Origin: Candidatus Zixiibacteriota bacterium
GTDB taxonomy: Bacteria; Zixibacteria; MSB-5A5; GN15; FEB-12
Length of the DNA: 49,756 nucleotides
NCBI GenBank assembly: GCA_034439475.1
Contig: JAWXAN010000023.1
Coordinates: 1 to 49,756, forward strand
Direction of reading: 5' to 3'
Position 1 is the first letter of the stretch; each line of letters starts with the position of its first letter. The notes beneath the pieces are model-generated. The model made no database searches and was not told the DNA's origin. It saw only the letters and a list, made by a program, of their open reading frames with translations. The translations under genes were made by a program, and so were the position numbers. This document shows, in pieces, positions 1 to 49,756 of this stretch.

Positions 1-425
1 CTTAAGGAAGAGAAAGACAAAGCAATCAAAGGAAATGATCGAGTGAATATAGTTGCTGGATGCCAGTATTATTTTGATTGATACTGAAACGCCAGACTGA
101 AGAACTTAGCAGCATTAAAAGCGCGTAAACACATCAAATGTAACAAGTTGCATTCATGGTGAGCAGGGGATTGAAACCAAGAGTCCACTGTCATTAAGAC
201 TTAAAATAATCCTAAATTAATTTAGGCGGAGTTCCATGTAGATCTCGCAGGCTTGGGGACTTCCGGCAGGAGGCGGAATACCTTCAAAGCCAAGCGAATT
301 ACATTATGCATGTGTCGTCAGGCTCTACTGTCAGGGGATGGTATCCCCCGCCAGACGGAATGACTTACATAAGACTTGAGAACACTTGCTTTGAGGCAAC
401 GTAAGTTCTAACTTGAAGGGTCGTC
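1..425. other. Intergenic region, no gene recognised
   Basis: No convincing coding frame, RNA gene or mobile element end was seen in this stretch. It holds a 16-base perfect AT-rich palindrome (listed separately) and a small hairpin around 335-352 in which GGGGAT faces ATCCCC. No canonical promoter could be assigned with confidence for the gene that starts at 474. Confidence 0.5.
211..226. repeat. 16-base perfect palindrome
   Basis: CCTAAATTAATTTAGG is identical to its own reverse complement. Its symmetry and AT-rich core would suit a dimeric regulator's operator, but it lies about 250 bases before the nearest start codon and only one copy was noticed, so its role is unknown. Confidence 0.4.
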
Positions 426-473
426 ATGTCCAAATGGTTTGATGACACACATCATCTTAAAAAAGGAAGACCG

Positions 474-785
474 ATGAAGTATCTTGTTAAGTTCTCTTGG
501 CCTATTGAATCTGGAAATGCCACGTTAAAGGATCCACAATTCGGATCAAAAATGAAACAGCTATTATCGGATCTCAAAGCAGAAGCGGCATATTTCGCAG
601 CCGTGGACGGGGGTCGGGGCGGCTATATAGTCTTAAACATGGAGGACGCCTCACAAATCCCAGCTGTTGCAGAACCTCTGTTTCAATGGCTGCATGCTGC
701 CGTTGAATTCATTCCAGTGATGCTGCCACAGGATCTCGAAAAAGCCGGCCCGGCCATTGCTGCTTCGATCAAAAAGTGGGCGTGA
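474..785 (+). CDS. Small conserved protein of unknown function (DUF3303-like)
   Basis: Encodes about 103 residues. I chose the ATG at 474 over the in-frame ATG at 426 because AAGGAAG lies 5-11 bases before it and the protein then begins MKYLVKFSWP, like small soluble proteins of the DUF3303-type group, which are often loosely annotated. The text contains a conserved-looking run AAYFAAVDGGRGGYIVLN followed by an acidic DDAS-like turn (MEDASQIP) and a hydrophobic VEFIPVM strand, consistent with a ferredoxin-like alpha/beta fold. There are no signal peptide, membrane segments or metal motifs. The function is not known. It stands alone, with an IS remnant directly downstream. Confidence 0.65.
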   Translation: MKYLVKFSWPIESGNATLKDPQFGSKMKQLLSDLKAEAAYFAAVDGGRGGYIVLNMEDASQIPAVAEPLFQWLHAAVEFIPVMLPQDLEKAGPAIAASIKKWA

Positions 786-813
786 GTATTGCAGCTTACT
801 GACCTTGCCAGGG

Positions 814-1026
814 TTTAGTGGACACGGAAAAAGGATAGGGTTATGTTTCTATCCGGAGGTGTTCAGATGTCAGAACAGAAGCGTCGGAAGTATGACACGT
901 GAGTTCAAAGTTGAGGCGGTGCGTTTGAACCTAGAGCATGAGAGAAGCGTGTCTGGTGTGCCGCGTGATCTTGGGATCAGTGAAACTGTGCTTCCTTCGG
1001 GACAGTCTTGTCACCACCCGGCATAG
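814..1026 (+). mobile_element. Remnant of an IS3-family insertion sequence (left end)
   Basis: TGGACAC at 819-825 resembles the terminal inverted repeat of IS3-family elements. It is followed, after a good ribosome binding site (GGAGG, 855-859), by the beginning of a transposase OrfA. The right end and OrfB are missing: similarity stops around 990, so only a left-end fragment remains. The outer boundaries are approximate. Confidence 0.5.
867..1026 (+). pseudogene. IS3-type transposase OrfA fragment, frameshifted
   Basis: The frame opened by the ATG at 867 reads MSEQKRRKYDT and stops at 900. A shift of one base near 895-897 restores the typical OrfA continuation, REFKVEAVRLNLEHE then SVSGVPRDLGIS, which is the start of a helix-turn-helix DNA-binding domain. 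After GISETVL the sequence loses resemblance and ends at a stop at 1026. The gene is therefore both frameshifted and truncated and cannot make a functional transposase. This is decayed mobile DNA between the small gene at 474 and the end of the PorV-like operon. Confidence 0.7.
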
Positions 1027-1077
1027 AAACATATACGCCTTGTTTAATTGAAAGCGCATAGATCGGAGTTGAAAAAA

Positions 1078-1983
1078 TCAGAGTTCAAAGGAGAGATTGA
1101 ACAAATGCGCGCTACCGAGATTATCCGAATATGGAACGAAAGCGTAGTCAATGGTCAGATTTCGTTTTGTGAATGACACGCCCGCCGACAGATTCTTGGA
1201 ATCATAATTGCCCATATATCCGCCGCGGAGGCTGAACATTTCGTTGAGCTGAGCTTCAACCCCAAGGTGAGGATGTATATCATCGTCAACAGAGACAATA
1301 TCAAGCGAACCCAAGTAGCGAGTGTAGGTGTAGGAGCCGCCGAGCCGGTAGGTTGTCGGCAAAGATATGGGGCGAGAACTTTCCTGGCCGGCATTGGTCA
1401 GAGTGAGCTCAGAGCCAAGATTTGTAGCTGAAGCCCCAACTGCCAGAGAAGGATTGACCCGGGCATGGATACCAAAATCAACATTGAAAGCCGTGCCGCG
1501 CCAGATGTCTATCTTTTCAAGAAACCATCCCAGAGCAAACCCAGCTGAAATCTTGTCCGTTACGGCATAGCTCAGTCCTGTTTTTATCGAAGCATCGTAA
1601 GAGCTAAATGCGGCATCAGGGGCCACAGTTGGCGATGTCCGCGCTTCGAGGTGGCCGACTGACGCATAGCGGATTCCGCCATGCACGAAAAATTTCCCAT
1701 TCAATGGGGAGGAAAAATGCCCGCTCGAGAGTCCAATATCTTCCCAGTAGGTGTTGTGCCCGAATGATGCCGTAAATTTTGAGATACCGACTGACAGCGC
1801 GGGGTTATACATGGAGCCATCGGGATCGCCTGAGAGGGAAACGAATGCCCCGCCAAGCCCCGCGGGTCTTGCCGCTGTCTCGACTTTCATGAGCGCCAAA
1901 CCGTCCTGAGCAAAGAGAGTTTGTCCACAGCATGTAATGACTAAAACGGATGAAAGCGCAAGATTACGAAAGAAGCGTGTCAT
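1078..1983 (-). CDS. PorV/PorQ-family outer-membrane beta-barrel protein
   Basis: 301 residues. Residues 1-25 form a signal peptide ending LFAQ before DG. The mature protein opens with the family hallmark ALMKVETAARPAGLGGAF, a phenylalanine- and glycine-rich start, then DPDGSMYNPA, matching the NPA turn of PorV/PorQ proteins (UPF0164-like, FadL-superfamily barrels). Alternating hydrophobic/polar strands run to the end, and the protein closes with an aromatic beta strand (LFNLSFEL). In Bacteroidetes, PorV acts with the type IX secretion system as a cargo shuttle. Whether this copy does so is inference, supported only by its position behind a large propeller protein with a C-terminal sorting-like domain. 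It is the last gene of a three-gene minus-strand operon. Confidence 0.8.
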   Translation of the reverse strand: MTRFFRNLALSSVLVITCCGQTLFAQDGLALMKVETAARPAGLGGAFVSLSGDPDGSMYNPALSVGISKFTASFGHNTYWEDIGLSSGHFSSPLNGKFFVHGGIRYASVGHLEARTSPTVAPDAAFSSYDASIKTGLSYAVTDKISAGFALGWFLEKIDIWRGTAFNVDFGIHARVNPSLAVGASATNLGSELTLTNAGQESSRPISLPTTYRLGGSYTYTRYLGSLDIVSVDDDIHPHLGVEAQLNEMFSLRGGYMGNYDSKNLSAGVSFTKRNLTIDYAFVPYSDNLGSAHLFNLSFEL

Positions 1984-1997
1984 AGGTTCCTTTCACT

Positions 1998-3014
1998 CTA
2001 AAAGAGAAGGTCGAACGAAAAAATATGTTCTGAACCTTCATCAACTCGGTCGGTACTGAAGGCATAATCAATGGCCAGTAGTTTTTTGCCTATATGGAAG
2101 ACATAGCCGGTGCCGGCGGTCAGACGCTCGTCGCCATAGCCTGCACGCAGGGCAAACTCAGGACTCAACGAGTATTCAGCGCCGAAATGCGGCACGATAG
2201 CCTGTTTGGCATTTTTTGATATGTCCGAAGCCAAAAGCAGTTTTCGCTTCAGAAACCGCGATGAAAGACCAATTCCGATTTCGACAGGGATCGCATCTTT
2301 TTGCTCAAACCCAAGACCGCCAGTTGTGTATTTGAGATTATATTTTTCGCTGTTCCAGGTGAAGGTTTTGGCGATGTTTTTTATCAGCAAGCCGAGTTGG
2401 ATATCTTTGATGGCCATATCCTCGCGTTTTTCCCTATCAACAAACCAATCGAAATAGAGAACAGCCCCAAAATCAAAGCCCACACTATTTGCGGAGATCT
2501 CTGTCATACCCGAATGCAGGTAGCTAATATTTACGCCTGCGGCGAGATAGTTCTCGAAACGCTTGGCGAAGAGAATTGAAATTTGGCTTGTATTCTGGCT
2601 AATCTCGCGGTCCAAAGCCATGCCATCTTCGTCACGCGCCATGACCGACCCTGAACCGGCATAGAGCCACTGGAACCCGATGACGGCGCGTCCCTGAATA
2701 GGCAGAGCGACAGTAAGGTAGCCCAGCTTTCTATCAAGCTGCATTGCGCGGTACGATGTCGACAGGAGAGGTTTGTTGAGATTATTCAATCCGGCCGGAT
2801 TAAAAAGAGGCGCGGCGCCGTCATCGGAGATTGATCGATAGGCTCCGCCCATTGCCGTCGGTCGCGCTCCTGCGGGAATTTGCAGAAACGCTCCGGCATC
2901 GCCGCCATCGCCGTCCTGTCCAAGGATGTCGGTCGCGCTTGATACGATAGCGGCAGCAATAAGGAGCGCGGCAAGCTTGCGAGTCGGAATGAATCGAGAC
3001 GTAGATCGGGTCAT
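1998..3014 (-). CDS. PorV/PorQ-family outer-membrane beta-barrel protein
   Basis: 338 residues with an N-terminal signal segment (about 1-33, ending ILGQ). The mature start AFLQIPAGARPTAMGGAY and the later LFNPAGL are diagnostic of the PorV/PorQ group. Many amphipathic beta strands follow, and the C-terminus ends in FSFDLLF, a typical terminal barrel strand. Its start codon overlaps the stop of the propeller gene by four bases (ATGA), so the two are translationally coupled, and the second PorV-like gene follows after 14 bases. It is a paralogue, not a close duplicate, of the downstream gene. It may be a partner that handles or anchors the propeller protein at the outer membrane. Confidence 0.8.
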   Translation of the reverse strand: MTRSTSRFIPTRKLAALLIAAAIVSSATDILGQDGDGGDAGAFLQIPAGARPTAMGGAYRSISDDGAAPLFNPAGLNNLNKPLLSTSYRAMQLDRKLGYLTVALPIQGRAVIGFQWLYAGSGSVMARDEDGMALDREISQNTSQISILFAKRFENYLAAGVNISYLHSGMTEISANSVGFDFGAVLYFDWFVDREKREDMAIKDIQLGLLIKNIAKTFTWNSEKYNLKYTTGGLGFEQKDAIPVEIGIGLSSRFLKRKLLLASDISKNAKQAIVPHFGAEYSLSPEFALRAGYGDERLTAGTGYVFHIGKKLLAIDYAFSTDRVDEGSEHIFSFDLLF

Positions 3015-5656
3015 GGAATCACCGCCAATTTTCCCCAGCGGCGTTCGCCGGAATCAGTCAGAACTTTAAAGTAATAAACACCTACTGCGACAATCTCGCC
3101 CTTTCCATTGAGGCCATCCCAGGTTCGACCTTGAGATGAACCGTTGGGATATATTCCGGCGGAGTAGAACAAATTGTCGATTGGCCGAGCGACCAAATTC
3201 ATTGCAAAATCATAAACCTCGATCGTGACATTTCCAGCATTTTCTACTGTAAAATGAAAATCAATGGACCCGCCGCGACTTGGGCTGAACGGCACAGGGT
3301 AGGCATAGACTTCGTTCGAGGGAGTTGTGGAATCGACAACGCCAAAGAGACGCTGGTCCGTTAACGCCGTATCGGTCAGGAGAATCCTGATTGTGCCATC
3401 GCCAGTGCCAACCCAGAGATAGTCTCCGATTACCTCTGCCGCAAAAATGGCTGTTTCCGGATCAAGCAAAGGCTCATTGGTCGTACTATTCACAAGCGGA
3501 ATGGTGTCCCATTTACTACCCACGCGGTTTTCTACATAGCGAAGCAGGCCGATATTTGTTGCGGCGAAGATCGTATCATTGCGAAATCCAAAATTCCACG
3601 CAAAATCTTCTTCATACTGAATATCCCATTCGAGTCGCATTAATGTGTCTACAAAGCCAGATGACGAATCGATTGCTGATTTGAACCGCCCTCGTGAGAT
3701 GCCATCCCCGCCACTGGAGACTGGCCGGCCCGACACCCAAATATCAGCCGTAGAATCAGGTCCCCTGTACTGCACTCCGATTGCAGGATTGAAATCGCCT
3801 GAAATGCCGAATGCGATTGTCGTATCCGGGGCGATTCGAGCGCTGTTGGCAAAGGTATGGTTGAGCGTCTGATCGGCTCGGAGCGAATCGAAATTCGCCC
3901 TATGAATTTTATATTTTTTGCCCCGATTCACTGAAATGGCAATGCCGTTTTGCGTGGCAAAATAGATGGTATCTCCGAGGACAATGCCTGTATTTATGGT
4001 ATCGGTTTGAGTGTAGCGAAGGCTCGCATCAAGACTGTCTATTATGGTATAGGGGTCGTTGATCTCATCGGCCAGTGAGACAAAGTATCGCACTCCGACA
4101 TTGGTCAGGACAAATATTGTATCACCTACAAAGGATAGATCGTTTGTAGGGGGAACAATACGAGGCATAAAACTGGCGCCTCTGTCCAGAGAGAATGTAA
4201 CCGTCGGGTTACCCAGCACGGTGGCGGGGCGATGTACAAGCCAGATAGCCGTTGAATCGATCAGAGTTGGTGTCGCGGTATCAGAAAACTGCTGGATTGC
4301 GATGCGAATTATTTTTGTCGAGCCATTAGCGTCCTCAACAAATGCAAATCTTGTAAGAGAGTCAATTGACCCGGCTGGATCCAGATAGAGCGCTGCAAAC
4401 CCGGTGTCCGTCCCAACATACAAAGTGTCCCCAAGAGCCTTGAGCGCATTTACGGTATTCACCGCTGATCCAGCTTGAGCTGAGTCGATTAGTATGCGAG
4501 TCCATGTACTGCCGGTGTCACCAGTTACAAGGAGCCCGTTCTGCTGACCGGCAAGGTAGAGGCGACTATCAATGCTGGCAAAATCAGAAATTATTCTCTT
4601 CGTTCCAATAGCCGGTTGAATCCAGGGTACACTGTAACTGTTTCCCCCGTCGGCAGAGATCGCAAGACCTGTCGAGTTGACGGCGATATTGTCGCTTGTT
4701 CCGACGAAGAGCCGATCGGCAAAGGGGATGATAGCAGTCACGTTTGGTCCGGGGAGTCCGTCAACGACAGTTCTCGTAAAAAAGGGCGATCCGCTTCTTC
4801 TGCCCACTGCCACTCCCGAGGTTCCACCAAGGAAGAGGGAGTTTGTAGTTAAACAGCTATCGCAAACGGCTAATCGGTTGACGCCTCTTATATAAAGCTT
4901 TTTGTCATTGGGAGAGAAGACATACTGAAATACGCCGCCTGCCGTACCCGTCCAGACGAGGAGTGAATCATGATGGGTGGTGTCTGCGACAGCAGAAAAA
5001 TACCTGTTTTCAAGCGACGGCTGGCCACCGGCATAGTACTGAGCCGAGTCCGCAGTAGAAGGGAAAATTCGCCTCCAGTTTATTCCGCCGTCGCGGGACG
5101 CCAAAAATCCGCCTGCAAACGCCGCGAAAAAGACCCAGTCGTTGTTTGGCCCTTCGAGTCTGTTATTAGCGCCGGTAATGTCAAAAATCGTCCGATTGCC
5201 CCCGGTGACAAAATTTATATTTTGTCCCGTTGAGTTAAAGTCAATAGTCGTCCATGTATCGCCGTCGTTGTCGGTGTAGGATACTCCATCTGAAGCTGTT
5301 ACCAATTGATTTGAGACGGTTTCTTCATGGTTTGTGCCTGTCCACAGGCGATTGCCGGATGAATAAAGGGCGGAGACGTTATCACTTACCAGGCCATTTG
5401 AGGTGTTATAGAATTGCCAAGACAGCCCGTTATTATTCGAGAAATTTATTCCTTTGCCGGTAGCCAGCCAAACGGCTCCGTTGTGTTCAATAATATCGAT
5501 GACACTATTTGAGAGCAGTCCGTTCTTGGGCGGGGCAACAAGTTCATATCGATGGGCAAGCTCTCCGCCGTCACTTTGAGACGGCAGGGAAGCCAGAATT
5601 GCGGCGGAGAAGACCAAGGTACAGTCGCGTATAAAATGTCGCAGATTCATGTTCAC
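3011..5656 (-). CDS. Secreted beta-propeller protein with C-terminal FlgD-like domain
   Basis: 881 residues with an N-terminal signal segment (about 1-29). The body is a set of repeated propeller blades carrying the signature of two-component-regulator/BNR-type propellers: VWLATGKGI, LWTGTN, LFVGTSDN, LYVGTDTG and LWVGTGDG recur along the chain, with sialidase-like NGLSWQF and TGSTWTRI turns. Residues from about 790 form a FlgD_ig/T9SS-type domain: YPVPFSPSRGG, then VTIEVYDFAMNLV, then a GRTWDGLNGKGE turn and VGVYYFKV. Such domains act as sorting or anchoring modules in FCB bacteria. No histidine kinase part follows, so this is a free surface or secreted protein. Ligand or substrate is unknown. 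It heads the operon with two PorV-like genes. Confidence 0.75.
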   Translation of the reverse strand: MNMNLRHFIRDCTLVFSAAILASLPSQSDGGELAHRYELVAPPKNGLLSNSVIDIIEHNGAVWLATGKGINFSNNNGLSWQFYNTSNGLVSDNVSALYSSGNRLWTGTNHEETVSNQLVTASDGVSYTDNDGDTWTTIDFNSTGQNINFVTGGNRTIFDITGANNRLEGPNNDWVFFAAFAGGFLASRDGGINWRRIFPSTADSAQYYAGGQPSLENRYFSAVADTTHHDSLLVWTGTAGGVFQYVFSPNDKKLYIRGVNRLAVCDSCLTTNSLFLGGTSGVAVGRRSGSPFFTRTVVDGLPGPNVTAIIPFADRLFVGTSDNIAVNSTGLAISADGGNSYSVPWIQPAIGTKRIISDFASIDSRLYLAGQQNGLLVTGDTGSTWTRILIDSAQAGSAVNTVNALKALGDTLYVGTDTGFAALYLDPAGSIDSLTRFAFVEDANGSTKIIRIAIQQFSDTATPTLIDSTAIWLVHRPATVLGNPTVTFSLDRGASFMPRIVPPTNDLSFVGDTIFVLTNVGVRYFVSLADEINDPYTIIDSLDASLRYTQTDTINTGIVLGDTIYFATQNGIAISVNRGKKYKIHRANFDSLRADQTLNHTFANSARIAPDTTIAFGISGDFNPAIGVQYRGPDSTADIWVSGRPVSSGGDGISRGRFKSAIDSSSGFVDTLMRLEWDIQYEEDFAWNFGFRNDTIFAATNIGLLRYVENRVGSKWDTIPLVNSTTNEPLLDPETAIFAAEVIGDYLWVGTGDGTIRILLTDTALTDQRLFGVVDSTTPSNEVYAYPVPFSPSRGGSIDFHFTVENAGNVTIEVYDFAMNLVARPIDNLFYSAGIYPNGSSQGRTWDGLNGKGEIVAVGVYYFKVLTDSGERRWGKLAVIP

Positions 5657-5809
5657 TTATTTGTTTCCTGATAAATTATGATTGTGGTGTACTGTGGGCG
5701 AAGTTGAACGGAATGAATCAAAACGCCTCAAGATTCCTCTATATTCATTGAGAAACAGCAAAAAAGGATAGTCAGTTTTGGCAGTCAAAAGTTCTTTCAC
5801 GTCTTGCAT

Positions 5810-5892
5810 CCAAAGTAGTCAATTTTTGAGGCAGGGGCAAGCTAATTCGCCTATTAAGCCATTGACTAAAGTATCAATTTTGACTACTTTGG
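5810..5892. repeat. Inverted repeat with 13-base arms before the cytochrome gene
   Basis: CCAAAGTAGTCAA (5810-5822) is the exact reverse complement of TTGACTACTTTGG (5880-5892), with partial pairing beyond the arms; GCATCC before the left arm and GGATGC just after the right arm also match. The right arm ends 7 bases before the cytochrome start codon, so the structure could mask translation start or act as an operator. No T-run makes it an obvious terminator. Confidence 0.5.
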
Positions 5893-5899
5893 CATTCGG

Positions 5900-7513
5900 A
5901 TGCGCAATATAGAACCCTTTTTTTTGAATAAAGCCTTCCCTTGCTTTCTTCTCGGTCTGCCCCTGATTCTCATACTTATAATCGTTTCCGGCTGTGATAA
6001 ACTTGTAACTGAAACAACTCAGGTGACAGTTATCGACACCACCCTTGGCCAAGCCTGCTTGACTTGTCATACTGATTCCGATGATTCTCAGATTGTCCAG
6101 CCGAGAGAGCAGTGGGAAAACTCGCGCCATGCGTCAACAGAACTCCTTGAGGCAACTGTCTTTTTTAACGGCGACTTTGAAAACACCGCCGCCTGCGGTC
6201 CGATATGTCACTCCGGTAATGGATTTGTTGATTTTATTCAAACTGGTTCCCAAGCCAATCAGAGTCAGCCCTCTACGATAAATTGCTTTACCTGTCATTC
6301 TCCTCATACCGGAAATTTCGGTACTTGGACGCTCGATTCCCTTCGAGGGAATGCCGCTCAGGTTGTCCTCAAGGATGCATCAGTATATGATGGCGCCAAG
6401 TCGAACATGTGCGTTCACTGTCATCAGGCGGCAACTGTCCCGATATTGAACGCCAATTCTGCCTTGATAAATAATCGGTTTGGCCCTCACTCAAGCACAC
6501 AGGCGAACATGCTGATTGGCCGAAGCGCGTTTCTCTTTGATACCATAGTTGTAAAAAACAGCCATGATAGTACTCTGGGCAGAGACGGTTGCCTGACATG
6601 TCACTTTGGTCAGGGAGTTGGCGCCTCATTTGGGGAACATACGTTCCGACTTGAAGATGAAAGCGGCTCTCAGCTTGTCGCAAACTGCAATGTCGCCGCC
6701 TGTCATGTTGGTACTCTGGGCAAGACACGGGTCGTCCAGGACTTCTATCAATTCGAGCGATTGGATACCATTGCGATTCTGGCGGACAGTCTTGAAATAT
6801 TACTTAGGGCGGAGGGAATCCTCGATCCGTCTGATCCTATGGGAATTGTCTTCATTCCACAGGACACCGCTATTCCGCGCGGACTGGCTCAAATTCTATA
6901 TAATTATCTGATGTTCAGAGAAGATGGTTCACGCGGAGTGCATAACGCCGCCTACTCCGAACAGATTCTGAGGGAATCTTTGACACGGTATGATTCACTG
7001 CCACGGTTGTCCTCTTTCAGCGCATCCGACACCGCAGTCTGTTTTGATGATACAGTTCTTTTCAGGGCGGATTCCTCGAACAATGTGACCACCTTTAGCT
7101 GGGCGTTTGGCGATGGAACAGTTTCCTCGAATCTGACCGCAGATTCAGTCAAGCATGTCTATAATAAAAGAGGGATATTTACCGTCTCGCTAACCGGCAC
7201 CGGGAAATTCGGGTCGGCTTCGGTTTCAAGAGCCAATTATATTACAGTTGACAGTGTGGCCTCTAATTTTTCAGCGGCTGTCGATAGCGGCAAAGCTCCA
7301 TTGAATGTGGCATTCTTAGACCTCTCAACTGGTACTATCGATTCATGGGAATGGGATTTTGGAGATACGACCGCTATCGACACGTCGAGTCTGCAGAATC
7401 CAATCATTATCTATCAGAATATCGGAACCTACACAGTTCAGTTACGAGTCACCAGTCCATGCAATACCAGCATTCTCACGAGAACTGGCTATATCAAAGT
7501 TACGGCTCCGTAA
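5900..7513 (+). CDS. Multiheme c-type cytochrome lipoprotein with two PKD domains
   Basis: 537 residues. The N-terminus is a lipoprotein signal ending VSGC, with Cys32 as the lipid site. Canonical CXXCH heme sites are CLTCH (53-57), CFTCH (129-133), CVHCH (171-175) and CLTCH (231-235). Two more look expanded: CGPICH (99-104, three spacers) and CNVAACH (263-269, four spacers). Histidines 77, 197, 222 and 247 could be distal ligands. Residues about 370-450 and 455-535 are PKD domains, each with the WxFGD core (SWAFGDG, EWDFGDT). It is likely an extracytoplasmic electron carrier with a binding stalk. No nitrite or hydroxylamine oxidoreductase signature was recognised. It is monocistronic, convergent with etfA and only 4 bases from it. 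Confidence 0.8.
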   Translation: MRNIEPFFLNKAFPCFLLGLPLILILIIVSGCDKLVTETTQVTVIDTTLGQACLTCHTDSDDSQIVQPREQWENSRHASTELLEATVFFNGDFENTAACGPICHSGNGFVDFIQTGSQANQSQPSTINCFTCHSPHTGNFGTWTLDSLRGNAAQVVLKDASVYDGAKSNMCVHCHQAATVPILNANSALINNRFGPHSSTQANMLIGRSAFLFDTIVVKNSHDSTLGRDGCLTCHFGQGVGASFGEHTFRLEDESGSQLVANCNVAACHVGTLGKTRVVQDFYQFERLDTIAILADSLEILLRAEGILDPSDPMGIVFIPQDTAIPRGLAQILYNYLMFREDGSRGVHNAAYSEQILRESLTRYDSLPRLSSFSASDTAVCFDDTVLFRADSSNNVTTFSWAFGDGTVSSNLTADSVKHVYNKRGIFTVSLTGTGKFGSASVSRANYITVDSVASNFSAAVDSGKAPLNVAFLDLSTGTIDSWEWDFGDTTAIDTSSLQNPIIIYQNIGTYTVQLRVTSPCNTSILTRTGYIKVTAP

Positions 7514-7517
7514 CCAT

Positions 7518-8480
7518 CTAAGCCAATTCGGCTTTGAACTTTTTGGTCAAGGCCGGCACAATCTCAAACAGATCACCGACGATACCATAACTCGCCACTT
7601 TGAAAATTGGGGCGTCTTTGTCTTTATTGATTGCGACAATCGTTTGCGAGGACTGCATTCCGACGAGATGCTGGATAGCGCCTGAGATACCCACAGCCAC
7701 ATAGAGTTTTGGGTTGACTGTGCGTCCGGTCTGGCCGACTTGGTGGGCGTACGGAACCCAGCCAGCATCGACTACTGCGCGTGTAGAGCCGAAAGCGGCA
7801 TTGAGCGATTCGGCAAGTCCCTTGATCAAATCGACATTCTCCGGGCCGCGAATTCCGCGTCCGGCGGAAACAATCCTATCGGCTTCGGCAAGGGTCAGTG
7901 TGCCGCTTGATTCGACTCGAACTTCTTTGGTGACCGCTCTTGAGGTCAAAGTTGAGCCATCAATTGACTCATTTACAACTTCGCCGCTTCCTGATTTTGA
8001 TTCAGCAAAAACTTTTGGACGCACCGTAATAAAAAATGGTTTTGTGGAATCAGTGGCCGAAACTTTGGCAATGACACTCCCGCCATAACTGGGCCGGGTG
8101 GCGACAACCGCTCCATTCTCAAGCGCCAGCCCGGTAATCTCGGAGGCCATCGCTCCGCCATTGAATCCCGCAACCCGAGCGATAAGGGCGCGGCCATAAA
8201 ATGTTGCCGGGGCAAGTACGACCGATGGTTTATATTTTGCAATAAGGTGCCCAATAGCCTTTGTATAAATCTCTTCATTGAAATGTTTCAATGCCGGATC
8301 AGAGACTGAGAGGACTTTGCCGCCGCCTCGGGAGGCAAGCTCTTTGGCCAGCGGCTCGGCATTGTCAGAAAGTATGGCAGTGCACAGTGCCCCACCCAGC
8401 GGGCGGGCGGCCTCGATAAGTTCAAACGATGCTGAGTTTAGTTTTCCGTTTTTTTGAAGCGCTATAAGTAAAACATTCAT
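7518..8480 (-). CDS. etfA: Electron transfer flavoprotein alpha subunit
   Basis: 320 residues, the normal ETF-alpha length. The N-terminal half is the ETF Rossmann-like domain ([12 protein letters not shown], then [16 protein letters not shown]). The C-terminal half has the FAD-binding signature: [31 protein letters not shown] and [16 protein letters not shown] carries electrons from flavin dehydrogenases to a quinone reductase or, in bifurcating systems, to other acceptors. The usual partner etfB is not upstream: the next minus-strand gene, rdgB, begins 119 bases away and no other ETF gene is in the window. Either etfB is elsewhere or this is an unpaired copy. The last codon is 4 bases from the stop of the converging cytochrome gene. 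Confidence 0.9.
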
Positions 8481-8599
8481 TGTATATCCTTCACACTAAA
8501 ATTTCAAGAAGAGGAATATAGGCTGGGCGGTCATATCGGGCAATGAGTTTTCGAAAACTATCAGTTACGTGAAAATCCGAAAACTCTCAGAGGCGACAT

Positions 8600-9199
8600 T
8601 TATGTCCGATTGAGCCGCTCGATGATTTTTGTGCGCGCTTGGGTAAGGGCTTTGCCGCGGTGCGAAACACGGTTTTTCTCATCAAGCGTCATTTCTGAGA
8701 AGCGTTTGTCAAAAGGGGGATAGAAAAAGACCGGATCATATCCAAATCCTTCTACGCCAAAAACTTTTTCAGCAATTATGCCTTCGACTGTCCCCAAAAT
8801 CGTTTCGATATCATCCGGTGTCCAAGCCAGAGCGATAACACAGCGGAATCGCGCGGTGCGCTTTCCGGTCGGGATTCCCGCCAAAGAGACAAGTAATTTA
8901 TTGTAGTTATCTCTATACGTCGCATTTTCGCCGGCATATCGGGATGAAAACAGACCCGGCGCACCATTAAGAGCGTCGACTTCGAGCCCTGAGTCATCGG
9001 CAAGCGATGGCAGTCCTGTAAAATCGGCAATGGCGCGAGCCTTAATCAGGGCATTTTCAACAAGCGTCGAGCCGGTTTCTTCAGGGTCGGGGAATTCAAG
9101 AAAATTATGGCGAGTGAGAATTGTGACAGGAAGGTCATCCAAGAGATGTCTCATCTCAGTGATTTTATCATCATTGTTGGTCGCAAGAACAAGCTGCAC
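8600..9199 (-). CDS. rdgB: XTP/dITP pyrophosphatase (RdgB/HAM1 family)
   Basis: 199 residues, typical for the family. It hydrolyses non-canonical purine nucleoside triphosphates (XTP, dITP, ITP) to monophosphates, keeping them out of DNA and RNA. Visible signatures are LATNNDDKITEM at the N-terminus, LADDSGLEVDALNGAPG with the metal-binding acidic residues, RYAGENATYRDN, GFGYDPVFFYP and SHRGKAL near the C-terminus. It follows murI by 15 bases and is probably co-transcribed with it; the murI-rdgB pairing is common in bacteria. It is cytoplasmic. Confidence 0.95.
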   Translation of the reverse strand: MQLVLATNNDDKITEMRHLLDDLPVTILTRHNFLEFPDPEETGSTLVENALIKARAIADFTGLPSLADDSGLEVDALNGAPGLFSSRYAGENATYRDNYNKLLVSLAGIPTGKRTARFRCVIALAWTPDDIETILGTVEGIIAEKVFGVEGFGYDPVFFYPPFDKRFSEMTLDEKNRVSHRGKALTQARTKIIERLNRT

Positions 9200-9214
9200 A
9201 AAAAGTCCTGAGAA

Positions 9215-10060
9215 CTAATAACGGCTGATATCGACTCTGGTTATTCTATCAACAAGACGGCCAAGAAATCGTGAGGCCACCTGCGAGAATTTTTCAGGGA
9301 CATCGGAGACAAAATATTGGTGCTCACCGTTCCGTTTGCCTGAGCCTTCATTCTCGTTCCGGAGCAGATTTTTCTCCTGCATCACACTTTGCGCGACACG
9401 GGCTGTTTCCTGGCCGCTGTCGATGAGGGTAACTTTGTCGCCCATGACATCGGCTATAACTTTTCTGAGCAAAGGATAGTGGGTGCATCCAAGTATCAAA
9501 GTATCGATCCCAACATCATGCATCGTCTGAAGATAATCTTTGGCGATGAGATATGTCGCTTCCTGATCGATATAGCCTTCTTCGGCCAAAGGGACAAAGA
9601 GCGGACAGGCCAGAGAAAAAACTTTGAGCGAGGGATTTAGCTCACGAATAGTCTTGGCATAAGCGTCGGAGTTGATTGTGGCATGGGTGCCGATAACGCC
9701 GATTCGTCCATTTTTTGTCTGTGCGACTGCGGCTTTTGCCCCGGGGGATATCACCCCGATCATCGGGATATTATATTTTTTTTGCACTTCGTCAAAGGCA
9801 ACGGCAGAGACGGTATTGCAGGCGCAGATTATATATTTGACTTTGTGTTCCTGGAGAAAGGCCACATCCTGAATTGTAAACTGTGTGATAATCTCGCGAG
9901 AGCGGCCTCCATACGGCGAACGTCCGACATCGCCAAAGTAGACGACATGTTCATAGGGCAGTAGGTTGAAGACCTCGCGGGCCACTGTCAAGCCGCCGAC
10001 ACCGCTGTCGAATATTCCAATCGGGTCGCTGGCTGTTTCATTGCCAAGTTTTTGATTCAT
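9215..10060 (-). CDS. murI: Glutamate racemase
   Basis: 281 residues. It interconverts L- and D-glutamate and supplies D-Glu for peptidoglycan. The N-terminal motif GIFDSGVGGLTV (14-25) and YFGDVGRSPYG are typical. The two catalytic cysteines sit in CACNTVSA (Cys81) and LGCTHYPLL (about Cys193). It lies between the cell-wall amidase gene upstream and rdgB downstream, so it belongs to a cell-wall/housekeeping run on the minus strand. No cofactor site is expected, because the family is PLP-independent. Confidence 0.95.
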   Translation of the reverse strand: MNQKLGNETASDPIGIFDSGVGGLTVAREVFNLLPYEHVVYFGDVGRSPYGGRSREIITQFTIQDVAFLQEHKVKYIICACNTVSAVAFDEVQKKYNIPMIGVISPGAKAAVAQTKNGRIGVIGTHATINSDAYAKTIRELNPSLKVFSLACPLFVPLAEEGYIDQEATYLIAKDYLQTMHDVGIDTLILGCTHYPLLRKVIADVMGDKVTLIDSGQETARVAQSVMQEKNLLRNENEGSGKRNGEHQYFVSDVPEKFSQVASRFLGRLVDRITRVDISRY

Positions 10061-10094
10061 AGGTAATCTATTGTGAAGGCCTTAATCAAAGAAT

Positions 10095-11594
10095 TTACTT
10101 TTGCTCGTATTTTCCTTTAAAGCGAAGAACGGCGTCATAAATACTTTGCGCGATCTGGGTTTGGAATTTTCTGTCTTTAAGCATACGCTCCTCTGAGGTG
10201 TTGGAAATGAACGCGCTTTCAACAAGGAGAGAAGGCATAAAGATTTTGTTCAGCACAAAAAACCCGGCTTGGTCTACCCCACGCGCCGGGATATCAAGAT
10301 TCTTGCGCATCTCCCTGTCGAGCATAAGGGCGAAATCCTGGGATTCTGCCTGAAATTCGGTCATTATCATCTCGTTGAGAATAGAGAGTACCGGATCGTC
10401 CGAATCGGTGTCAGGCAGGTCTTCATCGTTGAGTGTTTTCTCACGCAGGAAATAGCTGTTTTCCAACTGCGCTACCGCCCGGGCAGAATCATTTTTGGCC
10501 GGGGCGAGAAAAAAAACGTTCCATCCCCGCGCCTGCGCTTTGGGGCTCGCGTTGGCATGGATCGAGATGAAAAGATCCGCTCCGGCTTTGTTCGCAATTG
10601 ATGCCCGTTCTTCCAATGAGACTGTTTTATCGGACTCGCGAGTCATGATCACTTTTATCGATTTTTCGCGCCTAAATTTTGTCGCAAGCTCTTTGGCTAT
10701 GGCCAGCGTCACATCTTTCTCACGTGTCCCATTGCGGCCAATCGCGCCGTAGTCAGAGCCTCCATGTCCAGCATCGATAACGACGGCATCAACCAGTTCA
10801 TCCGGCCCTACCGGGTTATTGTCGACTGTTTCAATTTCAAAACTTTGATCGGGGATCGAAATCTGAATCCGAAGCGGCTCCTCGACTAATTTATGGTGCC
10901 ACTGATCGATTGGCTTCTTGAATTGCATCGATATCTGACCGGTGGTCCCTTCCTGGTGAGTTGAAATTTTATACATGAGACGCGGGTCTTTTCGAGAGAT
11001 TATTCGCTCGGAGTTTATTCTGCAGTCGCGCAGTGAGACATTCACCCAGTTGCCTTCGGTGACGAAAATATCATAACCGACCGGTTTGCTGAGAAATATC
11101 TCGACGAGAACGCCATTAGCCTTGATCGACACAGACAGATCTGTTGCATCGAAACCGTTCGGGTCGACAAGCACCGCATGGGTGGATTCATCCCAGTCGA
11201 TCTCTTCGACAGCCGCCTTATCCAGATAGGGAAGAAAGGTCTCGACAGGCACGAAAAGCTGACCGTTTTTCACAATTGCGCCATAGGTCATATTGAAGAT
11301 GCTGTCGTTTAGCGTGAAGTAAGGTGAGGCTATAACAAAATCGAAGCGGAATTCGTCATGGGTGTAACTTATCTGGTGGCCGATAATTTCCCAATCGAGC
11401 GACCCGCCGAGGGTTTGGGCCAGTTGAGAGAGCGAGACATACTGGATGCCGTTTTCGGTTGTGCTCTCGACTTCCTCGTAACTGCCGGCGATGGAAACTT
11501 TTACCTTAGCCGATGTCGGTGCGAGACAGCCAAGAATAAGCAGGAACACCAGGGCAGGGGTAACAAAGAGGGCAAATGCCTTATGAAAACTCAA
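10095..11594 (-). CDS. N-acetylmuramoyl-L-alanine amidase (Amidase_3) with N-terminal stalk domain
   Basis: 499 residues with a signal peptide (about 1-29). Residues about 35-145 look like a copper-amine-oxidase-N-like domain (YVSLSQLAQTLGG and LFVPVETFLPYL), a usual wall or substrate-binding stalk. About 150-255 resembles an AMIN-type beta domain. From about 268 comes the zinc amidase: VVIDAGHGGSDYGA with the first zinc His, REKDVTLAIA with the zinc Glu, ISIHANA with the second zinc His, and LVESAFISN with the catalytic Glu. It cleaves the bond between muramic acid and the stem peptide and probably acts at cell separation. Its start overlaps the smpB stop (ATGA), and murI follows 34 bases later. 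Confidence 0.9.
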   Translation of the reverse strand: MSFHKAFALFVTPALVFLLILGCLAPTSAKVKVSIAGSYEEVESTTENGIQYVSLSQLAQTLGGSLDWEIIGHQISYTHDEFRFDFVIASPYFTLNDSIFNMTYGAIVKNGQLFVPVETFLPYLDKAAVEEIDWDESTHAVLVDPNGFDATDLSVSIKANGVLVEIFLSKPVGYDIFVTEGNWVNVSLRDCRINSERIISRKDPRLMYKISTHQEGTTGQISMQFKKPIDQWHHKLVEEPLRIQISIPDQSFEIETVDNNPVGPDELVDAVVIDAGHGGSDYGAIGRNGTREKDVTLAIAKELATKFRREKSIKVIMTRESDKTVSLEERASIANKAGADLFISIHANASPKAQARGWNVFFLAPAKNDSARAVAQLENSYFLREKTLNDEDLPDTDSDDPVLSILNEMIMTEFQAESQDFALMLDREMRKNLDIPARGVDQAGFFVLNKIFMPSLLVESAFISNTSEERMLKDRKFQTQIAQSIYDAVLRFKGKYEQK

Positions 11595-12040
11595 TGATCG
11601 AGATCCCTTCGTTTCGCCCGGTCAATTCTTCGCTTGGCTTCGGCTTCGGCAATAACCTGCCGCTTGTCGTACTTTTTACGCCCTACAGCCAATCCCAGTT
11701 CAATCTTCAACCGCTTTCCTCTAAAGTAAAGAGCGAGCGGAATAAGTGTCAAACCGCGTTGCAGTGTTTTCACCGAAAGTTTCACGATCTCCCGTTTGTG
11801 CAATAACAGCCGCCGAGGGCGGTCAGGGTCGAGCGGTTCTCCGGACATCTTATAGGGTGTTATATGCAGGTTCCGTAAAATCACCTGATTTCCTTCGACA
11901 ATGGCATAGGCATCGGCCAGGTTGAGCTTTCCCTCGCGGATCGATTTGACCTCGCTCCCTTTTAGTTCGATACCGGCCTCGATTGTCTCGGAGACAGCGA
12001 AGTCATACCTTGCTTTTCGGTTTCTGGCAACAAAGACCAT
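11591..12040 (-). CDS. smpB: SsrA-binding protein SmpB
   Basis: 149 residues from the ATG at 12040, giving MVFVARNRKARYDF, which matches the usual SmpB start; a longer frame to 12100 would add 20 atypical residues. Diagnostic stretches are ETIEAGIELKGSEVKSIR, GKLNLADAYA, HITPY, PDRPRRLLLHKREI and the basic C-terminal tail (AKRRIDRAKRRDLDH). SmpB binds tmRNA and delivers it to stalled ribosomes in trans-translation. No tmRNA gene was seen nearby. The stop codon overlaps the amidase start by four bases, so the two are co-translated. Confidence 0.93.
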   Translation of the reverse strand: MVFVARNRKARYDFAVSETIEAGIELKGSEVKSIREGKLNLADAYAIVEGNQVILRNLHITPYKMSGEPLDPDRPRRLLLHKREIVKLSVKTLQRGLTLIPLALYFRGKRLKIELGLAVGRKKYDKRQVIAEAEAKRRIDRAKRRDLDH

Positions 12041-12247
12041 GTCTTCTTTAGGTTTATCCACCCAGCAAGGATACGCCGATGAGCTTTGCGGGGCAAACAA
12101 AATGATTCGAACAATCGCATATTGTCAAAAACTGCTGTCTGTATCAATGCTTTTAAGAAGTTAAGAAAATATTTGGATTGTCGATACTTCTCATTAGTTC
12201 ATAGTGCTAAAGAGTATAGAACGAGTGCATCGGGCGAAAGGCTTATC

Positions 12248-12649
12248 ATGTCTCATAAGATCAAAGTTGGAACGGCAAAAGTTTTAATAATTGACGATGA
12301 ACCCGAGATCACCGAAATAGTCGCGACGTTTCTGACCGAATCCGGCTACATGGTAGGCGTAGAAAACAGCTCCGGGAACGCTGTTGAAGCGGCCCGTAAA
12401 CTTTGCCCTGATGTTATCCTGCTTGATATTATGATGCCCGGCGCCGATGGATACGATACCTGCAAAGAAATCAAAAAAGACCCGCTTCTTGCGCATATTC
12501 CGGTAATATTTCTCACCGGAAAAGACCGCAACGACGATATGGGACGATCGTTCAAAGTCGGCGGCGATATGTTTATAAAGAAGCCTTTTTCATGCGAACG
12601 GCTGCTTGAAATTGTCAATATTGTTATCATGTCGACCAGCCGCTACTAG
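12248..12649 (+). CDS. Single-domain response regulator (CheY-like)
   Basis: 133 residues from the ATG at 12248; an upstream in-frame extension lacks receiver-domain character. One receiver domain fills the protein: acidic pocket IIDDEPE, phospho-acceptor Asp in VILLDIMMPGADG, Thr in VIFLTGKDRNDD, and the conserved Lys in IKKPF. There is no output domain, so it acts by protein contact or as a phosphorelay intermediate. No kinase gene is adjacent. It is divergent from smpB and stands alone or with the phasin-like gene 157 bases downstream. Confidence 0.9.
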   Translation: MSHKIKVGTAKVLIIDDEPEITEIVATFLTESGYMVGVENSSGNAVEAARKLCPDVILLDIMMPGADGYDTCKEIKKDPLLAHIPVIFLTGKDRNDDMGRSFKVGGDMFIKKPFSCERLLEIVNIVIMSTSRY

Positions 12650-12806
12650 TTTTTTTGACGTCCGATTCCTAAAATCCTTCTTTACCTTCCCGCTCCAGCA
12701 GATTCAGATCTTTGCTCGTTTATAGCGAACTCTCGTGTTTTTTACCTGTTTCAATATATAATAAGGTGGAATGAATTTTTTTTAGGAAGGATAGGAGAAG
12801 ATTTTG

Positions 12807-13145
12807 ATGTCCATATTAAAGAAAACAGTATTGGCCTCGATTGGGGCTTTTGAGATAACGAAAGCCAAGGCTGAGAAGATTATCGATGAACTTATCGCCA
12901 AGGGTGAACTCGATCAGTCAGATCGCAAAAAGGCCATGATTGAACTACTTGAGAGGGCTGGCCAGTCGACCTCGGATTTTACTGCCAAAGTAAAGGAAGG
13001 GGCTGAAAAGACTGCGACAAAACTCGCAGATGAACTTCATTGGGCGAAAAAGAGTGATCTGGATAGGCTTGAAGCGAAAGTGGATGCCTTGATTAAGACA
13101 GTATCGGAACTGGCGGAGAAGATTAACAGACGCCCCATTTCGTGA
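12807..13145 (+). CDS. Phasin-like coiled-coil protein
   Basis: 112 residues. The ATG at 12807 has AGGAGAAG six bases before it. The protein is highly helical and charged: an N-terminal amphipathic stretch (KKTVLASIGAFEITKAKAE), then long Lys/Glu/Ala-rich helices and a C-terminal heptad region (DLDRLEAKVDALIKTVSEL) likely to form a coiled coil. This composition matches the phasin / polyhydroxyalkanoate-granule-associated superfamily, whose members also occur in non-PHB bacteria as oligomeric surface or chaperone-like proteins. No PHA synthase is in the window, so the granule role is not supported here. Confidence 0.65.
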   Translation: MSILKKTVLASIGAFEITKAKAEKIIDELIAKGELDQSDRKKAMIELLERAGQSTSDFTAKVKEGAEKTATKLADELHWAKKSDLDRLEAKVDALIKTVSELAEKINRRPIS

Positions 13146-13161
13146 TATCTAGCGCGCGACA

Positions 13162-13177
13162 GCCCGCCGCGGCGGGC
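13162..13177. repeat. GC-only 16-base palindrome after the phasin-like gene
   Basis: GCCCGCCGCGGCGGGC is a perfect palindrome 17 bases after the stop codon at 13145, flanked by GCGCG (13153-13157) and CGCGC (13178-13182), which extend the potential stem. It lacks a T-run, so it is at best a structural or RNA-stability element or a dispersed repeat. Confidence 0.45.
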
Positions 13178-13246
13178 CGCGCGAAGATGTATTAAAGCAA
13201 TTTCTCTTTGAACTTTCGTGTGGGGCGTCTCTGCCCTGCACTGGTA

Positions 13247-13278
13247 TAAAGGCTGGTGCACAGGGACGTACACCAGCC
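13247..13278 (-). terminator. Hairpin followed by TTTATA, possible terminator of the tol-ligA-dus run
   Basis: Read on the minus strand, GGCTGGTG, a 12-base loop, and CACCAGCC are followed by TTTATACC. It sits about 85 bases past the dihydrouridine synthase stop. The T-run is short, so this could instead be an intergenic repeat. Confidence 0.4.
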
Positions 13279-13363
13279 ACAAATTCCCCGATACGTCATT
13301 GCGGAGAATTGTAGGTCAGCGTCGACCTGCGAATATCGGAAAATGTCAGGAGAAAGCTGGCAA

Positions 13364-14374
13364 TCAGGCCGAGACTACGGACTGCACCGACAAAGTCTGT
13401 TCCATACGGTGGCGGGCCAAATCGATGCAGTCTCTGACCTCAAGAGCCGAGTTAACCTGCTCGAAACTCACACGCAATTCTTTTGAGCCGGCAAAACCGG
13501 AGGCGTACGAACGAAGGTGTTTCCTCATCATCGCGAAATTTTTATGCCCCTGAAAAATTGATTCAAAAAGATGAGCGTGCTCTATCATGGCGCTGAACTT
13601 TTCTTCGACAGTAATATCTTCTGGATTGATAGAGCGATTGAACAACCACGGATTGCCATAAATAGCCCGACCAAGCATCACACCGTCAATACCAGTTGTC
13701 TTCACAAGCTCCTCGGCTTCGGCAATGGATTTCACATCGCCGTTCCCAAGCAATATTGTGCCGGTTCCCTGGACTGCCCGCACGGCCTGAGAGATCAATT
13801 CCCAATGGGCGTCAACAAGCGACATCTCTTTTGCGGTCCGAAGATGCAGGGTAATTGCCGCCGGTTTTGTTTCGAGCAAATGCCCCACCCAATCTTCGAG
13901 CGCAATTTTGCTGAAACCTATACGGGTTTTTATTGATACCGGGAGGTTACCAGCCCCTTCCTGAGTTGCGACAATTATCTCTTTGGCAAGCCCTGGCGTT
14001 TTTATAAGCGCCGCGCCAGAACCGGTTTTGGTAACAGTTCTGACCGGACAGCCCATATTGAGGTCAATCCCATCGAACCCAAGTTCCACCGCCAATTGAG
14101 CGGTTTCGTAGAAATGTTTAGGTTTTTCTCCGAAAAATTGAGCCACTATCGGCCGTTCGGATTCATGGTACATAAGACTTTTGAGCAAATTAGGGCGTCC
14201 AGCAGAGCAGAGGCCATCGACCGCGACAAACTCAGTAAAGAAAACATCTGGCTTGCCTCGACGGGCAATTATCTCTCGAAAAGCCGCATCGGTAACGTCT
14301 GCCATAGGAGCCATTGCAAAAATAGGCGCCTTGAGTTGTTTCCAAAAACCATACACTCGGGATTCAGTTTCCAT
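13364..14374 (-). CDS. dusB: tRNA-dihydrouridine synthase
   Basis: 336 residues from the ATG at 14374 (METESRVYGFW). A TTG at 14443 overlapping the ligA stop would add 23 residues, but the family core begins only at about residue 13, so the shorter form is preferred. FMN-dependent reduction of uridine to dihydrouridine in tRNA D-loops is supported by FAMAPMADVTDAAFRE, VAQFFGEKP, the active-site Cys motif GIDLNMGCPVRTV, SGAALIKTP, VSIKTRIGF, ITLHLRT and ILLGNGDV. The C-terminal helical domain (ARHRMEQTL) is present. DusB is the likeliest subgroup but not certain. It is the last gene of the tol-ligA run. Confidence 0.85.
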   Translation of the reverse strand: METESRVYGFWKQLKAPIFAMAPMADVTDAAFREIIARRGKPDVFFTEFVAVDGLCSAGRPNLLKSLMYHESERPIVAQFFGEKPKHFYETAQLAVELGFDGIDLNMGCPVRTVTKTGSGAALIKTPGLAKEIIVATQEGAGNLPVSIKTRIGFSKIALEDWVGHLLETKPAAITLHLRTAKEMSLVDAHWELISQAVRAVQGTGTILLGNGDVKSIAEAEELVKTTGIDGVMLGRAIYGNPWLFNRSINPEDITVEEKFSAMIEHAHLFESIFQGHKNFAMMRKHLRSYASGFAGSKELRVSFEQVNSALEVRDCIDLARHRMEQTLSVQSVVSA

Positions 14375-14439
14375 GGCCGCTAATATACTACTGTCGAGAA
14401 GTTTTCCAAATATGTATCTGAAGGCGATAGTTGAGGGAA

Positions 14440-16458
<2,019 letters not shown>

Positions 16459-16534
16459 TTATATATTCAATTCGGGCAGGTCAAGGCTGCCTTAGGCTTC
16501 GGGATAAACTGTGCGAGTTGAAAAATCCGACAGG

Positions 16535-17050
16535 TTAATGCTTAGCGAGACCTTTGCGGAAAGCCGCGATCTCTTTGCCGGCGAGATCATCCACGATGTC
16601 TGTTACCCAAACTGAATGAAGATGATTTTCACCATCGGTCTGGACGATGACAGACTGAGCAAGGTTGAAAGATGTTTTGGCTGGTGTATCGGAAAGTGAT
16701 ATGCAAAGAATGCTGTGCTTATCATTTGTAATCAGTTTAGGTTCGATTATTGACTGACGAAAATCAAGCCATCGAATATCGGCCGGCAAGGATTCAGCCG
16801 GCAGTATGAGATTGGAATCAACTGTCCAGCGTCTGCGGGGGAGCGAGACCTCAATAAATATTAGTTCACCTTTCTTATCGAGGTCAAAACGAACCGTCTC
16901 CGCCTCCAAGAAAGAGAAGAAGCGGTGCTGGACGTCGAAAGGGCCGATCTGGACATAGAGGGAGTCTTCCTCCAACTGATAAAACCCCCGACTTGGCATT
17001 AACTGCCCGGCCGGAGTATCGATATTTAATCTGACCGTCTCTAACGGCAT
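16535..17050 (-). CDS. Uncharacterised protein of the tol-ligA run
   Basis: 171 residues, not recognised. No signal peptide or membrane span. It looks all-beta at the start (LNIDTPAGQLMPSRGFYQL, SLYVQIGPFDVQHRFF), with a central LPRRRWTVDSN run and a predicted strand LHSVWVTDIVDD near the end. The N-terminal half resembles a PilZ- or lipocalin-like barrel in general character only. It follows cpoB by 12 bases and precedes ligA by 85, so it is likely transcribed with the Tol-Pal operon. The function is unknown. Confidence 0.6.
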   Translation of the reverse strand: MPLETVRLNIDTPAGQLMPSRGFYQLEEDSLYVQIGPFDVQHRFFSFLEAETVRFDLDKKGELIFIEVSLPRRRWTVDSNLILPAESLPADIRWLDFRQSIIEPKLITNDKHSILCISLSDTPAKTSFNLAQSVIVQTDGENHLHSVWVTDIVDDLAGKEIAAFRKGLAKH

Positions 17051-17062
17051 ATTCTTTATCGG

Positions 17063-17836
17063 CTACTTGAGGTCTTTGAGCCGCTCTTTTGCCTGTTCTG
17101 CTTCCAATGTTCCGCTGAAATCTTTAACAAGACGCTGGTACTGTTTCTTGGCCTCGTCCTTATTGCCAATCTCCTGCTGAGAACGCCCGAGCTTATAAAG
17201 TGTGCGGCCGATATTAGCCGAATTTTTGAAATTGGCAAGCAGGTATTCAAATTCGGTCACGGCTTCGTTATATTTCTCAGTTGAGTAAAAGCACTCGCCA
17301 ATCCAGTAGTAGGCATTTTCGGTGTTCTGGTGGTTCGTACAATCACGCAGAAAATTGCGAAAGCCTTCGATTGCCGAATTATATTCACCCTTTCGAACTA
17401 AAACAAAAGCATCGTCGTACATACCATCGCACCGGGCTGAACCTTGCTGACTCGCAGTATCTGTCTGTCCGGAGCTTGTCGGAGGAAGTTTGATTGTCTG
17501 TGTGCGGTTCATCTTGGCAAGTTGCGATGTCAAATCATTCATATTATCAAGCAGAGACTGGATTTGACGGCCAAGTTCATCGGTGCTGACCCGGATGTCT
17601 GTCCGCATCTGGTCGTTGGCAGTCGCACCTGCCGAAATAATTGAATCCATGCGGGCGATAAGATGTTCGGTCCTTCGGTTCTGAATTTCAATGGTGTCAA
17701 GCCTGGTATTGACCTGGTCAATATCCCTTTTGGTGACACAACCGGGGAGCAATGCGCCCACACCAACAACCGCCACGATTAGTAACGTGGCGGTTTGGGT
17801 TGACTTTGTGCGGGATTTCATACCGGTTATACTCAT
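17063..17836 (-). CDS. cpoB: Tol-Pal system protein CpoB/YbgF
   Basis: 257 residues from the ATG at 17836, which has TTAGGA just before it and lies 4 bases past the pal stop. The N-terminus is a lipoprotein-type signal ending LLPGC (Cys33), unlike the cleaved, soluble form in E. coli. Residues about 35-115 form a coiled coil (VNTRLDTIEIQNRRTEHL). The C-terminal half is a TPR domain: DAFVLVRKGEYNSAIEGF, AYYWIGECFYSTEKYNEAV and LYKLGRSQQEIGNKDEAK. It coordinates peptidoglycan synthesis with Tol-dependent outer-membrane constriction. It is directly downstream of pal, as in classic tol clusters. Confidence 0.88.
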   Translation of the reverse strand: MSITGMKSRTKSTQTATLLIVAVVGVGALLPGCVTKRDIDQVNTRLDTIEIQNRRTEHLIARMDSIISAGATANDQMRTDIRVSTDELGRQIQSLLDNMNDLTSQLAKMNRTQTIKLPPTSSGQTDTASQQGSARCDGMYDDAFVLVRKGEYNSAIEGFRNFLRDCTNHQNTENAYYWIGECFYSTEKYNEAVTEFEYLLANFKNSANIGRTLYKLGRSQQEIGNKDEAKKQYQRLVKDFSGTLEAEQAKERLKDLK

Positions 17837-17840
17837 AATC

Positions 17841-18356
17841 CTAACGTGAGGCAATGGTAAATTCGCTACGTCGGTTTTTTGCCCAGGCGTCTTCATTGCT
17901 GCCCTGAATTTTTGCGCGCTCTTTGCCGTAGGAGATGACTGAAGCGCGGTTGGCTGATAACCCGCGTCCTACAAGATAATCCATTGCAGAACGGGCGCGT
18001 TTTTCGCCAAGTGAAAGGTTGTATTCAACAGTACCTCGCTCATCGCAATGACCTTCGATACGCACAATAACATCGGGGAATTCTGTCAGCAGTTGGTAGT
18101 TGGCATCGAGGGCGGCACGGGCGTCCGAGCGAAGATTAAACTGGTCAAAATCAAAATAGACGGTCTGGAACTGGCTCTCCTGTAGTGAAGGCTGAACTGG
18201 TGGTTCGACAGGACGAGATGTCGTGTCGACAGGAGTGGGCGTCTCGGTGCGAGGTGTTGTGGTCGTGGTTTCCTCAACGGTGGGCTTGGGTTTGCCACAA
18301 TTGCTGGCAACAATGGCCACAGCAAGCAGGAGTACGGTTAGTAATGTCTTCTTCAT
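17841..18356 (-). CDS. pal: Peptidoglycan-associated lipoprotein Pal
   Basis: 171 residues. Lipobox VASNC with Cys20 as lipid anchor, then a Thr/Pro-rich linker (21-55), then an OmpA-like domain (about 64-171). That domain has YFDFDQFNLR, the meso-diaminopimelate-binding region EGHCDERGTVEYN, LGEKRARSAMDYL and SYGKERAKI. It tethers the outer membrane to peptidoglycan and is recruited by TolB and TolA. It lies between tolB, 198 bases upstream, and cpoB. Confidence 0.95.
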   Translation of the reverse strand: MKKTLLTVLLLAVAIVASNCGKPKPTVEETTTTTPRTETPTPVDTTSRPVEPPVQPSLQESQFQTVYFDFDQFNLRSDARAALDANYQLLTEFPDVIVRIEGHCDERGTVEYNLSLGEKRARSAMDYLVGRGLSANRASVISYGKERAKIQGSNEDAWAKNRRSEFTIASR

Positions 18357-18554
18357 TTCTTCTCTATTCCTCCCTTAAGGGATTTAAAGTAGCCTTTATT
18401 TCTAACAAACTGGACGAAAGTAACATAGGAGATTTATCAAGGTCAACAATAAAAACAGGATATTTTTATCGCCTTTGCTTCAAAGGCTTTTAACAATGCA
18501 TTCCGATTTGGAATTACCTCTAAATCCACACTGATTTTGTATAATTTGGCTTCT

Positions 18555-19892
18555 TCAGCGAATGGGGCCCCAAGTCGGGTTTGAGGCATCGCCGCTTCGT
18601 GTGACTCTCCGCTGGTTGCGGCCGGTCAGGTCCATACTGTAAATATCGCTGCCGCTTAAGCGTGACGAGGTAAACACGATATGTTTGCCATCGGGCGCAA
18701 AATGGGGGTTTTCGTTCATGCCGAGCTGAGTTAATACCCGGTAATCTGTTCCATCGGTATTGATCGATGCCAGATCAAATCTGCCTTGTTTGGTTCTGCT
18801 GACGAAGGTCACACGCTGGCCGCGAAGCGACCACAGGGGGGAGTCGTTGTAGCCGCCTTCATAGGTCAAACGCTTGACATTAAAGCCATCGGAGTCCATT
18901 ACATAGATTTGTGGTGTGCCGGTTCTGTCGGAGGTAAAGGCGATCATTCGGCCATCGGGCGACCAAGACGGCGCCGACTCAATGGCGGCATTGTTTGTCA
19001 GCCGCTGGATAATTTTGCCTGAAGTATCAAGCAGATAAATCTCCGAATTTCCGTCTTTGGACAACACGCAGGCGATTTTATTTCCATCGGGCGAAACCGA
19101 TGGAGCGGCATTGATTCCGGGATACGAGGCAATTTTTGTGGTTTTGCCTGATTGAATGTTGACCCGATAGAGATGTGGGTTTCCGTCCATGAAACTCGTG
19201 AAATAGACATCTTCGAGGTTTGGGGCAAAAGAAGGGGAGAGATTAATTGAGCCGTTTTTGGTCAATTGGCGTTCATTCGCGCCATCGTAATCTGAGACAA
19301 ACAATTCTTTTCCGTTACGTATTTTTCTGACATAAACAATCTGGGTGCGGAAAATACCGGCATCGCCGGTTAAGGTGCGGGCGATTTCATTTGAAATGTC
19401 ATGCGCCAGTTCGCGCCAAAATGTCCTGTTGTCTTCGACTTGTCCTTTGGCAATTTGCGCTTTTGACATGACATCAGAAAGCCGCCAATAGATGCGCATA
19501 TTCGGGCCGGGGAACTCGACTTCGAGGCGAACAAGATATTTAGCGCCGAGCCGCATCCAGCCAAGCAAGTCAAGCTCTTCGATTTCGTATGTTTTGAGAT
19601 AAAAGCTGTCTATCGGAACCAGGGCAAAATCGGAATAAAAGTCGATATCGCGGCGGATGACATCGGCGATGTAGCGCATCAGGGTGGAGTCATCGGAATT
19701 GATGATACTTGCGCCGATATATCGCGAGTCATCGACACCAATAGGCGTCACCTGAACATCTCCGGCTCGAATGGTGTCGAAGAAGATGTTTCTAATCTCA
19801 GTATTTTGAGAGAATCCACTTTGTGCACACAAGATTATTCCGAATATGACCGTATAGAGTTTCCATTTCATGGAGAAAATCCTTTGTCTCAT
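18555..19892 (-). CDS. tolB: Tol-Pal translocation protein TolB
   Basis: 445 residues. It has a signal peptide, an N-terminal TolB domain (about 30-165: GDVQVTPIGVDDSRY, then ARTLTGDAGIF and IVYVRKIRNGKELF) and a six-bladed WD40-like/PD40 propeller with repeats such as SPSFAPNLEDVYF, APSVSPDGNKIACV, APSWSPDGRMIAF, and NPHFAPDGKHIVF, each followed by YRVN-, YLLD- or YVMD-type strands. It works in the periplasm and exchanges partners between Pal and TolA. The ATG at 19892 overlaps the tolA stop; the ATG at 19871 with AGGA upstream is a plausible shorter start that still leaves a signal peptide. Confidence 0.94.
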   Translation of the reverse strand: MRQRIFSMKWKLYTVIFGIILCAQSGFSQNTEIRNIFFDTIRAGDVQVTPIGVDDSRYIGASIINSDDSTLMRYIADVIRRDIDFYSDFALVPIDSFYLKTYEIEELDLLGWMRLGAKYLVRLEVEFPGPNMRIYWRLSDVMSKAQIAKGQVEDNRTFWRELAHDISNEIARTLTGDAGIFRTQIVYVRKIRNGKELFVSDYDGANERQLTKNGSINLSPSFAPNLEDVYFTSFMDGNPHLYRVNIQSGKTTKIASYPGINAAPSVSPDGNKIACVLSKDGNSEIYLLDTSGKIIQRLTNNAAIESAPSWSPDGRMIAFTSDRTGTPQIYVMDSDGFNVKRLTYEGGYNDSPLWSLRGQRVTFVSRTKQGRFDLASINTDGTDYRVLTQLGMNENPHFAPDGKHIVFTSSRLSGSDIYSMDLTGRNQRRVTRSGDASNPTWGPIR

Positions 19893-20602
19893 TGATTATT
19901 TGTGAACGGAAGGGTAATGCCGATAATTTCGTCGATAAAGTCATTGGGTAACGGTGGGAATGGAGCCGATCTCTCGACTGCTGCCAGACAGGCCTCATCA
20001 AAATCAGGGTATCCGGACGATTTCTCAATACGAAGCTCTATCACCCGTCCGGATTTAAGCACTTGAAAGTAAATTGTGCAGAAAATGCGATTATCCACGT
20101 TGGTGGTATTTCTCATATTATTCGCAATTTTGTTGAATGTCTGGGTAAACCAGTATGGATAGTTGAAATTAGCGTTATCAACTGTCGCGCCAGCGAACGG
20201 ACTACCCTGAGCCGACTCCACATCGGTCTTTGATTCTTCGGATTTATCAGAAGGCTCTTCAGTTTCTTTTTCTTCTTTTTCTGCCTCGGTCTTTTTGGGC
20301 GGCTCTTTTTTGGGCTCGACTTTTTTTTGGGGTTTCTTCACAGGTGTCTTGGGTTTTTTCACGGGCTCGGTTTTGACCGGAGTTTTTTCTTCGGGCGGTT
20401 TTGCCTCAACCTTTGGCTCCTCGGTTTTTGGAGCCGCAACGGCGGTGGGCTGGGCCGGAGTAGGCGATGACATACTGGTCAGATTCACACGGATAATTTC
20501 ATCAAAATTCTGTTTTTTCTGAAAATTAAAAGAGGGTGTAAAGAAGGCCGCCGCGACCAGCGTCGAATGAAAAGCTATTGAAAAAAGGATATCCCGTTTC
20601 AT
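19889..20602 (-). CDS. tolA: TolA/TonB-type energy transducer
   Basis: 237 residues. It has one N-terminal membrane anchor (about 5-21), a long Pro/Lys/Glu-rich linker (48-130) that would span the periplasm, and a C-terminal TonB/TolA domain (about 150-237: YWFTQTFNKIANNMRN, YFQVLKSGRVIELRI, SSGYPDFDEACLAAVER). It couples the TolQR proton motor to TolB and Pal. The C-terminal fold could be called TonB-like, but its place between tolR and tolB identifies it as TolA. It is shorter than the E. coli protein. The four-base overlap with tolB implies coupling. Confidence 0.88.
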   Translation of the reverse strand: MKRDILFSIAFHSTLVAAAFFTPSFNFQKKQNFDEIIRVNLTSMSSPTPAQPTAVAAPKTEEPKVEAKPPEEKTPVKTEPVKKPKTPVKKPQKKVEPKKEPPKKTEAEKEEKETEEPSDKSEESKTDVESAQGSPFAGATVDNANFNYPYWFTQTFNKIANNMRNTTNVDNRIFCTIYFQVLKSGRVIELRIEKSSGYPDFDEACLAAVERSAPFPPLPNDFIDEIIGITLPFTNNQ

Positions 20603-20614
20603 GACATGTCCCGA

Positions 20615-21052
20615 CTAACGCCGTTGATTCTGTGCGCGCTTCTTTTCCTGATGAGTGGTAACAAGTCCGATCGCTTCAATGCCCATTTCCTTCATCTGGC
20701 CGATAACGTCAATCGCGACACCGTAAGCAACCGCAGAATCGCCGCGCAAATAGACCTCGTGCGTGTTTTTACGTTTTAGCTCATCGTTCAGGTTTTTTTC
20801 AAAGTCGGGCATAGTCGTCCACTTGTCATTTATATAGATGCCGCCTTTGGAGTCGATGGTGAGAACGACACCTTGAGCTTCTTCTTCGGTTACCGCCGCG
20901 CGGGTTTTCGGAAGGTTTATTTCAATTCCCGACTGTAGCAACGGCGCGGAGATCATGAAGATGATAAGCAGAACAAGAACAACATCGACAAGATTTGCGA
21001 TGTTTATCTCGGCATTGGCATGGTATGCCCGGTGGCGCGGACGACGAATCAT
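20615..21052 (-). CDS. tolR: TolR/ExbD-family proton channel subunit
   Basis: 145 residues with a single membrane segment (about 20-42). The essential aspartate Asp23 sits in NLVDVVLVLLI. The periplasmic domain contains INLPKTRA, VVLTIDSKGGIYIND and a final DVIGQMKEMGIEAIGLVT, typical of the TolR/ExbD fold. With TolQ it forms the proton-driven motor of the Tol system. Its start overlaps the tolQ stop (ATGA), and tolA follows after 12 bases. Confidence 0.93.
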   Translation of the reverse strand: MIRRPRHRAYHANAEINIANLVDVVLVLLIIFMISAPLLQSGIEINLPKTRAAVTEEEAQGVVLTIDSKGGIYINDKWTTMPDFEKNLNDELKRKNTHEVYLRGDSAVAYGVAIDVIGQMKEMGIEAIGLVTTHQEKKRAQNQRR

Positions 21053-21738
21053 CGCTCTTCCTTTCGAGCGCGAGCGATGAATTCAAGAATGAAGCTGAAG
21101 GATCGGTCATTGATGCCCTTCATCTTATTATTCGCCCAGTTATAGGCAATAACGGCGGGAATAGCCGCGCCCAATCCAACAATAGTAGCAAGCAGGGCCT
21201 CGGCAATACCGGGGGCGACAATTGCAAGCGAGGCCGAGCCTCGTTCGCCTATTGACCAAAAGGCGTCCATGATACCGACAACTGTTCCGAGCAGTCCCAT
21301 AAACGGGGCCGCGCTTGCTGTGGTGGCAAGAAATACCACGCTTCGCTCCATTTTGACCGTTTCATCGGTCGATATTCTTTCCATGGTCATTTCAATAATT
21401 TCGAAATCATGACCGCTTAACTGTATACGGTTTTGTTGCAGACCCGGCGCCTGGGTGTTCATGCTTCGAAGTTCATTCAGTTCTCCGAAACCCGCGAGAA
21501 AGATAGACGAAAGCGGGGAATGATTAGTTGTCTTGGCCGCGCCGACGATATCATTCAGTGAGCGTGAGCGACGAAATTGTTGGAGAAATTTTTCAGTGTC
21601 ATTAAAGATTCCGGAGAACTCCCGCCATTTATTGAAAATAACCGTCCATGAGATTAAGGACATAATGACAAGTATGATTAAAATGAAGAGTCCAAAGGTA
21701 GAAGTATCGTTGATAATCTGCCAGATTGATGTATTCAT
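21049..21738 (-). CDS. tolQ: TolQ/ExbB-family motor subunit
   Basis: 229 residues with three membrane segments: about 14-36, 135-157 and 177-200. Family hallmarks are LATTASAAPFMGLLGTVVG in the second, and GIAEALLATIVGLGAAIPA in the third, where the TolQ proton path Thr residues lie. The cytoplasmic loop between segments one and two has the usual charged helices. It is the first gene of the tol operon; a promoter candidate lies about 75 bases upstream of the start. Confidence 0.93.
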   Translation of the reverse strand: MNTSIWQIINDTSTFGLFILIILVIMSLISWTVIFNKWREFSGIFNDTEKFLQQFRRSRSLNDIVGAAKTTNHSPLSSIFLAGFGELNELRSMNTQAPGLQQNRIQLSGHDFEIIEMTMERISTDETVKMERSVVFLATTASAAPFMGLLGTVVGIMDAFWSIGERGSASLAIVAPGIAEALLATIVGLGAAIPAVIAYNWANNKMKGINDRSFSFILEFIARARKEER

Positions 21739-21812
21739 ATCGCTTTTACGTACTTCACAGTTAAAAGTTTATTTGTCATGATGTTACGCGTTTTGATAAC
21801 ATCAGGAAGCCA

Positions 21813-21842
21813 ATAATAGGAGACTTCATTATCCATCGTCAA
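21813..21842 (-). promoter_or_regulatory. Promoter candidate for the tolQ operon
   Basis: On the minus strand TTGACG (21842-21837) and TATTAT (21818-21813) are separated by 18 bases and point toward tolQ. A small inverted repeat (ACAGAC/GTCTGT, 21848-21872) abuts the -35 box. The assignment assumes a sigma-70-type consensus. Confidence 0.5.
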
Positions 21843-21955
21843 CAAAAACAGACCGAGTGTGAGGTTGTCTGTTTCTTTTAGTTGATCTGCGCGCAATGGG
21901 ATGTATTTTTCTTCATAAGAACCTAAAATGTTCAACGGTTTCGAATGGATTACAG

Positions 21956-22195
21956 ATGAATAGAAAATACCCTCCCATTATAATTCTGATTTTGATTGGT
22001 TGTTTCAATTCCGGTTGTGATGTCGGTTCAAAGAAAGATACGAAAGAAGGGTCGACTGGCGCCGGGCATCCGGAGGAACTCAAAGACAGCACGCGGCTTG
22101 ATCCGGCCGATGAAAGCGCACAACAAAAAAATGCGGCCGAGTCGGACGGAACTGAAGGTACGCCTGTGGAGACAGTTTATATCGGAGGGGATTAA
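21956..22195 (+). CDS. Small lipoprotein of unknown function
   Basis: 79 residues from the ATG at 21956, which gives a clean lipoprotein signal MNRKYPPIIILILIGC and a lipobox FNSGC (Cys21). The mature part is about 58 residues, highly charged and low in complexity (Lys, Asp, Glu, Gly, Ser), and ends VETVYIGGD. It is probably unfolded and anchored in the membrane. It is divergent from tolQ, and its stop overlaps the end of the converging gene by four bases. No family was recognised. Confidence 0.6.
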   Translation: MNRKYPPIIILILIGCFNSGCDVGSKKDTKEGSTGAGHPEELKDSTRLDPADESAQQKNAAESDGTEGTPVETVYIGGD

Positions 22196-23331
22196 CTCTC
22201 GATCATTTCGACATTGGCGCGCGGAACAACAGCTTTACCGCCACCATCGAATTCAACTTCGAGTACTCGAGCCATTGATTCTGATTCAAGTTTTCTCAGC
22301 GGAGAGGGAAGATCAATGACTTTTCCAAGCCGACCGAAATGGGGATGGCGGATAACACGTACCGGCGAACCGATTGTAATACCTTCAAGCGTTGCAACCT
22401 TGGCGGATTTCAAGTCGACATTGCCTGTCTCCGGAATAACGACTTCGGGACGAATAACTCCGGCGCGAATTTGGGTGGCACCGTTTATTGAAGCGGTTTG
22501 ACCTTCGAGTCTTTTCAGAAGATCAAAGGTCCTTTGGGCCATATTAATCTGGCCAAATCCTTCGGTGACCACAAGGGTGGTGGACATGTCTTCGTTGCCG
22601 GTGATAGCCACACCTATATCATACCCGAGGAAATCTCGAAGGTCTTTGTCGTCGAAGCCACCGACAACTATTCCCTTAACGCCCATGGCAATGGCCTTTT
22701 TGAGCGCGCCCGCAGTGACGAGCGATCCTCCCACAAGTATCTTTCCTTTATGGTCGGCGGTAATTAAGTCTTCGGAAAGAACAATGCTGTTGGACGAGGC
22801 GGCCATGTGAATTGCTCCATGCGTTTCACCTCCGATGCCAAAAATTCCCTGAACAAACGATGCCACACAAGTTATCACGACACCTTCGCGCGGAAAAACT
22901 TCGGTAACTTCCCCGCGAACATAGGCTTTGACCTCAACCGGGGTCGGCTCACCGCGTTGAAGGACTTGACCGGTAACGTGAGAAATTGATTCGATTGTGC
23001 CATTGATTGTGGCCGCGCATGAACCAGACATGAATTTTAAGAAGGCCAGATTGAATGGCGGCTTGGTAGCGGCGATGACTTCTTTTTCGCTAATCCGGTC
23101 GCGCTCTTTTTTGAGCATGACATGTTCGATGTCTTCCGGCGGAATGCCAAGACTATTGGCCACATTTATAGGGACGACGTTTCCGGGGAGCAGGGTACGG
23201 GCGACAACAACATCCTCGGTCACCCTGTCACCGACTTTAACGAGCACATCACCTTTAAGCGGAAGGATTCTGTGCTTCTGAACCAAGAGCTTGTCGGTGA
23301 CCTTGAGCCCGGGGGTGTATGAGTGAGCCAT
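22192..23331 (-). CDS. Uncharacterised protein with RnfC-like barrel-sandwich and KOW-like parts
   Basis: 379 residues, soluble, no signal peptide. The N-terminal 60 residues (LPLKGDVLVKVGDRVTEDVVVA) look like a biotinyl/lipoyl-type barrel-sandwich fold as in RnfC. The middle (ATINGTIESISHVTGQVLQRG, then VFPREGVVITCVAS and GIGGETHGAIHMAA) repeats that theme. A segment IVVGGFDDKDLRDFLG, then GVAITGNEDMSTTLVVTEGFG, may be alpha/beta. The C-terminus (TIGSPVRVIRHPHFGRLGKVI) resembles a KOW motif. It is the last of three minus-strand genes with the GlmL-like ATPase at their head. It may be an adaptor of that ATPase; the function is unknown. Confidence 0.65.
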   Translation of the reverse strand: MAHSYTPGLKVTDKLLVQKHRILPLKGDVLVKVGDRVTEDVVVARTLLPGNVVPINVANSLGIPPEDIEHVMLKKERDRISEKEVIAATKPPFNLAFLKFMSGSCAATINGTIESISHVTGQVLQRGEPTPVEVKAYVRGEVTEVFPREGVVITCVASFVQGIFGIGGETHGAIHMAASSNSIVLSEDLITADHKGKILVGGSLVTAGALKKAIAMGVKGIVVGGFDDKDLRDFLGYDIGVAITGNEDMSTTLVVTEGFGQINMAQRTFDLLKRLEGQTASINGATQIRAGVIRPEVVIPETGNVDLKSAKVATLEGITIGSPVRVIRHPHFGRLGKVIDLPSPLRKLESESMARVLEVEFDGGGKAVVPRANVEMIES

Positions 23332-23375
23332 TCTATTTTACTTTCTGTTTTAGTTCGCGGTAGATTTTGAAAAAA

Positions 23376-24119
23376 TCAGCTCGTCCGTCTTCGTTTTTTA
23401 AAAATAACGAGCAATGCGCCAAGCACAATGACAATCGGAACCCAAAACAGCCACATCGGGCTTTTCTTCGATTTGACGTCGACATTGCCAATTTTGACAG
23501 TTTCTTTTGGTGTGGCGGATTCCACATTTTCAGACGAAAACGACGCAACGATATTTTTAAATGTGGGAGCGAGCGTTGAAAAAATCGAATCCGAGGCATA
23601 GAAGTAAAAGTTTGCGATCCCGCGTTCATAGAATTTGAGTACAAGCAGATTCTTTTTGAGGACTGAGCCTTGGTCGGTGATGTCTGTAACATCGGTTAGG
23701 ATAGACACAGTCTGCGTGGACTGGTCATACACGGGCGCGTTCGAGCGCAGATCGGTCATGTAATTGCCGACAGGTGCGTATTTAACTTTATCACCGAAGT
23801 TGTCATTTAATTCGCCAAGGACAGAGTCAATCCGCTGCTGGCTCATCATGCCGATAGTATCGAGCGTGACAATCAGGTACTCGCGTTCAAAGAACGGTCC
23901 GAGTGTGTCAGGAGCAAACACCGCTTCGTAGTTGAAGGCTTGCTGGCTTGACTGTCCCTGCGACAGGAAGTAGTCAACTGTTCTGTAATCTACCTGCTGC
24001 CAGTTGTCAGGATAGTTGAAATAGAATTTTCCATTAAAGGAGACGAATGGTTTTTCTGCCAAAACATCGACAGATAAAATTATTGTCAGTCCGAAGACTA
24101 ACGCCAAAAGTCGATTCAC
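23376..24119 (-). CDS. Signal-anchored protein with C-terminal membrane tail, unknown function
   Basis: 247 residues. Signal peptide 1-21 (ending VLA before EKPF), an extracytoplasmic domain of about 185 residues beginning FVSFNGKFYFNYPDNWQQVDY, then a linker and a single membrane segment (about 223-240) followed by KKRRRTS, which places the C-terminus in the cytoplasm. The start resembles PsbP/Mog1-like stress or photosystem-assembly domains, which open with a similar YPxxWQ motif, but this is only a visual likeness. It sits between the GlmL-like ATPase gene and the barrel-sandwich-like gene, 44 bases from the latter. Confidence 0.6.
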   Translation of the reverse strand: MNRLLALVFGLTIILSVDVLAEKPFVSFNGKFYFNYPDNWQQVDYRTVDYFLSQGQSSQQAFNYEAVFAPDTLGPFFEREYLIVTLDTIGMMSQQRIDSVLGELNDNFGDKVKYAPVGNYMTDLRSNAPVYDQSTQTVSILTDVTDITDQGSVLKKNLLVLKFYERGIANFYFYASDSIFSTLAPTFKNIVASFSSENVESATPKETVKIGNVDVKSKKSPMWLFWVPIVIVLGALLVIFKKRRRTS

Positions 24120-24176
24120 GAAACTCCTCCGGATTCTGTAATAGATTTATCAGTGCTCGTTCGATGTGACATACAT

Positions 24177-26024
24177 TCAGGCCTTCTCCGGATAAATATC
24201 GAGCTCGGTATTCCATTTCCGAAGGTTTGAAACGCGTTCGTCGGCGCTTATCGATGAGAGGTCAAAGGGCCGGCCGCGTCCGTCGAGAATGATGCCCACA
24301 ACGCCGCCATGAATATCTTTATCGAGCCGCTTTCCTTTGCCTGCGCCGACATCGTAACCGGCTTCAGGTTCAAAGCTGGCCTTCGCCATTTGAGGCAGGC
24401 CGTTGTCCTGCATGCCGAGTTTAATCAGTTTCATCTCAAGATGATTAAGTGTTCCCGTGACCGTTCCTCCGGGAAGCTCAATTGTATATTTCATAACCGG
24501 TCCGGGCTTTTTTGATGTTCCGGTAGGGGCGATGCATGTTCCCAAATGGATCAGACAATCTTTTTCAAAAACCTCTGTCGCCGCTTTGGGTTGAACTTCG
24601 GTCAGAACGCCAAGCTGGGGCATCATAAAAATCGAGTCGACTGCAAGCCGTGTGACGCCTTCAGGCGAGAAGGCATCGATCATCATAAGAGCCGACTGTT
24701 GACGGCGCGGCGCATGGGAGAGGACTCCGCCGGAGCCTATAAGCATATCCAGTTTCATCATATTGACAATGGATGCGCCCGAGGCAGACTGTTCGAAGGC
24801 GTCGGCGATAGTCCGCTGCTGCTGAACGCCCTTTAGCTCGGAGGCGAAGCTTCGATGCTGAATAAATGCCAGGCGAAGGGCCTCTTTTGCGATAGCCTGC
24901 TCGAAAACGAGTTCTTCCATTGATTGAGGGATAGTGGTCGGGCGGATCATTTTATTTTTCACACGATTGCGGAGATCGCGCTCGTCCATTTTGAAAGGAA
25001 CCCAGCGCATAACCATCGGCAGTGTGGCTTCGGCGAAGACATTTGAGATTGAATACGACATGCCAAGGTTGGCCGATACGGTGCGGTTGAAGACCGGCGT
25101 GCTGCCGTCGGGACGAAAGACGGAAAAAACATCGGTCGTAGCTCCGCCGATATCAACTCCCACGGCAGTGATGTTAAATTGATTTGCAATAGTTTGGATG
25201 ATAAGACCGACAGCTCCGGGGGTGGGCATAATTGGGGCATCGGCCCAGGACATGAGCTTTTTGTAGCCGGGCGCCTGCGCCATGACATGCTCCATGAATA
25301 GTTCATGGATTTCTTCGCGGGCCGGACCAAGATTTTCGCGTTCGAGCACCGGTCTGAGATTGTCCACCACACGCAGGTCAACTTTGTCTGCCAGCGTGTC
25401 TTTAACAGAGTTGGCGGCATCTTTGTTACCGGCGTAAATAATCGGGAGTTTGTAACTCGATCCAAGTCGGGGGCGGGGGTCGGCGGCGGCAACAAGTTCG
25501 GCGATTTCGACCACATGGGTTGTGGTTCCGCCATCGATACCTCCGGAGAGTAGAATCATATCCGGACGAAGCCGGCGAATGCGTTCGATTTGCTGGTGCG
25601 GAAGTCTTTTGTCATTTGATGAAATAACGTCCATGACAATGGCCCCGGCACCAAGTGCTGCGCGTTCGGCTGACTCGGCGGTCATGGAGCGCACGACACC
25701 GGCCACCATCATTTGTAGTCCGCCTCCAGCCGAGGAGGTGGAGATAAAGACATCGGTTCCGACTTTACCGTTTGCCGGTGAAATGAAGTGTCCCTGTTCA
25801 TCGAGCAACTTGCGACCGGATAGCTCTTCGAGTTCGCCGACCGCATTAAGTACGCCCATTGTCACATCCTCGAATGGGGCTTCGACTGTGGTCGGGGCTT
25901 CGCCTCGGGACATTAGCCGGTATTCGCCATTATGGAATTCGATTAAGATCGCTTTGGTTGTTGTCGAGCCACAGTCTGTGGCTACAATGACTTTTATATC
26001 GTTTGGGTTGGAAAACTTTGCCAT
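24177..26024 (-). CDS. GlmL/MutL-family ASKHA ATPase
   Basis: 615 residues. The actin-like ATPase fold is shown by phosphate-1 motif ATDCGSTTTKAI (15-26) and phosphate-2 motif VGVDIGGATTDVFSVF. Between them are STSSAGGGLQMMVAGVV and ILLSGGIDGGTTTHVVE, typical of the glutamate mutase L (GlmL) family. Members near adenosylcobalamin glutamate mutase are thought to repair or reactivate it, as MeaB-like or diol dehydratase reactivases do. No mutase subunit (MutE, MutS) is in this window, so that role is not supported here. The gene is divergent from the 12-gene membrane operon. It may be an ATPase partner of that system. Confidence 0.8.
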   Translation of the reverse strand: MAKFSNPNDIKVIVATDCGSTTTKAILIEFHNGEYRLMSRGEAPTTVEAPFEDVTMGVLNAVGELEELSGRKLLDEQGHFISPANGKVGTDVFISTSSAGGGLQMMVAGVVRSMTAESAERAALGAGAIVMDVISSNDKRLPHQQIERIRRLRPDMILLSGGIDGGTTTHVVEIAELVAAADPRPRLGSSYKLPIIYAGNKDAANSVKDTLADKVDLRVVDNLRPVLERENLGPAREEIHELFMEHVMAQAPGYKKLMSWADAPIMPTPGAVGLIIQTIANQFNITAVGVDIGGATTDVFSVFRPDGSTPVFNRTVSANLGMSYSISNVFAEATLPMVMRWVPFKMDERDLRNRVKNKMIRPTTIPQSMEELVFEQAIAKEALRLAFIQHRSFASELKGVQQQRTIADAFEQSASGASIVNMMKLDMLIGSGGVLSHAPRRQQSALMMIDAFSPEGVTRLAVDSIFMMPQLGVLTEVQPKAATEVFEKDCLIHLGTCIAPTGTSKKPGPVMKYTIELPGGTVTGTLNHLEMKLIKLGMQDNGLPQMAKASFEPEAGYDVGAGKGKRLDKDIHGGVVGIILDGRGRPFDLSSISADERVSNLRKWNTELDIYPEKA

Positions 26025-26442
26025 CGGACTTTCTTTTTTACTTTCCGCTGCTGTTCGTCATCGCATCTTCAACAGAAGAAATGCAATCTCGGCTTCGCAT
26101 ACCGCCGTTTAGCCGGTCATGATAACATGGTATGCAGGGCTTGTAAAGAAGGATTTTGGAACACAACGATTTTCAACTCGGGGCGAAAATCATTCAAAGA
26201 AAAAAATGACTGGTGTTAAAATGGCGGGGTTCATGTCCCCAGTATTTTCCTCTTGACTGGAGCCAGTTTGGCTTCTACATTGGCGCGGTTGTCTGACAAA
26301 GATAAAAAACAGGTTGCTTTTGATGAGTAAGCATGGTGAAAAAAAGTTTTGACATCCGGCAGGGATATTCGTCTTTTTAGTATAATGCTGTGCCAGAACT
26401 GACTGGCTCGGCACACTTCAATAGACAAGAGGAAAGCACATA
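26025..26442. other. Divergent intergenic region between the GlmL-like gene and the cassette operon
   Basis: No coding frame is believable here. The start codons of two divergent gene groups face each other across 418 bases. Features seen are a perfect TATAAT at 26381-26386, an upstream TTGACA at 26349-26354 that is 26 bases away and so too far for a canonical pair, a hairpin TGTGCC (26389-26394) with GGCACA (26410-26415) just after the TATAAT, and AGAGGAAAG shortly before the GTG start at 26443. Confidence 0.55.
26381..26386 (+). promoter_or_regulatory. -10 box candidate of the 12-gene cassette operon
   Basis: Perfect TATAAT 57 bases before the first cassette gene, followed at once by a 6-base-arm hairpin in the expected leader. 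No matching -35 at normal spacing; the TTGACA at 26349 is too far, which may indicate dependence on an activator. Confidence 0.4.
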
Positions 26443-27738
26443 GTGAGCATCAACCGCCGGACATCACAGAACCCATCCAGTCAGACAATTCTCTTCCGCA
26501 TTTTATCATTTATTATAAGTATAGCGGTCGTGTGTTGTTTCCCGAGCTTGGGGACGACGAATGCTTTTGCGCAGGACTCCGCTCAATTTAGCGATACAGC
26601 AATGGTATCACCAGGCGATGTCTCGATCATGCCCTATCTGCGCCCGGCTCTTGGGATGACATTCCGCGACAATCCCAACGATGGCGGCGGAGCGCTCGAA
26701 ATATCTTGGATAGTTTCTCCTGATGACACGATCGGTTCAGCGGTGACTGGATACGAGGTCTTTCGCGCGACCTCACCCACAGGCGAGTTTACAAAGTTAG
26801 GCGAGGCTGTGCGTGGTGCGACATCGATTGTAGACAACCAAACAGTAGACGGTATAGAGTATTACTATCGAATCGATTGCATTGCTGCGACAATCGACGA
26901 TCAGGGAAAGCAGACAGTGCATGCGACTCCGGCCGCGGTTATCGGTCCCGCGGCGTCATCGGCTCAATGGTTTAACAAAAATCGGACCATAGCGCTGGTT
27001 CTCATTCTCTTAGTAAGCGGGGCGATACTCTACTTCATTCAAAAAGCCAAATCAGGCGCGCCCATTTATGTGCGCAAGATTGCCGGTATTGATGCAGTCG
27101 AGGAAGCAATCGGACGAGCGACCGAGATGGGGAAGAAGGTCTTTTTTGTGCCCGGCATTCAGGATATGAATGATGTTCAGACAATCGCCGGAATTGCGAT
27201 TCTTGGCCGTGTGGCGCAGGTGGCGGCCGAGTGTGAAACATGGCTTGAAGTGCCAGTTTCGAAATCGCTAGTTATGGTCACTGCCCGTGAAACAATGAAA
27301 GAAGCTTATTCACGAGCGGGACGTCCCGACTCATTCAAAGAAGCGCAGGTTCATTTTATCACAGACGAACAGTTTGCCTATGCCGCCGCTGTCGATGGGA
27401 TGATAGTGCGGGAAAAGCCTGCGGCAATTTTTTATATGGGCGCATTTTTTGCCGAATCGCTCATTTTATCCGAAACTGGAAATGCTTCTGGCGCAATTCA
27501 GATTGCCGGTACCGGCGAGCCGACCCAACTGCCGTTCTTTGTTGCGGCATGCGATTACACTCTTTTGGGCGAGGAGCTTTTTGCGGCATCGGCCTATCTC
27601 TCGAGAGAACCGCGCCAGCTTGGGTCATTAAAAGGGCAGGATATGGGCAAGATCCTTTTTCTCACGGCGATTATAGTTGGGATAATTCTGGCAACGTTTT
27701 TTAATTACAACATAAGTTATATTTTTCGGGTGCAGTGA
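26443..27738 (+). CDS. Cassette 1 subunit A: FN3 + DUF6754-like membrane protein
   Basis: 431 residues, GTG start with AGAGGAAAG before it. Signal or anchor segment about 16-43 (ending AFAQ), an extracytoplasmic fibronectin type III-like domain about 80-165 (LEISWIVSPDD, GYEVFRATSPTGEF, YYYRIDCIA), a membrane segment 181-200, then a cytoplasmic-side domain of about 200 residues, and a last membrane segment about 405-425. The domain opens with the motif IYVRKIAGIDAVEEAIG then RATEMGK, shared with both other A copies, and includes FYMGAFFAESLIL and FFVAACDYTLLGEELFAASAYLS. I regard it as DUF6754-like. Function unknown. First gene of a 12-gene operon. Confidence 0.75.
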   Translation: MSINRRTSQNPSSQTILFRILSFIISIAVVCCFPSLGTTNAFAQDSAQFSDTAMVSPGDVSIMPYLRPALGMTFRDNPNDGGGALEISWIVSPDDTIGSAVTGYEVFRATSPTGEFTKLGEAVRGATSIVDNQTVDGIEYYYRIDCIAATIDDQGKQTVHATPAAVIGPAASSAQWFNKNRTIALVLILLVSGAILYFIQKAKSGAPIYVRKIAGIDAVEEAIGRATEMGKKVFFVPGIQDMNDVQTIAGIAILGRVAQVAAECETWLEVPVSKSLVMVTARETMKEAYSRAGRPDSFKEAQVHFITDEQFAYAAAVDGMIVREKPAAIFYMGAFFAESLILSETGNASGAIQIAGTGEPTQLPFFVAACDYTLLGEELFAASAYLSREPRQLGSLKGQDMGKILFLTAIIVGIILATFFNYNISYIFRVQ

Positions 27739-27810
27739 AACTACTATGATAAATCGAATTGAAAAGCCCTCATCCGCCAGTCGGTTTTCACATGGCGAAG
27801 GAGTTTCGCA

Positions 27811-28485
27811 GTGAAACGCGAAGTCCCTCTTATCATAACGACCGTCGCAGGGTTGGTTTTTGCCATCAGCTATTTTATCCCAGTCTTCCCATTTGGCGAA
27901 GCCGAGACTATTTTTGGGGATTGGGTCTCAATTGTACAGGCCTTCGCGGTGTGGCTGGGAGTGCTCAATCTAATTCGTGTCAGTATCGTAAAAATAGACA
28001 GGAAAGAGCATGACTGGATCTACAGTTCGGTAATTATCATCTGCCTGTTTGCGACAATTGCAGTAGGCATGATAAGCGGCTATCGAGGCATGAATGCCGA
28101 TCCGGTGTATTCATTCAGAGATCCTGGAACGGCCTTTGATTGGATATTCACGAGCATTTTTACACCGCTCGGCGCGACGATGTTTGCGATACTTGCATTT
28201 TATGTCGCATCAGCGGCCTACCGCGCTTTTCGCGCCAGAAATCGCGAAGCAACGCTCCTGCTTATCGCCGCTTTTTTTGTAATGGGCGGACGGGTGCCGC
28301 TCTTTGATATGATGACTTCATCTTTTAGTGATACCCCGATATTCAGTCATTTTGCCGGGTGGATTATGTCATATCCGGTGACAGCAGGTCAGCGCGCCAT
28401 AGCGATTGGTATCGCGCTTGGGATTGTCTCAAGTTCGCTTCGGGTTATTCTCGGCGTTGAGCGTTCGCATGTGGGAGGGGCTTAA
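27811..28485 (+). CDS. Cassette 1 subunit B: six-helix membrane protein
   Basis: 224 residues, GTG start with AAGGAG 8-13 bases before it. About six membrane segments: residues 5-24, 38-58, 71-91, 112-135, 141-160 and 188-210. Diagnostic of the B family in all three cassettes are AYRAFRARN (an arginine-rich cytoplasmic loop), LLIAAF and the C-terminal QRAIAIGIALGIV with LRVILGVERSH. No catalytic, transport or heme motif was recognised. It is separated from subunit A by 72 bases and from subunit C by 2. It is most likely a core membrane subunit of an undescribed complex. Confidence 0.7.
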   Translation: MKREVPLIITTVAGLVFAISYFIPVFPFGEAETIFGDWVSIVQAFAVWLGVLNLIRVSIVKIDRKEHDWIYSSVIIICLFATIAVGMISGYRGMNADPVYSFRDPGTAFDWIFTSIFTPLGATMFAILAFYVASAAYRAFRARNREATLLLIAAFFVMGGRVPLFDMMTSSFSDTPIFSHFAGWIMSYPVTAGQRAIAIGIALGIVSSSLRVILGVERSHVGGA

Positions 28486-28487
28486 GC

Positions 28488-29387
28488 ATGCTTGAATATC
28501 TCGCATACGGTCTGAATATCCTTGTCGGTTTGTCTCTCATCTATGTATTCTTTAGAACGGTTAAAGGCCGTCCGATAGGCCGACGGATCGTTTTTCTGTA
28601 TATAGCAATCGCGGTAATTTCCCCGCTCTTTATGAACTTGGTCGCGCCTCTGCCTGATACCGACGAAGTCCAGAAACTTTATCGTTCGATTCAAACACTG
28701 TCGCCGGGCTCGAAAGTTCTCTGCTCGTTTGACTACGATCCGCAGTCGGCTCCTGAGCTACAACCGATGGCGGTTGCATTTTTGAAGTATGCCTTTAAGC
28801 ATGATTTTAAAATCATTATCATGGGACTCTGGCCGGCCGGTCCACAGCAGGCAAATCAGGCCATTGCAGTTGCACTCGCGGACACTGAGATAGCGGCAAA
28901 AAACCTACAATACGGGACTGATTATGTGAATCTGGGCTTTCAGTCCGGGAATGAATTTGTAATCCAGTCGATGGGTAACAATTTCAAGCAGATGTTTCCA
29001 TCTGATGACCGTCGCACACCGTATGATCAAATCCCAATTTTGCAGAATGTAGTCAATTTCAGCAATATCGATTTTGTTATGGACTTCTCGTCTGGAAAGC
29101 CCGGGAGTAAAGAGTGGGTTCAAATCGCAGTCGATCGGTTCGGCGCAAAGGTTGGGGCTGGAAATACTGCGGTACAGGCGCCAGAGATGTATCCCTATCT
29201 GCGCGCTGGGCAGCTTCAGGGTCTCATGGGCGGCATGACTGGCGCGGCGGAGTTTGAGAAGACTTTGAAAGAACCGGGTAAAGCCAGCACATTTTTGCTC
29301 TCGCAGATGTTTGGCCATGCAACTGTCATTATGCTTATCATAATTGGAAATGTGGCCTATTTCACCACTCGAAGGAAATCAGTATGA
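28488..29387 (+). CDS. Cassette 1 subunit C: membrane-anchored extracytoplasmic domain
   Basis: 299 residues. Two N-terminal membrane segments (about 7-23 and 34-52) with a basic loop VKGRPIGRR, so both ends of this hairpin should be outside. A domain of about 220 residues then follows, and a C-terminal membrane segment (278-294) with a basic tail. The domain begins SFDYDPQSAPELQPMA, matched in all copies by a [F/I]D[Y/F]DP...E..PM pattern, then FKQMFPSDD, SSGKPGSKEW and LMGGMTGAAEFE. The alternating beta/alpha pattern suggests a Rossmann-like fold. Not recognised as a known enzyme. Confidence 0.7.
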   Translation: MLEYLAYGLNILVGLSLIYVFFRTVKGRPIGRRIVFLYIAIAVISPLFMNLVAPLPDTDEVQKLYRSIQTLSPGSKVLCSFDYDPQSAPELQPMAVAFLKYAFKHDFKIIIMGLWPAGPQQANQAIAVALADTEIAAKNLQYGTDYVNLGFQSGNEFVIQSMGNNFKQMFPSDDRRTPYDQIPILQNVVNFSNIDFVMDFSSGKPGSKEWVQIAVDRFGAKVGAGNTAVQAPEMYPYLRAGQLQGLMGGMTGAAEFEKTLKEPGKASTFLLSQMFGHATVIMLIIIGNVAYFTTRRKSV

Positions 29388-29448
29388 TTGTGAATGTTTT
29401 TTGTGCCGGTGTGAAAACTAATGTGCCAACAGAAGGCGGCAAAAGACG

Positions 29449-30102
29449 ATGAGTACAGATTTCGGTGTTTGGGTCGCCGCGTTGTTGACTATCGGCATAC
29501 TCTCTTTTCTATATAAAGACAATCCGTTCTATAAGCTGTGCGAGTCAATATTTATCGGCGTCTCTGCCGGGTACTGGGCAATTCTCTATTATTTCGACAA
29601 CCTCTATAAGAAGATGTATGAAGGAATCGTCCCGAAGGGAGACGCAGAACCAAATTACTGGCTCATCGGGGGAGCCGTGCTTGGTATAATGATGCTCTTC
29701 CGCCTCAGTTCCAAAGCCGGATGGATTGCGCGCTGGCCGCTGGCGTTTATTGTCGGCGCGACAGCCGGGCTGTATATGATGATTTACTTTGTGTCTAATG
29801 CGCTCAATCAGGTTGCTTCAACAATTATGCCTGTAATCACACGAGACCCAAGTTCTCTGTCAATCCTGTGGGTTGAAACAATCGGGACGCTGGTAATAGC
29901 CATCGGAGTGATAACGGGACTTATTTATTTTTTCTTTTCCAAAGAGCACCGGGGAGCCTTCGGTGGCGCAGCCAGAATCGGTATTTATTTTCTGATGGTC
30001 ACATTTGGAGCATCGTTTGGTTACACCGTGATGAGCCGTATGTCTCTGCTTATTGGCCGCATGGATTTTCTGTTTGGCAACTGGCTGGGGTTGATTAACT
30101 AG
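29449..30102 (+). CDS. Cassette 1 subunit D: six-helix membrane protein
   Basis: 217 residues. About six membrane segments: residues 5-20, 33-48, 69-86, 95-115, 142-163 and 175-195. Family hallmarks shared by all three D copies are SFLYKDNPFYK just after the first segment, ARWPLAFIVG, GLIYFFFSKEH and GASFGYTVMSRMSLL near the end. The DNPFYK loop and the repeated GASFGYTVM helix imply a conserved functional core, but no known transporter or enzyme family is recognised. Its stop overlaps the next GTG start by one base (TAGTG), joining cassette 1 to cassette 2. Confidence 0.7.
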   Translation: MSTDFGVWVAALLTIGILSFLYKDNPFYKLCESIFIGVSAGYWAILYYFDNLYKKMYEGIVPKGDAEPNYWLIGGAVLGIMMLFRLSSKAGWIARWPLAFIVGATAGLYMMIYFVSNALNQVASTIMPVITRDPSSLSILWVETIGTLVIAIGVITGLIYFFFSKEHRGAFGGAARIGIYFLMVTFGASFGYTVMSRMSLLIGRMDFLFGNWLGLIN

Positions 30103-31391
30103 TGCCTGAGCAGATGAGACAGCCGGGGGGCCGGTATGTTACATCTCGTTTCCTTTTGTGTGCCCTGTTCTCTCTTTTTCTTCTCGTCATTCTTATTTCT
30201 GAGTCGGCGTTTGCCCAAATTGTACCTGAACATTCGACTATGCCGGCCAGACCTGTCGAGGACTCGATTGCATTTTCGACACGAATCGCGTCAGTCACTT
30301 CGCTCATTGCCGTAGATCACCAATATGATGACGGCGAAGCTATTGATCTGACCTGGGTGCCATCGCTTGACGATCAACTTGTCAACAGCCGGGTGCTCGG
30401 CTACGTAGTCTATAAATCTGTCGATTCCGGCGTGCCGTCAAAAATCGCAGAACTTCTACCTCGAGCAAATTCATTCAGAGATGAAACAGTAACACTGGGC
30501 CATATTTACACTTACTCGATTACAACCCGTGCAGAGAACTCTACTTCTACTTCCATTTCGACTGCCCCGATATCGCCTGAACGGGAGTGGATAAACTTTG
30601 ATTTGACCTGGCTTTTTGTCATGGCGGTGGTAATTGGTGGAGCGATTGTTTTATTTATTGAGACAGCGCGGCGAGGCAAAAAACTGTTTGTCCGTAAAAT
30701 TGCCGGACTTGAGGCTATCGACAATGCCATCGGCCGTGCCACCGAGATGGGACGTCCCATTCTGTACATTCCGGGAATCGAAGATATGAACGAAGTCGAG
30801 ACTATTGCTTCGGTGACAATTCTTGGACGAGTCGCGCGAATAGTTGCCGACTATGATACCAAGCTGAATGTTCCGGTCTCGCGCTCTCTTGTTATGACCG
30901 CCGCCCGGGAAACGATTAAAGCCGCTTATGTCGAGGCCGGTCGGCAGGACGCTTATAATGATGATATGGTGCGTTACATCACCGATGAGCAGTTCGGTTA
31001 TGTGGCAGCAGTCGACGGCATCATGGTTCGCGAAAAACCGGCGACCGTGTTTTTGCTTGGCGCGTTTTTTGGAGAGTCTCTCATTTTGGCTGAGATGGGA
31101 AACCAAGTCGGAGCTATTCAAATTGCCGGAACAGCGCGTCCTCCGCAAATCCCATTCTTCGTTGCGGCCTGCGATTATACATTAATAGGCGAAGAGCTAT
31201 TTGCGGCGTCGGCGTATCTCAGTGGTGAACCAAAACAACTTGGTTCTCTTAAAGGACAGGATATAGGCAAAGGAATCGCCATGGCGGCAATTTTTATTGG
31301 CGCACTTGCCGCAACAATAGCCGCAATATCGGGCAATTCGACCATCGATGCCTTTCATGCCTATATTTCTAACATTTTTAGCGGGAACTGA
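30102..31391 (+). CDS. Cassette 2 subunit A: FN3-like + DUF6754-like membrane protein
   Basis: 429 residues, GTG start overlapping the previous stop; an ATG at 30114 is possible. Signal segment to about 44 (SAFAQ), an extracytoplasmic FN3-like domain (about 75-150: IDLTWVPSLDD, GYVVYKSVDSG), membrane segment about 165-185, then the A-type cytoplasmic domain with FVRKIAGLEAIDNAIG then RATEMGRP, ILYIPGIEDMNEVE, FLLGAFFGESLILAE and FFVAACDYTLIGEELFAASAYLS, and a final membrane segment (about 392-412). It is clearly homologous to the A genes at 26443 and 33830 and closest to the first. The conserved stretches are on the cytoplasmic side; the FN3 half diverges more. Confidence 0.75.
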   Translation: MPEQMRQPGGRYVTSRFLLCALFSLFLLVILISESAFAQIVPEHSTMPARPVEDSIAFSTRIASVTSLIAVDHQYDDGEAIDLTWVPSLDDQLVNSRVLGYVVYKSVDSGVPSKIAELLPRANSFRDETVTLGHIYTYSITTRAENSTSTSISTAPISPEREWINFDLTWLFVMAVVIGGAIVLFIETARRGKKLFVRKIAGLEAIDNAIGRATEMGRPILYIPGIEDMNEVETIASVTILGRVARIVADYDTKLNVPVSRSLVMTAARETIKAAYVEAGRQDAYNDDMVRYITDEQFGYVAAVDGIMVREKPATVFLLGAFFGESLILAEMGNQVGAIQIAGTARPPQIPFFVAACDYTLIGEELFAASAYLSGEPKQLGSLKGQDIGKGIAMAAIFIGALAATIAAISGNSTIDAFHAYISNIFSGN

Positions 31392-31396
31392 GATAG

Positions 31397-32068
31397 ATGA
31401 AACGCCAGATCCCTCTCATAATTACGTTTTTGGTCGGCACACTGCTCATCTTTTCCATTTTCATTCCGCCCCTTGAAACGCTGGGCGAGGACTTCACTGT
31501 CTTTTTTAACATCATTGCCGTTTTTGCATACATCCTCGGCGGAGGTAATCTGCTCCGCGTCCATTTATCCAAAGTTCAGGCGAAACGGACCGACTGGCAG
31601 TATTCGATCGTGACGCTGGTCGGCTTTACGGTGATGCTTGCGGTCGGGCTATTCAAGCTTGGCAATCCGGGCGGAATCGAAGCCAGTCCCACCGAACCCG
31701 GTTCGTTATTTCAGACTTTGTACGAAAATATCTTCTCGCCACTTGGCTCAACGATGTATGCACTGCTTGCGTTTTTTATAGCATCGGCAAGCTACCGTGC
31801 CTTCCGGGCTAAAAACCGCGAGGCGACAATTTTGCTAATTGCCGCTTTTATCATTTTACTTGGGCGAACCGCGCTCGGGACGATGCTCACTGCCTGGATT
31901 CCAGAACAGTTCTCGCTCTTTCAGATCCCGAATCTGGCTTTGTGGATAATGAACTCGCCTAATCTTGCCGGACAGCGCGCGATTCTCATTGGCATTGGAT
32001 TGGGAGTGGTGGCTATGTCACTTCGCGTTATTCTGGGCATTGAGCGCTCACACTTGGGGAAGAACTGA
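31397..32068 (+). CDS. Cassette 2 subunit B: six-helix membrane protein
   Basis: 223 residues, ATG 5 bases after the A2 stop, with GATAGATG context. Membrane segments about 5-22, 36-53, 70-86, 112-132, 141-158 and 189-209. The B-family marks are present: SYRAFRAKNREATILLIAAF-type loop and helix, and QRAILIGIGLGVV with LRVILGIERSH. Compared with B1 it retains the same length and topology. The stop codon overlaps the next start (TGATG), so translation of B2 and C2 is coupled. Function unknown, as for the other two copies. Confidence 0.7.
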   Translation: MKRQIPLIITFLVGTLLIFSIFIPPLETLGEDFTVFFNIIAVFAYILGGGNLLRVHLSKVQAKRTDWQYSIVTLVGFTVMLAVGLFKLGNPGGIEASPTEPGSLFQTLYENIFSPLGSTMYALLAFFIASASYRAFRAKNREATILLIAAFIILLGRTALGTMLTAWIPEQFSLFQIPNLALWIMNSPNLAGQRAILIGIGLGVVAMSLRVILGIERSHLGKN

Positions 32069-33015
32069 TGGGTGAGCCGATTGTTGTCGCAGATTCGGGC
32101 ATGGGAAATTTCGGTGTGATTATTTCCATTCTTCTGCTTGCGGGCGGACTGATCTGGCTGGCCTGGCGCTCAATCAGCGGACGCGAGGTCGACCGGCGGG
32201 TCATTTATCTCTTTGTTGCGCTGGCCGTCACTGCGCCAATTTTGTTCCCGATTACGTTTCCTGAAAAGACCACGCAGGTTGTGCAGAATCTCTTTGATAA
32301 GATTGAGACTTTGCCGAGCGGTTCATTCATACTGCTTTCGTTCGATTTTGATCCGGCCCTTGCGCCCGAAGTCCAACCGATGGCCGATGCCATAACGCGG
32401 CATTGTCTTGCAAAAAATCACAAAATTGTTTTCATGTCTCTTTGGGCGACAGGTCAGGCGCAGATGAATCAAACCCTTCGACGGGTGGTCAATCAGGAGT
32501 TTCCTGATAAACTGGAGCGGATAGACTATGTCAATGTTGGCTATAAAGCTGGCAACGAAGGTGTGCTGAGAGTAATAGCGACCGACTTTCCGAAAATGTT
32601 TCCATCCGATGTCAATAATGTCCCATACCCGGAAATCCCGATGCTTGGGAATATCCGTTCATGCTCGGATTTCGATTTGCTGGTAATGTTCGGAGGGGGT
32701 AAACCGGGACCGATGGAATGGGTGCTTTTTGTTGGTGATCCGACCGGCGTGCCATTGGGAGCATGTGTGGCCGCCGTCTCCGCGCCGCAACTATATTCGT
32801 ATTACCCCAAACAGATGATTGGTATTTTAGGAGGAATCAAAGGGGCAGCGGAATACGAATCTGAGCTGGCGCGTGTTCATGACCGTTTCAAAACCACGCC
32901 GGCGCCGGGTTTGAAAATGATGGGACCACAGACGCTTGTTCACGTCGTGATAATGGCCTTTATCGTGCTTGGCAATGTCGTCTATTTCCGCGGCAGAAGA
33001 CGGAGCGCGGCATGA
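32068..33015 (+). CDS. Cassette 2 subunit C: membrane-anchored extracytoplasmic domain
   Basis: 315 residues. Two N-terminal membrane segments (about 11-30 and 44-62) flank a basic loop (RSISGREVDRR). The extracytoplasmic domain has SFDFDPALAPEVQPMAD, PKMFPSDVNNVPYPEIPML, FGGGKPGPMEWVL and GILGGIKGAAEYE. A C-terminal membrane segment (about 290-306) is followed by RGRRRSAA. It is the longest of the three C proteins. The same fixed motifs as C1 and C3 indicate a retained ligand or partner surface. Stop and the next start overlap by four bases (ATGA). Confidence 0.72.
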   Translation: MGEPIVVADSGMGNFGVIISILLLAGGLIWLAWRSISGREVDRRVIYLFVALAVTAPILFPITFPEKTTQVVQNLFDKIETLPSGSFILLSFDFDPALAPEVQPMADAITRHCLAKNHKIVFMSLWATGQAQMNQTLRRVVNQEFPDKLERIDYVNVGYKAGNEGVLRVIATDFPKMFPSDVNNVPYPEIPMLGNIRSCSDFDLLVMFGGGKPGPMEWVLFVGDPTGVPLGACVAAVSAPQLYSYYPKQMIGILGGIKGAAEYESELARVHDRFKTTPAPGLKMMGPQTLVHVVIMAFIVLGNVVYFRGRRRSAA

Positions 33016-33812
33016 AACGAGCAGGGCTCATAATAACTGCAATTGCCGCCGCCCTATTTCTGGCGAGTTGGTTCATAAAAGGGATGACTATTGAGGGAGA
33101 GAATCCGGTCTCACAGGGGTTTTGGGTAACACTGTCGGCATTTCTGACTCTATGCATTTTCTCGTTTTTATACAAAGACAATCCATTTTATAAATTTGCC
33201 GAACATCTTTTTGTCGGAGTCTCGGCGGCCTATTGGATGACGATGGGCTTCTGGACGACTTTTGTGCCCAATCTTTTCCCAAGAATTTCCGAAGGGCTGT
33301 CATCGGCCTTTAAAGTCGCCTATGCTGGCTTTGATCCATTTTATCTAATTCCCGTTGTGTTGGGTATTTTGCTCTTGATGCGGCTTTCGTCGTCACATGG
33401 CTGGCTTGCGCGCTGGCCGCTGGCTTTTATTGTGGGGACAACCTCAGGGCTATATTTTACCGCAGCGCTCAGATCAAATTTCATGGAGCAGATATCGTCG
33501 ACATTTCTGCCTCTGGTGACCGATTGGCAGGGCTTTGGGGCGTTCTTTTCTAACTTTTCACTTTCTGCTACTGGCCAATTCGCGGCCATGCTTGCCAATT
33601 GGGTAATTTTTACTGGTGTGATATGCGGCCTTATCTATTTCTTTTTTTCTCGCGAACATTCTGGTTTATTTGGCCGGGCATCCCGTTTTGGCATCTGGAT
33701 ACTCATGATTACGTTTGGGGCGTCGTTCGGATACACCGTCATGGGGCGCATTTCTTTGTTGGTTGGGCGCATAAGCTTTTTGTTGCGCGACTGGCTAAAT
33801 GCTATTAATTAG
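33012..33812 (+). CDS. Cassette 2 subunit D: membrane protein with extra N-terminal helix
   Basis: 266 residues, about 45 longer than D1. The extra N-terminal part (LIITAIAAALFLASWFI) adds a membrane segment ahead of the D core, so about seven are predicted. The core keeps FSFLYKDNPFYKFAEHL, VGVSAAYWMT, ARWPLAFIVG, GLIYFFFSREH and GASFGYTVMGRISLL. An odd total would put the N-terminus on the other side from D1. Starts within the C2 stop (ATGA) and is followed 17 bases later by A3. No transport or enzymatic family is recognised. Confidence 0.7.
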   Translation: MKRAGLIITAIAAALFLASWFIKGMTIEGENPVSQGFWVTLSAFLTLCIFSFLYKDNPFYKFAEHLFVGVSAAYWMTMGFWTTFVPNLFPRISEGLSSAFKVAYAGFDPFYLIPVVLGILLLMRLSSSHGWLARWPLAFIVGTTSGLYFTAALRSNFMEQISSTFLPLVTDWQGFGAFFSNFSLSATGQFAAMLANWVIFTGVICGLIYFFFSREHSGLFGRASRFGIWILMITFGASFGYTVMGRISLLVGRISFLLRDWLNAIN

Positions 33813-33829
33813 CGGAGTACGAGTTTAGT

Positions 33830-35143
33830 ATGAAAATAAAACAGGCCCGCACTCTCATAGCTTTTGTTCTTTCCGCAGTTGCGGTCATGCTCCTATTCCA
33901 TTCCTCGATATATTGTCAGAACGAACAATCTGCAGGCGGAGATACTTCTTCTGCCCAAGCGGTTCCGCTCGATACGACAACACAATCTGTTCTCTTGAAT
34001 ATTTCCGCCCCGGCTCCAGTAACAGAAGTTTGGGCTTTCGACACCGATAATGATCATGGCCACTCAGTTTCAGTTGAATGGAAATTGTCGGCAAATGACG
34101 GCGGAGCGAAGGGCACAGTTGTCGCTTATGAATTATTCCGCGCTCTCTTTCCGGATGGCCCGTTTGTGCGCGTGGGCATAGCTCCTTCGGGATCGACATC
34201 GCTTGTTGATGTGGGTGGCCGCGATGAGGGGACGAAGGATTATCTGCCGGACAACACTTCTCTCTATTATAGAGTGGATGCCGTGACTGTCGATAGTCTG
34301 GTCCGGACTCCGTCTGAAATTGCGGGGCCAGTAGAAAGTTCGGGACAATGGTTTAACACCGGCCGAACGGTAGTTTTTGCAGCGGTTTTTATTTTCACAG
34401 CCCTCACACTCTTTTTTGTTTCGCGGGCAAAAGCTGGCGCGCAATTGTATATTCGCCCACTTGCCGGAATAGAAGCTGTCGATGAAGCAATTGGCCGCGC
34501 GACCGAGATGGGAAAACCAATCTTATATCTATTGGGCGCAGGTGATGCCTCTGAAATTGCTACTATTGCGTCGTTTACCATTCTTGGGCGAGTCTCCAAA
34601 AAAGTCGCTGAATATCAGACTCCGATAATTATCCCCTGCTATGATCCGGTCGTGATGACAGTCGCGCAGGAGATTGTACGCTCTTCGTATTTGGATGCCG
34701 GTCGTCCTGACTCCTACAATCAAGATTCCGTCTTTTTCGTTACCCAGTCGCAGTTTGCCTACGTTACGGCGGTAAATGGGATTATGATGCGCGAGCGTCC
34801 CGCGACAAATATCTATATGGGTAAATTTTATGCCGAGTCACTTATCTTTGCCGAGACTGGCGCCCTTGCTGGTTCAATTCAAATTGCCGGAACAGACGAA
34901 ATTGCGCAGATACCATTTTTTATTGTGGCCTGCGACTATGCTTTGATTGGCGAGGAGTTGTATGCGGCCTCGGCTTATCTGGGCCGAGAGCCCAAATTGT
35001 TGGGTACACTCAAAGCCCAGGATTATGCAAAAGCCGCGATCATCTTTTTCATTATCATTGGTGTTATTTTCGCAAATTTTGGGGCGGGAAAGCCGGACTC
35101 AAGTTGGAATTCATTCAGAGAATACTTTAAGGTCGTGGACTAA
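33830..35143 (+). CDS. Cassette 3 subunit A: FN3-like + DUF6754-like membrane protein
   Basis: 437 residues. Signal segment to about 26 (ending SIYCQ), an FN3-like extracytoplasmic domain (about 60-160: SVEWKLSANDG, AYELFRALFPDGPF, YYRVDAV), a membrane segment about 180-200, the cytoplasmic domain with YIRPLAGIEAVDEAIG then RATEMGKP, and a C-terminal membrane segment (about 404-422). FYAESLIFAE and FFIVACDYALIGEELYAASAYLG correspond to the other copies. In the first motif this copy has PLAG where A1 and A2 have KIAG, so it is the most diverged of the three. Opens the last cassette. Confidence 0.75.
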   Translation: MKIKQARTLIAFVLSAVAVMLLFHSSIYCQNEQSAGGDTSSAQAVPLDTTTQSVLLNISAPAPVTEVWAFDTDNDHGHSVSVEWKLSANDGGAKGTVVAYELFRALFPDGPFVRVGIAPSGSTSLVDVGGRDEGTKDYLPDNTSLYYRVDAVTVDSLVRTPSEIAGPVESSGQWFNTGRTVVFAAVFIFTALTLFFVSRAKAGAQLYIRPLAGIEAVDEAIGRATEMGKPILYLLGAGDASEIATIASFTILGRVSKKVAEYQTPIIIPCYDPVVMTVAQEIVRSSYLDAGRPDSYNQDSVFFVTQSQFAYVTAVNGIMMRERPATNIYMGKFYAESLIFAETGALAGSIQIAGTDEIAQIPFFIVACDYALIGEELYAASAYLGREPKLLGTLKAQDYAKAAIIFFIIIGVIFANFGAGKPDSSWNSFREYFKVVD

Positions 35144-35154
35144 GAGCAAGGGAT

Positions 35155-35793
35155 ATGAGAAGACAACTGCCATTTATATTAGTGACCGCTGTGGGACTTT
35201 TCATGATCCTGCAGTATTTCGTCCCGCATGAGACATCCGAAAGGCTCTATGAATATCTTTTGGACTGGCTGCCTATTATCGGAGTGTTTACCTTGGCAGT
35301 CGGCATCTGGTCACTCATAAAAGTTTCTGCTGACCGTATCCGCACAAAGAAAGCAAACTGGGGATACAACTATGTGACGCTCATTGGCCTTTTCACTATG
35401 ATTCTTTTTGGTTTTACCGATGCCGATTGGAATTTTCATTTCTACACTCCGGAGGGATTGCAGAATCCTTGGTTTATACATTTTTTTACGTACATTATTA
35501 CGCCTATTCAAGCGACGGTGTTTGCGCTTCTGGCATTTTTTATCGCATCGGCATCGTACCGCGCCTTTCGCGCCCGAAATACGTTGGCTTCACTGCTACT
35601 TGTGGCCGCGCTTATACTGATGTTGCGATTTACTCCTGGCATCGGAACAGTATTCGCCGATACGGCCAATTGGCTTATTAATATCCCGAACCTTGCCGCT
35701 CAGCGCGCAATCATTATCGGAGTCGGTTTGGGCATTGTCGCCACCGCGCTCAAAATAATACTCGGCATCGAACGGGGTTATTTAGGGAAGTAA
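35155..35793 (+). CDS. Cassette 3 subunit B: six-helix membrane protein
   Basis: 212 residues, the shortest B copy. About six membrane segments: residues 5-22, 36-55, 70-86, 107-130, 136-153 and 177-198. It has SYRAFRARNTLASLLL where B1 and B2 have NREAT, and QRAIIIGVGLGIV with LKIILGIERGYLG where the others have LRVILG..RSH. It is thus the most diverged B protein, in step with A3. Followed after 13 bases by C3. Confidence 0.7.
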   Translation: MRRQLPFILVTAVGLFMILQYFVPHETSERLYEYLLDWLPIIGVFTLAVGIWSLIKVSADRIRTKKANWGYNYVTLIGLFTMILFGFTDADWNFHFYTPEGLQNPWFIHFFTYIITPIQATVFALLAFFIASASYRAFRARNTLASLLLVAALILMLRFTPGIGTVFADTANWLINIPNLAAQRAIIIGVGLGIVATALKIILGIERGYLGK

Positions 35794-35806
35794 TGGCAGA
35801 GAAGAT

Positions 35807-36679
35807 ATGAATATAATAGAACGCTTTATCGCGCTTGACCGCCGCTGGATATTTCTTGTGCTCTCTCTCGTGTGCGTGATAGCCTATGCCTCGAAATTTG
35901 TGGTTCCAATTTTGGTCACGCCGGAGGTCAAGCGCATTTATGATTTTGTAGATGCCCGTCAAAAAGGGGATCTTCTTTTTATCGCTATTGATTACGACCC
36001 CAACGCGCAGGCAGAACTTCATCCGATGACGTATGCCGTGGTTGAACATGCTCTCCGTCGCGAAGTTAAGTTAATTTTTTCGTCGCTGTCACAGAACGGA
36101 CCGGGTATGACCAGTCAGGCCATTCGCGACATTACCGACTCAATGCGACTTGAGCAGACATATAATGGTGTGACTTATCCCGGTCGTGAAATTGTCAGCG
36201 GTGTCGACTATACCTTTCTCGGCTATAAGCCCTACTTTACGATCATCATACTTGGGATGGGACAAAACTTCAGGATTCCATTTCCTAATGACTATTACGG
36301 TGTGCCGCTTGATTCGCTCCCGATGATGAGTGGCGTGCGCAATTTTGACGATGTCGATGGAGTGATCGATATTGGCGGCGGCAATATTACCGATGCCTGG
36401 ATTTCATACGGCCAAGGACGTTTCGGATTTCCGCTCGCGCTGGGGCTGACTGGTGTGATGGTCATGCAGTACTATCCGTATCTTAACTCTGGTCAGGTAT
36501 TCGGACTGATGGGCGGCCTGCTTGGGGCGGCGCAGTACGAACAACTTGCCGACAATCCGGGCCTGGCCAAGGACGGAATGCGAATACAACTGTTCGCTCA
36601 TTTTGTTATCATTCTTTTTATTATAATTGGCAACATCAGCTACTTTACCAGTCAAAAAAGCAAAGGAAAGGTGAGATAA
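35807..36679 (+). CDS. Cassette 3 subunit C: membrane-anchored domain, one N-terminal helix
   Basis: 290 residues. Only one N-terminal membrane segment (about 13-35) is visible, against two in C1 and C2, because the first helix of those is replaced by the short polar start MNIIERFIALDRR. The extracytoplasmic domain keeps IDYDPNAQAELHPM, IPFPNDYYGVPLDSLPMM, DIGGGNITDAW and FGLMGGLLGAAQYE, and a C-terminal membrane segment (about 264-281). Net topology of the domain should still be outside. Followed by D3, whose TTG start comes 1 base after its stop. Confidence 0.7.
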   Translation: MNIIERFIALDRRWIFLVLSLVCVIAYASKFVVPILVTPEVKRIYDFVDARQKGDLLFIAIDYDPNAQAELHPMTYAVVEHALRREVKLIFSSLSQNGPGMTSQAIRDITDSMRLEQTYNGVTYPGREIVSGVDYTFLGYKPYFTIIILGMGQNFRIPFPNDYYGVPLDSLPMMSGVRNFDDVDGVIDIGGGNITDAWISYGQGRFGFPLALGLTGVMVMQYYPYLNSGQVFGLMGGLLGAAQYEQLADNPGLAKDGMRIQLFAHFVIILFIIIGNISYFTSQKSKGKVR

Positions 36680-36680
36680 C

Positions 36681-37454
36681 TTGGAATTTACAACCTTTCT
36701 TTGGACCACGCTTGCGGCTTTTCTTACACTGGCAATTTTCTCTTTTTTATATAAGGACAACCCGTTTTATAAATTTGCCGAGCACCTTGTTGTCGGTGTT
36801 TCTGCCGGATATTTTGTCATAATCCTCTGGCATAACACACTTGTGCCTAATCTCTTTCAGCGTCTCGCCGCAGGCAACTGGTGGTATCTCATACCACTGA
36901 TTCTTGGACTGATGATGTGGTCGCGCTTCTTTAAGAATGCGTCATGGCTCTCTCGAATTCCACTGGCGCTCTATATCGGAATCGCCGCAGGTCTCGCAGT
37001 ACCGCTTGAGATGTCTAACCGTGTGCTAAAGCAGGTCTATGCGACAATGGTTCCGATTAATTGGGGGAACTTTTTTGGCGATCGCTATCTTGATATTGCG
37101 GCCGGCTACTCTCAGCTTCTGCTCTTCGTTGGGACAATAGCGGGACTTGTATATTTCTTCTTTTCCAAAGCCCACACAGGCGCCATGGGAACTCTTGCGA
37201 GACTTGGATTGTGGATTCTTATGCTCGGCTTTGGAGCGTCGTTCGGCTTCACTGTCATGGCGCGAATATCCCTGCTCATAAATAGAATTCAGTTTATCGA
37301 CAAGAATTGGATCAAAGCCGCATTCAATGAAAGCAACGCAAATTACAGCGTCTGGTTTCAGATCGTGTTCTATACAGTTATTCTTCTCTTGCTGGTGTAT
37401 ATCATCAAAGAAATCATAACGCATATGCGTCTGAAGACTGCCAACGAAGTGTAA
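36681..37454 (+). CDS. Cassette 3 subunit D: membrane protein with extra C-terminal helix
   Basis: 257 residues from a TTG start at 36681, chosen because the resulting MEFTTFLWTTLAAFLTLA aligns with D1's start and AAAGGTGAG lies just upstream. D-family core: FSFLYKDNPFYKFAEHL, VGVSAGYF, SRIPLALYIG, GLVYFFFSKAH and GASFGFTVMARISLL. The last 45 residues add one more membrane segment (VFYTVILLLLVYIIKEI) that D1 and D2 lack. It is the last gene of the 12-gene run; no clear terminator was found in the following 380 bases. Confidence 0.7.
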   Translation: MEFTTFLWTTLAAFLTLAIFSFLYKDNPFYKFAEHLVVGVSAGYFVIILWHNTLVPNLFQRLAAGNWWYLIPLILGLMMWSRFFKNASWLSRIPLALYIGIAAGLAVPLEMSNRVLKQVYATMVPINWGNFFGDRYLDIAAGYSQLLLFVGTIAGLVYFFFSKAHTGAMGTLARLGLWILMLGFGASFGFTVMARISLLINRIQFIDKNWIKAAFNESNANYSVWFQIVFYTVILLLLVYIIKEIITHMRLKTANEV

Positions 37455-37836
37455 TCAAAGCGATCCTTCTCACAGAGTTCTCGATATTTAAGTCGTGTTG
37501 GTTTTGTTTTTTGTTGACAGGCGCACGCTTTAGCTACTTCACTGAGCAAGCAATCGAAACTGGTCTTAAGCGAAAACTACTCCGGATGGGAGATAACTTA
37601 CGAAATGATGACTGTTCGTAACCAAGTAAGATTTAAGGAGTTGCAAAACTCATAAATTGAGGGAAGTAGTAACCCCATAGAAACTTTTGATTTAGGAGAG
37701 ATATTTTTAAAATAGCTAAAAAAGCACTTGACATACAGGTAATATTTTCCGAAGTTTTGCTCGGTTGAGGAACCATGCGTTTTTAACAGTAAGTTAAAGG
37801 GTAGCAACGTAAAACACAGGGAAAGTGAGGTTGGCA
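37455..37836. other. Intergenic region after the cassette operon
   Basis: 382 bases without a believable gene. It holds two TTGACA sequences (37514-37519 and 37728-37733), neither with a good -10 at 16-18 bases. The start of the next gene at 37837 has GTGAGG about 7-12 bases before it. No T-tailed hairpin was found. Confidence 0.5.
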
Positions 37837-38181
37837 ATGGCTCGGATACGAAAACCCGCCACAGCCAAAGTCAGCGACGTAATGATCGACGAGATCACGC
37901 GTGATGCTGTTATGGGGAATCTATCGACGGCGGAAGCACGCCGTGAATATCAGCGCCGCTATTACCAGATGCACAAAGAGAAGGCAAAGGAGTATCAGCG
38001 GCAGTACAATTTAACGCACAAGAAAAAAGCGCGGGGCGGACGCGGAAAGTCGGGCTTTTCGGCCCAACGCGAGGCTGTCCGGTCGACTTTCAACACGGCG
38101 GATATTATGCATTCACCTGTGGAGAAGACCCTTCGCATGCTGGAAAAGATCATCAATGGTGAGCGGCTTTTTACGATGTAA
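37837..38181 (+). CDS. Small basic protein of unknown function
   Basis: 114 residues from the ATG at 37837 (MARIRKPATAKVSD). The middle is rich in Tyr, Gln, Arg and Lys in regular helices (RREYQRRYYQMHKEKAKEY then QRQYNLTHKKKARGGRGK), strongly basic, with a later hydrophobic stretch (VEKTLRMLEKIINGERLF). It looks like a nucleic-acid-binding or assembly protein and has no recognised family; the repeated YQR.Y pattern resembles phage or HNH-associated basic linkers only superficially. It is isolated between the cassette operon and ppdK and ends in a clear terminator. Confidence 0.55.
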   Translation: MARIRKPATAKVSDVMIDEITRDAVMGNLSTAEARREYQRRYYQMHKEKAKEYQRQYNLTHKKKARGGRGKSGFSAQREAVRSTFNTADIMHSPVEKTLRMLEKIINGERLFTM

Positions 38182-38202
38182 AGCTCTCGCATAGCCAACT
38201 CT

Positions 38203-38244
38203 AAAGGCGGCATAATGACCAAATGGTTATTCGGCCGCCTTTTC
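38203..38244 (+). terminator. Rho-independent terminator
   Basis: AAAGGCGGC pairs with GCCGCCTTT across an inner stem AATGACC / GGTTATT and a tetraloop, and TTTT follows. It lies 21 bases after the stop codon of the basic protein and so separates it from ppdK. Confidence 0.8.
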
Positions 38245-38326
38245 TATTGCCAAACTGAGGATTTTTGTTTACCATAAGCGACTTAAATTTGATACGTCGT
38301 AAGTTGTTATAAAATAGGGAGATGGT

Positions 38327-41131
38327 ATGTCTGGTGTGAAAACGAAACCGGCCCCGAAAGGGTCTTCTGCTAAATCTGAGGCCAAAAAGACCGAACTGAC
38401 CCATTCTTCTATCAAACCAAAAGGCGAAAGCCGGCCGGCTCCGGACAAAAAGTATTATTACTTTTTCGGGAGTGGAAAAGCCGATGGGGATGCTTCGATG
38501 AAGGACCTTCTTGGCGGTAAAGGCGCAAATTTGGCCGAAATGGTTATCGCCGGACTTCCGGTTCCTCCCGGGTTTACGATCAGTACCGATGTCTGCCGCC
38601 TTTTTTATGATCACGGAATGAGTGTCCCAAAATCGATTGATGCCGAATTGTCCAAATCGGTTGCCCTGATTGAAAAAGCTTCAGGCAAAAAGTTCGGCGA
38701 CCCCAAAAATCCACTTCTTGTGTCGGTCCGGTCAGGCTCAAAATTTTCAATGCCGGGTATGATGGATACGATTCTTAACCTCGGCCTGAATCCCGAGACT
38801 GTTGAAGGTCTGGCAACTCTTACAGACAACGAGCGCTTTGCGCTGGATAATTATCGCAGACTGATTCAAATGTTCGGCGGAGTCGTATTGGGTATTGATA
38901 AGGAGCAATTTGAAGAGGTCATCACCAAGAAGAAAAAAGAGCGTCGGATAAAGCAGGACAGCTCGCTTCAGCCGATTGACTTGAAAGATATCATCAAAAG
39001 ATTTAAACAGATCGTCGAGCGCAAGTCAGGCGAAAAATTTCCCGATGATCCCATGACCCAGCTTCGCATGGCCCGCGATGCTATTTTTCGATCCTGGAAT
39101 AATCCTCGAGCGATCACCTACCGACGTCTTGAAAACATTCCATCGGAAATCGGAACTGCCGTGACGGTTCAAGCGATGGTGTTCGGCAACATGGGCAACA
39201 GCTCGGGAACAGGAGTTGGGTTCACACGTAACCCTTCGACTGGCGAAAAGGAATTCTATGGAGAGTTTCTCATAAACGCGCAAGGGGAAGATGTTGTCGC
39301 CGGAATTCGCACACCTCAGCCTATCAAAGAGCTCGGCACCGAAATGCCGCAGATATACAAACAGCTCCAACAGATTACAACCCGCCTCGAAAAGCACTAC
39401 AAAGACATCCAGGATTTCGAATTTACCATCCAAGAAGGTGAGCTGTATATGCTCCAGACGCGTAACGGCCAGCGGGCAGTCGGCGCGGCGGTGCGAATTG
39501 CAGTCGATATGGTAAAGGAGAAACTACTTACAAAGGAAGAGGCTCTGTTGCGGATTGACCCGCTTATGCTTGATCAGTTGCTCCATCCAAGCATTGATCC
39601 AAAGGCAAAGGTTGATGTGATAGCCAAAGGACTCGCCGCTTCGCCAGGCGCCGCCTCGGGTAAGGTTTATTTTTCAGCTGAGGATGTTGTCAAGTTCGGG
39701 ACCAAAACCAATACGATACTCGTTCGCGAAGAAACAAATCCCGATGACATTGAAGGTATGAATGTCGCTGTGGGATTTCTGACATCGCGCGGAGGAATGA
39801 CTTCGCATGCCGCGGTTGTCGCTCGCGGAATGGGCAAATGTTGTGTGACTGGAGCCGAGACGGTGAGAGTTAACTCTATCAAGAAGATGTTCCAGGTCGG
39901 ACGACTTTCGGTCAAAGAGGGGGAGGTCATAACCCTTAATGGGTCGACCGGTGAAATTATACTTGGCGAAGTACCGACCATTGAGCCGGAATTGACCAAA
40001 GAATTTACCGAGCTTATGGCTTGGGCAGATGAGTACCGCACATTGAAAGTCCGAGCGAATGCTGATATTCCAAGAGACGCCCAAAAAGCTATTCAATTTG
40101 GAGCTGAAGGAATTGGATTGTGCCGCACCGAGCACATGTTTTTCGCCGAAGACAGGGTGGCCCTTGTCCAAAAGATGATTTTGGCCGAGACACCCGAGGT
40201 ACGTCAGGAGGCATTGGAGAAACTACTTCCCATGCAGAAGAAGGATTTTAAAGGCCTCTTTGAAGTAATGGCCGGATTTCCAGTTACAATCAGAACCCTT
40301 GACCCGCCTTTGCATGAGTTTCTACCCAAGAAGGAAGATATCGAACATCGTCTGGCAAATCTCAATGTCAAGGCCGATGACTACGAGGAGGAATTGGCGG
40401 CTTTGCAGCACACACTGAAGCGAATCAACGAGTTGGCTGAGACAAATCCAATGCTCGGCCATCGCGGATGCCGGCTCGGTATTGTTTATCCTGAGATTAC
40501 CGAGATGCAAGTCAAGGCCATCCTGTTGGCGGCGCTGGATGTCCAGAAGAATAACGAGAAGACGGTCATCCCTGAGATAATGATTCCATTAGTCGGTCAT
40601 GCCAACGAATTCAAAGACCAAAAAGAAGTTGTTGAGCGTGTGGCGAATGAAATAATTGGAAAATCGAAACTCAAGAATTTTACATATTCTATCGGGACAA
40701 TGATTGAAATTCCTCGTGCGGCCCTTATTGCGGACAAAATTGCCGAGGATGCTGAGTTCTTCAGCTATGGCACAAATGACCTGACGCAGATGACGATGGG
40801 ATTTTCACGCGACGATGCCGGGAAATTTCTGGGGCATTATCTTACGAAGGGAATACTCCCTTTTGATCCGTTTGTGTCAATAGATGTCGAGGGAGTTGGA
40901 CAGCTTATCAAAATGAGTAAAGATCGCGGCAAGTCAACTCGGCCCAATTTGAAAGTCGGCGTGTGCGGGGAACATGGCGGGGATCCAAAATCGATTGAAT
41001 TCTGGAATGAAATTGGACTTGACTATATTTCCTGTTCTCCCTATCGGGTGCCGATAGCGCGACTTGCCGCGGCCCAGGCGGCCATCCGTCATAAAGAGGA
41101 GACAAAGAAAAAGAAAAAGGAACACGCTTAG
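38327..41131 (+). CDS. ppdK: Pyruvate, phosphate dikinase
   Basis: 934 residues; the usual bacterial enzyme is about 870-900. It interconverts pyruvate, ATP and phosphate with phosphoenolpyruvate, AMP and pyrophosphate. Domains in order: ATP-grasp (LLGGKGANLAEM, VSVRSGSKFSMPGMMDTIL, VQAMVFGNMGNSSGTGVGF), the phosphohistidine domain with catalytic His494 in GGMTSHAAVVARG, and the PEP-binding barrel (GIGLCRTEHMFF, ARNPMLG-type NPMLGHRG, FFSYGTNDLTQM, Cys880 in VGVCGEHGG). The first about 45 residues (KTKPAPKGSSAKSEAKKT) are a Lys/Ser/Pro-rich extension not needed for catalysis. GGGAG precedes the ATG. The reverse direction would suit gluconeogenesis or PPi-based glycolysis. Confidence 0.95.
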   Translation: MSGVKTKPAPKGSSAKSEAKKTELTHSSIKPKGESRPAPDKKYYYFFGSGKADGDASMKDLLGGKGANLAEMVIAGLPVPPGFTISTDVCRLFYDHGMSVPKSIDAELSKSVALIEKASGKKFGDPKNPLLVSVRSGSKFSMPGMMDTILNLGLNPETVEGLATLTDNERFALDNYRRLIQMFGGVVLGIDKEQFEEVITKKKKERRIKQDSSLQPIDLKDIIKRFKQIVERKSGEKFPDDPMTQLRMARDAIFRSWNNPRAITYRRLENIPSEIGTAVTVQAMVFGNMGNSSGTGVGFTRNPSTGEKEFYGEFLINAQGEDVVAGIRTPQPIKELGTEMPQIYKQLQQITTRLEKHYKDIQDFEFTIQEGELYMLQTRNGQRAVGAAVRIAVDMVKEKLLTKEEALLRIDPLMLDQLLHPSIDPKAKVDVIAKGLAASPGAASGKVYFSAEDVVKFGTKTNTILVREETNPDDIEGMNVAVGFLTSRGGMTSHAAVVARGMGKCCVTGAETVRVNSIKKMFQVGRLSVKEGEVITLNGSTGEIILGEVPTIEPELTKEFTELMAWADEYRTLKVRANADIPRDAQKAIQFGAEGIGLCRTEHMFFAEDRVALVQKMILAETPEVRQEALEKLLPMQKKDFKGLFEVMAGFPVTIRTLDPPLHEFLPKKEDIEHRLANLNVKADDYEEELAALQHTLKRINELAETNPMLGHRGCRLGIVYPEITEMQVKAILLAALDVQKNNEKTVIPEIMIPLVGHANEFKDQKEVVERVANEIIGKSKLKNFTYSIGTMIEIPRAALIADKIAEDAEFFSYGTNDLTQMTMGFSRDDAGKFLGHYLTKGILPFDPFVSIDVEGVGQLIKMSKDRGKSTRPNLKVGVCGEHGGDPKSIEFWNEIGLDYISCSPYRVPIARLAAAQAAIRHKEETKKKKKEHA

Positions 41132-41172
41132 GATTTTCAGAATCTGTTCCGTGTTTTAAGAGGAGGATCGGG

Positions 41173-41634
41173 ATGCGTTATGAGATGAAATCGGTGAATG
41201 TTTGGTCATTCATCAAAGTCGCATTTTTTGTGAATCTTGTATTGGGTTTCGTTGCCGGTATTCTGACCGCCGTGTTTTTTGGCTTTATTGCAGCTATGAT
41301 GGCCTACATTCCAGGGGGGATGGATCTCTCTGAATTGGATTCCGGCGAACCAACATCGGGAATAATGATTATCATATTGCCCTTTATGACAGCGTTTTTT
41401 GCCGGTGTCTTCTACACCCTCCTCGAAGTTGTCGTTGTGGTGACATATAACCTTGTCGCCAAAATGGTTGGCGGATTTGAATTAACACTTACACCTGTGA
41501 CCAGCGATGAGCCGTATCGTCTGGGGCCGATGTACGCGCAGTCGATGCCTGTTAATCCCTATACCCCGCCCTCGGCGAGTTCTACTCCTCCAAATCCTCC
41601 CATTGTCCCGCCTGCGACTGGGGAAAATCTTTAG
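41173..41634 (+). CDS. DUF3566-like small membrane protein
   Basis: 153 residues. Two hydrophobic regions, about 12-45 (VNLVLGFVAGILTAVFFGF) and 62-95 (IILPFMTAFFAGVFYTLLE), followed by VYNLVAKMVGG-type helix end and a Pro/Ser-rich tail (about 125-153). The opening (VNVWSFIKVAFF) and TYNLVAKMVGGFELTL are typical of DUF3566-type proteins found in many bacteria, whose role is not known. Follows ppdK by 41 bases with GGAGG near the start, so it may be co-transcribed. Confidence 0.65.
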   Translation: MRYEMKSVNVWSFIKVAFFVNLVLGFVAGILTAVFFGFIAAMMAYIPGGMDLSELDSGEPTSGIMIIILPFMTAFFAGVFYTLLEVVVVVTYNLVAKMVGGFELTLTPVTSDEPYRLGPMYAQSMPVNPYTPPSASSTPPNPPIVPPATGENL

Positions 41635-41676
41635 GGCGTTTTGAAATCTCAGCCCTTTCAGATTCATTTGTCCAAT

Positions 41677-43131
41677 ATGACATTTCCGCCAACCGCGCCC
41701 CCCAGAGTTCGCATTGCGCCCTCACCGTCAGGCTATCTGCATGTAGGAACCGGCCGCACAGCTATTTTTAACTATCTTTTCGCTCGTCATTTTGGAGGCA
41801 AATTTTTGATACGGATAGAAGATACCGATGTCGAGCGGTCAGATCCGGCTATGGTTGAGCCAATCCTCAATGCACTAAAATGGCTTGGATTAGAATGGGA
41901 TGAGGATATCGTCTACCAGTCCTCACGGCTTGAGACATATAAGAAATTCGCCAATAAGTTGCTCGAGTCCGGTCATGGCTATCGCTGTTTTTGCTCACCA
42001 GCTCAGCTTGGGGCGGAGCGCGAAGCCGCGATGGCCTCCAAGCAAGCTCCAAGATATAATCGTCGTTGTCTCAAATTGACCAAGGACGAAATTGATGCGA
42101 AACTGAAGGCCGGTGAGCAGTTTGCAATCCGTATACAAATCCCACCCGGTGAGACCAGTTATGATGACATGGTGGCGGGCGTTATCACACGGCAGAACGA
42201 CGACATCGAAGATTTAGTGGTAGCGCGATCCGATAGTTCACCAACGTATAACCTTGCTGTGGTCGTCGACGACCATGAAATGGGCATTACCCATGTAATC
42301 CGTGGCAACGACCATATTTCAAATACCTTCAAGCAGATCCAAATCTATCGCGCTCTCGGTTTCGATGTGCCGCGATTTGGCCATGTGCCGTTGATTCTTA
42401 GGCCAGACAAGAAAAAGGTCTCGAAACGGCTTGGAGATAAAGATGTCGCAGAATATCGCAACGAAGGCATTATACCCGAGGCGATGTTTAACTTTCTGTG
42501 TCTGCTGGGTTGGTCGCCAAAGAGCGATCAGGAGATATTCACGATAACTGAATTGATTAAAATATTTGATCCGACCCATTTTAATTCCTCCAATGCCGTT
42601 TTTGACGAGGAGAAGCTCGTATCTTTTAACAAATCTCATCTTCAGTTAAAAACAGATGAGGAACTTGCTAGCCTCATAACCCCGCTCTTTGTCGAGGCCG
42701 GACTTATTTCACAAGCGTCACTTCAGTCACAGCTTCCCTATATCAAAACAGTAGCGGGGTTGCTCAAAGAACGTGTGCGCCGTCTGACTGATTTTCTCAG
42801 CCTCGGCAGTTATTTTTTCAAATTCGACTGTCGTTATGATCCTGAAGCTGAGGCCAAACAGTTCTCCACGGCATCCGCTGAACTGCTCTCTGCTTTCGCC
42901 GAGAAACTTGAGGCGCTTCCGCTATTTGACCATGCCTCAATTGAGCAGGCATTGACCTCACTTGCCGAAGAACGCGGCGTAAAAAAGGCCGCTTTTATCC
43001 ATCCGACGCGACTGGCTGTCTCAGGAATCTCTGTTGGGCCGAGTTTGTATGATATGATAGCTGTCCTTGGCAAACCTATTGTTGTTGAACGGCTAAAAAA
43101 AACAGTTGATTATATTGCATCCAAAGCATGA
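41677..43131 (+). CDS. gltX: Glutamyl-tRNA synthetase
   Basis: 484 residues from the ATG at 41677; a TTG at 41641 would add 12 residues before the catalytic domain, so the shorter start is preferred. Class I hallmark APSPSGYLHVGTGRTA carries the HIGH-equivalent HVGT, and KKKVSKRLGD is the KMSKS-equivalent. FLIRIEDTDVERSD and CFCSPAQL are typical of GluRS. The C-terminal anticodon-binding helical domain (from about 330) is complete. It charges tRNA-Glu with glutamate; whether it also mis-charges tRNA-Gln is not visible here. It lies 42 bases after the DUF3566-like gene. Confidence 0.93.
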   Translation: MTFPPTAPPRVRIAPSPSGYLHVGTGRTAIFNYLFARHFGGKFLIRIEDTDVERSDPAMVEPILNALKWLGLEWDEDIVYQSSRLETYKKFANKLLESGHGYRCFCSPAQLGAEREAAMASKQAPRYNRRCLKLTKDEIDAKLKAGEQFAIRIQIPPGETSYDDMVAGVITRQNDDIEDLVVARSDSSPTYNLAVVVDDHEMGITHVIRGNDHISNTFKQIQIYRALGFDVPRFGHVPLILRPDKKKVSKRLGDKDVAEYRNEGIIPEAMFNFLCLLGWSPKSDQEIFTITELIKIFDPTHFNSSNAVFDEEKLVSFNKSHLQLKTDEELASLITPLFVEAGLISQASLQSQLPYIKTVAGLLKERVRRLTDFLSLGSYFFKFDCRYDPEAEAKQFSTASAELLSAFAEKLEALPLFDHASIEQALTSLAEERGVKKAAFIHPTRLAVSGISVGPSLYDMIAVLGKPIVVERLKKTVDYIASKA

Positions 43132-43249
43132 TAATACCAAAACGAACTGGACTTCTTTGTTTTTGGCGCCGAAAGATTGACGAGGAAAATGTCTGTAACG
43201 AGCGCGGAAACAAAGCAACGCTGAATACTTTGTGATGGGAGAATAAGAT

Positions 43250-43441
43250 ATGCAATGGGTCTGCGATATCTGTGGCTACGTTCATGACGAAGACGAGCCA
43301 CCGGACAGCTGTCCAGTCTGCGGCGCTCCAAAGAGTAAATTCTCAGAGTTTGATGAAGAAGGTTCTGAGTCTACTGACGACGACGACGATGATGAGGACG
43401 AAGGAGAAGAGTGGAGCAATGGCTCCGAAGAGCGCTTCTGA
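43250..43441 (+). CDS. Rubredoxin-like iron protein with acidic tail
   Basis: 63 residues. Cys5-X2-Cys8 and Cys21-X2-Cys24 (WVCDICGYVHDEDEPP then SCPVCGAPKSKF) form the one-iron rubredoxin site as found in rubrerythrin C-terminal domains. From residue about 36 the tail is almost only Asp, Glu and Ser (TDDDDDDEDEGEEW), which is unusual. It probably passes single electrons. The flavin reductase gene lies 234 bases downstream on the same strand, beyond a terminator, so physical partnership is possible but not shown. GGGAGAATAAG precedes the start. Confidence 0.8.
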   Translation: MQWVCDICGYVHDEDEPPDSCPVCGAPKSKFSEFDEEGSESTDDDDDDEDEGEEWSNGSEERF

Positions 43442-43476
43442 GGAAGCCTTTCGTTGAAATTTGGTTTCTTACTGAT

Positions 43477-43513
43477 AAGGTCGTCTATCTGAAAAGATGG
43501 TCGGCCTTTTTTT
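43477..43513 (+). terminator. Rho-independent terminator after the rubredoxin-like gene
   Basis: AAGGTCGTCTATC pairs (with G-U) with GATGGTCGGCCTT across TGAAAA and is followed by a run of T. It starts 36 bases after the rubredoxin-like stop and separates this gene from the reductase downstream. Confidence 0.65.
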
Positions 43514-43674
43514 CGAGACTCCTTCTCCGAAAAAGCCCAAGTTCCACATAGACACTTCACTCAACCGCTTGTGATTTTTCTACTCTATTTCTCATAAATA
43601 TCGTATTGTGGTATCCACAACCGCAACCCAGCGGCACAATTGCCTTGGCGAGCTGTTATAGACGGCGAAACGAT

Positions 43675-44778
43675 ATGACGACGCATACTACTGACATACA
43701 GAACGAAATCTTCGATATAATTTTTATCGGCGCGGGCCCAGTTGCCATGTACGGTATGTACTATGCCGGACTTCGCATGACAAAATTCAAAGCGATCGAT
43801 ATGCTTGAAGAAGTCGGCGGCGGACTGATGGCGCTCTATCCCGAGAAATATATCTATGATGTCGGCGGTTTCCCAAAGGTTCTGGCCAAAGAGCTGACCC
43901 GCCAGCTCGAAATTCAGGCCACCCAGTATCCTCATGGCCTCTGCCTGGGTGAAAAAGTCATTCACATCATTCGCGGGGACGACGGCATCATTACTATAAC
44001 TACTACAAAAGGAATTCATTTTGGCCGGACTGTTATAATATGCGCGGGACTCGGGGCGTATATTCCAAAACGACTTGATATTCCGAATGTGCAGGAACTC
44101 GAAGGTTCAGGAGTTTACTATGCCGTCCGCAAAATAAGCGATTTTCATGACAAGAACGTGCTGGTCGTGGGCGGTGGAGATTCAGCTTTCGATTATTCGA
44201 TGATGCTTGAGCCAGTAGCGGCATCCATCACGCATATTCATCGCAATGATTTTTTTAGCGCTCACGAAGACTCCGTGCGCAAGGTGATGAATAGTTCAGT
44301 CCGACTGAAAGTCCCATTCTGGGAAGTGAAGCAAATTGTTGGCGACACCTGGGTTCGTGAGGCAACAATAGTCCAGACCCGGACTGGTGAGGAAGAAATT
44401 CTACCGGTGGATGCCATAATTTTCAACACGGGCTTTTTGACTAATCTGGGTCCGATTGCCGACTGGGGATTGGAACTTGAGAAGAACGCCATCAAAGTTG
44501 ATTCACGCATGAGGACAAATATCGAGGGGATTTACGCCGCTGGAGATATTGTCACCTATGATGGTAAACTCAAACTGATTTCGACCGGATTTGGAGAAGT
44601 TGCGATCGCGGTTAATAATGCCAAACATCATATCGATCCAAAGGCAAAAGTAAATCCGGGACATTCGACCGATAAACATGAAGCCGTTATGAAGAAACTT
44701 TCCGCGCCGAAAAGCATTTCTACTGTTGAACCTGTTGAACAGACGCCAAAAGTAGAAAAAAGAGTAGAGGAGATTTAA
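43675..44778 (+). CDS. Thioredoxin-reductase-like ferredoxin/flavodoxin NADP reductase
   Basis: 367 residues from the ATG at 43675; an upstream extension to 43606 is not needed. FAD-binding dinucleotide motif IIFIGAGPVAMYGMYYAG (first lobe), NADPH-binding motif VLVVGGGDSAFDYSM, and the ATG-type FIYAAGDIVTYDGK in the C-terminal FAD closing motif. It lacks the CxxC of thioredoxin reductase, and so belongs to the YumC-type ferredoxin-NADP+ reductases. It has a Pro/Lys/Glu-rich tail after about 335. Followed 5 bases later by nadA, so the two form an operon. It could supply electrons to the Fe-S enzyme NadA, which is inference. Confidence 0.85.
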   Translation: MTTHTTDIQNEIFDIIFIGAGPVAMYGMYYAGLRMTKFKAIDMLEEVGGGLMALYPEKYIYDVGGFPKVLAKELTRQLEIQATQYPHGLCLGEKVIHIIRGDDGIITITTTKGIHFGRTVIICAGLGAYIPKRLDIPNVQELEGSGVYYAVRKISDFHDKNVLVVGGGDSAFDYSMMLEPVAASITHIHRNDFFSAHEDSVRKVMNSSVRLKVPFWEVKQIVGDTWVREATIVQTRTGEEEILPVDAIIFNTGFLTNLGPIADWGLELEKNAIKVDSRMRTNIEGIYAAGDIVTYDGKLKLISTGFGEVAIAVNNAKHHIDPKAKVNPGHSTDKHEAVMKKLSAPKSISTVEPVEQTPKVEKRVEEI

Positions 44779-44782
44779 TCGT

Positions 44783-45862
44783 ATGTATTTTTCGCTGCCA
44801 AAAGAATATCGTGAAGCCGGAGTCGATGAGCTAAAAGCGCGCATTAAAGATGCGCGAGTCAAACTCGGCAAGAGGCTGATTATCCTTGCCCACCATTATC
44901 AGCGAGTGGAGGTGGTCGCCCATGCCGATCATATCGGCGATTCTTACGGCTTGTCCAAGATTGCCGCTGAGCAAAAAGAGGCTGAATACATAGTCTTTGC
45001 CGGTGTTCATTTTATGGCTGAGTCGGCTGATATTCTCACTGAGGACAACCAAAGCGTTTTTCTGCCGAACCCGCTTGCCGGATGTCCTATGGCTGATATG
45101 GCAGAAATAGCCGATGTGATGGAGGCCTGGGAGTATCTGAGACCATTCGGGGCTGAAAAAAATATCATGCCGGTCAGTTATATGAATACTGCCGCCGGAC
45201 TTAAAGCGTTTACTGGGCGTTATGGCGGAGTAATCTGTACCTCGTCAAATGCTGTCGGCGCCCTCAAATATTCGCTGGATAGGAAGGAAAAGATTTTCTT
45301 TTTCCCAGATGAGAATCTTGGTTATAACACTGCGATCAAATATGGTATTCCGAAAGATCAAATTGTCTTGTGGGACTTTTCACGCAATGGCGGCGGATTA
45401 ACCGACGAGCAGATCACCCGCGCTAAAGTTATTCTCTGGAAAGGTCACTGTCATGTTCATACCAATTTTACAGCCGACCATGTCGCTCAGGTTCGGAAAG
45501 ACCATCCCGGTATAAAAATCGTTGTTCATCCTGAATGCCTGCCTTCGGTTGTCGATGTCGCCGATGCCAGCGGCAGCACAAAGTTTATTGTCGACTATTG
45601 CGTGCAAGCCCCTGCAGGTTCTATCATTGCAATTGGCACGGAAATAAATCTAATCCACCGCATGGCGCTCGAACATCCTGATAAAAGGATATTTGAGTTG
45701 AGCGGGCAGACCTGTCCGGTGTGCGCGAATATGTACCGCACAACTCTCAATGACATGGCATACACACTGGAGCATATTGCCGATATAAAGCCGGTCCGTG
45801 TCTCCGAGCCGAATAAATCTCAGGCAAAGCTGGCGCTTGAGAGAATGCTGGAGATAGGGTAG
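44783..45862 (+). CDS. nadA: Quinolinate synthase
   Basis: 359 residues. It condenses iminoaspartate with dihydroxyacetone phosphate to quinolinate in NAD biosynthesis, using a 4Fe-4S cluster. Visible: AHHYQRVEVVAHADHIGDSY, FAGVHFMAESADIL, the cluster cysteines in AGCPMADM (Cys101), ICTSSNAVG (Cys152) and QTCPVCANM (Cys311, Cys314), and the substrate loop CHVHTNFTADH. No nadB or nadC lies next to it. Five bases downstream of the flavin reductase gene. Confidence 0.94.
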   Translation: MYFSLPKEYREAGVDELKARIKDARVKLGKRLIILAHHYQRVEVVAHADHIGDSYGLSKIAAEQKEAEYIVFAGVHFMAESADILTEDNQSVFLPNPLAGCPMADMAEIADVMEAWEYLRPFGAEKNIMPVSYMNTAAGLKAFTGRYGGVICTSSNAVGALKYSLDRKEKIFFFPDENLGYNTAIKYGIPKDQIVLWDFSRNGGGLTDEQITRAKVILWKGHCHVHTNFTADHVAQVRKDHPGIKIVVHPECLPSVVDVADASGSTKFIVDYCVQAPAGSIIAIGTEINLIHRMALEHPDKRIFELSGQTCPVCANMYRTTLNDMAYTLEHIADIKPVRVSEPNKSQAKLALERMLEIG

Positions 45863-45896
45863 GGGGCGGAAGAGGCGCTTTGACAGCTATTCTGTC

Positions 45897-45916
45897 ATTC
45901 CAGTAAAAGCTGGAAT
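45897..45916. repeat. Short inverted repeat of the intergenic mobile-repeat kind
   Basis: ATTCCAG, six bases, CTGGAAT, in the context TGTCATTCCAG...CTGGAATCCATCC. This resembles the widespread dispersed hairpin elements that read GTCATTCC...GGAATCC. One copy was seen in this window. It lies 35 bases past the nadA stop, where it could also act as a transcript end. Confidence 0.5.
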
Positions 45917-46020
45917 CCATCCTTTTCTTATCGCCACTGCAATGAATTCCAATAAGGTAAACTTGCTTCGTTTACGCCAGATGCACACACGTCGTAATAA
46001 CTCTTCAGTCTATAAACTAA

Positions 46021-46941
46021 ATGATCTGGCCGAACAATAAACAATTTGCATTCACCATCTTCGATGACACCGACCTTGCCACATTGCAAAATGTCGGACC
46101 GGTCTATTCACTGATTACCGATCTTGGATTTCACATAACCAAATCCGTGTGGCCGTTCGCCGGCACATTGCCTCACCCCACGATGGGAGCGACATGCGAA
46201 GATGCGGAATATGTCGATTGGCTGTTTCGCCTGCGAGAGCAGGGTCATGAAATAGGATATCATATGGCCACTTGGCATACATCGAATCGTGAACGAACAG
46301 AACTTGCGCTTCAGCGTTTCGAAAAGCTGTTAGGCTCTTCTCCCAGCGCAATGGCCAATCATTCTTCCTGCGAGGAAAATATATATTGGGGTCCAGACCG
46401 TCTGAGCGGTATACGAAAGCAGCTCTACAACGCGGTAACCTTCGGCCGCTATCGCAATAAATTCCGCGGCCACAGAGAAGGGGATCAATTATTTTGGGGG
46501 GACCTTTGCCTCGAGAAAATTAGGTATGTGCGAAACTTTATCTATCCCGAAATGAATACGCTGAAACTGTGTCCTGTCATGCCCTATTATGACCCCGAGC
46601 GGCCATTTGTTCAAGCCTGGTATGCCTCATCCGAAGGGCCCGAAATAATCTCGTTCAACCGGTTATTGGGCGAAGCAAATCAGGATAGACTGGAATCAGA
46701 AGGCGGGGCATGTATTGTATACACCCATCTTGGGGCGGGCTTTTACAAAAATGAAAAAGTGGATAGTCAGTTTGTAATGCTGATGTCTCGACTGTCTAAA
46801 AAAAATGGCTGGTTTGTGCCTGTGACGGGCTTGCTCGATTATCTACGATCCAGAAACGGATTGCATGTCATAACAGAACGCACGCGAGCCAGGTTGGAAT
46901 GGCAGTGGCTTCGATTCAAACTTCTGAAAGGGAGAAGCTGA
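46021..46941 (+). CDS. Polysaccharide-deacetylase-like protein
   Basis: 306 residues, no signal peptide. The start FTIFDDTDLATLQNVG carries the DD pair (15-16) of NodB-type deacetylases, and the His triad-like REQGHEIGYHMATWH (His76, His81, His86) is the expected metal site. YTHLGAGFY near residue 240 looks like the second catalytic His strand. Distances differ from canonical NodB domains, so it may belong to the broader glycoside hydrolase/deacetylase superfamily. It is directly followed by a GNAT gene (stop then GTG with no gap) and a FemAB-like gene, so these three may modify a surface or exported polymer. Confidence 0.7.
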   Translation: MIWPNNKQFAFTIFDDTDLATLQNVGPVYSLITDLGFHITKSVWPFAGTLPHPTMGATCEDAEYVDWLFRLREQGHEIGYHMATWHTSNRERTELALQRFEKLLGSSPSAMANHSSCEENIYWGPDRLSGIRKQLYNAVTFGRYRNKFRGHREGDQLFWGDLCLEKIRYVRNFIYPEMNTLKLCPVMPYYDPERPFVQAWYASSEGPEIISFNRLLGEANQDRLESEGGACIVYTHLGAGFYKNEKVDSQFVMLMSRLSKKNGWFVPVTGLLDYLRSRNGLHVITERTRARLEWQWLRFKLLKGRS

Positions 46942-47595
46942 GTGGCTGTGAATTCTGCGGGGAAATCAGATCAGAAAATTGTATATCGTCTGATGGAGTC
47001 GTCGGATCTTGAGAATGTGCTTTCCTTGATGAATCAATCACAGTTCACGGTATCAGGACTGGTTTCTAAAGCTATTTACAGAGGACTCTGTCACGACGCC
47101 TTGTCAAATAAACGGGTGGTCATCGGCGTGGCCGCAGAAGAGAAAACGATCGCGGCCTTCCTTATTGTGATCGTCGATGTTTACGCGTATTGGAGGTCAT
47201 TCGCTATCCGCCATCCCTTTTTGGGTTTTCGTCTCCTATGTCATCGATCTCAGCGAGGTAGGCTGTCAGTGGACAAGTGGGCCAAACTTTCGAAAGAAGA
47301 TAAAGATTTAATAACTGGAATTGTTGCGGCATCGCTGTCCAAGAGGTCATGGACAGATTCAAATTCGCATATAGCCAAAGTTTCACACATTTACACTCAT
47401 AACAGCTTTCGAGGCAGAGGAATTGGGAGCGCACTGTACGACTACGCGAAGGCAGTTCTGTGGGAAAAAGGTGCGAGACGCTTAGATGCAAAAATCGACC
47501 CTACCAATGTGAACTCTGTTTATTTGCATATCAACGCGGGATTTCGTATTGAACGGGACGGCAATTCTCTCTTTGCCACCAGAGATTTGGATTAA
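46942..47595 (+). CDS. GNAT-family N-acetyltransferase
   Basis: 217 residues from a GTG placed immediately after the previous stop, with GGGAGAAG before it. The acetyl-CoA loop is RGRGIGSALYDYAK (about 155-168), with the preceding strand AKVSHIYTHNSF and the following NVNSVYLHINAGFR, as in GNAT enzymes. The N-terminal half is longer than the minimal domain. Substrate unknown, probably an amino group on a glycan or peptide handled by the neighbouring gene products. Confidence 0.8.
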   Translation: MAVNSAGKSDQKIVYRLMESSDLENVLSLMNQSQFTVSGLVSKAIYRGLCHDALSNKRVVIGVAAEEKTIAAFLIVIVDVYAYWRSFAIRHPFLGFRLLCHRSQRGRLSVDKWAKLSKEDKDLITGIVAASLSKRSWTDSNSHIAKVSHIYTHNSFRGRGIGSALYDYAKAVLWEKGARRLDAKIDPTNVNSVYLHINAGFRIERDGNSLFATRDLD

Positions 47596-47614
47596 ATAGG
47601 TTTTGGGTGTGGGT

Positions 47615-48586
47615 ATGAAATTCAGCTTAGTTGAAAATCCTCCATGGGATGAGATGAGCCGTATGCCCGATCACACCCTCTTCCAAAGCAAAGAATGGAT
47701 TGTTTTTGTGGCAGAAGCTCAAAATGCCCAGCCTGTTATAATTGAAATCGCTGATGGCTCCGAACGAATTGGGTGGTTTGTTGGGCTTATTGTGAAAAAA
47801 ATCGGACTGAGAATTCTGGGCTCCCCGTTCCCCGGATGGACAACATCGTATATGGGATTCAATTTACATGACGTAGGAAATCGAACCGAAGCACTTGGAT
47901 CGCTGATCAAATTTTCTCGAAAAGAACTCGGTTGTGTTGGCGTTGAAGTTATGGATCGGAAATTTCAGGAAAGCGAGATCACAGCCGCTGGTTGGCGCTA
48001 TAGGTTATTGACAGGATATGAAGTTGATCTTTCAGGAACAGAAAACGATCTTTTCGACCGGTTCTCATCGTCGACACAACGCAACATCCGTAAGTCGGAG
48101 CGTGAGGGGATATCTGTCGTCCAAGCTCATGAAGATTCTTTCATAGCTGAATATTATAGTCAACTGCAGGAGGTATTCGCGCTTCAAGGTCTGAAGCCGA
48201 CATATACCAAGAAGAGGGTGGAATTATTGCTGAAGCATTTATTGCCAACAGGACGTCTGCTATTGCTGCGAGTACTTGATCCAGGAGGAAAATGTATTGC
48301 GAGTGGTATATTCCCCGCCGATCAACATCGAATGTACTTTTGGGGCGGAGCGAGCAGGACCGAATCCCGAATCCTCAGACCAAATGAGGCGATGCACTGG
48401 TTTGCGATGAAATACTGGCAGGGCCGAGGTGTCGCATTGTATGACATGGGCGGAGGCGGAGAATATAAACGCAAATATGGCGGCAGGCCGATAGCAGTAC
48501 CTTGGATTCGGCATTCGCACATTCCGGGATTCGAGATGTTGCGTTCGCTTGCGAAACGTCTTGTGGAAATGCGTCAACGATTCTGA
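47615..48586 (+). CDS. FemAB-like (GNAT-fold) protein
   Basis: 323 residues from the ATG at 47615; a TTG at 47603 is the only longer option. Fem-type features: FQSKEWIVFVAEA near the start, FSSSTQRNIRKSEREGISV (the conserved R-K-x-x-R helix), a helical middle with VFALQGLKPTYTKKRVELL, GGKCIASGIFPADQHRMYFWGGA and the late GVALYDMGGGGEYKRKYGG. The family includes peptidoglycan interpeptide-bridge enzymes (FemA/B/X) and exopolysaccharide-locus members that transfer amino-acyl or acyl groups. The third gene of the trio, 19 bases after the GNAT gene. Confidence 0.8.
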   Translation: MKFSLVENPPWDEMSRMPDHTLFQSKEWIVFVAEAQNAQPVIIEIADGSERIGWFVGLIVKKIGLRILGSPFPGWTTSYMGFNLHDVGNRTEALGSLIKFSRKELGCVGVEVMDRKFQESEITAAGWRYRLLTGYEVDLSGTENDLFDRFSSSTQRNIRKSEREGISVVQAHEDSFIAEYYSQLQEVFALQGLKPTYTKKRVELLLKHLLPTGRLLLLRVLDPGGKCIASGIFPADQHRMYFWGGASRTESRILRPNEAMHWFAMKYWQGRGVALYDMGGGGEYKRKYGGRPIAVPWIRHSHIPGFEMLRSLAKRLVEMRQRF

Positions 48587-48621
48587 GTGAATATCGTTCA
48601 TCTATACTTTACATAATCCAC

Positions 48622-48650
48622 TTGCAAATTGGCGTCGCGATCAATACTTT
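48622..48650 (+). promoter_or_regulatory. Promoter candidate for tRNA-Gly
   Basis: TTGCAA (48622-48627), 17 bases, TACTTT (48645-48650), ending 15 bases before the tRNA's first base. Spacing and position fit a sigma-70-type promoter. Confidence 0.5.
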
Positions 48651-48665
48651 CTTTATGTATTACAA

Positions 48666-48738
48666 GCGGGAGTAACTCAGTTGGTAGAGTCACAGCCTTC
48701 CAAGCTGTTGGTCGCGAGTTCGAGCCTCGTCTCCCGCT
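48666..48738 (+). tRNA. tRNA-Gly (anticodon TCC)
   Basis: 73 bases fold as a tRNA: acceptor GCGGGAG (48666-48672) with CTCCCGC (48731-48737), D stem ACTC/GAGT, anticodon stem ACAGC/GCTGT around a loop CTTCCAA with anticodon TCC, T arm GCGAG/CTCGT with TTCGAGC. CCA is not encoded. The run TTTTTT directly after base 48738 probably ends transcription. Confidence 0.95.
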
Positions 48739-48782
48739 TTTTTTATTTCGACTAACCAATCGCTGATAATTACATTCATCCC

Positions 48783-49373
48783 ATGACCATTTCCTGTTTG
48801 CCTCGTGTTGTTTTCTCATGCGCACTCATCATACTTTTTTCTATGAGTTGTATCGAGAAACGCCAAGCCTATGTCGAGCAATTGCAATCTCCGATAACGG
48901 TTCAACTCAAAGATCTTGTCGATGAGAACAATCGGCTCCGCGTAAGTCCGTCGCAGACCCCTCAAAGTCTCGCGGAGATGGGTCGACGGCACCGCCAAGT
49001 CATATACCGCCTCATCTCCCAGTTACTCATCAGCGATGCCGAGGAACTTTATTGGGCGGCGTCGATTCTGTACCATACAGATTCCTTGGCCGGAGCAGAA
49101 CCTTCTCTTTTGGCCTACTATATGGCTGAGGAGGCCGCAAACCGGGGAAATACAGAAGCCAGAGATCTTAAGAAATTGACCCTCGATCGCTTTTTGGTTT
49201 TGTCAGGCCTATCGCAAAAGCATGGTACACAGTCATATAGAGATTCATTTGGCAAACAAGTGCCGTATCCAGTTGACTCCTCACTGAGTGATTCAGAGAT
49301 TGTTTCGCTGCTAAGTACTGGCTGGCTGCCATCGGAAATCTTAGATTCCGGATCGCTTAGCCCACTTAATTGA
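48783..49373 (+). CDS. DUF6624-like lipoprotein
   Basis: 196 residues. Lipoprotein signal ending FSMSC (Cys23). The remaining chain is helical: RQVIYRLISQLLISDAEELYWAASILYHTDSLAG, then YYMAEEAANRGNTEARDLKKLTLDR and a conserved-looking QKHGTQSYRDSFGKQVPYPVD and DSEIVSLL. These patterns recall DUF6624-type proteins, in which a helical domain ends YGTQ..., but no function is known. It lies between the two tRNA genes. Confidence 0.6.
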   Translation: MTISCLPRVVFSCALIILFSMSCIEKRQAYVEQLQSPITVQLKDLVDENNRLRVSPSQTPQSLAEMGRRHRQVIYRLISQLLISDAEELYWAASILYHTDSLAGAEPSLLAYYMAEEAANRGNTEARDLKKLTLDRFLVLSGLSQKHGTQSYRDSFGKQVPYPVDSSLSDSEIVSLLSTGWLPSEILDSGSLSPLN

Positions 49374-49476
49374 AGATTCTTCAGTCACTTTTGCCTGCTT
49401 GAACCAATCGACCAAACGCATATTGATTTTTCGTGGAAAACATAAATCTTTTCTCGTAAGTCATTGAAAAAAGGGC

Positions 49477-49506
49477 TTGACAGGGGGTCTGGATTAAAAA
49501 TATATT
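49477..49506 (+). promoter_or_regulatory. Strong promoter of the tRNA-Thr/tuf unit
   Basis: Perfect TTGACA (49477-49482), 18 bases, TATATT (49501-49506), 64 bases before tRNA-Thr. High consensus fits the strong expression expected for tRNA and EF-Tu genes. Confidence 0.7.
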
Positions 49507-49570
49507 GCGAGCTTGCTGATAGGCGAAGTGCGTCCTGTTGGCAAAAAATGAATTTGAGACCGACCCGATG

Positions 49571-49643
<73 letters not shown>

Positions 49644-49671
49644 GAAGATAACCCTTGGAGGGAATAGACGT

Positions 49672-49756
49672 ATGGCAAAGCAGAAGTTTGAGCGGAATAA
49701 GCCGCATGTGAATGTAGGAACGATTGGCCATGTTGATCATGGCAAGACGACCCTGA
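49672..49756 (+). CDS. tuf: Elongation factor Tu, N-terminal part (runs off the window)
   Basis: The first 28 codons of EF-Tu are present: [19 protein letters not shown], then the P-loop [10 protein letters not shown] that binds GTP. Good Shine-Dalgarno GGAGGG lies 10-15 bases before the ATG. EF-Tu brings aminoacyl-tRNA to the ribosome. The rest of the gene is outside the window. It shares the promoter with tRNA-Thr 29 bases upstream. Confidence 0.95.

Follow-up and report, generated by a model that had tools for sequence, protein, structure and literature searches.

What is encoded by twelve consecutive genes that read as the same four genes three times over, and how did such an arrangement come about? 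The question is raised by a contig of a Candidatus Zixiibacteriota bacterium (JAWXAN010000023.1), of which the whole analysed stretch, 49,756 nucleotides long, is called the window hereafter. The original prediction had seen in it a candidate undescribed envelope system, made of a four-gene membrane cassette (A, B, C, and D) duplicated as a whole and then specialised.

A cassette repeated three times

The twelve open reading frames (ORFs) lie at positions 26443-37454, all on the plus strand, in the order A-B-C-D repeated three times. Their predicted lengths and coordinates were all reproduced, and the cassettes are joined as predicted, by an overlap of one base at 30102 and by 17 bases ahead of 33830. 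Copies 1, 2, and 3 measure 431, 429, and 437 residues for A, 224, 223, and 212 for B, 299, 315, and 290 for C, and 217, 266, and 257 for D.

26443-27738, plus strand: A1, FN3 domain, transmembrane (TM) helix, DUF6754, and TM helix (PF20539, E 7.9e-120; clade 1 in the tree)
27811-28485, plus strand: B1, polytopic membrane protein without a family (alignment with B2, E 4.6e-63; no Pfam match above cut-off)
28488-29387, plus strand: C1, two TM helices, Rossmann-like domain (predicted outside), and TM helix (AF2 pLDDT 96.3; no convincing PDB match)
29449-30102, plus strand: D1, polytopic membrane protein with motifs YKDNPFYK and GASFGYTVM (alignment with D2, E 5.8e-67; no Pfam match)
30102-31391, plus strand: A2 (PF20539, E 2.5e-121; AF2 model, pLDDT 88.7)
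31397-32068, plus strand: B2 (alignment with the other B copies)
32068-33015, plus strand: C2 (alignment with the other C copies)
33012-33812, plus strand: D2 (alignment with the other D copies)
33830-35143, plus strand: A3 (PF20539, E 1.3e-115)
35155-35793, plus strand: B3 (alignment with the other B copies)
35807-36679, plus strand: C3 (alignment with the other C copies)
36681-37454, plus strand: D3 (alignment with the other D copies)

All-against-all BLASTP comparison of the three window copies gave 41-51% identity among the A proteins (E 1e-88 to 7e-117, the latter for A1-A2), 40-48% among the B proteins (E 2e-41 to 5e-63), 27-38% among the C proteins (E 6e-29 for C2-C3, to 5e-71), and 42-49% among the D proteins (E 6e-51 to 6e-67). 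Since each of the four families aligns across the cassettes at E 6e-29 or better, as predicted, chance resemblance is excluded and the array consists of a single four-gene cassette in three copies. Between families, the best E-value was 0.037, so that A, B, C, and D constitute four families without detectable mutual relation. A common fold of A and C detectable by profile was also rejected, hhalign giving a match of TM helices only.

Domains and predicted topology of the four families

Family A combines an FN3 domain with PF20539/DUF6754, as had been read from the sequence: the Pfam domain is matched over its full length in A1-A3 (385-404 bits for a curated cut-off of 27; E 1.3e-115 or better). 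In the AF2 model of A2, an N-terminal hydrophobic helix (residues 15-36) is followed by the FN3 domain (about 60-160), which corresponds to titin FN3 by both profile and fold search, a TM helix (166-190), a Rossmann-like alpha/beta part (201-374), and a last TM segment (377-410). Membrane sidedness was assigned by the positive-inside rule; the basic residues following TM 166-190 place DUF6754 in the cytosol. A would, thus, span the membrane, with its FN3 domain outside (periplasmic) and its alpha/beta domain inside. DUF6754 is 44-61% identical to one reference sequence, and some 20 polar positions show no or almost no variation in the alignment of A, including R198, R212, E215, Q297, R310, E325, E331, Q340, Q349, C357, D358, E364, E365, D387, and K390. 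Searches of the PDB with the A model (Foldseek and VIA) matched the FN3 domain alone, which filled the match list, and the profile search of the PDB likewise returned FN3 only.

For family C, the AF2 model of C1 (pLDDT 96.3) shows two TM helices, an alpha/beta domain (about 59-260), and a last TM helix (265-298) in which H277 and N288 are invariant. The Rossmann-like domain is predicted to lie outside the membrane. Fold searches with this model gave generic Rossmann-like matches only (best VIA Z 9.5, rmsd 3.5, 140 residues aligned, with 1kjn; best Foldseek E against the PDB 1.6e-3), and a sequence search of the PDB with the C profile gave no match at E<1. B and D are polytopic and probably form the membrane core.

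No Pfam family was matched above cut-off by B, C, or D, and scanning their alignments yielded scattered weak matches only. PF20539/DUF6754 is a catalogued domain without a function, named by no paper in the literature searched, while its partners B, C, and D (and n1, described below) are not catalogued at all. The four-gene module, therefore, seems undescribed, in agreement with the prediction. Three of the four families lack a Pfam entry. One alternative is a transporter of a known type, such as ABC or TRAP, that has diverged past recognition. B and D are polytopic, and one A-B-C-D locus type adjoins ABC transporter genes; yet no transporter family rose above cut-off in A-D or their alignments, as the original prediction had it, and the cassette has no P-loop ATPase (neither this nor an ABC membrane domain was matched above cut-off in A-D). 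This explanation is very unlikely. A defence system was rejected as well, PADLOC giving no match for A-D, n1, or the MutL-like ATPase.

Occurrence and history of the array

The system is larger than first predicted: it counts five cassettes in this genome, partner genes, and many phyla. Searching the same genome with A and C revealed two further complete ABCD cassettes, on contigs C54 (locus L041) and C31 (L042), beside the three of the window. The A protein of L041 (299 residues) has no FN3 domain and that of L042 (257 residues) consists of DUF6754 only, so FN3 is not essential to the system. PF20539 was found in all 132 Zixibacteria genomes examined, mostly in 4-6 copies (about five), whereas 14 well-known control genomes all lacked it. 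In a wider sample outside the phylum, A is present in 66 of 254 genomes. The best 80 loci of a scan of named genomes, in which an alignment of 24 sequences served as the query, cover at least about 16 bacterial phyla or lineages: Cloacimonadota, Zixibacteria, WOR-3, Stahlbacteria, Fermentibacteria, Coatesbacteria, Latescibacteria, Riflebacteria, Muiribacteria, Planctomycetota, Calditrichota, Gemmatimonadota, Methylomirabilis, Edwardsbacteria, Acidobacteriota, and Myxococcota. The survey of gene order (A-B-C-D on one strand within 4 kb) bore out the predicted cassette: in 98 other loci, 132 of the 139 testable A genes conform, which is far from chance. Among the loci that deviate are L053 and L056, where A stands alone, and a Caldithrix record (L109) in which the genes are dispersed.

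The history of the array was followed with trees of concatenated ABCD sequences (141 rows with FastTree, 51 rows with IQ-TREE). In both trees, cassettes from complete triple arrays sort by position, with a separate phylum-wide clade for the first, the second, and the third; arrays with a missed or incomplete copy were numbered by the cassettes found, so that a few rows labelled "c2" fall in the position-3 clade. The nearest relatives of the window cassettes are from Zixibacteria. The position-2 clade groups with single cassettes of Planctomycetota, Gemmatimonadota, Calditrichota, Acidobacteriota, and Myxococcota and is more distant from positions 1 and 3, each of which pairs with a copy in one locus, L050. 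Forcing the Zixibacteria rows into one clade cost 554 log-likelihood units (p-AU 2.6e-100, under a simple LG+G4 model), which rules out a single origin inside the phylum and, with it, recent tandem duplication. Together with the positional clades, this test indicates that the paralogues are older than the phylum itself or have passed from one phylum to another. The idea of whole-cassette duplication followed by specialisation, hence, holds in part: the cassettes are homologous as wholes, but they did not arise by a simple local duplication.

The fixed order of the paralogues suggests that the three cassettes act together. Alternatively, each cassette could work separately, as a complex handling a substrate of its own, and the tandem layout would result from old duplication and shared regulation rather than from co-assembly. 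Single cassettes in many phyla and elsewhere in the window's genome fit this explanation, as do positional clades that are all old and distinct. Nevertheless, pure independence does not predict a phylum-wide array of the same three paralogues in unchanged order, and we regard it as somewhat unlikely.

Partner genes and a possible mechanism

When all ORFs adjoining the cassettes were clustered (98 loci and the window), four families recurred: n1 in 39 loci, a MutL/GlmL-like ATPase (n2) in 34, n3 (about 120 residues) in 19, and n12 (small, with two TM helices) in 8. A common order is n12-n3-MutL-n1-ABCD. In the window, n1, n9, and the ATPase gene are upstream of, and divergent from, A1, and a Tol-type cluster lies beside n1.

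17841-21738, minus strand: Pal/TolB/TolA-TonB/TolR/TolQ cluster (TolQ, TolR, TolA/TonB, and TolB by Pfam; OmpA/Pal-like gene at 17841-18356 read from sequence)
22192-23331, minus strand: n1, putative barrel-sandwich hybrid (RnfC_N/NqrA/biotinyl-like) with alpha/beta and KOW-like parts, single copy
23376-24119, minus strand: n9, exported protein with a C-terminal TM helix, without a Pfam match (9 loci, beside n1 and MutL, in Zixibacteria-like loci only)
24177-26024, minus strand: MutL/GlmL-like ASKHA ATPase (n2), single copy (PF13941, E 2.9e-129)

Of the loci, 44 have n1 or MutL within the examined stretch and more than half have neither. Co-occurrence was marked among the 254 genomes outside the phylum: 61 have n1 and A, none n1 only, five A only, and 188 neither (Fisher p 2e-53), and 57 of the 58 genomes with the MutL subfamily also have A (p 6e-46), related genomes being counted as independent in both tests. 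The five A-positive genomes without n1, and the nine without MutL, at the thresholds used may reflect assembly gaps or divergence. In G266, MutL, n1 with A, and C are far apart from one another, and in G088 MutL and n1 are distant from the array; the association with A is, thus, more than linkage. Both partners are almost always single-copy while ABCD varies from one to about six, suggesting that n1 and MutL are shared components. The system was incomplete as first drawn: by co-occurrence, the ATPase and the barrel-sandwich/KOW protein (22192-26024) belong to it too. Identity to the window copy reaches 62-87% for MutL, in loci of different phyla, and 49-70% for n1. Such conservation of MutL, in a six-gene set kept in about 16 phyla and in every Zixibacteria genome examined, makes a basic role likely.

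Like GlmL, the methylaspartate mutase accessory ASKHA protein, the window ATPase matches PF13941 lengthwise and keeps the ATP-binding motifs, ATDCGSTTTKAI, DIGGATTD, and SGGxLSHAP being invariant. Unlike GlmL, it has a C-terminal extension, and it scores 241.7 against the NF040745 equivalog cut-off of 475 and 178.7 against the TIGR01319 subfamily cut-off of 204.05, thereby staying below all curated cut-offs for GlmL/Or-4. A PDB profile search (E<0.1) gave no relative, and the literature searched held nothing usable on MutL and planctomycete essentiality. An accessory role for glutamate mutase was rejected, as a search of 12 genomes, among them that of the window, gave no match above cut-off for the E subunit of that enzyme (PF06368).

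The N-terminal part of n1 shows some resemblance to the barrel-sandwich hybrid of RnfC and NqrA, with weak Pfam matches to RnfC_N (PF13375, 14 of 29 members, best E 7e-7), NQRA_N (6 of 29), and biotinyl-type domains; the window protein itself has no Pfam match. This similarity raises the possibility of a membrane enzyme, comparable to an ion pump, that converts energy or depends on a cofactor, with n1 as an RnfC/NqrA-like peripheral subunit and MutL as the reactivase of a catalytic A domain. The kinship of MutL with GlmL accessory proteins points the same way, as do the invariant polar residues of A (C357, D358, E364, and E365 among them) and, in C, the strictly conserved His and Asn of its final TM helix. 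However, unlike RnfC and NqrA, n1 has no invariant Cys in its alignment and matched no Fe-S or flavin-domain family at E 0.1, none of A-D matches a further Rnf/Nqr subunit family, and no glutamate mutase E subunit rose above cut-off in the 12 genomes searched; such an enzyme is, on balance, unlikely. A KOW match in 4 of 29 n1 members and a weak match to the SPT5 KOW domain (E 0.72), along with an FtsY-like gene beside n1-A in L056 (read from sequence), could also indicate a ribosome- or SRP-linked insertion factor for membrane proteins, whose KOW domain would contact the ribosome. The KOW matches are weak, the FtsY adjacency is confined to one locus, and multiple paralogous ABCD modules would be unusual for an insertase, so that this function appears very improbable.

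The neighbouring genes bear on the proposed envelope role. A TolQ/ExbB homologue is near ABCD in 16 loci, and Tol/TonB-ExbBD genes adjoin the system in Zixibacteria, Fermentibacteria, and WOR-3/Stahlbacteria. While Tol-Pal and TonB-ExbBD genes are, thus, adjacent in three phyla, A-D have no MotA_ExbB, ExbD, TonB, or TolA match, which makes these genes neighbours and not members. Elsewhere, pilin, O-antigen ligase, and Wzz-type (polysaccharide-type) genes adjoin in Riflebacteria and Methylomirabilis, and plsX/fabH-like genes lie 3' of D in Planctomycetota (names beyond Pfam read from sequence). These neighbours circumstantially favour an envelope role and, with the predicted topology, support the candidate envelope system first proposed; they may also represent inherited synteny rather than function.

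The reading we prefer, with somewhat less than even confidence, is that ABCD constitutes an inner-membrane envelope complex, of which a genome carries several ancient paralogues, all relying on the same cytosolic ATPase and adaptor. It draws on four families in fixed order across about 16 phyla (best 80 loci), on a single-copy MutL-like protein and n1 that track A across genomes even when unlinked, and on the ancient positional paralogues. In such a complex, n1 would dock from the cytosol onto the membrane part, by analogy with the barrel-sandwich domain of RnfC/NqrA, and the ASKHA ATPase would drive or reset the assembly, coupling ATP hydrolysis to envelope work, in which some component of the envelope would be transported or assembled. 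The three specialised modules of the window would be produced jointly, and they probably co-assemble or serve a single pathway. More tentatively still, the system could represent a hitherto undescribed class of ATP-powered inner-membrane machines found in many phyla, combining paralogous ABCD modules (a three-module assembly in Zixibacteria), an ATPase of the ASKHA and not the P-loop type, and a barrel-sandwich/KOW adaptor. If ABCD is indeed one ASKHA-driven machine, it would represent a new means of energising membrane complexes.

In some cultivable relatives, ABCD occurs as a single copy.

Departures from the compact cassette

The cassette is interrupted in the Caldithrix record (L109:9341-17100), where inserted genes split A, B-C and D apart, whereas nearly all other loci lack such separation. 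At L056:10906-13152, an FtsY-like gene adjoins A, the DUF6754 protein, and n1, the barrel-sandwich/KOW partner protein; the only C copy of this genome sits away from that locus.

The 591-aa B protein at L102:18729-20501 carries FG-GAP repeats; this unusual fusion may provide the membrane protein with a large extra domain. The 943-aa A protein at L051:9904-12735 has a long, partly Ig-like N-terminal extension ahead of DUF6754.

Taxonomic label of one contig

In the tree of concatenated A, B, C and D, locus L068 was placed within Cloacimonadota. Its contig is labelled Armatimonadetes, and this label is probably wrong, or the contig misbinned.

Small basic gene beside the array

Between the cassette array and a pyruvate phosphate dikinase-like gene (38327-41131), positions 37825-38181 encode a basic, repeat-like, 118-aa protein (EARREYQRRYYQMHKEKAKEYQR), kept in eight loci, including the window.
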